Assembly: GCA_028819845.1 (NCBI GenBank)
Contig: JAPPKS010000029.1
Span: forward strand, 75,332-139,331
DNA: 64,000 bases
Source: Candidatus Poribacteria bacterium
GTDB taxonomy: Bacteria > Poribacteria > WGA-4E > PCPOR2b
Direction: 5' to 3'
Shown here: one piece after another, positions 1 to 64,000 of the stretch
How positions within the stretch are numbered: position 1 is the first letter of the stretch
Layout of the letters: every line of letters begins with the position of its first letter
Translations under genes and position numbers: made by a program
The notes under the pieces: generated by a model
Databases searched by the model: none
Told to the model about the DNA's origin: nothing
The model's input: the letters and a program-made list of their open reading frames with translations, nothing else

Positions 1-147
1 ATCTGTCGTACGATGGGCAGGCAATTGAAATTCTGTAATGCGGCAATAATTGGGAATTGTATACGATAGCGTTTGTAAGTTTGGTTGCACATTGCGGATA
101 TTGTCAAGCGCGCGGGTTCATACTCTTTGAGAATGGTGATTAACGAA

Positions 148-918
148 ATGAAATTTCCGAAAGGGATTTGGAGTATGGCTATTGTTTTTTTGTGCTTGAT
201 TGTTGCTTCGGAAAGCTATGCCGCCGACATCTGGCTTTTCGATGAAGTTAACGGTGATAAAGTTGCGGAAGTGTCCGGAACAGGAATTGAAGGGGAAATT
301 TCTGGCAACTACAAATACGTAGCGGGCAAGTTCGGCGAAGCATTGGAATTCAATGGGGAAAACACCTCTGTTCTGTTTGAGAATGACGATCCGAAGCAGG
401 CTTTTATACTTCATCGCGGCAAGGATGTTTCCTTGGTCTTTTGGGCGAAACCGTCGAGCGGCAATTTTAGAACGATTTTCTGGACACGAGGTGACGGTGC
501 TGACGCGGATAGATTCAATATCCATTCAGGTCCCGGCCCGACCCTTGGATTCGATTACAGGGAAGTGAATGGAAATATTCATCAAGGGCTTTACGAAAAC
601 GTTCCGCTTCCGATAAATGAATGGACACATATTGCGATTTCGCGAGAAGGAAATACCTACAATACTTATAGCAATGGGATCCTGGTGTCGCAAGGGGAAG
701 ATCAAAATCCAGCATTGCCTCAATCTATAAGTTGGATGTTGAGTAGACCCGGGTTTATTTTTGGTGGGATTATAGATGAAATAGGATTCTTCGAATCGGT
801 GCTTAATGAAAATGATGTCGCCAGCATCATGGAAAATGGCCTCGAATCAACCACGCTCGCCGTGGCGCCGTCAGGCAAGATTTCCACGACCTGGGCACGG
901 TTGAAGCGCGGTAGATAA
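148..918 (+). CDS. Secreted LamG-domain (concanavalin-like) protein
   Basis: About 256 residues. The start at 148 gives a clean signal peptide: a short basic start, the hydrophobic run AIVFLCLIVASE and a likely SYA|AD cleavage. In-frame ATGs at 133 and 85 are possible but would bury the signal. The rest reads as a LamG/concanavalin-like beta-sandwich, with the typical opening WLFDE...GDKV, a middle SLVFWAKPSS, EWTHIAISR, and the closing FGGIIDEIGFFESVL. Such domains bind carbohydrates or act as extracellular adhesion modules; no catalytic domain is fused. The short C-terminal tail (SGKISTTWARLKRGR) may be a family-specific ending. The specific ligand cannot be read from the sequence. Confidence 0.8.
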   Translation: MKFPKGIWSMAIVFLCLIVASESYAADIWLFDEVNGDKVAEVSGTGIEGEISGNYKYVAGKFGEALEFNGENTSVLFENDDPKQAFILHRGKDVSLVFWAKPSSGNFRTIFWTRGDGADADRFNIHSGPGPTLGFDYREVNGNIHQGLYENVPLPINEWTHIAISREGNTYNTYSNGILVSQGEDQNPALPQSISWMLSRPGFIFGGIIDEIGFFESVLNENDVASIMENGLESTTLAVAPSGKISTTWARLKRGR

Positions 919-1051
919 TTTCACCGGCAAAACAGCCATGAAGACACTGCCTTTAACGGTGTTTGCAGGAAGACTCACGACCCTAGAACCCAACCTCCAA
1001 AAACTAACATAGGAGCGAGGTGTCAAATCGTCCCGCTCACTCAGCATTTTC

Positions 1052-1681
1052 ATGAATGAAATTCAACAGCTACAGCTCTACGGTTTTTGCACTATCGCCG
1101 GTGCTTATGAGGTTAATTCGTTAAGCAACGAATGCTTGCGTATGTTCGATAAACTAAGCTCGAATGTCGTAGATGCAAACGAAAATGAGGTGTTAAATCA
1201 TGCCTTGAATGCGTGTCCAATTGTAAAAAATATAGTCGAAGCATTAATAGGCACTGAGCATACTCGAACGGCCTCATTCAAGCGAACACTTCCGAACGAT
1301 ACATCATTCAGTTGTACCTACCATGTCCATTGCGATGAAACTGAATCATTGGCGCTTGATAATTACAATAACCGGCTCCGAAAATCGCCGCATGTACCCT
1401 GCATGATAAACAGCATTATTACCTTAACCGATTTCACGGCGGATAATGGCTTTGGCGTAATCCCGATGAGTCACCATAGTCCTTTTTTGAAACGGCATCA
1501 ATTCCTTACCGCAGTCGATCCCGTTGTTGAAAATGACTTCTTGTTCCCTGTCATCGCGCCAGCAGGTTCGGTGATTCTATGGGACAATCGATTGTGGCAT
1601 GCTCAACTTCCCAACAAAACAGATGAGAGCCGCTTGAACATCAACGTATCATATTTTGCGAAATGGTGGAGAAACTATTGA
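1052..1681 (+). CDS. Phytanoyl-CoA dioxygenase (PhyH) family oxygenase
   Basis: A 209-residue non-haem Fe(II)/2-oxoglutarate dioxygenase of the PhyH superfamily. The iron-binding H-x-D is visible as VHCDE around residue 96, followed by the family signature GFGVIPMSHHS. The distal histidine lies in LWHAQ and the 2-oxoglutarate-binding Arg in ESRLNIN near the C terminus. It is shorter than typical PhyH proteins (about 250-290 residues), mainly at the N terminus and between motifs. The substrate is unknown. It has no operon partner. A second family member lies at 41709. No strong Shine-Dalgarno precedes the ATG at 1052, so the start is uncertain. Confidence 0.82.
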   Translation: MNEIQQLQLYGFCTIAGAYEVNSLSNECLRMFDKLSSNVVDANENEVLNHALNACPIVKNIVEALIGTEHTRTASFKRTLPNDTSFSCTYHVHCDETESLALDNYNNRLRKSPHVPCMINSIITLTDFTADNGFGVIPMSHHSPFLKRHQFLTAVDPVVENDFLFPVIAPAGSVILWDNRLWHAQLPNKTDESRLNINVSYFAKWWRNY

Positions 1682-2041
1682 TAAAATCTATATCATCAAT
1701 TGCAATTATATACTCACTAATCAGAAAACGAAACGCACGCAGGATAACTACATGCTTCCTACAACACCACTTAACCCAAGATGGAATAACTGCCTAGCCG
1801 CGCTGACATTACGATATTCTGCGGCTATCTATGTTGACAACATCTGTTCCTGTTTGGTATACTAAACCTCGTCACCTCGAATAGTAAAACGCGGGAACGC
1901 ATGGTGAATATACAAACACGCTAAGCGAAGCGCTTGGAACACAGTGTAGAAGTGGACATTTACAAGTTTATGCCGCGGTATTATTCGTCCTATTGGCAAA
2001 ATGCCACCGTTTGTGTTCTGTTAGCGTGAATGAGAAGTACG
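1682..2041. other. Intergenic stretch, no gene seen
   Basis: About 360 bases between the PhyH gene and the small frameshifted gene. Short open frames here have no recognisable protein features, and no RNA gene or repeat was recognised. Confidence 0.5.
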
Positions 2042-2214
2042 ATGGAAAATTGGATAATTCCCACAATCGCTGTGGTTATTTCCGTTGCTGGACTTTGGTG
2101 GAAATTACAACCAAAATGGCTACCAAGGATGACATTACCGAGCTGAAAAATGACATCCGAGAGATTAGGCAAATGCTATTTAGCCATGTTAGCAATTCGC
2201 ATATTCATGAGTAA
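2042..2214 (+). pseudogene. Small membrane/coiled-coil protein gene broken by a frameshift
   Basis: Starting at the ATG at 2042, one frame reads a single membrane helix (WIIPTIAVVISVAGLWW) and ends early after LQPKWLPRMTLPS. At the run of four A (2113-2116) the neighbouring frame continues as ATKDDITELKNDIREIRQML and ends at the TAA at 2212-2214. This is a typical short coiled-coil tail of small one-helix membrane proteins. Adding one A to the run restores a 57-residue protein with helix plus coiled coil. The two halves fit together so well that a one-base deletion (or a sequencing error) is the simplest reading. Function unknown. Confidence 0.6.
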
Positions 2215-2499
2215 GGAGTCACCAAGCCCTAATATACGTGGACGATGGTAGTCGCGCCTTTAGCTCTACTCCACCACAGTAAGCCAATTGCATCCCCTAC
2301 CTCAGTAAAGGTCTTCTGCTAGGTTATTTTACGCAGCATCTAATCTAGCATCCTATTCCTCTACAGTAATTTCAAGAACGCCAGCCCTTCCGCATATTCA
2401 CGGCACAAACTCGCAGGCCACCGAAATAGGCTGGCATCTCGACAATGGACCAGATTGCAACAATTGAACAAGACGCTTTCATTGTTTGTTTGAAAATCG

Positions 2500-4416
2500 T
2501 TACCCGTCCCGGCCCCATTTGGCTGAGTTTTCCAGTTCCCGCTTGGGCAGAATCACACGGTCGCCCGCCTTCAATCCGCTCTTGATGATGATATCGGTAT
2601 CGTTCTGCATACCTGTCTGAATAGAAACTTTTTTGCCTTGTGATGCGTCCTTTTTGCCGTCGCCGCCATCTTCATCAAGCAGAGCGAACTTTTCTTTAGA
2701 AATATCTACTTTCGCGGCAACACCGTCGAGAATCTCGCGGCCGTTTGCAAGAAGGGCGAAAGTATGCCGCCCAGGTCGCAAGCCGCGTTGTGAACTATCA
2801 ATCGAAACTGTCAATTCACTGTCTTTCGTCCCGATGACACTCCCTTTGAAGATTTTTCCATTGGGACTCTTGACCTCAATGGGTTGATTTGGCTGAAATG
2901 CCGACCCGTCATCACCGACTTGCGCCGCGACTATCACGGACGTTTTTTCTTCAATCGCATCTCTCGGCAGCACCAAAACATCATTCTCTTCATAAGTGAT
3001 GATATCTACATCAGCGCTCATGCCCGGCCGGAGTTCCGGAGGTGAACCAACAACCTTGACCATGACCTCAAAGGTAATGATATTGTCGCGTTCAACCCCG
3101 CTCGGCGCGATTTCTACGACGCGTCCTTCATAAATTTTGTTCTGATACGCATCGGCTTTTATTTCTGCCTTTTGGTTCAAACGAAGTCTTTCCATGTCGA
3201 CCTCGTTGATGAAGGTCTTCACGACCATTTTCGACAAATCGCCGATCGTCATCACGGGCGGACTTTGCGCAAATGCCGATCTGCCCGACGTTACAATCTC
3301 TCCCTCTTCGACTTCCAGAAGCGTCACGGTGCCTGACATGGGCGCTCGAATCGTCGTCCATCCCAAGCGCTCCTCTTGGTTTTTTAAGTTACTTTCGCGC
3401 CGCAATAGATTTGCTTTTGCACTCTCTTTTGACTCCTCGACGACGTTCTTTTCCTCGTTTATAGTTCGCTGAATCTCGGTAAGCCGGGTTTGTGCAATCT
3501 TCAGATGGAGTGCGGCTTCTTCTTCTTCCGCCTTTCTCATCTCGCGCAGTTTGTCCAGATTTAGTTTCTGATACGTAAGTGTTGCGTTGCGGGTATCTAT
3601 CGCCGTTTTTCTTGTGTCAATGGTCTTCCGTTGAGACTCCAGTGTTTCTTTTTGAGATGCCACGCGCTGAACTGCACTGTTATATTGTGACAATGCACTG
3701 GCGCGCCTCGATTGCGCTTCTTCTAAAGATCTTTTGGAAACCAGTTTTTTCTCAAACAGTTCCTTGTTCCGTTTCAGTTCTGCCTCGGCATTATCAAGTT
3801 CTACTTTCGCTGAATCGCGTGCTGTCTCAAGTTCCGAGAGCGTTAATTCCGCCTGATTGAGTCCAATTTTTGCTTGATCCAACGCGATCTCATCCTGCAC
3901 TAAGTCGTTTTTCGTCGTCTGGATTTGGGTTTCCGCTTGGATAATCTGCGTTAAGGATGCCGTTATGGTGGTATTTGAACTGGCTTCCGCAATTTTGACA
4001 TTGTCCTCCGCTTGCTGCTGTTGGCTGTGAAGCTCTTCTTTCTTTAGTACGATATTGAGTTCAGCTTGGTTTAACGCTGCCTCCGACGCATCGACATCCG
4101 CTTTAGCCTGTCTCATTTGCTCTATGTACTGTTCCGGATCGATTTCTAGCAACACCTGACCCGCCTCGACAAAGTCCCCTTCATCAACATAAAGTTTAAT
4201 AATCTCACCTTCAACGTTTGACTTTACTTCGACATCCACAAGCGGTTCCAAGTTGCCTGTCGCACTAATTCGCATCTGGAAATCCCCCTGTTTGACGATT
4301 TCAACTTTTTTATCCGGTTCAGTCGAATCCTCCCTACATGCTTTTATCCATCCGCACGAGGCGATGGATACTGCTAAAACCAGGATCGTAACAACATTGA
4401 TGACAACTTTCATCAT
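2500..4416 (-). CDS. MacA/HlyD-family periplasmic adaptor lipoprotein
   Basis: A 638-residue membrane-fusion protein. The N terminus is a lipoprotein signal with lipobox IASC (Cys21), so it should be anchored in the periplasmic face of the membrane. A lipoyl-like half motif (ISATGNLEPLVDVEVKSNVEG, then AGQVLLEIDPEQY) is followed by an unusually long helical hairpin rich in Gln, Glu, Lys and Ala (about residues 90-350). Next come the second lipoyl half (TIRAPMSGTVTLLEVEEGEIV) and the beta-barrel. The family links inner-membrane transporters to outer-membrane channels. The ATG at 4416 has GGAGG upstream. It lies 68 bases downstream of two MacB-like permeases and is probably co-transcribed with them. 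Confidence 0.88.
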   Translation of the reverse strand: MMKVVINVVTILVLAVSIASCGWIKACREDSTEPDKKVEIVKQGDFQMRISATGNLEPLVDVEVKSNVEGEIIKLYVDEGDFVEAGQVLLEIDPEQYIEQMRQAKADVDASEAALNQAELNIVLKKEELHSQQQQAEDNVKIAEASSNTTITASLTQIIQAETQIQTTKNDLVQDEIALDQAKIGLNQAELTLSELETARDSAKVELDNAEAELKRNKELFEKKLVSKRSLEEAQSRRASALSQYNSAVQRVASQKETLESQRKTIDTRKTAIDTRNATLTYQKLNLDKLREMRKAEEEEAALHLKIAQTRLTEIQRTINEEKNVVEESKESAKANLLRRESNLKNQEERLGWTTIRAPMSGTVTLLEVEEGEIVTSGRSAFAQSPPVMTIGDLSKMVVKTFINEVDMERLRLNQKAEIKADAYQNKIYEGRVVEIAPSGVERDNIITFEVMVKVVGSPPELRPGMSADVDIITYEENDVLVLPRDAIEEKTSVIVAAQVGDDGSAFQPNQPIEVKSPNGKIFKGSVIGTKDSELTVSIDSSQRGLRPGRHTFALLANGREILDGVAAKVDISKEKFALLDEDGGDGKKDASQGKKVSIQTGMQNDTDIIIKSGLKAGDRVILPKRELENSAKWGRDG

Positions 4417-4484
4417 AATTTGACGACTCCTCCATGCATTTTTCGTTCAATAATGCCCATTGCCTATTTCTAAGAAAACCGCGC

Positions 4485-5789
4485 TCACTCCGACCGAATG
4501 GCTTCTACGGGCGTGAGTTTTGCGGCTTTGTTTGCCGGGTACAAACCGAAAAAAATGCCAACACCTATCGAAACGCTCAGCGCAACGACCATAGCTCCGA
4601 ACGACACTACTGAAGGCCAATCGCTCCCCGGCCATACGTATTTCGTGATGAGTATAGCAGTGCCCTGACCCATAAATACGCCGACAACCGCGCCCAAAAT
4701 TCCTCCGGTTACGCTCAGCACAGCCGCTTCAATAAGAAATTGAGTCAAGATGTCACGCCGCTTGGCGCCGATAGCTTTCCGCAATCCGATTTCCTTTGTG
4801 CGTTCAGTGACGGAGACGAGCATTATGTTCATGATACCAATCCCGGCTACAAATAACGCGATGCCGGCAATGCCGCCCATTACGAATTTCATCGTGTTCC
4901 CAATTTTCTCGGCGGTTGCAAGCTCATCCCTTGCCGTCCAATATTGATATGCTTCTCCTGAACCGTGGTGCCTTCTCCCAAGAATTCGTTTTGATTCCTC
5001 CTTTGCAGTTTCGACCATATTCAGACTTGCAGCTTCTACCCGGATGCGCTCAATATGCTTTTTGCCTTTAAAGCGCTGTTGCAATGTGGTAATCGGAATA
5101 ATGAAGCGATCGTCCCAGCCTTGCGTATCCATTGCATCGCCTTTCTCTTCCATTACGCCAACCACGGTCAAGCGTACGTCGAAACGCGGACCCCAACTTG
5201 ATGCACGCGTCGCCTTAATCTCTTCGCCGATAGGGGAATTCTCATCGAACAGTTCTTCGTAGACCTTTGAACCGATGAGAGCAACAGTCCGCGCGGATTT
5301 GACATCTTCATCGGATAAAAAGCGGCCCATCTGAACATACCAGTTATGTAATCTATCGTATCCATCTGTGGTTGCCGTGACCTGAGACGGCTTGCTTTTG
5401 CCCTTATAATTCAAATTCCAACTGCCGTAATCATCTTCCGGGACGACGTGGTGGACACCTTGTGCATTTTCAAGGATTGCTTGTGCATCAGAGGTTTCTA
5501 GATGTTCTGCGCGGTTCTTCCGCCAACGGCCGCGCCTTACCGTTTGACCTGCCGCCCGGGTCAATGTGCCCGATTGCCGATCCCATTCGTCACGGTAAAT
5601 CTCAATGACGTTCAGTCCTCCGGTTCGCTCAATCTCTCTCAATACCATCGCACGCGAACCGTCGCCTATCGAGACCACGCTGACAACGGCGCCAACACCG
5701 ATGACGATTCCCAAGATTGTTAGGCTTGAGCGAAGTAGGTTCCGGCGTAAATTCGCAATGCCGAGGGCGATATACTCAACAAAAAACAT
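4485..5789 (-). CDS. MacB-type ABC transporter permease (second of a pair)
   Basis: About 434 residues with the MacB/FtsX layout. There is one N-terminal membrane helix (LLRSSLTILGIVIGVGAVVSVV), a large periplasmic domain with MacB_PCD features, then three C-terminal helices. These contain the signature MLVSVTERTKEIGLRKAIGAKRRDIL, ending ...ANKAAKLTPVEAIRSE. The start is placed at the ATG at 5789, which has a strong GGGAGG ribosome-binding site; an upstream ATG would add 18 atypical residues. No ATP-binding domain is fused. It probably pairs with the gene at 5859 and works with the adaptor at 2500 to export a peptide, lipid or drug. Confidence 0.88.
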   Translation of the reverse strand: MFFVEYIALGIANLRRNLLRSSLTILGIVIGVGAVVSVVSIGDGSRAMVLREIERTGGLNVIEIYRDEWDRQSGTLTRAAGQTVRRGRWRKNRAEHLETSDAQAILENAQGVHHVVPEDDYGSWNLNYKGKSKPSQVTATTDGYDRLHNWYVQMGRFLSDEDVKSARTVALIGSKVYEELFDENSPIGEEIKATRASSWGPRFDVRLTVVGVMEEKGDAMDTQGWDDRFIIPITTLQQRFKGKKHIERIRVEAASLNMVETAKEESKRILGRRHHGSGEAYQYWTARDELATAEKIGNTMKFVMGGIAGIALFVAGIGIMNIMLVSVTERTKEIGLRKAIGAKRRDILTQFLIEAAVLSVTGGILGAVVGVFMGQGTAILITKYVWPGSDWPSVVSFGAMVVALSVSIGVGIFFGLYPANKAAKLTPVEAIRSE

Positions 5790-5858
5790 GTCCCTGTTCC
5801 TCCCAACAGGATTGGACCTTGACGATTGACATCGGTGATTCAATCGCCAACGTCACCA

Positions 5859-7160
5859 TTACTCTGTTCTCAACGCTTCAATGGGTGAAAGCCGCGCGGC
5901 TTTCACCGCGGGATACAGTCCAAAGGAGACACCGATTGCAGCCGAAAAAGCGACGGAAATAATCGCCCACTCCACAGTGATGAAAGACGGCCAATAATTA
6001 ATGATTTTCACAATTTTAATTGCAATCTGTGCCATGCCGTATCCCGCAGCAGCGCCTAACGCGATACCTAGCAGACCGCCGACGCTGCACATCACGACCG
6101 ATTCCACAAGAAACTGCAATAGTATATCCTTGCGTTTTGCACCAAGCGCTTTTCGCAGGCCAATTTCTCGCGTGCGTTCGGTGACCGAGACCAACATGAT
6201 GTTCATGATTCCGATGCCGCCGACGAGGAGCGAAACACCCGCGATGATACCGAGCACTATCTTGATCGTACGGCTAATCGTAAACAACTGCTCCATGCCT
6301 TGCCGCATCTCCCACAAGTTAAAAAAATCATCCTGGTTACCGTGCCGCTTTCGTATTGTAGCCGTGACCTCGGCCTTGGCTCTCTCCAGCAATTCAAGGG
6401 TTTTCGCTTGGACTGTTATCATTCGGACACGATCGTTTCCCGTAAACCGCTCCTGAACGGTCGTCAAAGGTAGCAGCACGCGGTCGTCCAAATTCCATCC
6501 AAAGCGGAGACTTGTACCACGTGGTTCCATTACGCCCACAATGGTGAACCGTTCCATGCTTTTTTCTCGCTTTGGACGTTCGCGTCGCCAACTGTTCTGG
6601 GATTCGCGCGCAATTTTAATTTCTTTGCCAATCGGATTCTGATTTCCGAACAGTTCATTTGCTACCTCTGATCCGAGGATACAGACTTTGCTCCGGGTCT
6701 GAACATCCTCATCCGAAATAAAACGTCCGCGTTTTAACTCCCAATTCATCCCGATTCGGTAGAATGGCGTGATACCTTCGTATCCGGTGCGTTTTTCCGC
6801 GCCGCCCTCAGCCTGCACCAAAACACCGCGCCAAACCGGTAAACGCGGGATTACGCCTTCAACGGAAGGGCAATCGGCCTCAATCGCTAGCACATCATCA
6901 TATTCAAAATACTCGTTGCTGCGGTTGGGTATCCAGCGGTCGCCTTTGCGAAGGTGGTCACTGCGGTACAAAGTAAATTGGTTGGCGCCGCCGAGTTTTT
7001 GGGCGTCCTGTAGCACTATAGTTTTCGCGCCATTGCCAATTCCAATCGTCGCTAGAACGGAAGCAACACCAATGATAATTCCCAGCATAGTTAAGAGCGA
7101 GCGCAAAGTGTTCGCTCGAATTGCCGCAAACCCAACCGAAATTCCTTCGCCAAATCTCAA
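5859..7160 (-). CDS. MacB-type ABC transporter permease (first of a pair)
   Basis: A 433-residue paralogue of the following permease. It has an N-terminal helix (LLTMLGIIIGVASVLATIGIG), a periplasmic domain, and a C-terminal helical bundle with MLVSVTERTREIGLRKALGAKRKDIL, ending AVKAARLSPIEALRTE. It starts with TTG at 7160, supported by a GGAGG six bases upstream and by the natural family N terminus. It is the first gene of the three-gene unit permease-permease-adaptor. The family normally needs a LolD/MacB-like ATPase; none is encoded in this window, so it must come from elsewhere in the genome. Confidence 0.87.
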   Translation of the reverse strand: MRFGEGISVGFAAIRANTLRSLLTMLGIIIGVASVLATIGIGNGAKTIVLQDAQKLGGANQFTLYRSDHLRKGDRWIPNRSNEYFEYDDVLAIEADCPSVEGVIPRLPVWRGVLVQAEGGAEKRTGYEGITPFYRIGMNWELKRGRFISDEDVQTRSKVCILGSEVANELFGNQNPIGKEIKIARESQNSWRRERPKREKSMERFTIVGVMEPRGTSLRFGWNLDDRVLLPLTTVQERFTGNDRVRMITVQAKTLELLERAKAEVTATIRKRHGNQDDFFNLWEMRQGMEQLFTISRTIKIVLGIIAGVSLLVGGIGIMNIMLVSVTERTREIGLRKALGAKRKDILLQFLVESVVMCSVGGLLGIALGAAAGYGMAQIAIKIVKIINYWPSFITVEWAIISVAFSAAIGVSFGLYPAVKAARLSPIEALRTE

Positions 7161-7258
7161 ATCTATCCTCCCTACCCTTGTAATCTCGCAGATTCCATCC
7201 GTATTTTGGACGATGCCGTTCGTAATTGGTTTATTAATTCATGCGGTAGAATTTTGCC

Positions 7259-7286
7259 TTGACAACCCGAATCGGGTATTGATAAT
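7259..7286 (+). promoter_or_regulatory. Sigma-70-type promoter for rpoZ with palindromic spacer
   Basis: TTGACA at 7259-7264 and GATAAT at 7281-7286, spaced 16 bases. The spacer contains the perfect palindrome ACCCGA-A-TCGGGT (7265-7277), a candidate operator. The predicted transcript start is near 7293, giving a leader of about 68 bases before rpoZ. Confidence 0.65.
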
Positions 7287-7360
7287 ATATTAAGCAGTGA
7301 CCGGAATTTCTTGGGCTAGAGTTCCAAACCTATTCAACTGTAAGTGTGAGGTCGTTCAAT

Positions 7361-7702
7361 ATGTCAGTGGTTTATCTTGAGGATATAGAGGATCTTGTCG
7401 GAAACAAATATTTAGCCGTAAACGTAGCGGCGCGGCGCGCGCGTCAACTCAATGAAAAAGGCATTCCAATTCTCAAATTCAACGTTCGGAAACCGGCGTC
7501 GGTAGCGTTGCAAGCGCTAGTTGAGGGTGAAATCGACTATCAGCAGGTAGATCAGTTCGAAGATACTTCTGAGGAATTTTCAATTTTCAATCCCGTTACT
7601 GAAGAATCTGACGAAGATTCGGAAATTTTTGAACAAACATTTTCCAATGAAGTGCAAGATGAAAGTACGGAAGACGTTGAAGAACCTGAAGAAGGATTGT
7701 AA
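7361..7702 (+). CDS. rpoZ: RNA polymerase omega subunit
   Basis: A 113-residue protein whose N-terminal half is the omega fold. It has the conserved block LVGNKYLAVNVAARRARQLN followed by KPASVALQALVEGEIDY. Omega chaperones the beta-prime subunit during RNA polymerase assembly. The C-terminal half is a strongly acidic, low-complexity tail (DSEIFEQ...ESTEDVEEPEEGL) longer than in E. coli. The ATG at 7361 has GAGG nine bases upstream; an in-frame GTG at 7346 lacks support. A promoter (7259-7286) and a terminator-like hairpin (7722-7750) suggest it is transcribed alone. Confidence 0.85.
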   Translation: MSVVYLEDIEDLVGNKYLAVNVAARRARQLNEKGIPILKFNVRKPASVALQALVEGEIDYQQVDQFEDTSEEFSIFNPVTEESDEDSEIFEQTFSNEVQDESTEDVEEPEEGL

Positions 7703-7721
7703 AAATTGCACGCATGAATTT

Positions 7722-7750
7722 GCCGGCATTTAAAAGGAGATGCCGGTTTT
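7722..7750 (+). terminator. Probable rho-independent terminator after rpoZ
   Basis: CCGGCAT and ATGCCGG form a perfect 7-bp stem, plus one G-U pair, around a 10-base loop, followed by TTTT. It lies 20 bases after the rpoZ stop. Confidence 0.55.
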
Positions 7751-8344
7751 GTGGTTCATCTTGGAGGTACAACGTTTGCCGTTGTTGTCCCGGCTATTAA
7801 GATATGCAAAGGCATGAATGCAGAATAGCCGCAAGCGAGTTTTAAAACTGTCCTTCCAAACATTGAATAGGCGGATAACGAGGGGTTTCCGAAACTATCC
7901 GCAATTCTCTCTTCCCTTGAAGCGGCGAGTCTACAGAAATACGACGCATAAGTTTCTCACCCATACCGCATTACCGTTCAGTTAACCTCCAATATACAGT
8001 ATATTTTTTGAATCCAACATTAATTGGGTATTATCGCACTGCGGCGCGCTGCTGCCTCCGCTCAAGCGCACGCAACGATAGGTTATCTGTTCCGGTACCC
8101 GATAGACTCCGCTGCCTTGCCCGTTATCATCTCTCAAACAACCCTGAAGGAATTTAAATCTCTCCCAAATTGCGGTGGTAAACTGCCAATGTGCATGTGC
8201 TATTGGAGTCTCCTCGCGGAATTCAATCGCATCACAGATGACCGTTATTTGCGCTCATAAATGATATCAGGGTTAATTGGGATTGTCAATGCTACGCGGG
8301 AGCGGTTGTCACCTTGGTGAAATCTTGGTATGCCGTGTTTTCTC
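7751..8344. other. Intergenic stretch, no gene supported
   Basis: About 590 bases between rpoZ and the lpxL promoter. A 78-codon open frame at 8024-8260 lacks a ribosome-binding site and protein-like features. A GCGGATA/TATCCGC inverted repeat lies near 7870-7903. No RNA gene was recognised. Confidence 0.4.
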
Positions 8345-8373
8345 TTGTAATTTTATGGCTGATTTGCTATAAT
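8345..8373 (+). promoter_or_regulatory. Sigma-70-type promoter for the lpxL-lpt operon
   Basis: TTGTAA at 8345-8350 and a perfect TATAAT at 8368-8373, spaced 17 bases. The lpxL ATG is only 13 bases downstream of the -10 box, so the transcript would be nearly leaderless. Confidence 0.7.
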
Positions 8374-8386
8374 AGCACGCATAATT

Positions 8387-9292
8387 ATGCGGCGTTTCCT
8401 GAAAGATTGCTGTTATGCATTTGCAGCGAGATGTATCAGCCAATGTATTGCCCCACTCCCCCGCCGGCTTGCGTTATCCCTTGGGACGGCTTTGGCAACC
8501 GCTGTTTTTTGGTTTTCGCGTTGCGAAAGGAACCGTACCTGTAGGCATCTTGTATCGCGCCTAGAACTTGATGGTCCGGTAGTTGTCCAGAGGCTTGCCC
8601 AACGTTGCTTTCAAAACATGGGGAAAAACGTGATGGAATTCATTCAGCTTCCACACATGCCCCCCCGGAAGATTCGCCAGATAGTTACGTTTGAAGGTAA
8701 GGCAAATATCGATCGGGCGCTCAATCGTGGCAACGGGGCAATTATTTTGACAGGGCACTTTGGCAATTGGGAACTGCTCGCAGCGGGTATTGCCGCGAAT
8801 GGGTATCGGTTGAGTTCCATCGCTCGCCAGTTGCGTTCTAAGCGCCTGGACACACTTGTTTCCGCTTATCGTGAAAAGTCGGGGTATGCTAGCATTGACC
8901 GGGATAACGGCATCCGCCCAGCACTACGTTGCTTGAAACGAAATGAGTTGCTTGGCATCGTGGCAGATGTTGATACGCGTACAGATGGTGTCTTTGTCGA
9001 TTTTCTTGGGCGGCCCGCTTATACCCCCTATAGTCCAGTGGCAATCGCGCTCAAGACAGGCGCAGCGATATTGCCGACGTTTATTATTCGTCAACCGGAT
9101 GAATCGCACCGCGCTATTGTTGAACCGCCGTTAGCTCTAAAACAGAGCGGAGACCGTGAGCGTGATTACATCTTCAATACCCAAAAGTTTACGAACGTGA
9201 TTGAGTCTTATGTTCGGCGATTTCCCGAACAATGGATTTGGATGCATGAACGCTGGAGAACACAGCCCCATATAAAACCTGATGACAAGTAA
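8387..9292 (+). CDS. lpxL: Lipid A biosynthesis acyltransferase (LpxL/HtrB family)
   Basis: A 301-residue lysophospholipid-acyltransferase-fold protein that adds a secondary acyl chain to lipid A at the inner membrane. The catalytic H-x4-E motif is seen in LTGHFGNWELL (about residues 123-133). Further family blocks are AIILTGHFGNW, ADVDTRTDGVFVDFLGRPA and the C-terminal PEQWIWMHERWRT. The N-terminal hydrophobic segment (RLALSLGTALATAVFW) would anchor it. The length matches the family. It overlaps lptC by 11 bases and heads the LPS transport genes, which fits its job. The exact acyl donor and position cannot be read. Confidence 0.88.
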   Translation: MRRFLKDCCYAFAARCISQCIAPLPRRLALSLGTALATAVFWFSRCERNRTCRHLVSRLELDGPVVVQRLAQRCFQNMGKNVMEFIQLPHMPPRKIRQIVTFEGKANIDRALNRGNGAIILTGHFGNWELLAAGIAANGYRLSSIARQLRSKRLDTLVSAYREKSGYASIDRDNGIRPALRCLKRNELLGIVADVDTRTDGVFVDFLGRPAYTPYSPVAIALKTGAAILPTFIIRQPDESHRAIVEPPLALKQSGDRERDYIFNTQKFTNVIESYVRRFPEQWIWMHERWRTQPHIKPDDK

Positions 9293-9893
9293 ACTTTATA
9301 TGAAATTTCGCCGACTTTCCTTGGCCGTCTGCCTAATATGTCTCGCTTCCAGTTGTGATAGAGGGCAGGATGAGCCAACACAGACCAACGACGAAAATCC
9401 TGAACAAATTTTACAACAGTTTTCAACTAAGCATACAGAGTCCGGTGTGACAAAATGGACTTTGATAGCCGATTCGGGGGAGTTCATGGAATCGGTAGTG
9501 TACGTGCAGAACCCAACGGTTCAAATCTTTGAGGACGGTCAAGTCACACTCACAGTGACCGGAGACCGCGGTGAAATTATTGAGTCAAACAATAATCTCA
9601 AAATTTTTGATAATGTAGTCGGGATTAGCCAAAATGGGATATTGTACACCGACGAACTTCATTGGCACAACCGGAGTGGCAAATTATTCGCCCCGAACGA
9701 ATCAGAGATTGTTCGCGGTGATTCAACAATGGTTGGTCAAGAGATGGAAAGCCGCCCATCGCTTGAAGTTGTCACGATGAAACTCGTTCGGTTTAATTTT
9801 TACTCTAGAGATGAGAAGATAGATGCAACTGAACCTGTTGTAGAAAATGACATTTCGCATAACAAAGGAATCACAAATGCAGGAACACGCTGA
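9282..9893 (+). CDS. lptC: LPS export protein LptC, predicted lipoprotein
   Basis: A 203-residue protein with the LptC beta-jellyroll pattern: VTKWTLIADSGEF, NPTVQIFEDGQVTLTVTGDRGEI, NLKIFDNVVG and ILYTDELHWHNRSGKLFAPNESEIVRG. LptC passes LPS from the LptBFG complex to LptA. The N terminus ends in LASSC (Cys25), a good lipobox, so this LptC appears lipid-anchored rather than having the usual transmembrane helix. Two starts are possible, ATG at 9282 (overlapping the lpxL stop) or ATG at 9300; both keep the signal. It overlaps lptA by 17 bases. lptF and lptG are not in this window. Confidence 0.85.
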   Translation: MTSKLYMKFRRLSLAVCLICLASSCDRGQDEPTQTNDENPEQILQQFSTKHTESGVTKWTLIADSGEFMESVVYVQNPTVQIFEDGQVTLTVTGDRGEIIESNNNLKIFDNVVGISQNGILYTDELHWHNRSGKLFAPNESEIVRGDSTMVGQEMESRPSLEVVTMKLVRFNFYSRDEKIDATEPVVENDISHNKGITNAGTR

Positions 9894-10761
9894 ATCGAGG
9901 CAAGATAACCGTCTGATTTCGTTTGGCTGCGCAGCCGCAATAACGCGGCTGATGATTTCAATATGTTTTTTATCCTTCATACCGTATTCAACTGATGCCG
10001 CTGTTGAAAATGTTACTGCACCGAAGCCAGTCGAAACAAGCCAGGCTAGCGCGGATGAAGATGAGGATTTCCTCATTTGTAAACATGCGGATCAGCTCTA
10101 TCAGGATGACAAAAAGGGGTTTACAGTCTTGACGGGCAATGTTGAGCTTGAGATGTCCAACGGATTCCTGAACGCCGATAAGGTTACTCTCTATAGAAAT
10201 GTTGAGACTGATAAATTAACTGAAACCATCGCTGAAGGCAATGTTCAGATGAAAGAAGGTCAGGCTATAGCGTCCAGCGATCGCGCGGTTTTGAACCACA
10301 TAGACGACATTGTGAATCTCCACGATAACGTCGTCGTTATCCAAGAAGAAGATCGGTTGGAGGCGGCGAATATGATCTTTAACCGGCGGACGGGCGTGCA
10401 AACAGCAGAGGGGAAGCCGGTAAAAATTACACGTCCCGATGGTTTTCTGAATGGGAACAGAGTGGAGATTTACAAGAATCTCGAGACGGATGAAATCACC
10501 AAAATCATTGCCCAAGAACTGGTAGAAATGCGCGATGAGGACATTTTTGCGACGAGCGATTACGCCGATTTGAATCAGGTGGATGACACTGTAGATTTGC
10601 GCGAAAACGTCGTAGTTATACAGGAGGAAGATCGATTGGAAGCTAAATCCTTTACCTATAATCGGCGGACTGGCAAACGTGTCGGCAAAGGAAGCGTTAA
10701 ATTCCGGGTTCGAATTAGCCAGAAAAATGAGGATGAGCAAGAATCAAACAACGAGCAGTAA
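9877..10761 (+). CDS. lptA: LPS transport bridge protein LptA with two OstA modules
   Basis: About 294 residues, periplasmic. The ATG at 9877 follows AAAGGA with good spacing; an upstream ATG at 9847 is less likely. A hydrophobic segment ending YSTDA|A is a probable signal peptide. Two OstA/LptA modules follow. Both contain the block DxVxLxxNVVVIQEEDRLEA and end in NRRTG, so the protein carries an internal tandem duplication of about 95 residues. LptA oligomers form the periplasmic LPS bridge; a double module could span more distance per subunit. The protein ends in a charged Gln/Glu/Asn-rich tail. Confidence 0.85.
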   Translation: MQEHAESRQDNRLISFGCAAAITRLMISICFLSFIPYSTDAAVENVTAPKPVETSQASADEDEDFLICKHADQLYQDDKKGFTVLTGNVELEMSNGFLNADKVTLYRNVETDKLTETIAEGNVQMKEGQAIASSDRAVLNHIDDIVNLHDNVVVIQEEDRLEAANMIFNRRTGVQTAEGKPVKITRPDGFLNGNRVEIYKNLETDEITKIIAQELVEMRDEDIFATSDYADLNQVDDTVDLRENVVVIQEEDRLEAKSFTYNRRTGKRVGKGSVKFRVRISQKNEDEQESNNEQ

Positions 10762-10781
10762 ACCGTTGAGGCAAGCAAAGC

Positions 10782-11522
10782 GTGTCGATTAAACTTCAAA
10801 CCCACGGACTTGTTAAGAGATATTCGCGGCGCGGCCCCATTGTTGTCAATCAAGTAAGTATTGAAGTAGCAACCGGCAAAATAGTTGGGTTGCTCGGCCC
10901 AAATGGGGCTGGAAAATCAACCACATTTTACATGGTTGTTGGATTGATACACCCAAACGCCGGACGGATTACTTTTGATGAAAAGGACATCACCCATGTA
11001 CCCATGTACAAGCGGGCGCGCCTTGGAATAGGGTATCTCTCGCAAGAGACTTCAATATTTCGAAAACTGACCGTTGAACAGAACATCTTAGCAGTTCTCG
11101 AAGCGCTTGATATTCGCAAAGATGAGCGTAAACGAAGGTGCAATCAGCTCATGGAAGAACTCGGCATTTCCGAGTTGGCGAAGCGGAAAGCATACACCCT
11201 GTCAGGGGGAGAATGTCGGCGCGCTGAAATTGCAAGGGCGTTAGCAGCTTCCCCATCATTTATTTTGTTGGATGAACCGTTTTCTGGAATTGATCCAATC
11301 GCCGTTCAGGACATCAAAGAACTAATTACGCACCTACGCGACCGGAATATCGGAGTGTTAATAACAGATCACAATGCAGCAGAAACACTTGGGATTGTCG
11401 ATCTCGCTTATTTGATTACGGGCGGAAAAATTACGCTCAGCGGTACGCCTGAAACATTGCTCGAAAGCGAAATTGCCAGAGAACGGTACTTTGGTCATAG
11501 TTTTGAGTTGTATAGATTATAG
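10782..11522 (+). CDS. lptB: LPS export ABC transporter ATP-binding protein
   Basis: A 246-residue ABC ATPase of the LptB family with GTG start at 10782 and GAGG upstream. Motifs: Walker A GPNGAGKST, the family block VPMYKRARLGIGYLSQETSIFRKLTVEQNI, signature LSGGECRRAEIARAL, Walker B FILLDEPFSGIDPIAV and the switch histidine in ITDHN. It powers LPS extraction with LptF and LptG. It follows lptA by 20 bases and is followed by rpoN, the gene order seen in proteobacteria. Length and motifs are typical. Confidence 0.95.
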   Translation: MSIKLQTHGLVKRYSRRGPIVVNQVSIEVATGKIVGLLGPNGAGKSTTFYMVVGLIHPNAGRITFDEKDITHVPMYKRARLGIGYLSQETSIFRKLTVEQNILAVLEALDIRKDERKRRCNQLMEELGISELAKRKAYTLSGGECRRAEIARALAASPSFILLDEPFSGIDPIAVQDIKELITHLRDRNIGVLITDHNAAETLGIVDLAYLITGGKITLSGTPETLLESEIARERYFGHSFELYRL

Positions 11523-11559
11523 ATTAAGTCTAGGTGTCGAGTGATAGAGGAGCCGTGCG

Positions 11560-13281
11560 ATGCACATTGGACTCAAACAGGTTTCGAGCATGAAGTCACA
11601 ACAGAAACTCATCATGACACCAAAGTTGCAACAAGCAATTAAGGTGCTTCTAATGTCACGCCTGGATCTCACACAACATATGAATGAAAAGTTACAGGAA
11701 AATCCTCTTTTGGACGAAGTTTTGGTTGAAGATTTAGAAATCGAATCATTAGACGGCTTAGATGAATTGGATCCGGATACAGATTGGAATGAACCTGGTG
11801 AGATACTGGACCGCGCAGATAAAGAACCGGATATCGATTGGGAAAGTTTTTTTGATGATATGGTAAGCATTAGCGAAAGGGAGACCTTTCAAGAGAGGGC
11901 AGACAGCGATGCACCTCAAGCGGATATCGCGCAACTTCAAACATTGCACGAATTTTTGATGGCACAACTAAACGATGTGCCTTTTTCGGACATAGAGCGA
12001 AAAATCGGCGAACAGATTATTGGCAATCTTGATGATACCGGCCAGTTGAATGTCGCTCCCCTGTTTAGCGTCCCTTTGGAGTTGCGGAGTAATTTAGACA
12101 GCGGTAATCTGCCAGAAGAATTGCGAAGTGAATTTGAAAATAATGAAATCACGTTTTCACAAAAAGTCTCGATTTCTGCGAAAGGTTGTGACAGCACTGA
12201 TACAAAAAGGTGGCGGATAACCGATGAAGATAATGAGCAGATTTATACTGTCAGTGTAGATGAGGATAAGCTAAACATTTACGGCATCACGCTGGAAGAA
12301 ATTGCAGAGGACATCGGTTGTGAGGTGTGTTTAGTTGAAAATGTGCTTCGATTTATTCAACGGAATTTTGAGCCGACTGGTATTGCATACCGCACGATTC
12401 CAGAGTCGCTGCTTGTTCAGATTGACGCCGTTAAAATGGACCAGCCCCTTGTGCGAGAAATTGTCAAATGTCACTTTGATGATTTGATGAATAACCTCAT
12501 ACCGCGGATTGCCAAAAATTTAGATGTGGGAATTGACGCAGTTTTAAAAGCAAAGGAGTTAATCGGAACACTTAATCCATATCCAGGCCGGCACTTTTCA
12601 GATCGGTCGGATCCAAAACGATTTAATGATAGGAAGCGGTTCGCAAGTTCGATTGTGCCTGATATTATCGTGGAAAAGGGGGAAAGGGGATACCGCTTCA
12701 TTACAAATGATGACGGAATGCCCCGACTACGATTGAATCCACTTTATGTCAATATGATGCGAAATGGAGATTCGGTGCTCGACAAAAACACAAAAACTTG
12801 GTTGAATAATCAAAAAAACCTAGCTATTGATTTGTTAAAAAGTGTTGACCAGCGGCATCGCACTATCAAGAAAGTGACTGAGGCGATATTTCAAAAACAA
12901 TCGGAATTTCTTGAACAAGGGGTGAAAGCACTTAAACCGTTGGTATTGAAGCAGATCGCTGATATGGCTGATGTACACGAGTCCACAGTCAGTCGGGTCA
13001 CATCGAACAAATACGTGCAAACCCCGCAAGGGATTTACAATCTCAAGTTTTTCTTTAGCAGTGAACTGCATACCGATTCCGGCGGTAATGTAGCTGTCAC
13101 TTCTGTCAAAGAGAAAATCAAAGACATGCTTGATAAGGAAGATACAGCTAAACCGCTGAGCGATCAGACAATTTCTGATATGCTGAGAGTTGACGGGATT
13201 CACGCTGCGAGACGAACAGTTGCTAAATACCGAGAAGAACTCGGTATTCTTTCTTCCAATAAGCGGAAACGGAAATGGTAA
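11560..13281 (+). CDS. rpoN: RNA polymerase sigma-54 factor
   Basis: A 573-residue sigma-54. Region I is Leu/Gln-rich (MKSQQKLIMTPKLQQAIKVLLMSR...NPLLDE) and binds activators. An acidic linker follows, then the core-binding domain, a helix-turn-helix (IADMADVHESTVSRVTSNKYVQTPQGIYNLKFFFS) and the RpoN box ARRTVAKYREELGILSSNKRKR at the C terminus. It is about 90 residues longer than E. coli RpoN, mostly from an insertion near residues 185-240. The ATG has a GAGGAG site. It lies between lptB and hpf, the conserved arrangement. No sigma-54 activator (AAA+) is in this window. Confidence 0.95.
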   Translation: MHIGLKQVSSMKSQQKLIMTPKLQQAIKVLLMSRLDLTQHMNEKLQENPLLDEVLVEDLEIESLDGLDELDPDTDWNEPGEILDRADKEPDIDWESFFDDMVSISERETFQERADSDAPQADIAQLQTLHEFLMAQLNDVPFSDIERKIGEQIIGNLDDTGQLNVAPLFSVPLELRSNLDSGNLPEELRSEFENNEITFSQKVSISAKGCDSTDTKRWRITDEDNEQIYTVSVDEDKLNIYGITLEEIAEDIGCEVCLVENVLRFIQRNFEPTGIAYRTIPESLLVQIDAVKMDQPLVREIVKCHFDDLMNNLIPRIAKNLDVGIDAVLKAKELIGTLNPYPGRHFSDRSDPKRFNDRKRFASSIVPDIIVEKGERGYRFITNDDGMPRLRLNPLYVNMMRNGDSVLDKNTKTWLNNQKNLAIDLLKSVDQRHRTIKKVTEAIFQKQSEFLEQGVKALKPLVLKQIADMADVHESTVSRVTSNKYVQTPQGIYNLKFFFSSELHTDSGGNVAVTSVKEKIKDMLDKEDTAKPLSDQTISDMLRVDGIHAARRTVAKYREELGILSSNKRKRKW

Positions 13282-13311
13282 TTGACAATAGGTCAGCCAA
13301 GGGAGGTTGAT

Positions 13312-13869
13312 ATGCAGATGCATATTACCGGTCGTCATGTTGAGGTTACGGATGATGTTCGAGGCTATGTTGAAAAACGCGTGAAGAAAATTGAAGCCAT
13401 ATTTAATCGCATTATTGATTTGCAGTTGGTTATCGAGCTGGAAAAAAATCGATATTTTGCTGAAATCGTTCTTGCAACGGCGAAGGCGACGTTCCACGCG
13501 CAAGGCGAAACTCATGACATCTTCTCTAGTCTAGATTCTGTTATGGACAAAATAGAACGGCAGATTCGACGTCACAAGGAAAGAATAAAGGATTGGCGCC
13601 GCCGTCCACCACAGGATCGTGCTGCGGGGCAGTTAAAAGATTCGGCTGCTCACGAGGATAGCAGTGCTTTGCGAGATGTGCCGTCTCAAATTGTGAGTGT
13701 CCCGGAGAAATTTGCGTCTAAACCGATGACGGTAGAAGAAGCTGTAATGCAATTGAGTACGTCTGATGAAGCGCTTCTGCTTTTTTTAAATGCCGAAACA
13801 AACCAGATTAATCTGGTTTATGAACATGAGAGCAGAGGATACGGCTGGGTCGAACCGCAATTCACTTAG
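13312..13869 (+). CDS. hpf: Long ribosome hibernation-promoting factor
   Basis: A 185-residue protein. The N-terminal domain (MQMHITGRHVEVTDDVRGYVEKRVKKIEAIF...KIERQIRRHKERIKDWRRR) is the HPF/RaiA fold that binds the 30S decoding site. The C-terminal domain (KPMTVEEAVMQLSTSDEALLLFLNAETNQINLVYEHESRGYGWVEPQ) is the dimerisation domain of long HPF, which makes 100S ribosomes. The ATG at 13312 has GGGAGG five bases upstream; a TTG at 13282 would only add ten unlikely residues. It follows rpoN by 30 bases. Confidence 0.92.
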   Translation: MQMHITGRHVEVTDDVRGYVEKRVKKIEAIFNRIIDLQLVIELEKNRYFAEIVLATAKATFHAQGETHDIFSSLDSVMDKIERQIRRHKERIKDWRRRPPQDRAAGQLKDSAAHEDSSALRDVPSQIVSVPEKFASKPMTVEEAVMQLSTSDEALLLFLNAETNQINLVYEHESRGYGWVEPQFT

Positions 13870-13906
13870 AATGTGCCTGCGGCAAGACAGACTGGCGGAG
13901 TTTATA

Positions 13907-14920
13907 ATGCCAAATTCGATGACCGTTCGTAAACTGATACGATATGCAGGTTACGAACTACAACTAGAGGCGGCTGCCGGATCTGAAGGGTTAGAACGAT
14001 TAATCGAAACCGCAGAATCAAACCGCCCCGGTCTGGCGCTCTGCGGGCATTATCAGCATTTTGGTTATAATCGCGTGCAAATTTTTGGGCATGGCGAAAT
14101 ATCATATTTGGAAAGCCTTGATTCATCCGCGCGTGCTGAAATCTTAGAGGAATTGTCATCATATCCAATTCCTTGTGTTGTAGTGACAAGCGGCTCTCCG
14201 GTACCTCCAGAACTTGCGGCTATCGGCAATCAAAACAACATCCCGATTTTAACCACAAGCTTATCTTCATCTGTCTTTACGACGCGATTGCTGCTTTTCT
14301 TGGAGGATGAGTTTGGCCCCGCTGAATATGTCCATGGAAATTTGGTTGATGTCTTTGGTGTGGGCGTCCTGATTCTAGGTAAAAGTGGAATCGGAAAAAG
14401 TGAATGTACGCTTGAGCTCTTGCAACGGGGGCATCGTTTAATTGCCGATGATAGCGTTTTGTTGAAGCGAGTTTCAGGGCATCGTGTTTTTGGGATACGG
14501 ATGCAGCCGCTCAGGCACTACATGGAAGTTCGCGGCCTAGGGATTATTGATGTTATCACGTTGTTTGGCGTGACGGCTGTCGGCAATCGCAAACAGGTTG
14601 AGCTTGTCGTAACCCTTGAAATTTGGGATGAAAACAAAAAATACAATCGAACAGGACTTGATGAGGATTTTTACAGTCTACACAACGAAAAAATCCCCCA
14701 TACCGTCATCCCAGTCGGTCCCGGAAGAAACCTTTCGAATTTGGTTGAAGTTGCCGCTATGAACCTCTGGGGCAAAAAATTGGGATTTCATGCCGAAAAG
14801 GATTTAAATCAGGCGATTGCTGATATGATGCATACCAAAAATGAGGAAATAGTCCTTGATGAATGGCAGCATGAAGCGCTCCATCAGGGAATTATTCATC
14901 CAACAGAATCAGAAACTTGA
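13907..14920 (+). CDS. hprK: HPr kinase/phosphorylase
   Basis: A 337-residue protein. The N-terminal domain (about residues 1-130) has the typical GHYQHFGYNRVQIFGHGE...IPCVVVTSG region. The C-terminal kinase domain carries the P-loop GKSGIGKS (158-165) and the HprK signature EVRGLGIIDV. The enzyme phosphorylates and dephosphorylates HPr on Ser46 and links carbon state to control. The ATG at 13907 has GGAG six bases upstream; longer in-frame starts overlap hpf. Its target HPr is encoded just downstream. The order rpoN-hpf-hprK-ptsH is conserved in many Gram-negatives. Confidence 0.94.
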   Translation: MPNSMTVRKLIRYAGYELQLEAAAGSEGLERLIETAESNRPGLALCGHYQHFGYNRVQIFGHGEISYLESLDSSARAEILEELSSYPIPCVVVTSGSPVPPELAAIGNQNNIPILTTSLSSSVFTTRLLLFLEDEFGPAEYVHGNLVDVFGVGVLILGKSGIGKSECTLELLQRGHRLIADDSVLLKRVSGHRVFGIRMQPLRHYMEVRGLGIIDVITLFGVTAVGNRKQVELVVTLEIWDENKKYNRTGLDEDFYSLHNEKIPHTVIPVGPGRNLSNLVEVAAMNLWGKKLGFHAEKDLNQAIADMMHTKNEEIVLDEWQHEALHQGIIHPTESET

Positions 14921-15085
14921 ATGTGTTCATGGTTGCATAGTGATTTCTTCGCCACGGTCATTTGAAACAATGATTTGAGGTTGGCGAAATTGAGAATAGA
15001 AAAACGTGTTATCCTTTAAATTTGCAACCGTAGTAATGAAAACAGGTCCGTGTTCGTTCAGTGATTCGATGGTTTGGTAGCATTT

Positions 15086-15352
15086 ATGCTTGAAAAAGTG
15101 GTGACAATCAGTAATTCACTCGGTTTGCATCTGCGGGCGGCAGGGTTGTTTGCTCAAGTCGCGAATCGGTATGTTTCACATATTTATGTAAAAAAAGGCT
15201 CTATGAAGGTGAACGCCAAGAGTACTATGGGGGTAATGATGTTGGCAGCAGGCGAAGGCACTCAACTCACTCTCATCGCGGATGGTGCTGATGAATTAGA
15301 GGCAATTGATGCGCTGACAGAATTAGTGGAAATCGGGTTCCACGAAGAATGA
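15086..15352 (+). CDS. ptsH: Phosphocarrier protein HPr
   Basis: An 88-residue HPr. With the ATG at 15086, His falls exactly at position 15 (SLGLHLRAA) and Ser at position 46 (NAKSTMGVMML), matching the classical numbering and so supporting this start over a TTG at 15074. His15 accepts phosphate from enzyme I; Ser46 is the HprK site. The active-site loop has LHLRAA instead of the common LHARPA. Neither enzyme I nor any EII component is in this window, so the pair could serve regulation rather than sugar uptake. It lies 165 bases downstream of hprK. Confidence 0.92.
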   Translation: MLEKVVTISNSLGLHLRAAGLFAQVANRYVSHIYVKKGSMKVNAKSTMGVMMLAAGEGTQLTLIADGADELEAIDALTELVEIGFHEE

Positions 15353-15832
15353 ACCTCCCTGTATTTCGCCCTACCGAATTACAAAATTCGCGATGTACAG
15401 CCGTGAAAATTTTGAGCTAGCAATCCTACCAATCTCCTACAAATTCACGAGTTGCGGCGTATTGTGACCACACCTTCCCTGCCAACAGCCATATAACAAT
15501 TGACGAAAGGTAGGTGCATATTTTGTACCTGCCCACAGCACTTCCCATGTATCATTGCTTAATATGCGTCTGAAATGCCCATTCGCAGTACCGACACAGC
15601 CAATCATTCAGCCGTCAGCAGACTCGTGATAAAATCCTTAACACCTAGCGATTCTATCCGGACGCGGCTATGTCTGAACTTGATAATGAAATTGATCCCG
15701 TGATATACTCACTAATCAGTGTCACCGGCGAAGAAATTGCGATTGCGTAGGAAAACTCCGACTTAGTTTGAGATTTAACAGATACGGCGGATAGCACCAA
15801 TTTAAAAATCCGGGTCATCTTAACTTAGATAG
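15353..15832. other. Intergenic stretch with one very short open frame
   Basis: About 480 bases after ptsH. A 26-codon frame (15670-15750) begins MSELDNEIDPVIY, but it has no ribosome-binding site and is too short to judge. Nothing else was recognised. Confidence 0.35.
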
Positions 15833-16705
15833 ATGGGTAATATCGTGGGGTTTAAGCAGAAATGGTTACACGTAGGCATCGGTTGCTTGTTCATGGCGTT
15901 TTGTACGGTTTTGGTCTTGGGTTGTGAGAAAAATAATGGGTCGTCATCACAGCAGACTACAACGACGCCCAATAATGCGAATGAAAAAGTTGAAAAACCC
16001 TCGGTACCCGGAAGTAAAACCGCCGCGGAGGCGGAAGAACTCCCATTTGAACTCATCGAGAGTATAAAGTTCGCTGACGGCACTGAGGTGAAGTCCATCG
16101 CCAAAGCCGATATTGAAGTGCTACGAGACCGGCCTATTCATATGGGAGGGAACGACACTGATGGCGTGACGTTAACGAACGAAAAAGACGAAAAGACCCA
16201 TGTTCGTACGTGTAGAGAGTATGATGCGGCACTTGAGCGAGGCTACTTCCCCTTGACAACCTACGACATTTCAATGGCATCGTGGTTCAATATTCCTTGC
16301 GGAACGCTCAACGAATTTCAGACAGCGGCGATTCCACAGCGGAGTTTTATTTCAAACCCCAAAGCGGGAATCACCGATTTAGAATTGCTTCCGCTTTCGT
16401 TATTTCCTGAACTGTTTGATTTCAAACAGAATATTGAGAACGTGACATATCAGGATCAGGTGGAAACGGGGATGCTCAAGGTGACGGGCATGGGTGGAAA
16501 CTGGTTGAGCTGCGAGGACGTGGGATTGAAGCAACACTTGACTGAAGTGGCGCGCGCTGACTTCAATAATGACGGTATTGAAGATATTCTGCTTTCTGAG
16601 AGTGTCTCTGCCACACAAGGCTCATACCGCGACTACAAGATGACAATCTTGACGAAGAAATCAGTTGACGGTAAGTTCGAGAGGGTGCAATTACGCAATC
16701 CCTAA
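15833..16705 (+). CDS. Lipoprotein of unknown function with an FG-GAP-like motif
   Basis: A 290-residue predicted lipoprotein. The long signal ends in LVLGC (Cys31). A Ser/Gln/Thr/Pro-rich linker follows, then a folded domain without clear family resemblance. Near the C terminus, VARADFNNDGIEDILLSES resembles the calcium-binding DxNxDG motif of VCBS/FG-GAP repeats, but only one copy is present. No gene partner is evident: it stands between ptsH and valS with its own spacing. No good Shine-Dalgarno precedes the ATG at 15833. Function unknown; I infer only a periplasmic or outer-membrane location. Confidence 0.65.
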   Translation: MGNIVGFKQKWLHVGIGCLFMAFCTVLVLGCEKNNGSSSQQTTTTPNNANEKVEKPSVPGSKTAAEAEELPFELIESIKFADGTEVKSIAKADIEVLRDRPIHMGGNDTDGVTLTNEKDEKTHVRTCREYDAALERGYFPLTTYDISMASWFNIPCGTLNEFQTAAIPQRSFISNPKAGITDLELLPLSLFPELFDFKQNIENVTYQDQVETGMLKVTGMGGNWLSCEDVGLKQHLTEVARADFNNDGIEDILLSESVSATQGSYRDYKMTILTKKSVDGKFERVQLRNP

Positions 16706-16830
16706 TGTAGTAAAACCAATAAATTTGTATACGATGTAGCAGGTTCTGATTGCAACTGCACCGTACACAGTTCACCAAATGGGCGGTTTTGGAACACGCA
16801 ACTACCGAATGTTATTAAAAATGTATTAAA

Positions 16831-16859
16831 TTGACAATAGTCTATCTTGATCGCATACT
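16831..16859 (+). promoter_or_regulatory. Sigma-70-type promoter for valS
   Basis: TTGACA at 16831-16836 and CATACT at 16854-16859, spaced 17 bases, 21 bases before the valS ATG. No T-box leader is seen. Confidence 0.65.
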
Positions 16860-16880
16860 GCGAGAATAAAAGGCAAATAT

Positions 16881-19523
16881 ATGACAGATATTCCAAGTGC
16901 TTACTCACCCCATGAAATCGAAAAGAAATGGTATACATTCTGGTTAGACAAAGGTTACTTTCGCGCTGCAGATAAATCAGATCGCCCGCCTTTTTCAATC
17001 GTCATCCCGCCGCCAAACATTACCGGGAACCTCCACGTCGGCCACACACTGAATAATTCATTGCAAGATGCGCTCATCCGTTGGCGCAAATTGCAAGGTT
17101 TCAATACACTGTGGATGCCGGGTGTTGACCACGCTGGCATCGGTACAGAGATTATCATGGAACGAAAACTTGCCGAAACGGGAACGAGCCGGGATGAACT
17201 GGGACGCGAAAAGTTTACCGAACGGATGTGGAACTGGAAGGCGGAAACGCACTCAACTATCAGAGAGCAACTTGGACAGCTTGGTTGTTCTTGTGATTGG
17301 GCGCGGGAGCGGTTCACGATGGATGAAGGCCTATCAAAAGCTGTCCGCACCGCGTTCGTCAAGCTGTATGACGACGGTCTCATTTATCTCAGTGAGAATC
17401 TCACTAACTGGTGCCCGAATTGCGGCACCGGAATCTCCGATTTGGAAGTCAACCCGGTCGAAATTGACGGGAATCTCTACCATATCAAATACCCAATCGA
17501 AGGATCGGGCGAATTCCTTGAAATCGCCACTACCCGCCCGGAAACGATGATTGGCGATACAGCAGTTGCTGTTCATCCTGAAGACCATCGGTATCAGCAT
17601 CTCATTGGCAAGTCCGCAATACTCCCGATTCTTGAGCGTAAACTGCCGGTTATCGCCGATGAATACGTGGACCGTGAATTCGGTGTCGGTGCGTTAAAAG
17701 TCACACCGGCGCACGACCCGAACGACTACGAAATTGGACATCGACACAATCTGAAACAGATGAACATCCTCAATCCCGACGGCACACTGAACGAAAACGC
17801 TGGGCAAGCATACCACGGTATGGATCGATTTGCATGTCGAGAAAAGCTTGTCGAGGATTTGCGCCAACGCGGATACTTAATCAAAATTCTGCCGCATCGT
17901 CACACCGTAGGGCATCACGAACGGTGCAATCAAATCATTGAACCTTACATTGCGCCGCAATGGTACTTGAACGTCAAGCCGATGGCAGAACGCGCCATTG
18001 AGGCCGTCCGGAAAGGCGAAATCGTCATTCTTCCTAAACGTGAAGAAAAACGCTTCTTTCAGTGGATGGAAAACATTGAGCCGTGGCCGGTTTCACGTCA
18101 ACGTTGGTGGGGGCATCTCTTACCGATGTGGCACTGCCATGATTGCGGTGAGATTTCTGTAGCTATTGATACACCGCGCTGCTGCTCTCATTGCACTTCA
18201 GATAACATCAGTCAGAGTGAGGAAGTGCTAGACACTTGGTTCAGTTCAGCGCTTTGGCCATTCTCCACAATGGGATGGCCAGATGAAAGTCCCCTATTGA
18301 AAACGTTTTATCCAACTTCCGTATTGGTTACCGGCTGGGACATCCTTTTCTTCTGGGTTGCGCGCATGACGATGTTTGGTCTACAGTTTATGGATGAGGT
18401 GCCGTTCCGCCACGTCTACCTTCACGCATTAGTTGCCGATGAACAAGGACAAAAGCAGAGCAAATCCAAGGGCAACGCCATAGATCCCGTGCCAACGATT
18501 CAGGAATACGGGGCAGACGGTTTTCGGTTCGCGCTCAGCTATTCTAACGTACCTAATCCTTATATTGCTTTAGGGCAACCTCAGATTGAAGCGGGGAAAC
18601 GGTTCGCAAATAAGATTTGGAATGCCTCTCGATTTCTACTAATGAATCTTGATGGTTACGACAGTTCCGCGCCCGTTAGCGGCAATTTTCTCCTTTGTGA
18701 CCGATGGATTCGTAGTCGGTTTAACCACACTGTAAACGTTGTTACGGCCGCCTTCGAAGAGTACCGATTCAGCGATGCGGCGCACGCACTGTATGAATTT
18801 TTATGGCACGAATTCTGTGATTGGTATATCGAAATCATCAAGCAACGGTTGTATTACACTGACCAACCCGATGCGAAACACACGGCGCAAACTGTCGCCG
18901 CCCAAATCCTCGAAAGCACGATGCGCTTGCTCCACCCCATGATGCCGTTCATCACTGAAGAAATTTGGCAGCAACTGCCCCATCAAGGAGAGAGCATATT
19001 GGACGCTAGTTGGCCAAGGGCTGATGCAGTGCTGGAAGATTCAAAATCGGAAAATGCCATGAAAACCATCATGAGTGTTATCGACAGCATCCGCAGCGTT
19101 CGTGGTGAGATGAATGTCCCGCCAGCCAGCGAAATCGAGGTGTTGATTCAAGTCCCGGACGCTGATTCTCGTGAACTCCTAACCAATCACCTGGAAGAAT
19201 ATCTTCCAGCGTTCACGCATTTCTCAAGAATTTCTACCGCGGCACACCAAACGAAACCTGACGCAGCCGCAGCCGCAGTGATTGGCGAAATTGTGATTTA
19301 TATCCCGCTTGCGGGAATAATCGACATTGAGAAGGAAAAAGCGCGTTTACAAAAACGGATCGACAAGGTAATTAAGGATTTAGACAGCACCCAGAAAACC
19401 CTCAATAATCCGAACTTCATTGAACGGGCACCGGAGGCAGTTGTCGAACAAAGGCGCGCTCGATTTGAGGCGCTCGAATCGGAGAAAGAGAAGTTAGATG
19501 CGAATCTGCAGATGTTGGCGTGA
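16881..19523 (+). CDS. valS: Valyl-tRNA synthetase
   Basis: An 880-residue class I synthetase that charges tRNA-Val. The N-terminal HIGH-type motif is in PPPNITGNLHVGHTLNN. The CP1 editing domain carries TTRPETMIGDTAVAVHPED. Zinc-binding-like Cys pairs lie in NWCPNCGTG and WHCHDCGE...CCSHC. The KMSKS-type loop is KQSKSKGN. The C-terminal coiled coil (EKEKARLQKRIDKVIKDL...EAVVEQRRARFEALESEKEKL) is the valyl-specific arm. Length is normal. It converges on the proteasome operon with about 100 bases between the stops. Confidence 0.97.
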   Translation: MTDIPSAYSPHEIEKKWYTFWLDKGYFRAADKSDRPPFSIVIPPPNITGNLHVGHTLNNSLQDALIRWRKLQGFNTLWMPGVDHAGIGTEIIMERKLAETGTSRDELGREKFTERMWNWKAETHSTIREQLGQLGCSCDWARERFTMDEGLSKAVRTAFVKLYDDGLIYLSENLTNWCPNCGTGISDLEVNPVEIDGNLYHIKYPIEGSGEFLEIATTRPETMIGDTAVAVHPEDHRYQHLIGKSAILPILERKLPVIADEYVDREFGVGALKVTPAHDPNDYEIGHRHNLKQMNILNPDGTLNENAGQAYHGMDRFACREKLVEDLRQRGYLIKILPHRHTVGHHERCNQIIEPYIAPQWYLNVKPMAERAIEAVRKGEIVILPKREEKRFFQWMENIEPWPVSRQRWWGHLLPMWHCHDCGEISVAIDTPRCCSHCTSDNISQSEEVLDTWFSSALWPFSTMGWPDESPLLKTFYPTSVLVTGWDILFFWVARMTMFGLQFMDEVPFRHVYLHALVADEQGQKQSKSKGNAIDPVPTIQEYGADGFRFALSYSNVPNPYIALGQPQIEAGKRFANKIWNASRFLLMNLDGYDSSAPVSGNFLLCDRWIRSRFNHTVNVVTAAFEEYRFSDAAHALYEFLWHEFCDWYIEIIKQRLYYTDQPDAKHTAQTVAAQILESTMRLLHPMMPFITEEIWQQLPHQGESILDASWPRADAVLEDSKSENAMKTIMSVIDSIRSVRGEMNVPPASEIEVLIQVPDADSRELLTNHLEEYLPAFTHFSRISTAAHQTKPDAAAAAVIGEIVIYIPLAGIIDIEKEKARLQKRIDKVIKDLDSTQKTLNNPNFIERAPEAVVEQRRARFEALESEKEKLDANLQMLA

Positions 19524-19627
19524 AATGTGAAAGGAACCTAGGTGGGATATGAATGCGATAGTCGCGCGTCAAGTTTAAGAACCGTTGTGAATTTCTCTAC
19601 GCTTCCAAACATTGTCAACGGTTGTCT

Positions 19628-21082
19628 CTATTGCGGCTGGGTACGTTTGCTCGGCAAGGCGAGCCGCGGGTGCCGCCCCAACTTTTTCAGTAGTGTGTCA
19701 ACCTCTTTGCCGTATGTATTGAAAGGATCCTGCATTTCAAATGGGTCTTCATGAGTAAAGTAAATTTGATGCCAATCAACAATGCAAGGCAAGCGATTTT
19801 GGGACAGATAGCGCATCACCTGTGTTCGTGCTTTTGCTCTGGTGTCTTCAGGGGCATTCTGAATAGCAACATTAAGCTGCTGATCGCTTGTTAGCCTCCT
19901 TGCGTGGCCTTGATTCTCCAATTCATAATAGAGCCCCTTTTCCGTATGCATGTGGTGATACTGCAGATCGAGACTCTCAAGCCACGGATCGTCCCAATCC
20001 AATCCTTCGTCCGCCATGAAGGTCTCAAGCAGCCATTTTTTTGCTACCCAATCAACCCGATCGGTTAAACGCTCCCAATCCGTTTCCAAGTCGTCCAAGA
20101 CAGATTCCCATTCGGTCAAAACCCAATCAGTGTCTTCATCCCGGCCTTTTAGTAATTTTTGTGCCAGATTTAAATATTCACGCTGCAGATCAACGGCGGA
20201 GATAGTTCCTCCCGAATCTAACTCGACCATCCACTTAAACGACTGATCCCTCGAAATCTGTTTAATGGCTTCAACCGGATTAAGAAGGCTCAAATCGCGG
20301 GGTCGATGCCCTTCTTCAATCAAATCGAGAATTAGAGAGGTCGTACCAACCTTCAAGGCGGTTACATATTCAGACATATTGGAATCTCCGACTAGCAGGT
20401 GCAGCCGCCGATATTTTGTGTGGTCACCCAGTGGTTCATCTCGAGTGTTGATGATTGCGCGGCTAAACTGGATCCATTCATAAATTTCTGTGACGATGTG
20501 ATCTGCACGTTGAGAAATTTGGAAGCCTACAAAGTCGTCGCGGCGGCAATGGGCATCTCCAAACTCAAGAATCTCTTCGTGTCCGCCTACTCGACCTGCG
20601 CCCGCAAAAATCTGCCGTGTCACAAAAAAGGGCATCAATGTCGGAATCACAACCTTGTAGAAAGGAATATCCCGCCGGAGTTGGTAATTTTCATGGCAGC
20701 CGAATGTCGCCCCGGTGAGGTGATCCACGTTATTCTTGAAAAAAGAAACCTCCTCGCCTAACCCAATGTCGTTTAGTACGTCAGCAAGCAGCCGTTCAAT
20801 AGATTTATCGTAAGCGAGAAGATCGAAAAGCTTAACGCATTCCGGCGTTGCATATTCCAGATGACCCATATCAATATAAAGCCGCCCTCCATTGAACAGG
20901 AAACCGCCGTTGCCCGGCGGTTCGCCCCAGTCTCGATAGTGCATGTCAGAGATGCCGAGCTTTAATTCGTGGAAAACGTAATCTCTGACTCGCGCAGCGA
21001 CCCCTTCAGGCGTGCCAAAAGATTGGTCGATGTTCGCCAAACATCCATATTCCGTTTCAATGCCAAATATGCGTCTACTCAC
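19628..21082 (-). CDS. pafA: PafA-type ligase for the ubiquitin-like protein
   Basis: About 484 residues, glutamine-synthetase-like. PafA uses ATP to join the C-terminal Glu of Pup/UBact to lysines of target proteins. Seen here: the Mg/ATP-binding start RRIFGIETEYG, the catalytic Asp in NGGRLYIDMGHLEYATPEC (about D71), FKNNVDHLTGATFGCHENY, INTRDEPLGDHTKYRRLH and a C terminus with VDWHQIYF...DPFNTYGKEVDTLL, as in actinobacterial PafA. It lacks the Dop-specific loop. GTG at 21082 has AGGGA upstream and starts exactly at the family N terminus; an ATG at 21130 would overlap prcA. It is the last gene of the operon, 19 bases after prcA. Confidence 0.9.
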   Translation of the reverse strand: MSRRIFGIETEYGCLANIDQSFGTPEGVAARVRDYVFHELKLGISDMHYRDWGEPPGNGGFLFNGGRLYIDMGHLEYATPECVKLFDLLAYDKSIERLLADVLNDIGLGEEVSFFKNNVDHLTGATFGCHENYQLRRDIPFYKVVIPTLMPFFVTRQIFAGAGRVGGHEEILEFGDAHCRRDDFVGFQISQRADHIVTEIYEWIQFSRAIINTRDEPLGDHTKYRRLHLLVGDSNMSEYVTALKVGTTSLILDLIEEGHRPRDLSLLNPVEAIKQISRDQSFKWMVELDSGGTISAVDLQREYLNLAQKLLKGRDEDTDWVLTEWESVLDDLETDWERLTDRVDWVAKKWLLETFMADEGLDWDDPWLESLDLQYHHMHTEKGLYYELENQGHARRLTSDQQLNVAIQNAPEDTRAKARTQVMRYLSQNRLPCIVDWHQIYFTHEDPFEMQDPFNTYGKEVDTLLKKLGRHPRLALPSKRTQPQ

Positions 21083-21101
21083 AACGTTCCCTCGTAGCGG
21101 G

Positions 21102-21938
21102 CTAAAGCCAATCTGAAATAGCTGCATCAATATTTTCCGCAGAAATCGAGCGAAACTTGCTCTTGCTTCGGCGGGATTCTTGCAAGACGCCTACATTAAT
21201 CTGCCCTTGGTTCAACTCTCTTTTGAGCACGCCGTGTATGTGCTCTATGTCCATATTAAGTTTACCGGGATTCTCCTCTTCGCAACGGCTGTTACCTCCC
21301 TCTACCTGCCCGGAATCTTCCGCCCCGATATAGTTCGAATTTTCAACGTTTGGGCTTACATCCCAACCGACTGCCCACGCTTCTAGCCCCAATCGCAACG
21401 CTGAAGTAAACGAAAGGCCGGCTGAATCCGAGTTCGATAAGTGACTTTTCATCGCCGTTTCAACTTTCTCTGTGCCGCCAATAACTTCCGCCGACTGATT
21501 TGACCGCGTTGTGCCATCATAATTCAGCGCAACGAATTGATGCCCTTGTCCATGGCTGCCCAGTTCAGCCAGCAGCATTTTTATGATATAAGCGGATGCA
21601 AAAACAGCTTCAAAGGCTTGTTTTATAGTAGGTCCCAGTACAAAATTTGAGAGTCGGTGTAGAGTGACATCATCCACCGAACTTTGAAACCCTTGTACGG
21701 AAGCGGTGTCAGTTGCCAGCATGCGCAAACGTTCGATATCCGCAGTGTGTCCGATTGCCGACAGCGCTAGGCGGTCGTGGACTTCGAAGATTTTACGCTG
21801 ACCGCGCCCGATTGTCAAAAGCAACAATCCCTCATCGTAGCTTAATCCAACTACAGGGCTTCCCATTCGTAGTTGGTCTTCAATGTAGTCGCGCCGATTG
21901 TTGATTGCTTCAATCCAGCGATATGGCTCATCCAACAT
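21102..21938 (-). CDS. prcA: 20S proteasome alpha subunit
   Basis: About 278 residues. Alpha subunits form the outer rings of the 20S core and gate substrate entry. The N-terminal region (EPYRWIEAINNRRDYIEDQL, then SPVVGLSYDEGLLLLTIG) matches bacterial PrcA. Later, IFEVHDRLALSAIGHTADIERLRMLA fits the alpha fold, and no catalytic Thr is present, as expected. The C-terminal half holds a long polar segment (NSNYIGAEDSGQVEGGNSRCEEENPG), which makes it longer than the mycobacterial protein. The ATG at 21938 overlaps the prcB end by 11 bases, implying coupled translation; an ATG at 21950 is also possible. Confidence 0.86.
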   Translation of the reverse strand: MLDEPYRWIEAINNRRDYIEDQLRMGSPVVGLSYDEGLLLLTIGRGQRKIFEVHDRLALSAIGHTADIERLRMLATDTASVQGFQSSVDDVTLHRLSNFVLGPTIKQAFEAVFASAYIIKMLLAELGSHGQGHQFVALNYDGTTRSNQSAEVIGGTEKVETAMKSHLSNSDSAGLSFTSALRLGLEAWAVGWDVSPNVENSNYIGAEDSGQVEGGNSRCEEENPGKLNMDIEHIHGVLKRELNQGQINVGVLQESRRSKSKFRSISAENIDAAISDWL

Positions 21939-22734
21939 GGTCTGTCTCAACAGATTGACTATAGATTAGGCTTAATTGATCAACCGAAAGATCGCGAATC
22001 CCGTCTTTTGTAATGGTTTTGACGGTTGGAAAAATTTTTGATTTTGGATTATACCCGCTTGTCGCGGAATCATATTCTGAAGCCGCATCAAGAAGTCTTA
22101 AGATATTGATTGTAGCTTGACGCTCGTCCATTTCGATAAGACGTACATCTCCCCAGCGATTCACATGGTACAACACACCGCGAATCCACACGGAACCAGA
22201 ACCGGACGTTGCAAAATCCGCGCTTTCAAAGTGGGCGCCGAGCGCATCGTAAAAAAAGATTTGCCCCCCGTTTGCACCGCCGCTCTGCAGATTATAGACG
22301 GCGAAGATTGGAATTACGCCTCCAATGCCTTGCAATGCCATTGGCAAATTCTCGCGAATCAGGCGCGAGAGCATTCGAAGCTTTCCCTCTATGCTCAACT
22401 CTTGAAGCTGACTGCGGCGAAAATACTGGAACGAATGTTCTAGCACACGCGCCATTTCATAAGCCACGGCAGGCGCTCCCGAGATGGCCAACACGGAAAA
22501 TTCATCAATTTGCAGGACTTTTTCCGCGCGATCATAAATGACCGCCGTACCCGCCGTTGCACGTCGATCGCCGCCGATGATGACACCGTCCTTGTACCGT
22601 GTTGCGACTACTGTTGTACCTTCTGTCCATTCGGGATGATTCGAAGGTGTGTTTATAGACCCGGCAGGCGGATCAATCTGAATCTGGCAGTCATGTGCTT
22701 TCAAAAGATCAAGAAAGTCACCCTTATACTCCAT
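21928..22734 (-). CDS. prcB: 20S proteasome beta subunit (catalytic)
   Basis: A 268-residue precursor. A propeptide of 39 residues ends at EWTEG|TTVVA, so autocleavage would expose the N-terminal Thr40 nucleophile. In mature numbering Thr1, Asp17 (GGDRRAT) and Lys33 (RAEKVLQI) are all present, i.e. the catalytic set is intact. SGSGS and the DAASEYDSATSGY block further match bacterial PrcB. Beta rings form the inner proteolytic chamber. The ATG lies two bases after the UBact stop codon and the end overlaps prcA, showing tight operon coupling. Confidence 0.95.
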   Translation of the reverse strand: MEYKGDFLDLLKAHDCQIQIDPPAGSINTPSNHPEWTEGTTVVATRYKDGVIIGGDRRATAGTAVIYDRAEKVLQIDEFSVLAISGAPAVAYEMARVLEHSFQYFRRSQLQELSIEGKLRMLSRLIRENLPMALQGIGGVIPIFAVYNLQSGGANGGQIFFYDALGAHFESADFATSGSGSVWIRGVLYHVNRWGDVRLIEMDERQATINILRLLDAASEYDSATSGYNPKSKIFPTVKTITKDGIRDLSVDQLSLIYSQSVETDHVG

Positions 22735-22736
22735 GC

Positions 22737-22937
22737 CTATTCACCTGTTCGCTGCCGATACCGCCGCGATTGATCTTTATCAACACGCTTCATCCGGCGG
22801 AGCAACTCTTTTGTGTCTGGCTTATTAACATCCGGACGTTTCGGCCCCTCATCTTCGCCATCGCCCCCGCCGCTATCAAGCGGCTTTGCGGGCCTTCGGA
22901 TGCGGTCTCGAAAAAGGGCAATATCATATGTAGTCAT
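22737..22937 (-). CDS. UBact: UBact/Pup ubiquitin-like protein modifier
   Basis: A 66-residue, highly charged and probably disordered protein. Gly/Asp-rich centre (DSGGGDGEDEG), then a conserved-looking C-terminal segment KPDTKELLRRMKRVDKDQS ending RYRQRTGE. The end in Gly-Glu means it should be ready for ligation without Dop deamidation. Actinobacterial Pup ends Gly-Gly-Gln/Glu; the R-[TS]-G-[EQ] ending is, from memory, the hallmark reported for UBact of Gram-negative phyla. The ATG at 22937 has a strong AGGAGG eight bases upstream; a further 15 in-frame residues upstream are not needed. Its position directly before prcB and after dop fixes the identity. Confidence 0.92.
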   Translation of the reverse strand: MTTYDIALFRDRIRRPAKPLDSGGGDGEDEGPKRPDVNKPDTKELLRRMKRVDKDQSRRYRQRTGE

Positions 22938-23201
22938 GCGTATTACCTCCTGTAGGGAAATTGATGGACTTGGCAACCCCAACAGTCATCCTATATATCT
23001 TCTAGGTCACGAATTCATCTAAACTTTACAAGTCAGCTACTCAATTGCAACGAGAATATTGTCTTTGTTAAACTAGTATAACTAACTTTCGGTATGTGCA
23101 ATTCAACCTGGGGAAAACGAATTTTGCATTCGTTATCGACGCGATACACCCGTTGTGCTAACCACGTTGAAAAATCTCTTGCTGCGGCAGCCTGCCTCTC
23201 C

Positions 23202-24722
23202 CTACGCCTTACACAAGCCCAGATTCTCAAGTAACGCTTCAACTGTTTGAGACTTGTTTAGAATACGGTTATATTTTTCTGAAATTTCTGGATTGGCAAG
23301 TTGGTTCATGTTCACCGTAAACGGCTGCCCTTTGGAGTTGAATGTGATACTGTCCCATTGCACAGATTTGACGTGAGAACGAAATTTATGCAGAGATTTA
23401 CCTCTAAAATATGCGCGAGTGTCCGTCGGCGGATTCTGAATTGCTTCTTCAATCTGTTGATCGGTAACGACGCGCTGCATTAACCCTTGGGTTTCCAATC
23501 CATAATATAACCCTGCGTCGCAATCAATGTTGTGATACTCCAGGTCAAGGCTCTGTAACCACGTATCGTCCCAACCAAGGTTTTCTTCATCAATAAAGGT
23601 ATCTAGCAGCCATTTTTTGGCGACCCAGTCGAGTTGGCTTCTCAGCTCCATCGGTTCTTTTTCAAGCGAATCTAGCACTGATTCCCATTCGGCAAGTACC
23701 CAATCCGTCTCATCGTTTATTGTGTTGAGATGTTTTTGGGCTAAAGCGAGATATTCCCGCTGGAGATTTACCGCCGAAATTGTCTTTCCGTTATTTAACT
23801 TTAACAACCATTCATATGTTTGATCGCGGGAAATTTCTTTGATGGCGTGAGTCGGCTGGTGAATCGTAAAATCTTCCGGGATTCGATTCTCCTCAATTAA
23901 ATCTATGACTAGCGTCGTCGTGCCAACCTTTAGCGCCGTAGCATACTCTGACATATTCGCATCACCGACAATGCCGTGCAAGCGGCGGAATTTAGTGGGA
24001 TCAGCATGTGGTTCGTCCCGCGTATTCACGATGGGGCGGTTGTGCATCGTATCAACGCTCGCTTCAACATGAAAAAAATCTGAGCGCTGCGCGAGTTGAA
24101 ATAAACCCGCTGAATTCAGGCCCGACTCGGTTTCGATTCCTACTTTGCCGGCGCCTGCAAAAATTTGCCGCGTAATCAAAAACGGCATGATACTCTCTTT
24201 GAGATATTCAAAAGGGATGTCACGCCGCATTAGGTAGTTATCATGACAGCCGTAACTGTGTCCGTGAAAATCAGTGTTGTTTTTATATAGGACTACGCGC
24301 TTGCCTATTTCTAGACTCCGTCTCGACGCGCATCGTTGAAGTATCCGCTCGCCGCTCTTATCATGGGCAACTAGCTGAAAAAGACTGCGGCATTCAGCCG
24401 TGGAGTATTCAGGATGTGCATGGTCGTTGTATAGACGAGCACCGTTGTTTAGAATTAAGTCGCTTTTGATTTCAAGTGCAGACAGATTGCGATGCCGGTC
24501 CGCTGCCTGGTGACTCCGCTCATCTGGGTGTTCCTCCAATGTCTTTGCGCGGAAGCCGCGCACATCTTGTAACGGGTCCTCGCCGCTGTAATCCCACATC
24601 GGATAAAAATCGCCGTGTCTATAACTCTTGATTAATTCGATGGATTGTTGGACTGGATCGATGTTGTCCTCGCCTTCAATTGTAATGCCGTATTCCGTTT
24701 CGATTCCCAAGAGTCTTTGCAT
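23202..24722 (-). CDS. dop: Dop: deamidase/depupylase homologue
   Basis: About 506 residues, paralogue of PafA. It carries Dop hallmarks: start MQRLLGIETEYG, WDYSGEDPLQDVRGFRA followed by a variable loop (about residues 52-88, the Dop-loop position), catalytic Asp in NNGARLYNDHAHPEYSTAEC (about D100), and NPPTDTRAYFRGKSLHKF with VQWDSITF at the end, as in mycobacterial Dop. Because UBact already ends in Glu, the likely role is removing the modifier from proteins. The ATG at 24722 begins at the family N terminus; a further ATG at 24836 would add 38 unrelated residues. No strong ribosome-binding site is visible. Confidence 0.92.
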   Translation of the reverse strand: MQRLLGIETEYGITIEGEDNIDPVQQSIELIKSYRHGDFYPMWDYSGEDPLQDVRGFRAKTLEEHPDERSHQAADRHRNLSALEIKSDLILNNGARLYNDHAHPEYSTAECRSLFQLVAHDKSGERILQRCASRRSLEIGKRVVLYKNNTDFHGHSYGCHDNYLMRRDIPFEYLKESIMPFLITRQIFAGAGKVGIETESGLNSAGLFQLAQRSDFFHVEASVDTMHNRPIVNTRDEPHADPTKFRRLHGIVGDANMSEYATALKVGTTTLVIDLIEENRIPEDFTIHQPTHAIKEISRDQTYEWLLKLNNGKTISAVNLQREYLALAQKHLNTINDETDWVLAEWESVLDSLEKEPMELRSQLDWVAKKWLLDTFIDEENLGWDDTWLQSLDLEYHNIDCDAGLYYGLETQGLMQRVVTDQQIEEAIQNPPTDTRAYFRGKSLHKFRSHVKSVQWDSITFNSKGQPFTVNMNQLANPEISEKYNRILNKSQTVEALLENLGLCKA

Positions 24723-24807
24723 AATTATTAGAATGCGTCGTCCTGAATCCTCCCGTTTACGAATGGGGGGTTGGAGGGGGTGATAACACAGTTGCAGCAA
24801 TTCCACC

Positions 24808-24839
24808 GGGATGCCCAAATCGTAGGGGTTGGGCATCCC
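24808..24839. repeat. Hairpin element between arc and dop
   Basis: GGGATGCCCAA and TTGGGCATCCC form a perfect 11-bp stem with a 10-base loop. It is flanked by G/C-rich tracts resembling the short intergenic repeats seen elsewhere in the window. No U tract follows on the minus strand, so it is not a typical terminator; it may tune arc versus dop expression. Confidence 0.6.
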
Positions 24840-24925
24840 TATCCACTAAATGCCGTTTCCTACCCCTTACGAAGGGGACGTTAGCGGGGGTAGAATCACT
24901 TTTACGGACAGATCCGCACCAATGC

Positions 24926-26716
24926 CTAGATTACGTGAGTCGCGGTAGATTTTCTGCGGTTTGATTTTTCAGGGCGAAATGGGGTTACCTTGACAACTTT
25001 CTCAGGGTCATAGTCGAGCAGTTTCAGCCAATCTTCCACACTATCCGTCGCCGGAAAAATTTCATTTTCGCGGTATTCTGCTGCAACTGCATCCAGGAGA
25101 TCGCCTGCACGAATCCCGACGCCATCATCGCCAGGGGCATCAACTTCTTTAATGTGTTCGCTGCGTTCAATTGCCCTTTTGATTGCGGATTCTTTGGCAC
25201 GTTGAATTATGGAAGCGATAATCGCACCATTACAAAGATCGCCCCGATACAACGTGTCACGACGACCGTTTTGCAAAACAACCTCTAAGAACTTGTTACT
25301 TTCGGTGCGCTGAAACAGTTCGCTGCAGACCAAATCAAGGAGGTGCGAAACAGCGTCTTCTGAATTGCCGTTATGCGTTTCTAGCACTTCAGGATCGATT
25401 GGTAGATCTGACGCGAGATAAATGCGGGCGATTTCCTCCGCCCCTTCTTTATCCGGCCGCCTGACCTTTATCTTTCGGTCAATGCGTCCAGGGCGCAGAA
25501 TCGCAGGATCGATAAGATCCGGGCGGTTCGTTGCGAGAATTATCACGACATCTTTCAGCGACTCGAGCCCGTCCATTTCGGCACAAAACATCGGTACAAC
25601 CGTGTTTGAAATGTTATGGGAGCGGAAGGATCGGCGTGTTCCCAAGATGGACTCTGCTTCGTCAATAAAAACAAACGGTAGGAAACCCTCGTGCCGTTTT
25701 TCACGCGCAATCTGGAAGATTTCACGCACCTTGCGTTCCGATTCGCCAAGCCACATATTTAGAATTTCCGGCCCCTTGATGTGGAGGAAACACCCTGTGA
25801 CATCAGATCCTGTCTCTTGTCTCAATCGCTGCGTCAGATTGTAGGCCGTGGCTTTGCCAATGAGCGTCTTGCCGCAACCGGGAGGGCCATACAACAGAAA
25901 ACCCTTGGGAGGCGCATATTGGAAGCGATTAAAGAGGTCAGGGTAGAGAATCGGAAGCTCAATAGTATCTTTAATTAGTTGAATGGTATCATTCAATCCT
26001 CCAATTTTCGTCCAAGGCACCTGTGGCACGTCTTCGAGGAAGTAATCTTTCACTTCTTTAACTTCAAGTCGTTCAAGCGCAACTCTAAAGTTTGCATCGA
26101 TACGAATTTCTTCGTTCGCTTTGAGTTTTGCGTTGGCGAGATCGGTCGACCGGTTTAATACAACCGCCTGCAATCCATGTTCCTGCCCAACCCGTAGTCG
26201 GCCGTCAGGCATCACATCAACAATCTTACCAGTTGGTCCGGACTGGTTGTATCCTAGCTCGCCAACTACGACATACGCCTCGTTAAGCAGTACACTGTAA
26301 CCGATTTTGAGAGACGAGGGATCCATTTGTGGATGAAGGTTTGCAAAATACTCTGAACCGCCTACAATCACATGGGCAACATCTTTTTTCGGCAAGCCTA
26401 ACAGTGTCCCAATTCGATTTGCGGGTGCCGTGAGTTTTTCAACGACCTGCTGCATCTCGACGATTGTCTGTCTCGCCTCTTGAAACGTCATTTCATCTTC
26501 CAGGATGGCACGCCGCAGTTCATACAGCAGCGGACGAATGCCGTCGTCTTCAGGGGTTGCGAAGATGAGTTGGTCGACTAACATCAGAGATCGAGGTAAT
26601 CCTGCCGTATCCTCATCATCTTCCCCAATCTCTTCTTCAAAGTCGTCATTGTCGAATAATCGTATGCGCTCCTCGGATATTTTCTCATGCCGGTTAACAT
26701 CTTTTTTGTTTTGCAT
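24926..26716 (-). CDS. arc: Proteasome-associated AAA+ ATPase (ARC/Mpa)
   Basis: A 596-residue unfoldase that captures tagged proteins and feeds the 20S core. Order seen: acidic N terminus, a coiled-coil region (about 62-98), one or two OB folds (about 100-215, with GPTGKIVDVMPDGRLRVGQ) and the AAA domain. The latter has Walker A GPPGCGKT (277-284), Walker B FVFIDEAES and arginine-finger region ILRPGRIDRKIKV. The C terminus ends THVI, lacking both the GQYL ending of mycobacterial Mpa and an HbYX motif, so docking to the core must differ. The ATG has GGAG seven bases upstream. It is the first gene of the proteasome operon. Confidence 0.93.
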   Translation of the reverse strand: MQNKKDVNRHEKISEERIRLFDNDDFEEEIGEDDEDTAGLPRSLMLVDQLIFATPEDDGIRPLLYELRRAILEDEMTFQEARQTIVEMQQVVEKLTAPANRIGTLLGLPKKDVAHVIVGGSEYFANLHPQMDPSSLKIGYSVLLNEAYVVVGELGYNQSGPTGKIVDVMPDGRLRVGQEHGLQAVVLNRSTDLANAKLKANEEIRIDANFRVALERLEVKEVKDYFLEDVPQVPWTKIGGLNDTIQLIKDTIELPILYPDLFNRFQYAPPKGFLLYGPPGCGKTLIGKATAYNLTQRLRQETGSDVTGCFLHIKGPEILNMWLGESERKVREIFQIAREKRHEGFLPFVFIDEAESILGTRRSFRSHNISNTVVPMFCAEMDGLESLKDVVIILATNRPDLIDPAILRPGRIDRKIKVRRPDKEGAEEIARIYLASDLPIDPEVLETHNGNSEDAVSHLLDLVCSELFQRTESNKFLEVVLQNGRRDTLYRGDLCNGAIIASIIQRAKESAIKRAIERSEHIKEVDAPGDDGVGIRAGDLLDAVAAEYRENEIFPATDSVEDWLKLLDYDPEKVVKVTPFRPEKSNRRKSTATHVI

Positions 26717-27447
26717 CAGACTTCTCCTTGGAACAAAATGATGGCTGATTAAATGGTTGCACTCAATACGTAAGTTCTAATTTCAATGTAACAAGATGGC
26801 GGTAGGCTCCATCCCGGAAAGACCGCTAATGGTTAACGCGAAATTCAAAATTTCAAGTCAATCTCAATGCTGCGAAGTGTATTCGTAAAGGTTCGAGAGG
26901 ATTCTTGAAAATAGCCGGTTTGAATCGAACCGGCCGAACATCTTTCATTGCCTAGATTGGGGATGCAGCGGTTCGCCGAACAAGTGTTGGTTAGGTATCG
27001 TTGGGAGACAAAATTGTAATTCTGATTTCGTGAAAACGTACGACTTTTTGTCATGCGAGGACAGACTTATTCTATCACAACCCCAAAAAAACATCAACGC
27101 AAAATCGTAATTTGGGAATGTGCTTATTCTTTAAAACTTGTATGAAAATACATCTTTATTTATCTTGACGATTGTTCTGACCACAACCGTCTAATTCCTC
27201 CCCTCACACAAGCAGGACACACCGCTGGTCACATTTTGCCGAATCGGGTCGCCGCCGAGAGCGGATGAAACCTTCCATAACTAGCAACCCTGAGATTGAA
27301 ACGCGGGCGTTATTCAGGGTTGGACTCGGGCGCGCTCACATGGCTAAAATATCAGGTCATAACCGCCAAACTAGTGTGAACGCCGTTTTGCCGACGTATG
27401 GAATCGGACTGTTGCTGACCGCTTTATGGAGACCGAGGTCTGTCTTC
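26717..27447. other. Intergenic stretch upstream of arc
   Basis: About 730 bases between the arc start and the SRAP gene end. Short frames on both strands have no protein-like features. It should contain the arc promoter, but no convincing -35/-10 pair was found. No tRNA or repeat was recognised. Confidence 0.4.
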
Positions 27448-28119
27448 TCAAACCGGCAAAATACAATCCGGTGTATCGTTGCTCGGCTTATTCACCAGAC
27501 GAGAAACCGCGTAGGCAGTCATTTCATCCGCGGGATACGGCTGGAGTAGGCGATCCAACTCGGCGGGTGCTCGGTCGGTCGGATTTAACCATAGGTCATA
27601 CGCATCATTATCCAGAATTACCGGCATTCGATGATGTATCTGCTCTAGCATCTCGTTCGGCGGGCACGTAATGATTGTGCATGACAAGACGGCGTCTGAC
27701 TCCTGTGTTGGTTTCCACTGCTCCCACAGCCCGGCGAAGGCGAAAGGCTGCTCCGATGCCATGCGGATGTAATACGGTGTTTTTGCGCCGCCGCCCGGAT
27801 CCTTACACCACTCGTAATATCCGTCTGCCAATATGAGGCATCGCCGACGCTTGTATGCGGTTCGGAATGAAGGTTTTTCCGCCAACGTCTCTGATCGTGC
27901 GTTTATCATTCGATTGCCGATTGCCGGGGCCTTTGCCCACGACGGAATCAACCCCCACCGGAAGAATTCTATTTTGGCGGATTTGTTGTTCGCAACGACA
28001 GCGACGTCTTGGGTAGGTGTAATGTTGTAGCGTGGGTTTGGTTGGTCGGCAAGTTCCAACCCGGGGAAGGTTTCTGTCAATGTGGTGGTGGTAGCTGTAA
28101 GCGTGAATCGACCGCACAT
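27448..28119 (-). CDS. SRAP-domain protein (HMCES/YedK family)
   Basis: A 223-residue SOS-response-associated protein. After removal of Met, Cys2 (MCGRF) forms a covalent bond with abasic sites in single-stranded DNA. Other active-site residues are visible: Asn73 in MINARSET, Glu103 in DGYYEW, and the HHRMP block near residue 162. The length is typical. It lies 79 bases after dnaE2 on the same strand, a common pairing in bacterial mutagenesis cassettes, and would protect abasic sites during lesion bypass. GGGAG precedes the ATG. Confidence 0.93.
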   Translation of the reverse strand: MCGRFTLTATTTTLTETFPGLELADQPNPRYNITPTQDVAVVANNKSAKIEFFRWGLIPSWAKAPAIGNRMINARSETLAEKPSFRTAYKRRRCLILADGYYEWCKDPGGGAKTPYYIRMASEQPFAFAGLWEQWKPTQESDAVLSCTIITCPPNEMLEQIHHRMPVILDNDAYDLWLNPTDRAPAELDRLLQPYPADEMTAYAVSRLVNKPSNDTPDCILPV

Positions 28120-28198
28120 TTGTCATCTCCCTCTTGCATTCTGCCGTGCCTACGCTTTCTGCTTGTGCCGATATTCTATTATATTTTACCGTTGGGTT

Positions 28199-31100
28199 TC
28201 AAGTCCAATTGTTTTGGCGCCCACTATTCCCGCTTCTGCCTGGATCCGCTGCTGAACCTTTGCCGAAAGACATTTCTGTAAAATACTGTGCTTGGATGTT
28301 AATCAACTCGCCCTCACGCTGCAAGATGCCGCAAACGCACACAAACGGAGAAAGCTTGAAAATCGATCGGTAGCGATTATAAACATCGCGCGAAATAATC
28401 ACATTGAGCAGGCTTTCCTCGTCTTCGATTAGCATGAAGGCGACTCCCTTTGCCGTGGCAGGTTTTTGTATACACACGACTAGCCCTGCTACGCAGGTTC
28501 TTACGCCGTTTCGAAGTTTTTTCAGCGTGTCGCCGCGCCGGACACTCTTATTGAGCGTATTCCGAATGTACTGCATCGGATGCGTGTGCGTCGAAAACCC
28601 CTGAACGCGGTATTCCCACGCCAACTGAGACCATAAGTCAATTCTTGGCAGCGGCGGCGCGGTGATGTCCGGATGGATGAGCAAATTCTTATCTCGCCAC
28701 CGGTTAAGTATCCACAGTTGCCACGACAGTTCCCTGCGCGGCAAACCAAAATCATCGAACGCGCCGGCGCCAATCAGATTTTCGGTATTAGATGAACTGA
28801 GTTGTGTCCGTAGGACGAAATCCTGCAGCGACTTGAACCGCCCGCGTTCACGGGCATTCACAATTGACTCGGCCTTCGCCGTACTGATACCTTTCACACA
28901 GACTAAACTTAATCGAATAGCTTGCGGTTCTGTATTTTCGAGATAACAACGGACACCGCTGCGATTAACGTTCACGCTTAAGATTTTTACCCCGCTGCGC
29001 TGGGCGTCGGCTATCAAGATTCGCACCGGATAGAACCCAAGCGGCTGATTGTTAATGAGCGCTGCAGTATAAGCGGCTGGATAGTAGCGCTTAAGCCATG
29101 CCGACTGGTAAGCGAGCTGGGCGAACACTAAAGCGTGCGATTTACAAAATCCATAGCCTGCAAACCCTTTAATACAGTCGAAAATCTGGATCGCATCGCT
29201 GCGCGAAACCCCGTTTCCGACCGCGCTGTCCACGAAGTCGACTTCCATCTTGTCAACAACTTTCTTAAAGCGGTGTTTATCCAGATCGCGCCTCAAATTT
29301 TCAGCCTTGCCAGCGGTGTAACCGGCAATGGCGCAAGCGATTTGGACGATCTGTTCTTGAAAGAGCACCACCCCCAGCGTCTCTTCAAGAATTGGCTCAA
29401 GCAGGCGGTGCTGATACTGAATTCTCTCACGCCCCTGTCTTCGCCGAATGTAGGGGTTCACGGCGCGTCCTTGTACCGGCCCCGGCCTTATTATCGCCAC
29501 TTCAATTGCTAGGTCTAACAAATTGTGCGGTTTGACGCGCGGCAACGTCTGCATTTGGACGCGCGATTCGATTTGGAACAATCCAATCGTGTCGGCGCGG
29601 GCAATCATATCGTATACGTCGGCATCGTCAGTATTAATGTCCGCTAGGTCAATTTTAAGTCCGTAAGCCTCGGCAATCAAAATAAGGCATTCTCTAATGA
29701 CAGCGAGGATGCCCAAGCCTAATAAGTCCACTTTGATCAGGCCCGCGGTTTCAACATAATCTTTGTCCCATTGGCAGATTCGTTGCCCTTGCGTCGTTGA
29801 ATACTGCAGCGGCACTAACTTCGTAAGTTCACACGAAGTGATTATCATCCCGCCCGGATGGGTCGAAACGTGGCGGGGCGTTCCGATTACCGCCTGAACC
29901 TGATCTCGGAAATGCCGCCACTTTGCTTGTTTGGTATAACAATCAAACTGCTTGAATGTCTCAATCTTGCTAAACGCAGGTTCTGGATCTTTTCGTCCTT
30001 CCGTGAAGCGTGACATCGTTTCCAACAGAGATTGCGGGTAGCCAAAAACCTTGCCAATCTCGCGGATAGCCATCTTGACGCCGAAGGTGATGAACGTGCA
30101 GGTCAATCCTACACAATCAACGCCGTATTTACGCTGAACGTAGTTCAGGACATCATCTCGATCAGGCAATCGAACATCGCGCGCAGAGGCGAAATCGAGG
30201 TCAATGTCCGGAATTGTAGATCGCTCTTCGTTGAGAAAACGGGCGAATACCAAATTATACGCAATCGGATCCACTGTCGTAATATCGAGAAGATAAGTCA
30301 CAAGCGAATTCGCCGCCGAACCGCGGCCCTGTGTCGGGATGCCCTTAGATTGGGCGAATTGCACGATATCCCACACCATTAAGAAATATCCGGCAAGGCC
30401 TAGACGCCCGATAAGCGTAAGTTCCTCGCGCAGTCTAGCTCTAATCCGGTCTGTTATTGAGGCATACTTTTTGGAGAGCGATGCCTCACATAGCATGGTC
30501 AAATATGTGCTTTCCGTATAGCCCGCAGGCACGGCATAGTTCGGGAATCGATATTTAGAAAAATCGAACTCAACATTGCATTGCTCACTGATTAGCCGCG
30601 TATTCTTCAACGCCGACGGCATTTCTCTAAATAGCGCCGCCATTTCCTGCGGCGGCTTGAGATAGCGTTGATGGTTTGCGGACCGTATCCCGTCCGATTC
30701 GTCTAGTGTCACTTTATGGACGATGCACCGCATCACATCGTGCAATCGCGCCTTATCCTCAGCCGCATAATGCACCGCATTGCTAGCGGCGCACGGCAGG
30801 CATAACTCGTGCGCTAGTTGACACAGTGCTTTGCAGAGACCGGTATCACCGGGTTCGAGATGGTTGTTGAGCTCGATATAGAGATGGCCGCCGGAAAAGA
30901 TTTGGCGGTACGCATCTAAACGCGCCCGCGCCAATTCAATCTGATTCTGCTGCAAGAGCGCGGCGGCGTGGCTCTGTTTTCCAATCAGGCAAATGAGATT
31001 ACGTGAGCATTCGCTGAGTTGCTCTGCTGTTACTTGCGGATCGGATGCCGCGTTGGCGTGAGCTTGAGTAATCAACCGCGAAAGTTGATGATAACCCGTA

Positions 31101-31354
31101 ATGTCTTGGCACAATAAAACGACTTTATCAACTTTATCGTCTAAGGCTACGGAAATGACAGAACCGACAATGCTGTGAAGCCCAATCTCTTCGCATCGGT
31201 TAATAAACGGAATCACGCCGTACAAGCCGGCTGTATCCGTTAACGCCAACCCTTTCAATCCCAGTTTCTGCGCCCGCTCGGCAAGTACATCCGGGCTGGA
31301 AGTGCCATCCAAAAAACTGTAATAGCTATGACAGTGAAGTTCGGCGTAGTCCAT
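28199..31354 (-). CDS. dnaE2: Error-prone DNA polymerase III alpha subunit DnaE2
   Basis: 1051 residues, the size of DnaE2. PHP domain at the N terminus (MDYAELHCHSYYSFLDGTSSP). The polymerase core has PTQGRGSAANSLVTYLLDIT and catalytic PDIDLDFA. The segment ECLILIAEAYGLKIDLADIN...GLFQIESRVQM and a C-terminal OB fold follow (VAGLVVCIQKPATAKGVAFMLIEDE). DnaE2 does mutagenic lesion bypass with ImuB. It lies downstream of an imuB-like gene and upstream of the SRAP gene, all minus strand. No ImuA-like protein is nearby. Confidence 0.93.
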   Translation of the reverse strand: MDYAELHCHSYYSFLDGTSSPDVLAERAQKLGLKGLALTDTAGLYGVIPFINRCEEIGLHSIVGSVISVALDDKVDKVVLLCQDITGYHQLSRLITQAHANAASDPQVTAEQLSECSRNLICLIGKQSHAAALLQQNQIELARARLDAYRQIFSGGHLYIELNNHLEPGDTGLCKALCQLAHELCLPCAASNAVHYAAEDKARLHDVMRCIVHKVTLDESDGIRSANHQRYLKPPQEMAALFREMPSALKNTRLISEQCNVEFDFSKYRFPNYAVPAGYTESTYLTMLCEASLSKKYASITDRIRARLREELTLIGRLGLAGYFLMVWDIVQFAQSKGIPTQGRGSAANSLVTYLLDITTVDPIAYNLVFARFLNEERSTIPDIDLDFASARDVRLPDRDDVLNYVQRKYGVDCVGLTCTFITFGVKMAIREIGKVFGYPQSLLETMSRFTEGRKDPEPAFSKIETFKQFDCYTKQAKWRHFRDQVQAVIGTPRHVSTHPGGMIITSCELTKLVPLQYSTTQGQRICQWDKDYVETAGLIKVDLLGLGILAVIRECLILIAEAYGLKIDLADINTDDADVYDMIARADTIGLFQIESRVQMQTLPRVKPHNLLDLAIEVAIIRPGPVQGRAVNPYIRRRQGRERIQYQHRLLEPILEETLGVVLFQEQIVQIACAIAGYTAGKAENLRRDLDKHRFKKVVDKMEVDFVDSAVGNGVSRSDAIQIFDCIKGFAGYGFCKSHALVFAQLAYQSAWLKRYYPAAYTAALINNQPLGFYPVRILIADAQRSGVKILSVNVNRSGVRCYLENTEPQAIRLSLVCVKGISTAKAESIVNARERGRFKSLQDFVLRTQLSSSNTENLIGAGAFDDFGLPRRELSWQLWILNRWRDKNLLIHPDITAPPLPRIDLWSQLAWEYRVQGFSTHTHPMQYIRNTLNKSVRRGDTLKKLRNGVRTCVAGLVVCIQKPATAKGVAFMLIEDEESLLNVIISRDVYNRYRSIFKLSPFVCVCGILQREGELINIQAQYFTEMSFGKGSAADPGRSGNSGRQNNWT

Positions 31355-31443
31355 TAATAGTCAATGCCATTCATATTTACACATGTTTCGGTAAGAACCT
31401 GTTTGAAAATTCATTTTATTACAGTACGCCACCACGCCTTGTA

Positions 31444-31464
31444 GGCGGGGCATCTTGCCCCGCC
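31444..31464. repeat. Perfect GC-rich hairpin
   Basis: GGCGGGGCA-TCT-TGCCCCGCC, a 9-bp stem with a 3-base loop, between the imuB-like gene and dnaE2. It resembles short interspersed palindromes and may also pause transcription. Confidence 0.7.
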
Positions 31465-31647
31465 CAATGCTGGAGTAAGGTATTTGGTGGAATCAAGCGA
31501 CCGAATTGCGAAGGTGATAGTAAATCCCGCGCGATAGAAGTTCCACCGGTAATAGCAACTCAAACGCACAAGAATGGCTTTGTCACCTATTATTCAAACA
31601 GGCTCTAAGTACGGTTTCCAACCGCACCTATGGACTGGATAAATTCC

Positions 31648-31669
31648 GGTTCGGTTAGGAAACCGAACC
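31648..31669. repeat. Hairpin just after the imuB-like gene
   Basis: GGTTCGGTT-AGGA-AACCGAACC forms a 9-bp stem, four bases beyond the imuB stop on the minus strand. No U tract follows, so it is more likely an interspersed palindrome than a terminator. Confidence 0.6.
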
Positions 31670-31672
31670 TAT

Positions 31673-32473
31673 CTATCGGCATAGTTTCCAATCGTCGCGG
31701 ACAAGATCGTGGCAAACTGTTAACTCGCGTCCGGAAGTATACAATTTGAAGTAAATCAACTCTTGCGGTTTTTCTGTCCACCAAGCGTCCTCTAGCTTCC
31801 AGACATCTATAATGCCGTCAAAATATAGCCACTTGTCATCGTATCGCATGCGCTCGGGAAAGTCGATGCACCCAATTTTTTTTGACGTTACCGCAATTCG
31901 CTCTGAATGGCCGCTGAGTTCCTTGCCCCAGATGGTTAAGTGTTGTGCAGTGGTGTCAGCGGTTATTGGCGGTCGATAGAACGTAAGCGGGGATGGGTCG
32001 ACGCCTTTTCCTAACTCTGACATCGCAGCCCCTTGCTTTCCAAATTGCCGGATTAGATCCGCCTTTTTGATGTTAGCCAACTGTCCGAGCATACAGAGTC
32101 CCAATCTGTCCAGACGCCTATGCAGTTCGGCATCGAGCGGCAGAAGCGAAACGCTCTGATTTGCCATAAACGCCGGCGTCTCCTCTGATGATACAACGCA
32201 CGGCGCATCCGGGGTTGCGTTTTGCGCCGCGGCAAGACTGGCGAAACGGGACGATGCGACACCGACGCGGATATCGGGGCAAATCCCTTTCAGCTCGCCT
32301 CGTAAATGTCTGATGAAATCGTCGGCTTCGTCCGTAATTTCGGAGACCCCTAAATTTACATAGATGCTGTTATTTTTGATTTCACACCTCAGACGCCCAG
32401 CCTCTTCCGTCAATATTTCTTGAATCTCTTTTAATTGAGCCTTAAGGTTCTCTACCAGCAAGCAAGCAATCAT
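31673..32473 (-). CDS. imuB: Short ImuB-like Y-family polymerase homologue
   Basis: 266 residues, about half the usual length of ImuB (around 500). It keeps the opening strand of the palm (MIACLLVEN), a palm-like segment (RVGVASSRFASLAAAQ), the thumb/HhH-like part (LHRRLDRLGLCMLGQLANIKKADLIRQFGKQG...KGVDPSP) and the ending WKLEDAWWTEKPQELIYFKLYTSGRELTV...WKLCR typical of ImuB. Roughly 80-100 residues between the first strand and the Y-family middle are absent, as are the catalytic carboxylates and an obvious beta-clamp-binding motif. ImuB is normally a non-catalytic adaptor for DnaE2. A promoter (32515-32543) precedes it, so it heads the cassette. Confidence 0.72.
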   Translation of the reverse strand: MIACLLVENLKAQLKEIQEILTEEAGRLRCEIKNNSIYVNLGVSEITDEADDFIRHLRGELKGICPDIRVGVASSRFASLAAAQNATPDAPCVVSSEETPAFMANQSVSLLPLDAELHRRLDRLGLCMLGQLANIKKADLIRQFGKQGAAMSELGKGVDPSPLTFYRPPITADTTAQHLTIWGKELSGHSERIAVTSKKIGCIDFPERMRYDDKWLYFDGIIDVWKLEDAWWTEKPQELIYFKLYTSGRELTVCHDLVRDDWKLCR

Positions 32474-32514
32474 AATTATATGAATCCCTAACCCCGTCTA
32501 AAATACTTAACTAA

Positions 32515-32543
32515 ATAATACTATTTATACGTTACCCAGTCAA
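32515..32543 (-). promoter_or_regulatory. Sigma-70-type promoter for imuB-dnaE2-SRAP
   Basis: On the minus strand TTGACT (32543-32538) and TATTAT (32520-32515), spaced exactly 17 bases, 41 bases before the imuB ATG. No known LexA box type was recognised around it. Confidence 0.6.
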
Positions 32544-32692
32544 GAAAAAAATCACCCCGAATAATCATTCGCCGAATTCTTCCGAAAAGGCGGCAACGAA
32601 TACTGTGCTACGGCGCGTTACGGCTGGTCGATACGGGTTGGGGGTAAGTTTCTGTAGGTTGGGTAGAGCGATCAAGCTGCCGAATAGTCTTT

Positions 32693-32725
32693 GAAACCGA
32701 GTTTTTTTCTTCAAAACTCGGTTTC
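32693..32725. repeat. 13-bp hairpin element, copy 1
   Basis: GAAACCGAGTTTT and AAAACTCGGTTTC form a perfect stem around a 7-base loop. Near-identical copies lie at 37846-37878 and 40581-40613, all in non-coding DNA. Confidence 0.85.
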
Positions 32726-33029
32726 TTAATCGCAGCAAAACCTGTACTTTAGCCCCAGCGGGGCGGCAGGTATATAGAAAACACAGTAACCCCGTCCCCA
32801 AAGCCCCAGCGGGGCGACAGGTGTATAGAATACAAAGTCTTGGTAGATTGGGAGGATCCGACCGCCAAATCGTCGGGAGTCAAGACAAGACTATCACCCT
32901 CCCTATTCGATCGGTTGATCCCTCCTACCAAATAACCCCCCCCTGTAGGAGCGATCTCCGAATCGCGAAACATACTCTCATAATCACAGTCCATTCATTC
33001 AATCATAAAAATCACAGTTCAGACAGTTT

Positions 33030-33194
33030 TTGTAGGTTGGGTAGAGCGGATTCATCCAAAAACACCCATGAAAACGAACCGCCCTGTCAACCTCACCGCG
33101 TACAAAATTCGATGACTGTAGCGAAACCCAACTCTTTTAAAACCTCACCCATCCCAATTGATTACCAAACACCAACACCGCTGCTAATCCCGGA
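33030..33194. repeat. 165-bp dispersed repeat, copy 1
   Basis: Aligns without gaps to 38109-38273 with about nine mismatches (near 95% identity). It begins with GTAGGTTGGGTAGAGCG and contains GCGAAACCCAACTC, so the two parts can pair. Confidence 0.85.
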
Positions 33195-33230
33195 CAACCC
33201 TTTTTCCATGAACCTACCCCCAATGGTTAA

Positions 33231-33363
33231 ACAATCATGCTTGTCCAATAAGGTGTAAGTGCTAGGAAATCCGGCTACGCTTCATAACCGAATGATCATG
33301 TGCGCTCTTAATCATCGCCCATCATTCAATCATGAAAATCACAGTTCAGACAGCTCTTGTGGG
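33231..33363. repeat. Dispersed repeat shared with 40631-40771
   Basis: Begins ACAATCATGCTTGTCC and runs through CCATCATTCAATCAT into a GTTGGG box. The second copy differs by small indels and substitutions. It overlaps the start of the 283-bp direct repeat. Confidence 0.75.
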
Positions 33364-33594
33364 TTGGGATTAACTCAGCGCATAGATCAACCGACTGTAT
33401 TAGGCGCGCAATAGCGTTTTTGCAATCTTAATTCCCCTCCTTACCAAGGAGGGGCTAGGGGAGGTTATAGGACGGATCAACCGACCGAACAAGGAGTGCG
33501 ATAGTCTTGGTTCTTAAAGTTCGAATCGCGCCGTGGAACCTACTTCCGAAAATCTCGAATCCACCCCCTGTAGGAGCGATCTCCGAATCGCGAC
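33312..33594. repeat. 283-bp perfect direct repeat, left copy
   Basis: Read base by base, this block is identical to 37542-37824 (constant offset of 4230). It flanks the remnant defence and toxin genes. The perfect identity in non-coding DNA indicates recent duplication or gene conversion. Confidence 0.92.
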
Positions 33595-34104
33595 ACATAC
33601 CCTCATAATCACAGCCCATTCATTTAATCATATAAATCACAGTGCAGACAGTTTTTGTAGGTTGGGTAGAGCGGATACACCGAAACATGCCCATTATAAC
33701 GAACCGCTCTGTAAGCTGAATGTATGCAAGATACGCTGGATGCAGCGAATCCCAACGCTTTTATAACCTCCGCCCCTCCAAAAACGTCGGGTTTCAGTGA
33801 AGACTAAGAGTAAACTATCGCTCTCCCTGCTCGGTCGGTTGATCCGTCGCTATTCGCTCAGTTGTTCGTTCTACAAAACCTACAAAAACCAACGTATTCC
33901 GATTGCAAATTTCCCGCCCATGGGGTATTATTCTGGTTGACATTTATTCATGACTTGCCAGCACGGAATTCATGGGCGGTAGTTGATTAACACTTGGCTT
34001 GGGTGTGACGCTCCCTCTGCTCACCAAACCGGCAAATTGGAGCCATATTATCGAAAATCGCTAACCCATAGTTACTGACCACTGTTTCCAAACCATCAGA
34101 CGAA

Positions 34105-34299
34105 ATGACAGACAAAGAACGACAACCTTCAAAAACAGATCCCAAGCGTCAAGCGCACAATCAATTGAGGGGATATTATTATCAGATCTTGCACAGCGTA
34201 AATGCTTGGCTAGACCTTGCTGATGATGAGATTCTCTATCTGGAAGGTGCTGAGGACTATGACAGAGAATTACGCTCTGGTCTCACAGGAGGTAAATGA
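34105..34299 (+). pseudogene. N-terminal fragment of a Cap4/DUF4297-like nuclease-effector protein
   Basis: A 64-codon frame. The block KRQAHNQLRGYYYQILHSVNAW followed by LADDEILYLEGAEDYD looks like the N-terminal part of DUF4297/Cap4-type dsDNA endonucleases. The acidic end (EGAEDYD) would be the first catalytic carboxylates. The similarity stops there and the frame ends after LRSGLTGGK, before the expected Q-x-K catalytic part. It overlaps the next frame by four bases. Proteins with this start are usually far longer and often carry an NTPase and TPR region, so this is probably the stub of a deleted gene. The family call is from memory and moderate. Confidence 0.45.
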
Positions 34300-37052
34300 T
34301 GCAAGCCATTGAGTCTATTGATCGGGAAACGGGCAGTAAAGCGGCTAGCTTTGCTGCGAAAGCCATAAGTGACAACCTAAATCTTCACGACGACCAATAC
34401 TTCCCGCAAGAGGAAAAAACACGAAGGACTCCTATTGAGAATATTCCAGCACAACCTTCGCTGGACGTAACCTCTGTTCTCAATCGTATGGAAGCAGCAT
34501 TGATTGAGGATTCATCCGATGTTGCCAATCAATCTCTCAATATAAGGGATCGCACTATATTAAATGCGCTGGCGGCGATCAAACACAGAACGGCGGGACG
34601 GAACAAAGACAGTCTTTTTACGGCCATTGAGGCATTAATTAGCGCTCCAGATGACAGTTGGAAAGCGCTAAGCCAAGAATATTCGTGGCTAATTCGGGTC
34701 GAACCCGATATTCCCGAAACACTATCTCTTGAAGGTGCCATTTTAAATAATCTGTTTCGGTCACTGCAACATCGCATTGCAGTTGAGATTGAACCGAAAT
34801 CGGCACTGAAAATACTTAATGAATGGGACAAAGAAACCGCTATGTACGAGCCGCATCAGCTATTTTTGCGGTCTCGTCTCACGTTGGCGACACAGGCGCT
34901 CATTTGTTATCAGGTTCCACTTTCAGCCAAACAGCTACTAGGATATCTGAGTGAAATTATTGATATTACAAACGCCAATAAACAGGCTCGTGAAATATAT
35001 AACCGCACCTACATCGCACAGTTCGACAAACAGAAAGCTGAAAATTCCAACTATTTTAGTGCCCTATTTAGCTTTTGCTATCGTGCACCAAATCCAAATC
35101 TTTGCCCTCCCTTTCTCAGTGACCTTATTGATGCCTTGGATGGACTCCAACCGGAAATTCGGCGTATTCTATTGGCTGATTTTGAGGATGACAGCGTTGA
35201 CTGCCGGCTATTGATTGATGGAATCTGGCTAGCGGAATCAAAACTTGAAAATCCGAATTGGACGGGATGCCTGCAAGTATATGATAAAGTCATAGATAAA
35301 ACAATCGCGTGGGGCTATCTCCATCTCGCTGCTGCATCAGCAAGGGGTAAAGCAATAATTCACGATGAATACCAATACGACCCAGACTCCGCCCATAAAA
35401 TTCTTGAAGATATTGTATCAAAAGTGGGGGCACTGCCAGTAATCGAAGAAGAACAAGCCAATGTATTTTTCGGACAACGAAACTACCAGAAAGCGCTCAA
35501 TATTTACGAGCGTATTCTCCCTGCATGGAATCCACTATCGGAACAAGTAAACCTTGGTCCTTTAGAAGAGTATCGTCGAGCCGCTATCTGTGCCGCAGAG
35601 CTGAACGATTGGGAGAGGGCATCCACCTTCTTTAGAGATGGCGCAGAAAGAACGAAAAGGAGTGAGAAGCACACCGAAAGATACATCGGCTTAGTTGCAG
35701 ATGCTGGATTTGCAAATTTTAAGGCGGGCAACTACTTGGATAGCATTAAGCTGCTGAATCTGGCGTTGCACGAATTTGAGAAACTCCCTCAGGACAATAC
35801 AGATGTCAAGCATTTCACCTTAAAAAAGCGTTTAGCCTATTCTATACGATGGATCGCCAAACAAGAACGCGAGTATTACAATCCAGAATCTGAAGAACCT
35901 TGGGTAGGTCACTGTAGCAATCCGGAGACAGATGAAAGAGTTCTAAACCTACCAGATTCTCCGATTGAATACATTTGGCTCTCTCTGGCGCAAATTGAAT
36001 ACAAATTTGGGAATGATACAACAGTATTGGATCGTGCCCGGGGAATCCCGGACCAGGATGCCGATCCAGCCTTCAGTTTCAACCTTTGTGCCCTTCAAAC
36101 ACAATATGACTTTAGAAACAAAACACTTGATAATCTCCCGCAGCGTATCCATCAATTGGCAAATGCGTGTGAAACGATGCGTGAGCAGTACCAATCGGGG
36201 AAACGAATTAGAGCGAAGGGCGTTGATGCTTCATCCATAGCGGCTCTAGCCAACTTCGCTTCTATAGAGAGCGTCACTGCGCTGTTTGTATCCGCCCTTC
36301 TTATTCCGATTTCAATAGGTGAGGATACGCGTGAAATAATAGCAATATGGCGTAAGAATTCGTCAGAACCACCTGTGAAAAACAATGTGTTGAGTGCTCT
36401 CAATCTGGTCGAATCCATGTTATCGAGGAACCAAAACAGTGCTTTAACAGCATTGACAAAGCAAGATGTTAAATATGAAGAACGGCTCGCCGCAGCATTA
36501 AAAATTGTTGACTGTGGCAAAACAAGTCCGGAAGGCCTCTTTCGTGCGCATACGTTGATTGCGACTGCTCTAATCGATCGAACTTGGGTGGATTCTGTCG
36601 TGACGAATTTAGCAGAGCTACTTTCCAAACAATGGCTTGAAAAGATTAAATTCCGATCTATGTTGATAACACCTATGATTACAGTGCCCGAGATAGAAAA
36701 AGCCTGCAATAGCAGTGAGCCTGGCAAGAAAAAAATTGGCAAAATTCTACTCGCGGCCCGCGAAGCAATTTCACTCGAGGTAGCATCGGAGTATTTGCAG
36801 CGGTTCCGCAGTTGGGCAGAATCGGAATCGAAGCCAAAACAGGCGCCGAAAACGGCAAAAAATCCGATAGCACAACGCCTAATCCGCGCGATGGCCAAAC
36901 CGCCGCATCTAACACATGACGACGTTGAAGCACTGCGTCAGTCAATCGAGGAAGGAAAAATACCTGTAAATTTCGACTCGCCTTTTGAGTTGGATGAATC
37001 TGAAAATAAATTAATAAATATCTTCTCGATACATCTACGTGGAGTTACTTAA
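34296..37052 (+). CDS. Large helical-repeat (TPR-like) protein fused to an antitoxin-like tail
   Basis: 918 residues. No P-loop, signal peptide or membrane segment. Most of it is alpha-helical, with TPR-like segments around residues 385-505 (FFGQRNYQKALNIYERIL, AAELNDWERASTFFRDGAE, FANFKAGNYLDSIKLLNLAL). The last 60 residues change character: AMAKPPHLTHDDVEALRQSIEEGKIPVNFDSPFE resembles the short antitoxins that pair with PIN toxins and starts at an internal Met (ATG 36891). Then comes LINIFSIHLRG, which looks like the start of a PIN toxin. The ATG-ATG at 34296 follows AGGAGG. With the Cap4-like stub upstream, the body could be the sensor half of a STAND/Avs-type defence protein that lost its nuclease and NTPase; this is inference. 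Confidence 0.6.
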   Translation: MMQAIESIDRETGSKAASFAAKAISDNLNLHDDQYFPQEEKTRRTPIENIPAQPSLDVTSVLNRMEAALIEDSSDVANQSLNIRDRTILNALAAIKHRTAGRNKDSLFTAIEALISAPDDSWKALSQEYSWLIRVEPDIPETLSLEGAILNNLFRSLQHRIAVEIEPKSALKILNEWDKETAMYEPHQLFLRSRLTLATQALICYQVPLSAKQLLGYLSEIIDITNANKQAREIYNRTYIAQFDKQKAENSNYFSALFSFCYRAPNPNLCPPFLSDLIDALDGLQPEIRRILLADFEDDSVDCRLLIDGIWLAESKLENPNWTGCLQVYDKVIDKTIAWGYLHLAAASARGKAIIHDEYQYDPDSAHKILEDIVSKVGALPVIEEEQANVFFGQRNYQKALNIYERILPAWNPLSEQVNLGPLEEYRRAAICAAELNDWERASTFFRDGAERTKRSEKHTERYIGLVADAGFANFKAGNYLDSIKLLNLALHEFEKLPQDNTDVKHFTLKKRLAYSIRWIAKQEREYYNPESEEPWVGHCSNPETDERVLNLPDSPIEYIWLSLAQIEYKFGNDTTVLDRARGIPDQDADPAFSFNLCALQTQYDFRNKTLDNLPQRIHQLANACETMREQYQSGKRIRAKGVDASSIAALANFASIESVTALFVSALLIPISIGEDTREIIAIWRKNSSEPPVKNNVLSALNLVESMLSRNQNSALTALTKQDVKYEERLAAALKIVDCGKTSPEGLFRAHTLIATALIDRTWVDSVVTNLAELLSKQWLEKIKFRSMLITPMITVPEIEKACNSSEPGKKKIGKILLAAREAISLEVASEYLQRFRSWAESESKPKQAPKTAKNPIAQRLIRAMAKPPHLTHDDVEALRQSIEEGKIPVNFDSPFELDESENKLINIFSIHLRGVT

Positions 37053-37442
37053 TGGAAGATGCTCCTGCTATTACAGCACGTTTTGGAATCACTGGCCGAA
37101 TCGGACTATCTTTTCATTTGTCCAATCGTTAAGGGCGAAATTTTGTTCGGAATTGTTCGTCTAGATGCAGGACCAAAACGGCAAAAACTCGAACAAAAGG
37201 CAAATGAATTGTTTGTTGTAATTCCGTGCGATCCACTCCCTGAAAATGTTGCTGAGGTCTATGGGAACACGAAAGCTGCGGCCCAAAAGCAGGGAACATC
37301 GTTAGGTAGATGCGACCTTTGGATTGCTGCCACAGCCTTAGCTCTTGACACAATTCTGGTTACATCTGATTCCGACTATCAGAGGATAGCCGGGTTGGGA
37401 CTGCGTTTGGAAGATTGGGTGAATTGGCAAGCGGCAGGTTAA
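37011..37442 (+). pseudogene. Broken VapC-like PIN-domain toxin
   Basis: The frame beginning LINIFSIHLRGVT, a TAA at 37050-37052, then WKMLLLLQHVLESLAESDYLFICPIVKGEILFGI reads as one PIN domain interrupted by an in-frame stop. Intact relatives begin with a pattern like L-[IL]-D-T-N-[IV]; here Asp-Thr are missing (LI-NIF), so the first catalytic Asp is lost. Later acidic residues remain: E in VKGEI, D in RCDLWIAATAL and D in TSDSDY. The piece after the stop (ATG 37059) could be translated as 127 residues but should be inactive as a ribonuclease. The antitoxin-like sequence is fused just upstream. Confidence 0.65.
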
Positions 37443-37541
37443 TCATTTAGGCTTTGAAGGCATAAACGATAGTGCGTCCTACCCGTGATAAGCGCGCACT
37501 ATTTCCCGTAAGGGTTTAACACAGAATGTCTACTCCATTAG

Positions 37542-37824
37542 TCATCGCCCATCATTCAATCATGAAAATCACAGTTCAGACAGCTCTTGTGGGTTGGGAT
37601 TAACTCAGCGCATAGATCAACCGACTGTATTAGGCGCGCAATAGCGTTTTTGCAATCTTAATTCCCCTCCTTACCAAGGAGGGGCTAGGGGAGGTTATAG
37701 GACGGATCAACCGACCGAACAAGGAGTGCGATAGTCTTGGTTCTTAAAGTTCGAATCGCGCCGTGGAACCTACTTCCGAAAATCTCGAATCCACCCCCTG
37801 TAGGAGCGATCTCCGAATCGCGAC
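37542..37824. repeat. 283-bp perfect direct repeat, right copy
   Basis: Identical to 33312-33594. It begins 100 bases after the PIN remnant and is followed by the second 13-bp hairpin (37846-37878). Confidence 0.92.
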
Positions 37825-37845
37825 TCATTACGACGGTAAACATTT

Positions 37846-37878
37846 GAAACCGAGTTTTTTTCTTCAAAACTCGGTTTC
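37846..37878. repeat. 13-bp hairpin element, copy 2
   Basis: GAAACCGAGTTTT...AAAACTCGGTTTC, same stem as copies at 32693 and 40581. The preceding 50 bases (GACGGTAAACATTT) are shared with the third copy. Confidence 0.85.
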
Positions 37879-38108
37879 TTGATCACACCAATAATCTGCA
37901 CTATAGCCCAAGCGGGGCGGCAGGTATATAGAAAACGCAGTTACCCTTCCTCAAAGCCCCAGACGACGATCAACTGAGTGGATAGCGAAGAATCGAGCGA
38001 CCGAATAGGGCGCGCGATAGTTTTCCTATATTTTTCTGGCTGCCGCGATAGACTTCTCCATTAAAATCCTCCCCCTTGCCAAGGGTGAGCGAGAGGGGGT
38101 CGACCTTC

Positions 38109-38273
38109 TTGTAGGTTGGGTAGAGCGGATTCATCCAAAAACACCCATGAAAACGAACCGCCCTGTCAACCTCACCGCGTACAAAACTCGATGGATATAG
38201 CGAAACCCAACTCTTTTAAAACCTTACCCATCCCAATTGATTACCAAACACCGACACCGCTCCTAATCGCCGA
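38109..38273. repeat. 165-bp dispersed repeat, copy 2
   Basis: About 95% identical to 33030-33194 on the same strand. It ends just before the terminator of the protease gene. Confidence 0.85.
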
Positions 38274-38283
38274 TGCCCGAGCG

Positions 38284-38317
38284 AAAAAAAAAGCCCCTAC
38301 TCCATACCAATAGGGGC
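38284..38317 (-). terminator. Rho-independent terminator of the protease gene
   Basis: On the minus strand GCCCCTA and TAGGGGC form a 7-bp stem with an 11-base loop, followed by nine T. It lies about 85 bases beyond the stop of the trypsin-like protease. Confidence 0.8.
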
Positions 38318-38400
38318 ATTTACACCATGTCAAAATTCTGCCGCTGCTGCACCTAAGTCATTGCCCGCCTAACGTAAAAAAACGCTCCTTGCCATTTCGC

Positions 38401-39450
38401 TCATTTGCTGCCTTCTTCTACTATTTCAAAACCAAGGATTCTAAACTCAATTCGCCCTGCCGTAATTGGGTCGTCGATTCCATAACAGCACATACTCCAA
38501 ACATCCGATGAGACATCAAAACGATCTCTTTTTGCCAGTCCTGCCAGAATTGTGGACAAGCCATAATACCCATATGTACCTGATAACGTGTCAATTGGGT
38601 CGCCAATCTCATCGTAAAAGATAATGAGGTATTCAACTTTCGTCACGTCTTTACGCAGGTGATTCTGCAAAGAAAATCGGACCGTGTTCTTTGAATCAAT
38701 ATATGCGGGATATTTAAATTTTCCCGCCGTTACTCCTTCCACGCTTCGACCGCCGTAGTTGGATAGGATGGAACGCCTAGATTTGCCTTGTTGCGTCTGC
38801 GATAAAGGTGACGCGGTGCTTATTTTTGAAATCAATTCCGTAAGATAGTTTGAAGGAATAGCAAAATTCAGATTTTGGCCCTTGCGGAACGTGGCGACTG
38901 AAACCCCGATTACGTTTCCGCTATCATTCAACACAGGCCCGCCGCTGCTGCCCGGAGAAATAGGAGCGGTAAGCTGGATCAACTTGTCCGTTCCGACAGT
39001 TCGCACACCGCTCACGATTCCTTGCGAAAACGTTCCTTCCAAACCGTGCGGGTTACCCACAGCGTAGACAGTTTCCCCGACCAAAACTGTATCGCTGTCT
39101 CCCAGCGGGAGTACCTGCGCCCCCAAAGCAGCGACATTTAGAATCGCAAGATCTCTTTTCTGATCAATCGCGGAGACCCCAACAATCTCGTACTTTGTTT
39201 TTTGACCAACTAATTTTGCGTACCCGCTCGCTGACCCTTCCACGACATGAAGGTTGGTTGCAATCTGCTGGGGTTTCACAAAAAATCCGCTGCCCAATCC
39301 AACCGGTTGACCGTTGGCATCTTCCATGATTAAGAGCACGGTAGAATCAAACGCGCTTTTCGCAATCTGTTGGGCAGTCTGTGCATCCGCAAGAGGGATT
39401 CCGCACATCAGAAAAAACCAGAATGCCATCAGCCGTTGCTTTATAACCAT
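38401..39450 (-). CDS. Secreted trypsin-like serine protease
   Basis: 349 residues with a signal peptide (FWFFLMCGIPLADA|Q). The chymotrypsin/HtrA-type protease domain has His68 (ATNLHVVEG), Asp100 (KRDLAIL) and Ser169 (SPGSSGGPV), plus VGNPHGLEGTFSQGIVSG typical of DegP/HtrA relatives. No PDZ domain follows; instead about 130 residues of a beta-rich domain of unknown type (from SVEGVTAGKFKYPAYI on), perhaps an FxLYD-like extracytoplasmic domain. AAAGG precedes the ATG. It lies 14 bases downstream of the membrane-anchored protein at 39465, so the two are likely co-expressed. It ends in a strong terminator. Confidence 0.85.
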   Translation of the reverse strand: MVIKQRLMAFWFFLMCGIPLADAQTAQQIAKSAFDSTVLLIMEDANGQPVGLGSGFFVKPQQIATNLHVVEGSASGYAKLVGQKTKYEIVGVSAIDQKRDLAILNVAALGAQVLPLGDSDTVLVGETVYAVGNPHGLEGTFSQGIVSGVRTVGTDKLIQLTAPISPGSSGGPVLNDSGNVIGVSVATFRKGQNLNFAIPSNYLTELISKISTASPLSQTQQGKSRRSILSNYGGRSVEGVTAGKFKYPAYIDSKNTVRFSLQNHLRKDVTKVEYLIIFYDEIGDPIDTLSGTYGYYGLSTILAGLAKRDRFDVSSDVWSMCCYGIDDPITAGRIEFRILGFEIVEEGSK

Positions 39451-39464
39451 AATAACCTTTCGTC

Positions 39465-40181
39465 CTAGTTTAGAGACAAACTCCCTTCTTGCACAAGTGC
39501 TTGCTGAATGTCGGGGGGAAATAATTCTGTAATATACCGATATTCATCCTCAGTAATTTCCAGGTCGTTTTTAATAATGCCCATCATTGCGCGCGCCTCA
39601 TTGAGAGTAACATCAGCCATACTTGCTCTCATCAAAGCGTCAATAGCATCCACAACAGATTGCATATTCGCCAACAACTCATCAGCATCGTCAAGGCTTA
39701 TATCTGGATTGAATGGAACGAAAGCCATAACCTGCTCAAGTGCTTCATCAGATAATCCCGCGTCCCGCCACAAATCTCGCAAAGTCTGATGTGTCTGCGG
39801 TTCACTGAAATCTATATCGGGATTTTCACGCATTTCCGCTATCTCACGCCGAATTTTGGACACATCATCTTCAATGCTTAGGCTATGCGGCGAATCATCA
39901 CTGGCGCCTTCTTCAAGCGTTGGCGACGCTAAAGAATCGCCGCCCAATTCTTCCGATGATGGAGTACCTGCAATGCCCGTTCTGGTTGGACCAGATTCGA
40001 ATGAATTATTGAACTTAACCCCGTTCGTATTGGATTCTCCATTGAACGGGGGTGTGGGTACGTCATTCACTATAATGGTTTCGATAACGGTTTTTTCACG
40101 ATGGTCTTGGAACAGCACAAACGTAACCGCTAGAATACCGATAATCCCCATACATCCCGCCAAGAACAATTTCCATCGCAT
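39465..40181 (-). CDS. Membrane-anchored protein of unknown function
   Basis: 238 residues. One N-terminal helix (LFLAGCMGIIGILAVTFVLF), then a low-complexity acidic linker (about 30-105) and a helical C-terminal half (SKIRREIAEMRENPDIDF...LRDLWRDAGLSDEALEQVMAFV...ARAMMGIIKNDLEITEDEYRYI). The family is not recognised. It is transcribed just ahead of the secreted protease, so it may be a substrate, anchor or regulator of it; this is inference from position only. The ribosome-binding site is weak. Confidence 0.6.
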   Translation of the reverse strand: MRWKLFLAGCMGIIGILAVTFVLFQDHREKTVIETIIVNDVPTPPFNGESNTNGVKFNNSFESGPTRTGIAGTPSSEELGGDSLASPTLEEGASDDSPHSLSIEDDVSKIRREIAEMRENPDIDFSEPQTHQTLRDLWRDAGLSDEALEQVMAFVPFNPDISLDDADELLANMQSVVDAIDALMRASMADVTLNEARAMMGIIKNDLEITEDEYRYITELFPPDIQQALVQEGSLSLN

Positions 40182-40299
40182 TATAGTTTTTTTCCGTTTG
40201 TGTAGTGAATTAGCGTTGGTTGATCTTTCGATTTTCCGCGCGCAATCTACACGATACTACGGTCGAACAGAACTGTCAACAACTATGCCCTAACCAGAG

Positions 40300-40850
40300 A
40301 CCAATACGGGCTTTAAGCACCTGTAGGTTGGGTAGAAATCGAGCGACCAAATAGTTTCTTGTAGGTTGGGCCGCGCGATCAACTGAGAGGATAGTGAAGG
40401 ATCAACCGACCGAATAGGGAGCGCGATAGTTGTCCTTTGGTCTTCTCTACTAAAATCCTCCCCCTTGCCAAGGGGGAACAAGAGGGGGGCATAGACGTAT
40501 AGTCGGGAATTCCTCCTGCTATTATTCAACCCCGGTAGAAGCGATCTCCGAATCGAGACTCGTTATGACGGTAAACATTTGAAACCGAGTTTTTTTCTCC
40601 AAAACTCGGTTTCTTAATCGCAAAATTTATACAATCATGCTTGTCCAATAAGGTGTAAGTGCTAGGCAATCCGGCTACGCTTGCTTCATCACCGAATGAT
40701 TGTGTGCTCCCTTAATCATAGCCCATCATTCAATCATAAAAATCACAGTTCAGACAGTTTTTATAGGATGGGTTGAGGAGGCTACCCAAACTGAACGGTT
40801 AAGCTGACAAAACGGAAAGCCGTCTTCAAAAATCAAAACCAAAAAATTTA
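40300..40850. repeat. Second intergenic interspersed-repeat cluster
   Basis: Contains GTAGGTTGGG boxes, a variant of the GCGATCTCCGAATCG box, the third 13-bp hairpin (40581-40613) and a copy of the element at 33231-33363 (40631-40771). No gene is supported. Confidence 0.7.
40581..40613. repeat. 13-bp hairpin element, copy 3
   Basis: Same perfect stem GAAACCGAGTTTT/AAAACTCGGTTTC with one loop change (TTTCTCC). Confidence 0.85.
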
Positions 40851-40853
40851 ACA

Positions 40854-40892
40854 TGTTAAATCTGTTAAATTTTGTAAACTTTTGTAAACTTT
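40854..40892. promoter_or_regulatory. Upstream operator-like array of the HTH gene
   Basis: Four head-to-tail units at 9-10 base spacing: TGTTAAATC, TGTTAAATTT, TGTAAACTTT, TGTAAACTTT. The helical phasing suggests cooperative binding of a regulator. A near copy is at 41038-41066. Confidence 0.6.
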
Positions 40893-40989
40893 TTTGAGGA
40901 ATTAGCTGCCCTCAAAAATCGAACGACGGAACCTCGAAGAGATTTCATAGATGTTAAAGGCAGATACGGAAAAAAAACTCTATTTTTCT

Positions 40990-41019
40990 TTGACAACGTG
41001 ACTAACCGTTATGTATAGT
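40990..41019 (+). promoter_or_regulatory. Sigma-70-type promoter of the HTH gene
   Basis: TTGACA at 40990-40995 and TATAGT at 41014-41019, spaced 18 bases, lying between the two operator-like arrays. Confidence 0.65.
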
Positions 41020-41037
41020 TTTAGAGGTGATAACATT

Positions 41038-41066
41038 TGTTAAATCTGTTAAGTTTTGTAAACTTT
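41038..41066. promoter_or_regulatory. Downstream operator-like array of the HTH gene
   Basis: TGTTAAATC, TGTTAAGTTT, TGTAAACTTT followed by TGTAA. It sits in the predicted 5' leader, where a bound protein would block transcription, and just before the GGAGG ribosome-binding site. Confidence 0.6.
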
Positions 41067-41087
41067 TGTAATGGAGGTTAACAGGCT

Positions 41088-41693
41088 ATGCCTACTAAAA
41101 CTGAACTGAAACAACGTGAAGCCATTTCGCTCTTTCTGACTGGCAAATCCGAAACCGAGGTAGCCGAAGCCATTGGCGTATCTCGCCAGACGATTTGGAA
41201 ATGGAAGAGAGAAACAGATTTTCTTCACGATATTGTCGAGGCAGGCGAGGGCATTCTCGCGGAACATACATTGGCAGTTTCAAGTCTCGTAGACGAAGCA
41301 CTCGGCGTCATGTCCGAATTGCTAAAAAGTGAGGACGAGAGCATACGGTTCAAAGCCGCCACGACCATCCTAAACTCCGCCAGCAATTGGCGCGCGCAGC
41401 GTCCCGATGCCCCGGGTCACACATCGGCTGAAAATGAACTCCACCAAGACCAAGTTGACGCCATTATGCAGATCGAGCAGTGGAAAGTACAATTCACAAA
41501 GCAAGGTGGCAAGCCGGATGATTTCACGATGTGGTTGTTGCAAGGAATGCCCGAAATTAAAGGCAATGGCGCAGAGGCCGCGAAGTCCAACGAACCAGCA
41601 AAACCGGAATCAGTAAAGGCGAAATCAGCAAAAAACGGCGGCTTGAAGAATGGCGGTATTTCAAATCTAAAAAATTCTCGCCAAAAATCATGA
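41088..41693 (+). CDS. Helix-turn-helix protein, phage terminase-small-subunit-like
   Basis: 201 residues. The N-terminal HTH (KQREAISLFLTGKSETEVAEAIGVSRQTIWKWKRE) is like that of phBC6A51-type terminase small subunits and resolvase-type HTHs. A helical middle (EHTLAVSSLVDEALGVMSELLKSEDESIRFKAATTIL) could mediate oligomerisation. The tail is basic, Lys/Ser/Asn-rich and looks disordered. No terminase large subunit or other phage gene is nearby, so a domesticated DNA-binding role is more likely. Its promoter is flanked by two arrays of TGTWAA repeats, suggesting autoregulation. GGAGG lies ten bases before the ATG. Confidence 0.7.
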   Translation: MPTKTELKQREAISLFLTGKSETEVAEAIGVSRQTIWKWKRETDFLHDIVEAGEGILAEHTLAVSSLVDEALGVMSELLKSEDESIRFKAATTILNSASNWRAQRPDAPGHTSAENELHQDQVDAIMQIEQWKVQFTKQGGKPDDFTMWLLQGMPEIKGNGAEAAKSNEPAKPESVKAKSAKNGGLKNGGISNLKNSRQKS

Positions 41694-41708
41694 AAGGGGG
41701 AAAAACTA

Positions 41709-42473
41709 TTGCCTATGAAAAGCGACCTTACAGCAGCAATCGATCACTTGACCGTCTACGGATACTGCATTCTGGAAGATCGCATTCCCGAGGACATGGC
41801 GTTGAGCATGGCCAATCGCTTCGTCGAATTGCACGATGACCCGAAGTGCCAGCCTTACAACACGGGGGACGAGTATTATCAGACGCTGTTTGGGATGGTG
41901 AACTTCGACGACCGGGTGTGGACCTGTGCTAGTCATCCGGATACCGTTGCAATCGCGGAGCATTTTCTAGGGCCAAACTGCCGCATCCCCGATGCGTGTT
42001 CCAAGCCCACGTGGCCCGGTGCGCCGCATGGCGGACTGCACGTTGATTCCGCACACAACTTCGCCGTGGTTCCCAATGTTCCTTGGATGATTAACAGCAT
42101 TTGGATGTTGACGGAGTTCACCGAAGAGAACGGCGCAACCGGCGTGGTACCGATGAGCCACCGTTCCCGCCTGCATGGTCCGCCGTCGGACATCACGCCG
42201 GACAGCCCGCTCGTGAAACCCATCACCGGACGCCCCGGCACCGTAATGATGTGGCACGGCGGGCTATTTCACATGTCGCGCGCCAACACCACATCCAATG
42301 AAATTCGTGTCGGTCTGAACATAGGTTACTGCCCGCGGTGGTTCAATACGTGGGTAGAGGGCGGACATCAGCCGGTGTGGCCCGAGACATACGAGCGAAT
42401 GCCGCCGGAAATGAAGCGGCTGTGCCTCGGGAAATTGGGCCGCGACCGTGCAGAACTGTACGAACGGTTTTAA
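41709..42473 (+). CDS. Phytanoyl-CoA dioxygenase (PhyH) family oxygenase
   Basis: About 254 residues, the usual family length. N-terminal YGYCILEDRIPEDMA, iron-binding H-x-D in GGLHVDSAH, then WMINSIWMLTEFTEENGATGVVPMSHRS, distal His in WHGGLFHMSR and the 2-oxoglutarate Arg in NEIRVGLNIGYCPRWF. Substrate unknown. The frame opens with TTG at 41709, eight bases after GGGGG; an ATG at 41715 is the alternative. It starts 15 bases after the HTH gene and may share its transcript. The convergent neighbour is a sugar-acid isomerase-like enzyme. Confidence 0.87.
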   Translation: MPMKSDLTAAIDHLTVYGYCILEDRIPEDMALSMANRFVELHDDPKCQPYNTGDEYYQTLFGMVNFDDRVWTCASHPDTVAIAEHFLGPNCRIPDACSKPTWPGAPHGGLHVDSAHNFAVVPNVPWMINSIWMLTEFTEENGATGVVPMSHRSRLHGPPSDITPDSPLVKPITGRPGTVMMWHGGLFHMSRANTTSNEIRVGLNIGYCPRWFNTWVEGGHQPVWPETYERMPPEMKRLCLGKLGRDRAELYERF

Positions 42474-42536
42474 ATAACTGTTTGGCGCTTAAATCTTACG
42501 TACGCCGCAATGGTGAGGTTGTGTGCACCGGCACCG

Positions 42537-43310
42537 TCATGAAAAGATATCGCGAAATCGAGTCATCGCCTCAACGTCGTCGCCTTTCGGAAACGCTTCC
42601 AAGCCGATGACCCCGTCATAGTTCAACTCGCGCAAGACGTGGACAATGCCCGGATAATTCATCTCCCCAGTGCCCGGCTCATGGCGGCCGGGCACGTCCG
42701 CTACGTGTAAATTGCCGATGTAATCGTAATAGTCCCGGACAGTCTGGATGACATTGCCCTGCTGGAGTTGCATGTGATACAGATCGCAAAGCAGTTTGAT
42801 GCGCGGACTGCCAACTTCGTCAAGAAGATTCGTGACATCCGCGGTATGTGGGAAGGGATATCCGGCGTGATCGACCTTGATGTTTAGTTGCTCCACATGG
42901 TAAATAGTACCGTGCTTTTCCGCGAGTTCAGCCACGCGGCATAGTGTCTTATAGGCGGTAATCCACATCGTCGCCGGATGCGCCGCTATGGGGTGCACAA
43001 CATTGCCGGCTTCGTCTAATTCCCCAGTCAAAAGGCACAGATTCCTGCAGTTCAGCCTCCCGGCGAGGTCGAGGCACTTCTCAACCCCATCCATAAACAG
43101 CTCGACGCCATCGGGATGTACCATACTCCCGCCCATACATCCAGGTATGGCGTTGACTTCGATATTGGGATCAGCGGCGATTCGTTCAATCGCGCTCTCG
43201 TCCGAACCCCAAAAATCAACAAGAAACCCGGCTTGGGCAATCTCTCTTACTCGCTGTTCAAAGGGTATGTTTTGCAGAACCGTGCCAGCCGACACAGATA
43301 AACGATACAT
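42537..43310 (-). CDS. Hydroxypyruvate isomerase-like sugar isomerase/epimerase
   Basis: About 257 residues, AP-endonuclease-2/xylose-isomerase-like TIM barrel. Metal-binding residues are suggested by Glu in YHVEQLN, Asp/His in LLCDLYHMQ, the family block HVADVPGRHEPGTGEMNY and the final Glu in GVIGLEAFPKGD. These match the hydroxypyruvate isomerase (Hyi/OtnI) branch. It would interconvert small keto/hydroxy acids or sugars; the exact substrate is uncertain. The ATG at 43310 has AGGAG six bases upstream; a TTG two codons earlier does not. Stands alone on the minus strand. Confidence 0.85.
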   Translation of the reverse strand: MYRLSVSAGTVLQNIPFEQRVREIAQAGFLVDFWGSDESAIERIAADPNIEVNAIPGCMGGSMVHPDGVELFMDGVEKCLDLAGRLNCRNLCLLTGELDEAGNVVHPIAAHPATMWITAYKTLCRVAELAEKHGTIYHVEQLNIKVDHAGYPFPHTADVTNLLDEVGSPRIKLLCDLYHMQLQQGNVIQTVRDYYDYIGNLHVADVPGRHEPGTGEMNYPGIVHVLRELNYDGVIGLEAFPKGDDVEAMTRFRDIFS

Positions 43311-43558
43311 GGGCAACTCCTTTTAGATGTTGGGAGAATATTCGCTCGCCAACAACATCGCCGTGCAGAACTTTGAGATTGATGGCGCAACCGGTCAAAA
43401 CATTATACCACGTTTCGTGGGATTTCTGTCAATCGGTTTTAGCTCACCGCGCTGCCGCTGAATGTTCATTGTGATTCGCGGTTATAATGTGGTATCATTC
43501 TAATCTAAGTCCTATATTTCACTGCCGGATTCCGCCTGATTACGCAAGGAGGCAAAGG

Positions 43559-45358
43559 ATGCAACCCGATTCTGCCGAAGAAACTATTCAACGGCTAACG
43601 TTCAGTCTGTCAGAGCTAGAGCAGCTTGGTGAGGCAATTCTTACAGGCGGGGGAAATTTTAATGTGTCTAGCAAGACATATCTGCGGGTAATTCTTGGAA
43701 CATTGGGCGTAACCAAGGGCGCAATTTTTTCTTTCGATGCGGCGGAAAGCCATCTGGTGATTGAATCGGAGATTAACCTCAATAATGAATCACTAGTAAT
43801 TCCAGTGGCTTCGGACGAAATTTCCATCATACGCGGTTCCTCAATCATTGAAATTTCTCAGCCGCCCCACCTCCTGGAGCCGTTGTTTAACAGCATTCGG
43901 CCGCAACTGCAAAACCTTGACGCTCAACTTTGGGCGCCGCTCAAAATCCGTGACGAACTTCTGGGAGTCATCAGTCTGGGCCCGTTTCTATCCGGAATGA
44001 GAATGGAATCGTGGGCGCGCGGCGTGTTAAGTGTATTAGCCAACCAAACCTCGATTGCAATGGCATATTCACGTTTGATGGATGAGATGCGCGCTGACAA
44101 GTTTCACCTTTTTCTCCTTTCTGATATAACCACTCAGATTTACAAACAGTTGAACACGGAACGTCTAGAGGAGGAAATCATAAGCCATGCAGTAACGCTG
44201 TTAGACGCCAACGCGGGTTACCTATTCCTCACCGATCCGTTTACCCGCCAACTCGAGTTAAAGAGCAGCTTATACCTCAATCCGGCATCGGATTCCGGCC
44301 TGACGGCAAATCTTAACGAAATAGGTGAGTTGTCGTCCCATGCCATGATTAGTGATGTTGCAGCGGGCGGGAGAACATTGGTGTGCAATGATGAAAAAAC
44401 GGCTGCGCCGTTTGGCAGGGCGAACCTGATAGCTACTCCGATTTTTGGGCGTGAGGAAAATTTGGGTGTTCTCGTTGTATGCGACAAGGAGGATCGAGGC
44501 GGAGTTGCGCGTAAACTGACTTCCGAGGACAGAATTCTGCTTGAAGCCTTTTCAAACCAATCGGGTGTGATTGTCGAAAATGCTCGGCTTTATCAAGAGG
44601 CGCTTGAACGGCGGCGAATGCAAGCAGAAATGGAGGAAGCGGAAAAAATTCAGAGAAACCTCCTCCCGGACGCGCCGCCTGAAATCGCCGGTTATGAACT
44701 CGCGGGGATTTCTATACCGCGCGGCGGTGTTGGCGGAGATTACTACGATTACATTCGAGAACCCAATGGGCGGTGGGGACTTGCGATTGCCGATGTCTCT
44801 GGAAAAGGCATGCAGGCTGCCCTGCTGATGGCAACACTGCGGGCCGGCTTGCTTTCAGAAGTAGCGCGGCGTAATGATTTGCCGAGCATGGCAATAACCC
44901 TGAATTCGCTGCTTTATGAGAGCAGTACTCTCGGCAAATTCGCAACCTTCTTCTACGCGCAGTTGAATCCGGAAACCGGTGAGTTGACTACAATGAATGC
45001 AGGGCATAACTACCCCGTGGTTGTTCGAAGTGATGGCAGCACAGAGCGGCTAACGGTCGGCGGCGTAATGTTAGGCATGTTTCCCGATGATATGATCCAT
45101 CAGATTTCGACCTATGAGCAGGAGACGATTAAGCTTGATAACGGCGACATCGTCCTGTTTTATACCGATGGCGTGACCGAAACATTCAACATCAACAAAG
45201 AGCTTTTTGGAGAGAAACGGTTGGAACACCTCGTGAGCCGGATTCATCACCGAGATGCGAAGGAAATTTGCGGTTCAATACATAATGCAGTGTTGGAATT
45301 CCAAGGGGAAGCCCGGCAGTTTGACGATTTAACGCTCATGGTGCTTAAGAAAACGTAA
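43559..45358 (+). CDS. GAF-domain PP2C phosphatase (RsbU/SpoIIE type), copy 1
   Basis: About 599 residues. Two GAF-like sensory regions (about 40-180 and 190-355), a coiled linker (RLYQEALERRRMQAEMEEAEKIQRNLLPDAPPEIAGYE), then a SpoIIE-type PP2C domain. The latter has metal-binding GGDYYDY, IADVSGKGMQAALLMATLRAG, FYTDGVTE and final FDDLTLMVL. Such enzymes dephosphorylate STAS anti-sigma antagonists. The STAS protein just downstream (45576) is the obvious substrate. The ATG at 43559 has AGGAGG six bases upstream. It is paralogous to the gene at 46053 from its first residues (AEETIQRL). Confidence 0.9.
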   Translation: MQPDSAEETIQRLTFSLSELEQLGEAILTGGGNFNVSSKTYLRVILGTLGVTKGAIFSFDAAESHLVIESEINLNNESLVIPVASDEISIIRGSSIIEISQPPHLLEPLFNSIRPQLQNLDAQLWAPLKIRDELLGVISLGPFLSGMRMESWARGVLSVLANQTSIAMAYSRLMDEMRADKFHLFLLSDITTQIYKQLNTERLEEEIISHAVTLLDANAGYLFLTDPFTRQLELKSSLYLNPASDSGLTANLNEIGELSSHAMISDVAAGGRTLVCNDEKTAAPFGRANLIATPIFGREENLGVLVVCDKEDRGGVARKLTSEDRILLEAFSNQSGVIVENARLYQEALERRRMQAEMEEAEKIQRNLLPDAPPEIAGYELAGISIPRGGVGGDYYDYIREPNGRWGLAIADVSGKGMQAALLMATLRAGLLSEVARRNDLPSMAITLNSLLYESSTLGKFATFFYAQLNPETGELTTMNAGHNYPVVVRSDGSTERLTVGGVMLGMFPDDMIHQISTYEQETIKLDNGDIVLFYTDGVTETFNINKELFGEKRLEHLVSRIHHRDAKEICGSIHNAVLEFQGEARQFDDLTLMVLKKT

Positions 45359-45412
45359 TCGCCGTGTAACTGCGGCATTTGGCGACATGTGTTTGATAAG
45401 GAAGTTGAGAAC

Positions 45413-45441
45413 TTGACAAAACGATGTATTTCAATTAAAAT
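45413..45441 (+). promoter_or_regulatory. Sigma-70-type promoter for the STAS gene
   Basis: TTGACA at 45413-45418 and TAAAAT at 45436-45441, spaced 17 bases. The leader to the TTG start would be about 125 bases. Confidence 0.7.
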
Positions 45442-45575
45442 AGTGTAAGCCAACGTAGAATGACAATCGCCAAGTGATTTGACAAACATCAGGGGACAGT
45501 TAGCGTGTGCGCGTCTAATCACCAAAACAGCATAATTCCCCGTAGATTTTGATTATACGTTAGGAGGTAATACTA

Positions 45576-45926
45576 TTGAAAATCAATGTTAGCCAACGTG
45601 ATGATGTTATCATTTTAACGCCGATTGGCAAAATCATTGGTCCGGCTGTCAGCGATCTCAGAAAGACGATTGATGAGCAACTCGCTAATTTTACCGATGC
45701 GCCCAAATTTCTAATCAATTTTGCCGACGTTTCGATGTTGGATAGTTCGGGGCTCGGAACGCTTATGGGGACGCATGTATCTGTTGTGCGCAAAAATGGA
45801 CGCATTGCCGTCATAAATGTTGGTGCGAACATCAAAAACCTAATTGTTAGAAGCCGATTAATCAGCGTCTTCGAGCATTTTGACAGTGAAGACGAAGCCA
45901 TCGCATCGCTTACATCGGACGGATAA
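45576..45926 (+). CDS. STAS-domain anti-sigma factor antagonist
   Basis: 116 residues, SpoIIAA/RsbV-like. The conserved phospho-acceptor loop is FADVSMLDSSGLGTLMG (Ser57/Ser58). Starts with TTG at 45576, eight bases after a perfect AGGAGG, with the family-typical beginning MKINVSQRDDVIILTPIGKI. In partner switching the unphosphorylated form releases a target from an RsbW-like kinase. It lies between two PP2C phosphatases that could dephosphorylate it. Confidence 0.92.
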   Translation: MKINVSQRDDVIILTPIGKIIGPAVSDLRKTIDEQLANFTDAPKFLINFADVSMLDSSGLGTLMGTHVSVVRKNGRIAVINVGANIKNLIVRSRLISVFEHFDSEDEAIASLTSDG

Positions 45927-46052
45927 CTGCACTCATTAGTGCCGATGAGTAGACAGATTGATTTTTTTGGGGAACTCTGAGGAAGTCTAAGAAGGATAAA
46001 AACTAGCCTCTTTTGCACATCCAATCTGCCCAAATAGAATGGAGATGCTAAG

Positions 46053-47864
46053 ATGCAGTCTGCTTCTGCTGAAGAAACCATTCAACGACTAGTTCTCAAT
46101 CTGTCTGAGCTTGAACATCTCGGTGATGCGGTTGTTTCCGGCCGCGGCAACTTTAGCGCTTCGAGTCAAGCATATCTTCGGATAGTCCTTGATACACTGA
46201 GTGTGACCGATGGGGCAATTTTGCGCTTCCATCCGAATGCTAACGAACTTACCATCGAATCGTCAATCAATGTCGATGATGATTCACTCGTGATTTCGGT
46301 GCATCCCGGCGAGATTGCCGCCATGATTCAGTTTCCGGTCCTCGATCTGTCACGTCCGCCGCTCGTCCTGGAGCCGTTTTTTGATGCTATTCAACCTCAG
46401 TTGAAGCGCCTTGGCGCCCACCTATGGGCTCCGTTAAAAATTGGCGAGGAATGTTTTGGCGTAATCAGTTTAGGCGCACTTCCCGCTCGCATCAAAATGG
46501 CATCATGGAGCAGGAAACTTGTGAATGTGCTAGCCAACTATGTTTCAAGACAGATTGCACATTCGCGAGCGCTGGAAGAGATGAAAACTGCCAAGTTTCA
46601 GCTCTTTCTGCTTTCCGATATCGCCGCACAGATGGGCAGGTTATTGGATACGGCGCACCTTGAGAGTGAAATAGTGCACCACGCTGTCAGTCTCTTTGAC
46701 GCACGCGGCGGTTGTTTACTGCTTATGGATGCAATGAGCCAACGGCTCGAGATGAAAAGCAGCTTTGTTATGGAGGCAGAATCCAATCCTGAATGGGAAG
46801 ACCTTTCGATTTCACTTCAAGGCAACGGAGAAGTTCATCCCGCGGTTTCCCTGCTCCGCGGAGTCGCAGCGCAAGGTAAAACGCTCATTCGCAACCGCGA
46901 AAAAGAAGCGGAGTTTTTCGGCGCAAAAAATCTCATGGTGGTGCCGATTTTTGGACGTGAGATTCTGGGCGTATTGGTTGTTTATGATAAGGAAGAGCAG
47001 CACGGAGTTACTGCAGACTTCACGCAAAGAGATGGGATTTTGTTGGAAGCCTTCGCCAATCAGGCAGGGGTCGTCATAGAAAATGCGCGGCTGTATCAAG
47101 AAGCTCGAGAACGTCGTCGGCTGCAAACAGAAATTGAGGAAGCGTCAAAAATACAGAAAAATCTCATCCCCTCCACTCCGCCGGAAATCCCCGGCTACGA
47201 GGTAGTCGGATTGAGTGTTCCCCACCACGATGAAGTTGGGGGAGATTATTACGATTTTATTAAAGAACCGGATGGGTTGTGGGGATTTGCAGTTGCTGAT
47301 GTCTGTGGAAAAGGCATGCAAGCTGCGCTGCTTATGGCGATGCTTCGGATGGGGCTGCGCGCAGAGGTAGCCAGACACAATGATTTGAGGTCAATGGCAG
47401 CAGCGCTGAATGCACTGCTTTATGAAGGGAGTACTACTGACACTTATGCTACCCTTGTTTACGCCAAGTTGGATCCAGCACGCGGAATGCTCACGTCCAT
47501 TAGCGCGGGGCACAACCTTGCAATGGTTGTGCGGCGTGACGGCAGCGTAAATCGCTTGGAGAAGGGTGGTCTAGTATTGGGGATGTATCCCGATGACTTG
47601 CTTCGTCAAATTGTAGAATATGAACAAGAAACAACGATATTGTCCAGCGGCGACACGGTTCTGCTTTACACCGACGGAATTACCGACACCCTAAACTTAG
47701 ACGATGAAATGTTTGGGGAAGCGCGCTTAGTTGAACTTGTGACGGAGCGGCGCAATGCAACCGCCACCGAAATTTGCACGGCAATTTACAATGCCGTACA
47801 AAGTTTTCAAGGGGAAGCCAATCCATTCGACGATTTAACGCTGATGGTTCTTAAGAGAAAGTGA
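46053..47864 (+). CDS. GAF-domain PP2C phosphatase (RsbU/SpoIIE type), copy 2
   Basis: 603 residues, the same architecture as the gene at 43559: N-terminal AEETIQRLVLNLSELEHLGD, two GAF-like regions, a coiled linker and a PP2C domain with GGDYYDF, VADVCGKGMQAALLMAMLRMG, LYTDGITD and FDDLTLMVL. The two are clearly paralogues by tandem duplication with the STAS gene between them. The sensory halves differ most, so each may answer to a different signal. GGAG lies eight bases before the ATG. Confidence 0.9.
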   Translation: MQSASAEETIQRLVLNLSELEHLGDAVVSGRGNFSASSQAYLRIVLDTLSVTDGAILRFHPNANELTIESSINVDDDSLVISVHPGEIAAMIQFPVLDLSRPPLVLEPFFDAIQPQLKRLGAHLWAPLKIGEECFGVISLGALPARIKMASWSRKLVNVLANYVSRQIAHSRALEEMKTAKFQLFLLSDIAAQMGRLLDTAHLESEIVHHAVSLFDARGGCLLLMDAMSQRLEMKSSFVMEAESNPEWEDLSISLQGNGEVHPAVSLLRGVAAQGKTLIRNREKEAEFFGAKNLMVVPIFGREILGVLVVYDKEEQHGVTADFTQRDGILLEAFANQAGVVIENARLYQEARERRRLQTEIEEASKIQKNLIPSTPPEIPGYEVVGLSVPHHDEVGGDYYDFIKEPDGLWGFAVADVCGKGMQAALLMAMLRMGLRAEVARHNDLRSMAAALNALLYEGSTTDTYATLVYAKLDPARGMLTSISAGHNLAMVVRRDGSVNRLEKGGLVLGMYPDDLLRQIVEYEQETTILSSGDTVLLYTDGITDTLNLDDEMFGEARLVELVTERRNATATEICTAIYNAVQSFQGEANPFDDLTLMVLKRK

Positions 47865-47947
47865 CAATCAGCGGCCGGGGCGCATTCAGGAGCTACTTCC
47901 AAATTGACCGTTATTGAAAAGGCGTCTTTCACTATGCGGAGGCCACT

Positions 47948-50125
47948 ATGGAACGAGATGTCTCAAAACGCATGCAAAAGTCTATTATTGCTTATTCAGC
48001 ATTAGGAATATGCGCAATCGGCTTAATTGTTTCGTTTATCAGCATCTCTTCGTATTATCAAGATCGCAAGAAATTAGAGGAAAGAAATCTCGTCCAGACG
48101 GTAGATACGCGGGGTATAGCCGTTGATGAATATCTGTCTCGCCTAAAAGATATTGCAAAACTAATTACTAGCCAGAGCGAAGCCCGCGAGCAACTTGAAG
48201 CCTACAGCAACGGGGAGGTGAAGCGAGAAGCATTAACCCGTTTTAGCGGAATCACATTGAATAATGCCATGCAGACATCTGAGCTAGTGGACGGCATCGT
48301 TCGGATTGACGCAGACGGTGAATCCATCGTTCGTGTCGGATTGCCGATACCAGAAAAGGAGTGGCCATCATACGCTGGAAGGTTCAGCGGCATGATTGTT
48401 CACGGTCCGGTTTCATTGTATGGCGAACCTTATATTATTGTCAGCGCGCCGATTTTCGGGGTAGACGCAGAACGTATCGGAACTGACTTGGTACTATTCA
48501 GAATGTCTGCCTTACAGAAACTAGTTAAGGATTACGCCGGCTTGGGAGAAACTGGAGAAATTATTTTGGGGCGATACACAACTCGCGGCGTCGAGGTATT
48601 CTTCCCCATGCGGGAGGTTGAAAGCACACCCATTGGAGAGGTCCCCAAGGATTCCCCAATAGGGTTTGCACTCAAAGCTGCCTCGGGTGACGCTTTCGGA
48701 ATGATAGGTCCCGACACGTTCCCGAATAGTCCGTTTGTTATTGCGTATAACTTTGTTAAAGATACCGATTGGGGAATTCTTGCAAAGGTGGATAAGGATG
48801 AGCTCTTTGCGCCAATCAATCGCAAAATTCTTGAAATCGGCAGCGTCATTATAGGCCTCACATTACTCGGCACTTGCGGAATGGTACTGCTGCTTCGTCC
48901 GCTTACAGGCAGGATTATTATCCATACCGATGAGTTGGAGACTGAGATTGAAGAAAAGACCGTGGATTTGCAAAATGAAATTGAGGAGCGAAAAAGAACC
49001 GAAGCAGCGCTCGTTCGATTAGCCTCATTGCCCGAACAAAGCCCCGATCCTGTTATTGAAACCGGCCTTGATGGGAAGGTGAACTATCTCAACCCGGCTG
49101 CACAACTGCAATTTGCAAATTTGGATGAGATTGGGCTTGAACACCCGACACTAGAGGGATTGCAGCCAATCATCGCCTCGTTTCAAAGTGACAAAGAGGA
49201 ATCTTTTACTCGCGAAATCGACCTTGGGAGCCTCGTATACGTGCAGAAAATCTGCCATGTCTCGGACAGTAACCTGATTCGAATCTACATGACCGACATT
49301 TCAGACCGCAAGTGGGCTGAGGCGGAATTGCAAGGCGCAAAGGAGGCCGCCGAATATGCCAACCGCGCAAAGAGTGAATTCCTCACCAACATGAGCCATG
49401 AACTTCGCACGCCCTTGAACGCCATCATCGGATTTTCAGAGATTTTGCGGGATGCCATTCTAGGTCCCGTGAACGATAGCCAAGAAGAGTTGATTCGCGA
49501 CATACACACCAGTGGACACCACCTCTTGGATATGATTAACGGAATTTTGGATTTGGCTAAAATCGAAGCGGGCAAAATGGATTTACAACTTGAGATGTTC
49601 TCCGTCGAGACGGCGATGGCGGAGGTGAATGCCATCGTTAATGCGATCGCAAACAAAAAACAGATTGAACCCGCGCTTGAATTCGATCAAGATGTCTCAA
49701 TAGAAGCGGACAAAGTCAAATTCAAGCAAATTCTCTACAATTTGCTTTCAAACGCTATTAAATTCACTGGTGAACGCGGTCAAGTAATCACGAGGTTTAG
49801 TGTATCTGAAAATGAGCTGGTGACTCAAGTGACCGATACTGGTGTAGGCATGACGCCGGAGGAACAAGAAAAGTTGTTTCAACCATTCATGCAACTTGAT
49901 GCCTCAAAATCCCGCGAATATAGCGGAAGCGGATTGGGACTCGCCTTAACCAGAAGATTGGTGGAAATTCATGGTGGGAAGATTTGGGTCGAGAGCGAAA
50001 AAGGTCAGGGGAGCACCTTTCAGTTTACACTCCCCTTGAGTCAATTGGCGAAGACACCGCAGCCTGCCGCTGTCGAATTTTCTGCATCCATTCACGGTGA
50101 TGACACCATTCTCGCTGAAGACTAA
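47948..50125 (+). CDS. Membrane sensor histidine kinase (Cache-PAS-HisKA-HATPase)
   Basis: 725 residues. Membrane helix (IIAYSALGICAIGLIVSFISI), a Cache-like periplasmic sensor (about 40-295), and a second helix (IGSVIIGLTLLGTCGMVLLL). A coiled coil and a PAS-like domain (SPDPVIETGLDGKVNYLNPAA) follow. HisKA has the phospho-His in SHELRTPLNAI (His484). HATPase_c shows N, G1 and G2 boxes (LLSNAIKFT, VTDTGVGM, SGSGLGLAL). The C terminus ends DDTILAED, like the first strand of a receiver domain cut short, so the protein may once have been a hybrid kinase. GGAGG precedes the ATG. Downstream genes encode separate receivers. Confidence 0.92.
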   Translation: MERDVSKRMQKSIIAYSALGICAIGLIVSFISISSYYQDRKKLEERNLVQTVDTRGIAVDEYLSRLKDIAKLITSQSEAREQLEAYSNGEVKREALTRFSGITLNNAMQTSELVDGIVRIDADGESIVRVGLPIPEKEWPSYAGRFSGMIVHGPVSLYGEPYIIVSAPIFGVDAERIGTDLVLFRMSALQKLVKDYAGLGETGEIILGRYTTRGVEVFFPMREVESTPIGEVPKDSPIGFALKAASGDAFGMIGPDTFPNSPFVIAYNFVKDTDWGILAKVDKDELFAPINRKILEIGSVIIGLTLLGTCGMVLLLRPLTGRIIIHTDELETEIEEKTVDLQNEIEERKRTEAALVRLASLPEQSPDPVIETGLDGKVNYLNPAAQLQFANLDEIGLEHPTLEGLQPIIASFQSDKEESFTREIDLGSLVYVQKICHVSDSNLIRIYMTDISDRKWAEAELQGAKEAAEYANRAKSEFLTNMSHELRTPLNAIIGFSEILRDAILGPVNDSQEELIRDIHTSGHHLLDMINGILDLAKIEAGKMDLQLEMFSVETAMAEVNAIVNAIANKKQIEPALEFDQDVSIEADKVKFKQILYNLLSNAIKFTGERGQVITRFSVSENELVTQVTDTGVGMTPEEQEKLFQPFMQLDASKSREYSGSGLGLALTRRLVEIHGGKIWVESEKGQGSTFQFTLPLSQLAKTPQPAAVEFSASIHGDDTILAED

Positions 50126-50266
50126 ATCACAACAGCGGACCCCGCGTCGGAGTCAGTTGAATTTTCAGATGTAGATGGGCGTTAAGCCAAGCTTGATACC
50201 GACGATTTGATTGCTGGAAGGGCAAGCCATAGACGCAAAACCAGATGGGAAGGAGAGTTCCTACTC

Positions 50267-50644
50267 ATGAGTACCAAGCGCGTATTAGTGGTCGAAGATG
50301 TTGAAATGAATCGTAAGCTCGTGCGAATTGTTTTGACGACAAAAGGTTACGAAATAATAGAAGCCACGCATGCGGAAGAGGCGCTCGAAATACTTCAAAC
50401 CGAGGTGCCCGATTTGATTCTAATGGACATCGCTCTGCCCGGAATAAGTGGAGAAGAATTGACGCGCCAGATTAAAGCCGATCCGCGGTGGTGTCATGTG
50501 CCTATCATCGCTTTAACGGCGGCGGCAATGAAGGGCGACCGAGAACAGTTTCTCAGCGCAGGATGTAACGATTATATCAGCAAGCCCATTGATACACACG
50601 CCCTCGCCGAGATTGTAGATCGGTATCTCTTAAAGGAATTTTAG
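50267..50644 (+). CDS. Single-domain response regulator
   Basis: About 125 residues, a lone receiver like DivK/Spo0F: acidic pocket VVEDVEMN, phospho-acceptor Asp54 in LILMDIALPG, Thr in IALTAAAM and Lys in YISKPID. The ATG at 50267 (MSTKRVLVVED) is the natural start; longer frames add unrelated residues. It likely takes phosphate from the upstream kinase. Its stop is four bases before the next gene, so it is co-translated with the REC-PP2C phosphatase. Confidence 0.92.
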   Translation: MSTKRVLVVEDVEMNRKLVRIVLTTKGYEIIEATHAEEALEILQTEVPDLILMDIALPGISGEELTRQIKADPRWCHVPIIALTAAAMKGDREQFLSAGCNDYISKPIDTHALAEIVDRYLLKEF

Positions 50645-50648
50645 TGTA

Positions 50649-51827
50649 ATGAAAGACCCTAGCCCAATAATTCTCGTTGTTGACGATGAACCCAGAAATA
50701 TCCGGGTGCTTCAAATCCTTCTTGAGGCAAAAGGGTACACTGTTATCACCGCAGAGCATGGACAAGAAGCACTAGACCATGTAAAAGCAGGTCCTCCGGA
50801 TCTGATTTTGCTGGATATTATGATGCCGCGAATGAACGGGTTTGAGGTCTGTCAAAGAATTCGTGCGGATGAAGACGCCCAATTCGTTCCAATTGTGATG
50901 GTTACTGCACTGACGGAGGCTCATGACCGAATCAAAGCCATTGAAGTCGGAGCCGACGATTTTATCTCGAAACCGTTTGACAGTTACGAAATTATCGCCC
51001 GCGCGCGCTCCCTGTTGCGCGTCAAACAATACCACGATGCACTCAAACAAGCCAATCAAGAACTCGCAGAGCACAATGCCCGCTTGGATATGGAATTGCA
51101 AATGGCGCAAGAGGTACAGGCGAGCCTGATGCCGCAACGAATTACGAACATGGCAGGATTTCAAATTGTATCGCACTATTCGCCTGAGATTGCCGTGGGA
51201 GGAGACTTTTTCGATCTGTGGGAAGTGGGACCAGGGAAACTGGGAGTTCTAATCTCCGATGTGATGGGACACGGCGTACCCGCCGCTTTTGTTACCGTGT
51301 TCATCAAGACCATCGTCGAGGAAATGAGGGAACAGACCGATGATCCCGGACGGATTCTAGAAGTATTAAACACGCGTTTCGACAAATCCATGAGCTTAGA
51401 TTTGGCGATTTTCGCCACTGCGTTCTGCGCGGTCATAGATCGATCCGACCAAACGCTTCGCTGGGCAAATGCGGGACATCCCTTCCCCTTTCTGATACGC
51501 CGCGGACTGGGTGTTTGTGAAACCGTCGAAAACGAGTCCATCGGCGAAGGGCTGGGACTCCTATCCGATTCAATTTATCACACGTTTCAAGTCCCTTTCA
51601 ATCCATCGGACGGCTTGTTCCTTTATACCGACGGTGCACACGAACTTCAGAATTCCAACGGAGAGGAATTCAGTCCGGAACGCCTTCAGAATGTGCTCGT
51701 TGAACAAAACTCGAATCCCGCAACGGTTCTTGTGGATAGCGTTGTGCAGGCAATCGATCAATTTAGCGTGGGAATACCAAGGGAAGATGACATTACAATT
51801 GTGGCCATAGACGCGCACGCTGAATAA
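50649..51827 (+). CDS. Response regulator with PP2C phosphatase output
   Basis: 392 residues. Receiver domain (VVDDEPRN, Asp56 in LILLDIMMPRMNG, VTAL, ISKPFD), a coiled linker (YHDALKQANQELAEHNARLDMELQMAQEVQASLMP) and a SpoIIE/RsbU PP2C domain (VGGDFFDLW, ISDVMGHGVPAAFVTVFIKT, LYTDGAHE, REDDITIVAI). This couples two-component phosphorylation to dephosphorylation of a STAS protein, as in RsbU/HsbR-like systems. The substrate could be the STAS proteins at 45576 or 52586. Confidence 0.93.
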   Translation: MKDPSPIILVVDDEPRNIRVLQILLEAKGYTVITAEHGQEALDHVKAGPPDLILLDIMMPRMNGFEVCQRIRADEDAQFVPIVMVTALTEAHDRIKAIEVGADDFISKPFDSYEIIARARSLLRVKQYHDALKQANQELAEHNARLDMELQMAQEVQASLMPQRITNMAGFQIVSHYSPEIAVGGDFFDLWEVGPGKLGVLISDVMGHGVPAAFVTVFIKTIVEEMREQTDDPGRILEVLNTRFDKSMSLDLAIFATAFCAVIDRSDQTLRWANAGHPFPFLIRRGLGVCETVENESIGEGLGLLSDSIYHTFQVPFNPSDGLFLYTDGAHELQNSNGEEFSPERLQNVLVEQNSNPATVLVDSVVQAIDQFSVGIPREDDITIVAIDAHAE

Positions 51828-51934
51828 TGTGCACGTTAGGCATACTCACCCCTTTCGCGCTAAATGAGGGAGTATTTCTCTAGAGCAACTTCAGTGCTTC
51901 TTTGTTGTCTCCAATGAAGTAATTCACAGTCTGG

Positions 51935-52390
51935 TCACACCGTATGATACACTGATTCCGGTATCACTACGAGCGAAAAGGTGATTCGAACATCGGTACC
52001 GCCGTGAGTATTGGGCTGCATTTCCATGTGGTCTGAGAGTTTTTTCGCAAGATAAACGCCGTGGCCGCGATCGCTGCCGGGTGTTCTCCTTGTGAGAAAT
52101 TCATCAACCCATCCTTCGGTAAGCCAGCTATTTTCCGAGTTTTGTCCTTTATCTCGAACCAAAACCTCTAATTGGCTGGAATCGCAATGAAATGTCAAAT
52201 CAATTCCTGCAGTTTCACTAGGCGACCCGTGCTCAATCGCATTGCTGCACACTTCATCAATAACCGATGTTATATCATTCATGCGTGTTTGAGAAAAACC
52301 GATTTGTTGAGCCAACCGCCTAGCAAATGCCAGAATAGAACTCACGTACAAGAGGCGACTGGGCATCTTGAGGTCAATGTACTCTTGCAT
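51935..52390 (-). CDS. RsbW-like anti-sigma factor serine kinase
   Basis: 151 residues with a GHKL ATPase fold: N box DEVCSNAIEHG, G1-like VRDKGQ, and G2-like SDRGHGVYLAKKLSDHME. Such proteins phosphorylate STAS antagonists and sequester a sigma factor or another target. It sits next to a STAS gene on the same strand (52586) and opposite the REC-PP2C gene, giving the full kinase/phosphatase/antagonist set. No sigma factor gene of this type is in the window. Confidence 0.9.
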   Translation of the reverse strand: MQEYIDLKMPSRLLYVSSILAFARRLAQQIGFSQTRMNDITSVIDEVCSNAIEHGSPSETAGIDLTFHCDSSQLEVLVRDKGQNSENSWLTEGWVDEFLTRRTPGSDRGHGVYLAKKLSDHMEMQPNTHGGTDVRITFSLVVIPESVYHTV

Positions 52391-52585
52391 TTTTTCCTGT
52401 CCTTGGGATTTTATTTTAAGAAGGTTAAGGTATTCAATGGAGGCTTCGCATAGAATCGTATTATCTGTGCTCAGCCCTAGACTGAATGATTCAAACGCTT
52501 ACGTGCCAAAGGCGGAATCCAATTCCATCCGCCGGTATCCGCCGCCGCATTCTCCTGAAGCCAATATTGGAGGCGGGCAGAAGCA

Positions 52586-52930
52586 CTATTTGAAGCCAGC
52601 TAGTGCGCTGGTCTCCGATTCATAAAGCTCAAGCACTCTAGAGGCGCCAATCATATCGAACGTCCGCTTAATATGATCAGCAGTTCCGAAAACCTTAAGG
52701 TCTCCACTTTTCTGGCGTAACCGCTTTGCAACGCCAACTAGGGCGCCAACTGCGGTACTGTTGATATGTTGTACACCGTTCAGATTAACAACAATTTTCT
52801 CGGCTTCCTGACCGATTAACTCCTGAAGCCCTCTCCGTAGTTCAGCAGCCTCATAGCTTCCAAGGTCGGTGTTGACATCAACGATTATTACGTCTGAATC
52901 TTCACGCATGGTTAAAGATTTCGTTGGCAT
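52586..52930 (-). CDS. STAS-domain anti-sigma factor antagonist, second copy
   Basis: About 114 residues. The STAS fold with the phospho-acceptor region LNGVQHINSTAVGALVGVAKRL (Ser in NSTA). The start is placed at ATG 52930 with AAAGGAG 14 bases upstream, further than usual; an ATG at 52909 is also possible. It lies about 195 bases upstream of the RsbW-like gene on the same strand. It is the likely direct partner of that kinase and a substrate of the PP2C proteins. Confidence 0.88.
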   Translation of the reverse strand: MPTKSLTMREDSDVIIVDVNTDLGSYEAAELRRGLQELIGQEAEKIVVNLNGVQHINSTAVGALVGVAKRLRQKSGDLKVFGTADHIKRTFDMIGASRVLELYESETSALAGFK

Positions 52931-53118
52931 AACGAAGACATCTGCTCCTTTCAATTGGTGTGCTCTTGAGTGTACCCCATTCAAAAATGATGGTTGTACC
53001 TACATGTCCCTCAAGAGGTAAAATAGAGATTTCTCAGAATTGGGATGGCTAACAATTAGGATTAAAAGATAACATTTTACAAAAAAAAATGCAAGAAATT
53101 TAATTGCAAGAGGTTATT

Positions 53119-53883
53119 ATGAAATTTGGAGACAATTGCTGGGTTGACATGCAACAGGCGGATAAGAACAAGATTGTCGTGATGCCGCTCGGATCGATGG
53201 AACAGCATGGTCACCACTCGCCGCTTTTGACCGATACTTATCTTGTGACGGAAATTGCGGAACGGGTAGAAGAACATCTCAGCGGGCAAATCTACATGCT
53301 GCCGACGTTGTGGCTTGGTGCATCGGATCATCATTTAGATTTGCCCGGTACCGTAAGCGTTACCAACAGCGTCTACTCCGCTATAATCAAAAACATCGTT
53401 AGGTCAATCGCCAAAGCGGGCTTTCGCCGACTTCTATTTCTTAACGGACACGGCGGAAATGTCACGCCCGGCACGCAAGCAATCACGGAACTCACTAACG
53501 AGTCTGATGTTTACAACGAAATGTGGATAGCACTGTCTTCTTACTGGACCGTAGCTGCACCGGCAATTTCGCCGGAAGACCACGGTATGCAGACGAAACA
53601 GCTTACGCACGCTTGCGAATATGAAACTTCGATGATGTTGTTCCTGCACGGTGAAATCATGCGTATGGATCGAGTCAAGTCAAGTCCGCCGTTAATCAAT
53701 TCTCCGTATTTCCACAGCGAATACGGTGGACGCCTCAATGTCGCCAAACGGATGGCTACGCGCACACCAACAGGCGCGATGGGTGAACCGCAATATGCAA
53801 CACCGCAAAAGGGTGAATCATTGCTGAATGCCATCGCTGATGAGGTGATTGCTTGTATCGAAGATTTTGCAACTTGGTCGTAG
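53119..53883 (+). CDS. Creatininase-family amidohydrolase
   Basis: About 254 residues. Metal-binding motifs of the creatininase fold: PLGSMEQHGHHSPLLTDTYL, LNGHGGN and the Glu in HACEYETSMMLFL. Family members hydrolyse cyclic amides (creatinine, or formamides in riboflavin/F420 pathways); the substrate here is unknown. The ATG at 53119 has GAGG six bases upstream; an upstream TTG at 53104 is less likely. Transcribed toward moaC, 100 bases apart, with no clear functional link. Confidence 0.87.
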   Translation: MKFGDNCWVDMQQADKNKIVVMPLGSMEQHGHHSPLLTDTYLVTEIAERVEEHLSGQIYMLPTLWLGASDHHLDLPGTVSVTNSVYSAIIKNIVRSIAKAGFRRLLFLNGHGGNVTPGTQAITELTNESDVYNEMWIALSSYWTVAAPAISPEDHGMQTKQLTHACEYETSMMLFLHGEIMRMDRVKSSPPLINSPYFHSEYGGRLNVAKRMATRTPTGAMGEPQYATPQKGESLLNAIADEVIACIEDFATWS

Positions 53884-53983
53884 TCAACGCGTAATCGCGG
53901 TTATATTGACAACGACTCATCGCGGCGCAACGTAGTTTCTACTGTCAACTTTTTCCGAATCCGCAAACGCCTAAAACACCGTT

Positions 53984-54481
53984 ATGAACAAGCTGACTCA
54001 TTTTGACCAAGAAGGCCGCGCTCGAATGGTCGATATCACTCCGAAATCGGAAACACTGCGGGTAGCCGTGGCACGCGGCCATATTTCCGCCAAACCGGAG
54101 ACAATCAGATTAATCGCCGAACATAGTATTGCCAAGGGGGATGTACTTGAGACAGCGCGGCTCGCTGGGATCATGAGCGCTAAGCGTACCGGAGATCTAA
54201 TTCCGCTCTGCCACCCGATTCCGCTGACGGCTGTCAGAGTGGATTTGTCCATCAACGAAGCGGCATGCCGGATCGAGATTGAGGCAGAGGTGCGAACCGT
54301 CGGGCGTACTGGGGTGGAAATGGAATCTTTAACCGCCGTTTCGGTCGCTGGTTTGACCGTCTATGACATGTGTAAAGCGGTCGATCGAGAGATGGTTATC
54401 TCCGATGTTCGGTTAATCAAAAAAGTTGGCGGCAAAAGCGGGGCGTTTACTCGCGGTGAATGCGGCGCGGATAACCGATGA
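53984..54481 (+). CDS. moaC: Cyclic pyranopterin monophosphate synthase
   Basis: 165 residues, normal length. Works after MoaA in molybdenum cofactor synthesis. Family blocks: [61 protein letters not shown] and [12 protein letters not shown], including the conserved active-site Lys and Asp. Its stop overlaps the next start (ATGA), so it is translationally coupled to the EamA transporter gene. No other moa gene is in the window. Confidence 0.96.
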
Positions 54482-55371
54482 CCCCGGCTTATGTTTTTCT
54501 TGTTCTATTTTCTGCCTGCCTGCATGCCTTGTGGAACTGCTTCAGTAAAGCTAGCCGTTCGCCGCAAATCTTCTTCTTCTGGACCGGTATATTTACTGCA
54601 ACAATTGCAATTGTCATCTTTGCGGTTCGGCACCCAACTATCCCCCCGTCCGTTCAATTCTACGTCGCCGCGTCCGGGTTGGTTCATTCTGTATACTGGT
54701 ATTCATTGAGCCAAGCCTACTCGTCAGGCGATGTGTCCTATGTCTACCCAATCGCTCGATCTGCCCCAGGCTTTGTTCCCCTATTCGCATATCTGTTTTT
54801 GCACGAGGCAATCTCTGCCCGCGGTCTGATTGGTATAGTCTGCGTGGTATTCTCCATTTATCTGTTTCAACAAGGAGGCAGCCGCTTACAGCTTATAGAA
54901 CTCACCCGGCGTATTAGGCAACGAGATGCAATTTGGGCGTTTTCAACGCTTTGCACGGTAATTGCTTATTCGCTGATTGACAAGAAGGGAATGTCCGAGT
55001 TCAATACCACCGGCACAACCCAACTCCCTGTTTGGCACGCCGTAAGCTACTATTTGACACAAGCCGCAATTTCCGCCGTATTTTACGGTGTGTTTACCTT
55101 CCGGAGTTTTGAAAAGCGAGAAATTACGGATATCGCACGGAGAGAGTGGCGGACAATCATTTTGGCATGTTGGTTGATACTCATTTCTTACACGATAATT
55201 CTATATACATTTATCACGCAAAAAGTGAGTTATGTCGTCGCAATTCGACAGAGTTCCGTGATTTTTGCCGTGTGGTTAGGAGCCAATGTGTTAAAGGAAT
55301 CCAATGCAAAATTGAGATTCGCCGCGGCCGGCGTGATGGTTGTCGGCGTGTTTTTAATCTCGACAGCGTGA
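54478..55371 (+). CDS. EamA/DMT-superfamily transporter
   Basis: 297 residues with about ten hydrophobic segments arranged as two EamA repeats ([11 protein letters not shown] near the start, then [23 protein letters not shown] in the first half; [19 protein letters not shown] in the second). Such proteins export metabolites or amino acids across the inner membrane. The substrate is not readable. It overlaps moaC by four bases, and it converges on the membrane cluster at 55403. Confidence 0.88.
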
Positions 55372-55402
55372 ACTTTCGGTAGGTTGAAAAATTGGTGAGC
55401 AT

Positions 55403-56068
55403 TCAGAACGGAAGGGATTGAATAGTATTCCCTATCCAATCATTCACTAAAAAATCTACGCGTTGAATCAGCAACGAAACACGACCCATCACCGTATTGC
55501 CGAACGCAGAACCAAATCCGACCATAAGAAAAACTATGCCAACCTTGGAAATCCCGCCGACAACTCCGCGATGTTCGACTGAGAAGAAGAAGTAGGTCAG
55601 TGTTGCAATGACTCCAATGAACATTAGGATTGCGCCAAAAATTTCAAACGGACCTAGTTTTCCAGCGTAAATCTGTGCGAACGGCACGAGTGTTCCATGA
55701 AGCTGACGAAAAATACTTGCGTCCATTACATTGGGGATCGCCAAACCAGAACCTACGCCGATAAGGATTGCGAACGGATATCGAATTATCCATGCGTGTT
55801 TTGGAACGAGGCGCGCAAAAAACATCAGGCCAATTGCAATAGGGATAAGTTTCAGTAAACCTGCAGGCTCCCGCTCCGTCACCGCCTTCCAGAAGGGATT
55901 CCAAGCAAAAGGAATCAACCCGTCATGGATTGAAAGTACAATGCCGTAGCCTACCGAAACCCCGAGGAAAAGATGCTCGGCAAATCGATAAAATGGATTG
56001 TCACGGTAAAGAAAACTGTAGATGCAGAGTGTGAGAAATGCGGCTACCCAAACACCAAATAATTCCAT
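55403..56068 (-). CDS. Multi-pass membrane protein of the DUF6754 cluster (fourth gene)
   Basis: About 221 residues with roughly six membrane helices (LFGVWVAAFLTLCIYSFL, HLFLGVSVGYGIVLSI, LLKLIPIAIGLMFFARLV, YPFAILIGVGSGLAI, IFGAILMFIGVIATLTYFFF, VGIVFLMVGFGSAFGNTVMG). A conserved-looking block is NPFYRFAEHLFLGVSVGYG. No characterised family was recognised. The ATG at 56068 has GGGGGG six bases upstream; a TTG at 56074 does not. It follows the third gene by 16 bases and ends the unit. Confidence 0.75.
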   Translation of the reverse strand: MELFGVWVAAFLTLCIYSFLYRDNPFYRFAEHLFLGVSVGYGIVLSIHDGLIPFAWNPFWKAVTEREPAGLLKLIPIAIGLMFFARLVPKHAWIIRYPFAILIGVGSGLAIPNVMDASIFRQLHGTLVPFAQIYAGKLGPFEIFGAILMFIGVIATLTYFFFSVEHRGVVGGISKVGIVFLMVGFGSAFGNTVMGRVSLLIQRVDFLVNDWIGNTIQSLPF

Positions 56069-56084
56069 ACGCAACCCCCCAATT

Positions 56085-56900
56085 TTATTGTTCCTTGCGG
56101 CGCCGAATAAAAAATGCGATATTGCCGAAAATTACCAATGCGACGATTAGCAGGTGCACGAAAGATTGAACGCTCATTCCTGCCGTCCCCTTCTCCGGTG
56201 CGTTGATCAGTTTTTCGTACTCAGCCGCTCCTAAGAGTCCAGGCATCAGTCCCACCAACTGCTTCGTTTGGAGATAAGGATACAACTCCGATACCATCAC
56301 ACCGGTCACGCCCGCAGCAATCTGTTGGTTATACCTCGTATTGGTGTAAGTAATCCACCACGCCGGTGATGAAGATGATGCCAAGTCCAAAACCAAGTCA
56401 ATGTGATCGTAGTTTTTGATGGCATTCATCATAGGTATTTCTCGCAAAGGCTTATCGGCATAATCGCTCTCGAAAACACTTTCGATTGAACTACCCATAC
56501 CGAGGAGAACTTGTATCCTGCCGGGTCTATATCCTAGATACACGTAATCTTCACCATTTACGGCACCTGTTTCTTCCGCGATGTCCTTTATTACTTCGTC
56601 TCCCAAAGTTGCTCCGTCCGGAAAAAGCGTCAAACCGATGACGCGAAGCCCCCTTTTAAAGCAGTGCCGCAAAACGGCGGCTGCCATTGGTTCTAATTCG
56701 GCAAGCGATGATGGCCCATAATTAAAAGCCATCAAAACAGTAGCGTCCGGTGGAAGTTCGTCGATGTGGGTGTATATTTGGCGTGTCGGTTCTGAGACCG
56801 TGATTGGGAAACTGACCTTTAAGAATGTTGGGATGATTACCGCGAGCGCTACTAGAATGAAAATAATGCGTCGATCGATATTCATCAATCTTTCAAGCAT
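56085..56900 (-). CDS. Membrane-anchored protein of the DUF6754 cluster (third gene)
   Basis: 271 residues. N-terminal helix (IIFILVALAVIIPTFLKVSF), a soluble domain of about 210 residues and a C-terminal helix (FVHLLIVALVIFGNIAFFI) with a basic end. The soluble part has an alternating alpha/beta pattern (ATVLMAFNYGPSSLAELEPMAAAVLRHCFKRGLRVIGLTLFPDG, later YDHIDLVLDLASSS and QQIAAGVTGVMVSELYPYL), suggesting a Rossmann-like fold outside the membrane. Function unknown. GGAGG lies in the short gap from the upstream gene; five bases separate them. Confidence 0.75.
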   Translation of the reverse strand: MLERLMNIDRRIIFILVALAVIIPTFLKVSFPITVSEPTRQIYTHIDELPPDATVLMAFNYGPSSLAELEPMAAAVLRHCFKRGLRVIGLTLFPDGATLGDEVIKDIAEETGAVNGEDYVYLGYRPGRIQVLLGMGSSIESVFESDYADKPLREIPMMNAIKNYDHIDLVLDLASSSSPAWWITYTNTRYNQQIAAGVTGVMVSELYPYLQTKQLVGLMPGLLGAAEYEKLINAPEKGTAGMSVQSFVHLLIVALVIFGNIAFFIRRRKEQ

Positions 56901-56905
56901 TGCCT

Positions 56906-57550
56906 TTAATCTCCTCCGCCAAGATAGGACCGCTCAATCCCCAAAATTATGCGGATAGATTGAGAAATAACGCCGAGGCTTATACCAAGTATGATTCCTC
57001 TGCGGGATGAGAGGTTTGGATTATCCAAAATCCACTGCCGCGCCGTGGATGGCAGGTCATCTCCGAATGGTATTAACTTATTCCAGATAAAATCGCCAAC
57101 GGGCACATTCCCAATCATTACAATCAATGCGGCTGCAAGTAGCAAGGACGCTTCAAACGTACGTGCGCGGAAGGCGCGGTAAGCGGCGGAGGCAATAATA
57201 AAAGCCAGAAGCGAAAACATGGTCGCATCCATTGGTACCTGGACATTTTCAAACATCCACACAAATGCAGGATGCCGCTTCCCAAAAGGAATACCAATCA
57301 CCACCATGACAATCATTCCGATGAAAACTAAATAACTGTATTGCCAGTATTCCGCGCGGCGTCGAATACGAATCCAGTGTGTGTGCACAAGGGATGCAAC
57401 CGCTAACACTAGTGCAAATGGCCAAATTATTAGCGACCAGTCGATAATCTCTTTCCTGATTCCTTGAGATACAGGGTGTGGACTAAACTCGGCTAGCATC
57501 ATTACAAGACCAAAAATGAAGCATAGTGCTAACGGAACTTGTCGTCTCAT
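56906..57550 (-). CDS. Multi-pass membrane protein of the DUF6754 cluster (second gene)
   Basis: 214 residues with about six predicted helices (VPLALCFIFGLVMMLAEF, LIIWPFALVLAVASLVH, YSYLVFIGMIVMVVIGIPFG, MFSLLAFIIASAAYRAF, LLLAAALIVMIGNVP, GIILGISLGVISQSI). The ending RIILGIERSYLGGGD is distinctive. No characterised family was recognised. GGAGG lies just before the ATG. Placed between the DUF6754 protein and the third gene, with a five-base gap to the latter. Confidence 0.75.
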   Translation of the reverse strand: MRRQVPLALCFIFGLVMMLAEFSPHPVSQGIRKEIIDWSLIIWPFALVLAVASLVHTHWIRIRRRAEYWQYSYLVFIGMIVMVVIGIPFGKRHPAFVWMFENVQVPMDATMFSLLAFIIASAAYRAFRARTFEASLLLAAALIVMIGNVPVGDFIWNKLIPFGDDLPSTARQWILDNPNLSSRRGIILGISLGVISQSIRIILGIERSYLGGGD

Positions 57551-57616
57551 TGCACCTCCATATCGATAACTTGAAACATAAAGCGGATTGGGACCACCTG
57601 CGTTAGGCGGCGATAA

Positions 57617-58783
57617 TCAGACTCGCTGAAAGAACGTGGTCACCCACGTTACTCCGATAAGTTCGAGTATGACTCCAATGATGAGGGCGCCGAAGATTAT
57701 CAACTTTCCATAATCCTGCCCTCTTAAACTCCCAATCAACATCGGTTCGCGCGATAAATACGCGCTTGCGGCGTACAATTCTTCTCCAATCAGCGTGTAA
57801 TCGCATGCAGCGATAAAGAACGGCAGTTGTGAGTCGGAATCCGTGCCGGCTATTTGAATCGCACCGACAGAATTTCCAGTTTCGGCAAGAATTAGAGATT
57901 CCGCGTAGAACGTACCCTGCATGAAAATTGCTGCGGGTTTTTCGCGTATCATCATCCCATCAACGCCGGCAGCATAAGCGAACTGACTTTCAGTAAGGAA
58001 AAAGATGTCATCCTCCTGATACGCGTCCGGGCGGCCTTCGTTAACATAGGCAGTTCTCACCATCTCACGAACTACATTCAACACAATTGGGTCATTGCAC
58101 GGTACCCGCAATGGCATTTCGTAGTCTGCGGTTTTCCTTGCAACTTGACTGAGAATGTTCATGCTTGCAATCGTTGCGACGTCACTAACACTCCCCAAGC
58201 CCAAGATATACATGATTGGGCGTCCCATCTCAGTCGATCTCCCGATTGCCTCATCGACTGCCTCAAGCCCAGGAATGCGGCGGATGAAAATTTCCTTACC
58301 GCGGCGTGCATGGTAGATAGAGTAAACTACAGCAACCGAAAACAGAATGAGTGCGAGGAAAATCCATCTTTTTCCGAAGTGGAACCAGTTCCCAACCGCT
58401 TTCACAGGCGCTGTCTCTGCGGAATTCACTGTTGATTCGGAAGCAGTGATAGCTTGGACGGAATATGTGTACGCTGGACCGCCTTTGGCGCCTTTATCGA
58501 CATAACGTGTTTCACCCGCTGTAAGAGGGGATTTTGTAATCACCTCAAACTCCGAGTCACCTGACTTGCGAAGGACGTGGTACCCGGTGACAGCTTCTGC
58601 GCCCGTACCATCTTCGGGTGACTTATCCCATGTGATGGTAATGCTCGCTCCGGCATCATTTGGTGTATCGAATGCGTTGACGTTTTCCGGTGGCGCCGGC
58701 TGCTGCGAAAAACCGACACTACAGCCGAAAACTAGTACGAGAGCGTACACAACAATCTGTTGACGCATCTTTTCAAAAATCAT
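57617..58783 (-). CDS. Fibronectin-III/DUF6754 membrane protein (first gene of cluster)
   Basis: 388 residues. Signal peptide (VVYALVLVFGCSVGFS|Q), a fibronectin type III domain (about 28-125: ITITWDKSPEDGTGAEAVTGYHVLRKSGD...YTYSVQAI), a membrane helix (WIFLALILFSVAVVYSIY) and a DUF6754-like domain. The last has RIPGLEAVDEAIGRSTEMGRPIMYILGLG, YAAGVDGMMIREKPAAIFMQGTFYAESLILAETGNSVGAIQIAGT and LPFFIAACDYTLIGEELYAASAYLSREP. It ends in a last helix (IIFGALIIGVILELIGVTWV). The family has no known function that I can name. It heads a four-gene membrane unit and should present the FN3 domain outside the cytoplasm. AGGAGG lies 12 bases before the ATG. Confidence 0.82.
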   Translation of the reverse strand: MIFEKMRQQIVVYALVLVFGCSVGFSQQPAPPENVNAFDTPNDAGASITITWDKSPEDGTGAEAVTGYHVLRKSGDSEFEVITKSPLTAGETRYVDKGAKGGPAYTYSVQAITASESTVNSAETAPVKAVGNWFHFGKRWIFLALILFSVAVVYSIYHARRGKEIFIRRIPGLEAVDEAIGRSTEMGRPIMYILGLGSVSDVATIASMNILSQVARKTADYEMPLRVPCNDPIVLNVVREMVRTAYVNEGRPDAYQEDDIFFLTESQFAYAAGVDGMMIREKPAAIFMQGTFYAESLILAETGNSVGAIQIAGTDSDSQLPFFIAACDYTLIGEELYAASAYLSREPMLIGSLRGQDYGKLIIFGALIIGVILELIGVTWVTTFFQRV

Positions 58784-58921
58784 CCGCTTTCACAGCCTCC
58801 TAACGTTTCCCTTTGTGTCTCTGATTGTTGCCGCGGCAATTTGGTGCGTGAATCAATCTACCGATAAAACTGTCAACGCGGCTGTATTCTAACACATTGG
58901 CGCCATCTTTCCAAGACCTAA

Positions 58922-59968
58922 TTAAAGCCGCGGTGTTGGGACACCAAACGAGGATGCTGTTTCAACTAGTTTATTCCATGTTTTCTCTTCAATTGGAATT
59001 CCGGTTTTCAACCGTTCCTCCCGGCTCAGAATTTCGTATTCACCCGGGACATAGATGTCTTCAACCCCCGGTAGCCGTGGGGACGATTTTACCCAATCAA
59101 TTAGAGCTTCGATCTCCTCACGGTATACTTCTAAATCGATAAAGTTTTCTATTCGTATAGCAATCATTACGATACCGCTGGCACCGCGCGTCGGATTTGC
59201 TTGGCTGCATCCCGCCCATGAGAGGCCCCCGGCAATAGCATCAATCATGAATCCCAAGCCAAAGCCTTTGTGGCCGAATTGGAACCCGCCGAGCGGCATA
59301 ATCGCTGAACCGACCGGGCAATCCCGTAGCGCAGATGGATCGGTCACGGCATTCCCTTCCCGATCGATCATCCAACCCTCCGGCATTTTCTCATTCCGCG
59401 CTGCCTTGAGGAGAACCTTACCACCCGCTACAACGGTGGTTGTCATGTCGAGCATTAGCGGTTCACCACTCCTGCGGGGAACAGCAATGGCAATCGGATT
59501 GGGAGGCAATCGCCGCGCGGAACCTCCAAATGGGTGCATCAATTGGCCGCCGCCATTCAGCAGTACTATGCCAATCATCCCCTCCCTTGCAGCTCTCGGC
59601 GGGTAATCTCCCATGCGGCCGGCATGCCCGCAGCCGTGCAGCCCAACCGCACCAATCGTGTTCGTTCTTGCTTTTTCTATTGCGAGCGCCATCCCCTTGC
59701 ACGCCGCTACCATCCCAAGCGCCCCGTTCGCATCAATAACGGCACTCGCCGGGGTCTCACGAACAATCTCCAACTTACCCGTTGATGCGCCGCCTAGCAT
59801 TTCATTGACATAAGTAGGGGCGTTAATTACGCCGTGAGAGTCGTGACCTGCAAGATTAGAATCTACAACGTGGTCACTGACGATTCGGGCATCTTCCTCA
59901 ACACCGCCCGCCGCAATGTACATATCATATACAAATTCCCTGAGAACATCATGTTGAATAATAGGCAT
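58922..59968 (-). CDS. Malate/L-lactate-type dehydrogenase (Ldh_2 family)
   Basis: 348 residues, NAD(P)-dependent 2-hydroxy-acid dehydrogenase of the Ldh_2/YiaK/AllD fold. Motifs: catalytic His region AGHDSHGVINAPTYV, AIEKARTNTIGAVGLHGCGHAGRMGDYPPRAAREGMIGIVLLNGGG, and MLDMTTTVVAGGKVLLKAARNEKMPEGWMID. Substrate class (malate, lactate, ureidoglycolate, diketogulonate) cannot be fixed. GAGGAG lies close before the ATG. It follows the Gfo/Idh gene and the sugar ABC transporter on the same strand, so it may act on a sugar acid. Confidence 0.9.
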   Translation of the reverse strand: MPIIQHDVLREFVYDMYIAAGGVEEDARIVSDHVVDSNLAGHDSHGVINAPTYVNEMLGGASTGKLEIVRETPASAVIDANGALGMVAACKGMALAIEKARTNTIGAVGLHGCGHAGRMGDYPPRAAREGMIGIVLLNGGGQLMHPFGGSARRLPPNPIAIAVPRRSGEPLMLDMTTTVVAGGKVLLKAARNEKMPEGWMIDREGNAVTDPSALRDCPVGSAIMPLGGFQFGHKGFGLGFMIDAIAGGLSWAGCSQANPTRGASGIVMIAIRIENFIDLEVYREEIEALIDWVKSSPRLPGVEDIYVPGEYEILSREERLKTGIPIEEKTWNKLVETASSFGVPTPRL

Positions 59969-60032
59969 TAATCTCCTCTACGCTATTGGTCAGTACCCCG
60001 CGACATCATCTATGCAAGGTCATTCTGAATCG

Positions 60033-61115
60033 TTACGCCTCATATTTCGGCTGGTTGGCTCCACGGTTTCTTTGCAGTCGCAACTTGCATCCCTTTAACG
60101 GAATATCTACCCGAGCGCCGTTTTGCAGATGAGATTCCATGAACGCAAAGATTAACTCTGTGCTTGCGTGTGCTACCCGCACACCGCCCCGCGTCGGTGC
60201 GCCGGTGTCTAAAGCGTGAACCAAATCCTTAATGAGATTCGCCGTGCTGCTCGTGTTTTCAAATTCGGGAAATCGATCGGGCGCAAAACTAGCGCCCCAT
60301 CCGGGAATATTTGTCTGGCGGCGCAAATTCCACCGCCAGCCGTTGTTGAAACACGCGAGACTGCCTTTTTCACATATGGCTTCCCATTCGCTCGAACGCG
60401 GCGATAGAAGCGCGTAACCCGTGACGCCGTTTTGGAACTGAATCATCCCGTGAGTTACAGGGTCTTCACGCACAATATCACCGTCGAATATCCCTTCGCT
60501 ATTGGGAACATGTGCCGAGACCCATGACGCCGGCTGATCAGAATTTAATCGAAGGATTAGATCAAAGTTATGACTGGCGGTGTTGAAAAGGGTTCCGTTA
60601 GCGTAGACAATCAGAGTTTTGAGCGAGCCTAACTCGCCGCTGTCGATGACTTCTTTCATTGTGTCGAAGCCCGCGTCCCAACGGCGGTTTGTACCCAAGT
60701 TAAAAAAGACTCCGTTGCGTTCAACGGATTCTACCATCGCCTCCGCTTCGTCCATTGAGGCAGCCATTGCCTTTTCAGCATAAATTGCCTTGACGTTGTG
60801 TTCAGCAGCGTGGATGACGATTTCTGCGCGTTGTTCGGGCTGCGTCGCGACACTCACGATATCGGGTTGTTCCTTCTCGATTAACTCTCGGTAATCAATA
60901 TATTGCCTATTTTTCGGCACTTCGTACCGCGTCCCGAATACCGACATAACGTCAGCGCGAAGATCTGAGCAAGCGATGAGCTCAATTCGCTCTTCTGCGT
61001 AAAAACCCGCCGCATGTGAATACGGTAGTGCAATCCCGCGGTTGCCGATAACTTCGTTGTCAATGAATGCTCCCATTCGGCTACAGCCAATTACAGCAGC
61101 ACGGTATATTTTCAT
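60033..61115 (-). CDS. Gfo/Idh/MocA-family oxidoreductase
   Basis: 360 residues. N-terminal Rossmann fold (YRAAVIGCSRMGAFIDNE), the EKAMAASMDEAEAMV block with the conserved Lys of the EKP-type motif, and a C-terminal beta-sheet domain (NLGTNRRWDAGFDTMKEVIDSGELGSLKTLIVY...SHNFDLILRL, with a catalytic-type His). Such enzymes oxidise or reduce sugars and inositols using NAD(P). AGGAG lies eight bases before the ATG. Its place between the ABC transporter and Ldh_2 genes supports use in breaking down the imported sugar. Confidence 0.9.
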   Translation of the reverse strand: MKIYRAAVIGCSRMGAFIDNEVIGNRGIALPYSHAAGFYAEERIELIACSDLRADVMSVFGTRYEVPKNRQYIDYRELIEKEQPDIVSVATQPEQRAEIVIHAAEHNVKAIYAEKAMAASMDEAEAMVESVERNGVFFNLGTNRRWDAGFDTMKEVIDSGELGSLKTLIVYANGTLFNTASHNFDLILRLNSDQPASWVSAHVPNSEGIFDGDIVREDPVTHGMIQFQNGVTGYALLSPRSSEWEAICEKGSLACFNNGWRWNLRRQTNIPGWGASFAPDRFPEFENTSSTANLIKDLVHALDTGAPTRGGVRVAHASTELIFAFMESHLQNGARVDIPLKGCKLRLQRNRGANQPKYEA

Positions 61116-61169
61116 AATCTAAACTCCTATACCTCGAAATCGAGCACGAGATGAGAAATATTACCCGCT

Positions 61170-62285
61170 TTACAAAAGTGCCTCGCCTGTTTCATTGTCA
61201 AAAAGATGTATCCGTTCGGGAACGAAACTCATCCAAATCTTCTGTCCAATCCGGACATCATGCGTAGGGGCTGTCCGAGCCTTTACGACGACATCTGTGC
61301 CTTCTTGACTCTTTCCAAGCGATATATCTACTATGGTTTCGGCCCCGAGCGGTTCAAAACCATAGACCTCCGCAGCGACGCTGCCTCCATCCTGGTCCGA
61401 ACCAACCACTACATCCTCGGGATGCACACCCAAAATCAGATCGCTACTCATTCTGGACCCTATCAGAGCGTGAGTAAGCCGATTATTTTTAATCTCAATT
61501 TGTAGTCTTCCTATTAGCGTCAATATGGTTTTGTCATCAACAATGACTAAGTTACAAGGAATTAGGTTTATGCTGGGATTGCCAATAAAGTTGGCGACGA
61601 GAAGATTGGCAGGAGAATGGTAAACCTCTTTTGGCGTACCGACTTGCTGAATGCAGCCCCGATCTAATACCGCTATTCGATCCGCCATTGACATGGCTTC
61701 AATCTGATCATGCGTAACATATAACGTAGTTGCCTCAAGTTGGCGCTGCCGCCACTTAATTTCCGCCCGCATCTCGGCGCGAAGTTTTGCATCAAGATTA
61801 GAGATTGGTTCGTCCATTAGAAAGAGCCGTGGATGCCGCACCATGGCGCGGCCAAGCCCAACGCGCTGCGTTTCACCGCCGCTAAGTTGATTCGGTTTGC
61901 GCTGCAGGAGGTGCCCGATGTGCAACATTTCGGCAATGTCGTTCACCCGACGATTGATTTCCGGTTCCGGCAGTTCACGTGGATACAGCGGGAATGCCAT
62001 ATTCTGGTAGACCGTCAGATGCGGGTAGAGTATATGTGATTGAAATACAAAGGCGACATCTCGTTCAGCCGGAATGAAATCGTTGATTCGCTCACCATCA
62101 AAATAGATAGAACCTTCATCCGGGCGGTCAAGTCCAGCGATGCATCGCAGTGAGGTCGTCTTACCTGCACCCGTTTGACCAAGTAACACGAAGAATTCCT
62201 CGTTGTTTATCTCCAGATTGATGTTGTCAAGGGCTACGACTTCATCGAATCGTTTCGTGAGATTTTCCAGTTTGACAGCTGTCAT
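61170..62285 (-). CDS. Carbohydrate ABC transporter ATP-binding protein (MalK/UgpC type)
   Basis: 371 residues. ATPase domain with Walker A GQTGAGKTT, Q loop FQSHILYPHLTV, signature LSGGETQRVGLGRAMV, Walker B LFLMDEPISNLDAKLR and switch His VTHDQ. A C-terminal TOBE/OB regulatory domain follows (VHPEDVVVG...AEVYGFEPLGAETIVDISLG...GQKIWMSFVPERIHLFD). It energises the two permeases upstream. The ribosome-binding site is weak. It follows the second permease by 57 bases. Confidence 0.93.
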   Translation of the reverse strand: MTAVKLENLTKRFDEVVALDNINLEINNEEFFVLLGQTGAGKTTSLRCIAGLDRPDEGSIYFDGERINDFIPAERDVAFVFQSHILYPHLTVYQNMAFPLYPRELPEPEINRRVNDIAEMLHIGHLLQRKPNQLSGGETQRVGLGRAMVRHPRLFLMDEPISNLDAKLRAEMRAEIKWRQRQLEATTLYVTHDQIEAMSMADRIAVLDRGCIQQVGTPKEVYHSPANLLVANFIGNPSINLIPCNLVIVDDKTILTLIGRLQIEIKNNRLTHALIGSRMSSDLILGVHPEDVVVGSDQDGGSVAAEVYGFEPLGAETIVDISLGKSQEGTDVVVKARTAPTHDVRIGQKIWMSFVPERIHLFDNETGEALL

Positions 62286-62342
62286 AGGACGATTGCAGAG
62301 AAACAGTGACTCTTACAAACGAGAATATACGCAATTATGAAT

Positions 62343-63560
62343 CTACTTTTTCACTGCTCCAAACGTAACGCCGCGAAGGAGATGCGCCCGCATAAGGAAC
62401 GTGAAAATCGCAACGGGCAACAGAAACACAAAGGTCTTTGCCGCAATCTGCCCCCACTCTATGCCGCCAGAGCCAATCTCGCTCGGGATTGAAGGCGGTG
62501 CCGTTACAGCTTTACCGCCAACTTCCGTCAAGACTAGCGCGAACACAAACTCATTCCACGCCGTGATTAAACAGAAAACCGCCGTGGCGGCGATACCTGT
62601 CACGGATTGTGGGAGAACAACCTTTACGAAAGTTTGAAATCGAGTATACCCGTCGACAAGCGCGGCGTCTTCATACTCTTTTGGGATTTCATCAATGAAG
62701 CCCTTCATAAGCCAAACTGCGAAGGAGACGTTAAAAGTTGTATAAAGAAGGATGAGTCCAAAATGAGTATCGCGCAACCCCAGTGCGCTGTACATCAGAT
62801 AAATCGGGATGACCACAACCACTGGCGGAAGCATGCGCGTACTCAGAATAAAGAAGAGCAAATCCTCTTTTCCCGCCACCTTAAACCGTGAAAACGCGTA
62901 GGCCGACAATGTGCCTAACGAAACGGCGAGTAGAGTGCTAGCAAATCCAATGATGATACTATTCGACAGTTGATGGAAAAATTTTGATCCGCTGCATGCA
63001 AGCGACAAGCAAACAGCCATGACTGACAAGATGACATGGCTAATGAAAGAATATCGAATTAATTTGAAGTCTGTTTTGTTTTTCGGTGAGATGAACAAGT
63101 AAGCGGCGACGCCGTAGATAATTAGCATCAGGAAGTTATAGCGGACTGTAGCTACAAACGCATACATGCAGGTTAAAACCAGCACCCCGCTCCAAATATG
63201 CGTAAATCGGAACATTAGCGCCGTACTTCGAACAAGCGGAAGAAGGCACAATATTCCCACAATAGCCTGTGTTACAAAAATATACGTGAGGAAGTTCACT
63301 TCAGCCGGCATCAATGCTTGATAATGGTCTAACGTCCATTCAAACAGCAACAGTTTTGGCGTTTTGTCATGAATGTCGCCCGATGCCTTTAAAGAGGTGG
63401 TAACAATCCAGTATATCGGGATCAAATAGACAATAGCAGCTATCGCTATCAGAACCAGCGCTGTGTGATGCCGCAGTCTTTTGCGCCTTGCTCCGTGCGA
63501 TCGGATTTTGGGGCTTTTAACGCCATCCCGCGAAATTTCACCTTCCGCAATTCGAGACAT
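62343..63560 (-). CDS. Carbohydrate ABC permease (MalG type) with a four-helix insertion
   Basis: 405 residues, about 120 longer than usual. The start (TALVLIAIAAIVYLIPIYWIVTTSLK) and the second half are typical: FFHQLSNSIIIGFASTLLAVSLGTLSAYAFSRF, the EAA loop EDAALVDGYTRFQTFVKVVLPQS, then the AWNEFVFALVL segment. Between LDHYQALMP and FFHQLSN an extra segment of about 108 residues carries around four membrane helices (for example FLTYIFVTQAIVGILCLLPL and LMLIIYGVAAYLFI). The frame is open throughout. The partner permease gene ends one base before it. Confidence 0.9.
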   Translation of the reverse strand: MSRIAEGEISRDGVKSPKIRSHGARRKRLRHHTALVLIAIAAIVYLIPIYWIVTTSLKASGDIHDKTPKLLLFEWTLDHYQALMPAEVNFLTYIFVTQAIVGILCLLPLVRSTALMFRFTHIWSGVLVLTCMYAFVATVRYNFLMLIIYGVAAYLFISPKNKTDFKLIRYSFISHVILSVMAVCLSLACSGSKFFHQLSNSIIIGFASTLLAVSLGTLSAYAFSRFKVAGKEDLLFFILSTRMLPPVVVVIPIYLMYSALGLRDTHFGLILLYTTFNVSFAVWLMKGFIDEIPKEYEDAALVDGYTRFQTFVKVVLPQSVTGIAATAVFCLITAWNEFVFALVLTEVGGKAVTAPPSIPSEIGSGGIEWGQIAAKTFVFLLPVAIFTFLMRAHLLRGVTFGAVKK

Positions 63561-63561
63561 T

Positions 63562-64000
63562 TTATGCCTCCCGCAATCGGTTCAGATATTTGACGTAGAT
63601 GTTGCTGAGTGCCACAATGACAACCAGAAGAATGTATGCCATAGCGCACGCTTTTCCCGTGTTGTAGCTTCGAAACGCCAACCTGTATAAATTCATCGAA
63701 ACAGTCTCGGTCGCAGTGCCCGGTCCCCCTTCATGCGTGAGCACATAAACAATGTCAAACATTTTGAAAGCATCCATTGTGCGAAACAGCAGGGCAATTA
63801 GCAGAAGTGGAGACACCAATGGTAAGGTAATTTGACGAAATTTGAACCAGCCGGACGCGCGGTCCACATCCGCTGCTTCATAGAGGTATTTTGGGACAGC
63901 CGAGAGTCCGGCCAATGAGATTAACATCATGAATGGCGACCACATCCACGTATCGACAATAACAACTGCAATCATCGCCATGTTTGGGCTTGTTGTCCAG
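63562..64000 (-). CDS. Carbohydrate ABC permease (MalF type), partial
   Basis: The C-terminal 145 or so residues; the 5' part lies beyond the window. The EAA loop is clear (YEAADVDRASGWFKFRQITLPLVSPLLLIALLFRTMDAFKMFDIVYVLTHEGGPG), followed by the last helix and end. The open frame continues through 64000 ahead of the ATG at 63981, so that ATG is internal (DNKPNMAMIAVV). With the next permease and ATPase it forms the membrane part of a sugar importer; the binding protein is not in view. Confidence 0.92.
   Translation of the reverse strand, partial: WTTSPNMAMIAVVIVDTWMWSPFMMLISLAGLSAVPKYLYEAADVDRASGWFKFRQITLPLVSPLLLIALLFRTMDAFKMFDIVYVLTHEGGPGTATETVSMNLYRLAFRSYNTGKACAMAYILLVVIVALSNIYVKYLNRLREA

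What the first reader, a model, noticed from the sequence alone, without database searches (positions are those of the whole stretch)
19628..26716. Complete UBact/Pup proteasome operon in an LPS-bearing bacterium
All six parts lie on one strand in the order ARC ATPase, Dop, UBact, PrcB, PrcA, PafA. UBact-prcB are 2 bases apart, prcB-prcA overlap and prcA-pafA are 19 bases apart. Catalytic residues of PrcB (Thr1, Asp17, Lys33), the PafA Asp and Dop Asp are all present. The same window has lipid A and Lpt genes, so this is a tagging-proteasome system in a diderm. The UBact idea is established knowledge; this exact locus may be unstudied.
Basis: partly seen in the sequence, partly recalled or inferred. 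Interest (0 to 1): 0.85.

Follow-up and report, generated by a model that had tools for sequence, protein, structure and literature searches.

The report
Two parallel protein-tagging proteasomes, one genome
The locus is a genuine, complete bacterial tag-and-shred (UBact) proteasome operon of a known kind, but its uncultured host (Candidatus Poribacteria) also carries a second complete operon of the better-known Pup kind, and sequence differences suggest the two machines are kept apart inside one cell.

Summary
Confirmed: window 19628-26716 (- strand) holds ARC ATPase, Dop, UBact, PrcB, PrcA and a PafA-like ligase in that order; the 66-aa tag matches the curated UBact families (Pfam PF20513, NCBIfam NF033388) and ends in Gly-Glu. 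By itself this is a new member of a known kind, present in 76 of 85 genomes of the host phylum, Candidatus Poribacteria. UBact and Pup co-occur in 71 of 85 phylum genomes, including six single-contig genomes in which I read both six-gene operons, and their sequence distances co-vary (Spearman 0.90-0.94), so this is old co-inheritance, not contamination. The sets look insulated: UBact is basic (median +6), Pup acidic (-19); the three tag-handling proteins are more acidic in the UBact set in every genome compared, while PrcA/PrcB do not shift; ATPase docking tails differ (Val-Ile against Tyr/Phe-Leu). The UBact ligase has ligase-type signatures but is not a typical PafA; its ancestry is unresolved. 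Conjugation, degradation and insulation are inferred, not shown. I found no report of the pairing, but the original UBact paper could not be read.

The parts
24926..26716 (-). UBact-type ARC/Mpa-like proteasomal AAA ATPase (596 aa), ends ..ATHVI
   Evidence: PF00004 112 bits, Prot_ATP_ID_OB_N/C 54/33 bits; TIGR03689 pup_AAA 455 bits, below its 505 cut-off; best PDB match Mpa, 345 bits
23202..24722 (-). UBact-type Dop (506 aa), has a Dop-loop and the DHAHPEY active-site motif
   Evidence: PF03136 559 bits; TIGR03688 496 bits, above its 492 cut-off; UBact-type Dops are Dop-type at 9 of 21 signature positions against 2 PafA-type
22737..22937 (-). UBact tag (66 aa), basic, ends ..RRYRQRTGE
   Evidence: PF20513 72 bits, NF033388 75 bits; net charge +5
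21928..22734 (-). proteasome beta subunit PrcB (268 aa, 39-residue propeptide, Thr1 at residue 40)
   Evidence: PF00227 71 bits, TIGR03690 165 bits; T1, D17, K33 invariant in the ungapped relatives
21102..21950 (-). proteasome alpha subunit PrcA (282 aa from TTG; probable start ATG at 21938)
   Evidence: TIGR03691 73 bits; Mtb PrcA in PDB, 45 bits; AlphaFold model pLDDT 65, best Foldseek matches M. tuberculosis proteasome chains, E 1e-7; Lys53 (= Mtb Lys52) invariant in 65 of 65
19628..21082 (-). PafA-like UBact ligase (484 aa, GTG start), acidic, alpha-loop EWIQFSR
   Evidence: PF03136 467 bits; TIGR03686 372 / TIGR03688 363 bits, both below cut-off; UBact-type ligases are PafA-type at 7 signature positions against 2 Dop-type

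Best explanation
The locus encodes a complete UBact tagging-and-degradation system that runs beside a second, complete canonical Pup system in the same cell. Inferred mechanism: the PafA-like ligase uses ATP to activate the side-chain carboxylate of the C-terminal Glu of UBact and joins it to lysines of target proteins; Dop removes the tag (no deamidation is needed here, because UBact already ends in Glu, whereas the Pup of this genome ends in Gln and needs Dop as deamidase); the hexameric ARC ATPase captures UBact, unfolds the target and threads it into the PrcA/PrcB core, docking through its conserved Val-Ile tail. The Pup set does the same with its own six proteins. The two are proposed to be kept apart by charge (basic UBact with acidic ligase, Dop and ARC; acidic Pup with less acidic partners) and by different ATPase tails. 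Shown here: gene content, order, catalytic residues, co-occurrence, co-inheritance, and the charge and tail differences. Inferred from the Pup literature: conjugation, removal, degradation and insulation.
For: Six gene families and order. Second operon on contig C21 (L098) with Pup 65 aa ending NYIQRGGQ, PF05639 65 bits, ARC ending GGAYL, Dop 569 bits, PrcB 282 bits, PrcA 258 bits, all above cut-off. UBact in 76/85 and Pup in 78/85 phylum genomes, both in 71, with four Pup_ligase homologues in 61 of those 71 and usually two where only one tag is found. Single-contig genomes hold both six-gene operons at separate places. Distance matrices of the two operons correlate, Spearman 0.90-0.94, 0 of 2000 permutations. 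Tags: UBact median net charge +6, Pup -19. Per genome, ligase, Dop and ARC are more acidic in the UBact set in 12/12, 11/11 and 11/11 comparisons, PrcA and PrcB not. ARC tails: 54 of 56 distinct UBact-type end VI, all 20 Pup-type end [YF][LF]. Ligase/Dop signature positions.
Against: No experiment; nothing shows that both operons are expressed together or that the tags do not cross over. Net charge of whole proteins is a crude proxy for the tag-binding groove; the ligase structure model was too poor to map it (pLDDT 49). The charge shift of Dop and ARC is modest (-1.6 and -2.8 per 100 residues). The PafA substrate-recognition arginines R137, R207 and R218 are kept in both sets (sites from PMC10465538), so substrate choice may overlap. 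The distance correlation would arise for any two vertically inherited genes and shows co-inheritance, not cooperation.
Confidence: 0.72

Rival explanations
1. The two systems are partly redundant and exchange parts: for example the ligases, Dops or ATPases act on both tags, or both ATPases feed both cores, so that they form one broader network.
For: Both tags share the tail Y-x-Q-R-x-G-[EQ] that enters the active site; the docking-pocket lysine is kept in both alpha subunits; catalytic and substrate-recognition arginines are shared. Some genomes keep only one system.
Against: Tag bodies are of opposite charge and unrelated by profile (hhalign probability 1.4%); tag-handling proteins shift charge in the matching direction; ATPase tails are distinct and conserved; when a tag is missing, its ligase pair is usually missing too.
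Confidence: 0.2
2. The Pup operon in this genome is binning contamination and the host has the UBact system only.
For: The host is a 35-contig assembly and the two operons lie on different contigs.
Against: Six single-contig genomes of the phylum have both; Pup is in 78/85 genomes; the host's Pup-type ligase and Dop fall among those of its own family and order; 1.5% estimated contamination, C21 is 303 kb.
Confidence: 0.01
3. The UBact modification is mainly regulatory, or the ligase-like protein is a second depupylase-type enzyme, rather than part of a degradation tag pathway.
For: The ligase groups with its own Dop rather than with PafA in the trees (88/85, 94/92), lacks the PafA insertion and the alpha-loop threonines, and its best PDB matches are Dops.
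Against: It lacks the Dop His95, has only a short insert where Dop has its loop, and is PafA-type at 7 of 21 signature positions against 2 Dop-type; tag, core and ATPase genes sit together with it, which argues for degradation; the AU test does not reject grouping with PafA (p 0.30 and 0.21).
Confidence: 0.07

Closest known systems
UBact conjugation-proteasome system (Lehmann, Udasin, Livneh, Ciechanover 2017, BBRC 483:946; cited in PMC12751074)
   Same: Tag family PF20513/NF033388, Gly-Glu end, Dop/PafA homologues and proteasome genes, Gram-negative host.
   Different: Here it coexists phylum-wide with a complete canonical Pup system. I could not read the 2017 paper, so whether it already lists Poribacteria or co-occurrence is unknown to me.
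Pup-proteasome system of Actinobacteria (PMC2588565, PMC7947786, PMC8599861)
   Same: Same functions as the second operon (L098); same catalytic residues; common tag tail YxQ[RK]xG[EQ].
   Different: The window's tag is basic and not a Pup by profile; its ATPase ends Val-Ile instead of GQYL; its ligase lacks the PafA insertion and alpha-loop threonines. The published analysis took one Dop and one PafA per genome (PMC7947786), whereas here there are typically two of each.
Mpa/ARC ATPase (PMC8142254; PDB 7px9, 5kwa)
   Same: OB double domain, AAA domain and invariant Walker motifs; 345 bits to 7ljf/7px9.
   Different: Below the TIGR03689 cut-off; acidic N-terminal region; C-terminal Val-Ile instead of the GQYL gate-opening motif.

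Membership tests
UBact (PF20513 / NF033388) | tag scores above the curated cut-off | tested here: met
   72.4 against 27.8 and 75.3 against 35 bits
UBact (PF20513 / NF033388) | C-terminal Gly-Glu/Gln | tested here: met
   YRQRTGE; 62 of 64 distinct Poribacteria tags end TGE, 2 end TGQ
UBact system | genes for ligase, Dop, ATPase and 20S core alongside | tested here: met
   one family has the operon split in two, with ARC-Dop elsewhere
UBact system | diderm (LPS) host | tested here: met
   lipid A acyltransferase, LptC, LptA, ABC ATPase in the window, LpxC and Omp85 in the genome; LptD not found by Pfam
UBact system | covalent UBact on lysines and degradation by the proteasome | not testable with these tools
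   needs biochemistry or proteomics
Pup (PF05639) | window tag matches the Pup profile | tested here: not met
   only UBact reported for the window tag; hhalign UBact against Pup probability 1.4%, 9 tail columns aligned
Pup system (second operon, L098) | Pup profile and GGQ/E end, Dop, Mpa, PrcA, PrcB above cut-off | tested here: met
   its PafA scores 529.5 against a 551.3 cut-off, the only one below
PafA (TIGR03686) | score above the equivalog cut-off | tested here: not met
   372 against 551 bits
PafA | catalytic Asp64 and Arg207 | tested here: met
   invariant in 63 of 63 aligned window-type ligases
PafA | one-residue insertion after the catalytic Asp; alpha-loop Thr-Thr | tested here: not met
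   insertion absent in 63/63; Ile/Val and Gln in place of the threonines
Dop (TIGR03688) | score above cut-off, Dop-loop, His95 | tested here: met
   496.3 against 492.3 bits; Dop-loop and DHAH present
Mpa/ARC (TIGR03689) | score above cut-off and GQYL-like tail | tested here: not met
   455 against 505 bits; tail Val-Ile
20S core (TIGR03690/TIGR03691) | score above cut-off | tested here: not met
   165 against 192 and 73 against 139 bits
20S core | beta Thr1/Asp17/Lys33; alpha docking-pocket Lys | tested here: met
   invariant across Poribacteria apart from one gapped row

The most novel reading that the evidence does not exclude
Most Poribacteria run two complete, mutually insulated protein-tagging proteasomes at once: one with an acidic tag (Pup) and one with a basic tag (UBact). 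Tag, ligase, Dop, ATPase N-terminal region and docking tail have co-diverged so that the machines do not cross-react, and the UBact ligase arose within the Dop side of the family, a second origin of ligase activity.
Probability: 0.35. Interest if true: 0.85.

Novelty: new variant of a known kind. Interest (0 to 1): 0.62.

Why it matters
Bacterial proteasomes are usually described as one tag with one ligase and one remover per genome. A whole phylum that keeps two full sets side by side is a natural experiment in how ubiquitin-like pathways stay separate, gives paired sequences for working out tag-enzyme specificity, and bears on where pupylation arose: a published tree had the full pathway emerging in Actinobacteria and spreading by transfer (PMC7947786), while here both systems look anciently co-inherited in a diderm phylum.

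Tried and rejected
Contamination as the source of the second operon: rejected, because single-contig relatives carry both. UBact and Pup as detectably homologous proteins: not shown; only the nine-residue tail aligns. Claim that the UBact ligase descends from Dop: trees favour UBact ligase plus UBact Dop (88/85, 94/92), but the AU test does not reject grouping with PafA (p 0.30, 0.21), so I do not assert it. Structure of the ligase: AlphaFold model pLDDT 49, unusable. Relatives from other phyla: viral contigs gave none, plasmid records only two actinobacterial ones, and the one genome-contig scan returned only Poribacteria, so comparison with UBact systems elsewhere was not possible. UBact in the PDB: no match. 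Promoters/terminators: no excess over shuffles.

Full report
WHAT IS THERE. The finding holds. The remaining five match Pup_ligase (twice), proteasome subunit (twice, PrcA weakly) and proteasomal ATPase. The catalytic residues of PrcB and the ligase pair, the alpha-subunit docking lysine and the ATPase Walker residues are invariant, apart from one gapped row, across 56-66 relatives. PrcA is the least typical part: 73 bits to TIGR03691, but its model (pLDDT 65) matches M. tuberculosis proteasome chains best. Its conserved start is probably the ATG at 21938.

HOST. The nearest named genomes are all Candidatus Poribacteria. The diderm reading is supported by a lipid A acyltransferase, LptC, LptA and an ABC ATPase in the window and by LpxC and five Omp85 hits in the genome; LptD was not found by Pfam.

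THE SECOND OPERON. A search of the host genome returned four Pup_ligase homologues and five proteasome-fold genes; by sequence and by its HslU-like neighbour, one of the five is HslV (read by eye, no profile run). Two of the ligases and two of the proteasome genes form, with an ARC ATPase and a 65-residue Pup, a second operon on contig C21 in the same order: ARC (604 aa, ending GGAYL), Dop, Pup (ending NYIQRGGQ), PrcB, PrcA, PafA (L098 3933-10387, minus strand). These are canonical: Pup PF05639 65 bits; ARC, Dop, PrcB and PrcA above the curated NCBIfam cut-offs; PafA just below.

NOT CONTAMINATION. UBact is found in 76 of 85 genomes of the phylum and Pup in 78; 71 have both, 5 only UBact, 7 only Pup, 2 neither. 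Of the 71 with both, 61 have exactly four Pup_ligase homologues; those with one tag mostly have two. Pairwise distances in the two operons correlate at 0.90-0.94 with 0 of 2000 permutations reaching it, as expected if both have been inherited together. In one family (f7) the UBact operon is split, with a UBact-type ARC and Dop at another place.

HOW THE TWO SETS DIFFER. Tags: UBact has a median net charge of +6 and Pup -19; by profile comparison they share only the tail, Y-x-Q-R-x-G-[EQ]. Nearly all UBacts end in Glu; Pups end in Gln or Glu. Partners: in every genome compared, the ligase (12/12), Dop (11/11) and ARC (11/11) are more acidic in the UBact set, while PrcA and PrcB, which need not touch the tag, show no consistent shift. 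The N-terminal region of ARC, which in Mpa binds Pup (PMC8142254), has a median charge of -13.5 against -2. Docking: 54 of 56 distinct UBact-type ARCs end Val-Ile, all 20 Pup-type end Tyr/Phe followed by Leu/Phe; Mpa needs its GQYL end to open the core (PMC8142254). I read this as two partner sets separated by charge and by tail. It is inference: whole-protein charge is a proxy, and no binding was tested.

THE LIGASE. By the positions that separate PafA from Dop in PMC7947786, the window-type ligase is PafA-type at 7 and Dop-type at 2 of 21, and the window-type Dop is Dop-type at 9 and PafA-type at 2, so the functional labels stand. But the ligase lacks the PafA-specific insertion beside the catalytic Asp and the conserved alpha-loop threonines, having EWIQFSR instead, and carries a short insert where Dop has its loop. 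In trees it groups with the UBact Dop rather than with PafA (88/85; 94/92 without long rows), yet forcing it with PafA is not rejected (AU p 0.30, 0.21). A second origin of ligase activity is therefore possible and unproven.

NOVELTY. UBact itself is established (Lehmann et al. 2017, cited in PMC12751074), and curated families exist; the window operon alone would be a new member of a known kind. The stable pairing of complete UBact and Pup systems is, as far as the held library shows, unreported: searches for Poribacteria with proteasome, pupylation, Pup ligase or ubiquitin-like protein turned up no paper whose title or abstract describes it. Not all hits were read; PMC7203096 is held only in part, PMC10947273 was not opened, and the 2017 paper is not in the library. 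Whether other phyla also carry both systems was not testable here.

Noticed in passing
L098 3933-10387 (G000:C21:211932-218386): Complete canonical Pup operon in the same genome; it became the main extension of the finding.
   Followed up: yes
L178, L179, L181 against L170, L171, L174 (family f7 genomes): UBact operon split in two places: ARC-Dop in one, UBact-PrcB-PrcA-ligase in another; some of these UBacts end in Gln (TGQ).
   Followed up: partly
L168 8169-9436 (G006): The UBact ligase gene is broken into several frames in this 64%-complete genome; assembly error or decay, not decided.
   Followed up: no
window 28199-31354 and 31673-32473 (-): Error-prone DNA polymerase (NF004225, 1005 bits) next to a short Y-family-polymerase-like protein and an SRAP protein (27448-28119): looks like a mutagenesis cassette.
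   Followed up: partly
G000:C25:197990-199781 (L104): HslV-HslU-like pair, so the host would have three different proteasome-fold proteases.
   Followed up: partly
host genome G000: LptA, LptC and LpxC are present but no LptD by Pfam PF04453; a divergent or missing outer-membrane LPS inserter.
   Followed up: no
window 43487-45358, 46053-47864, 50649-51827: Two adjacent, similar phosphatase-like regulator proteins followed by a histidine kinase and a response-regulator protein; a signalling cluster seen while reading the ORF list.
   Followed up: no
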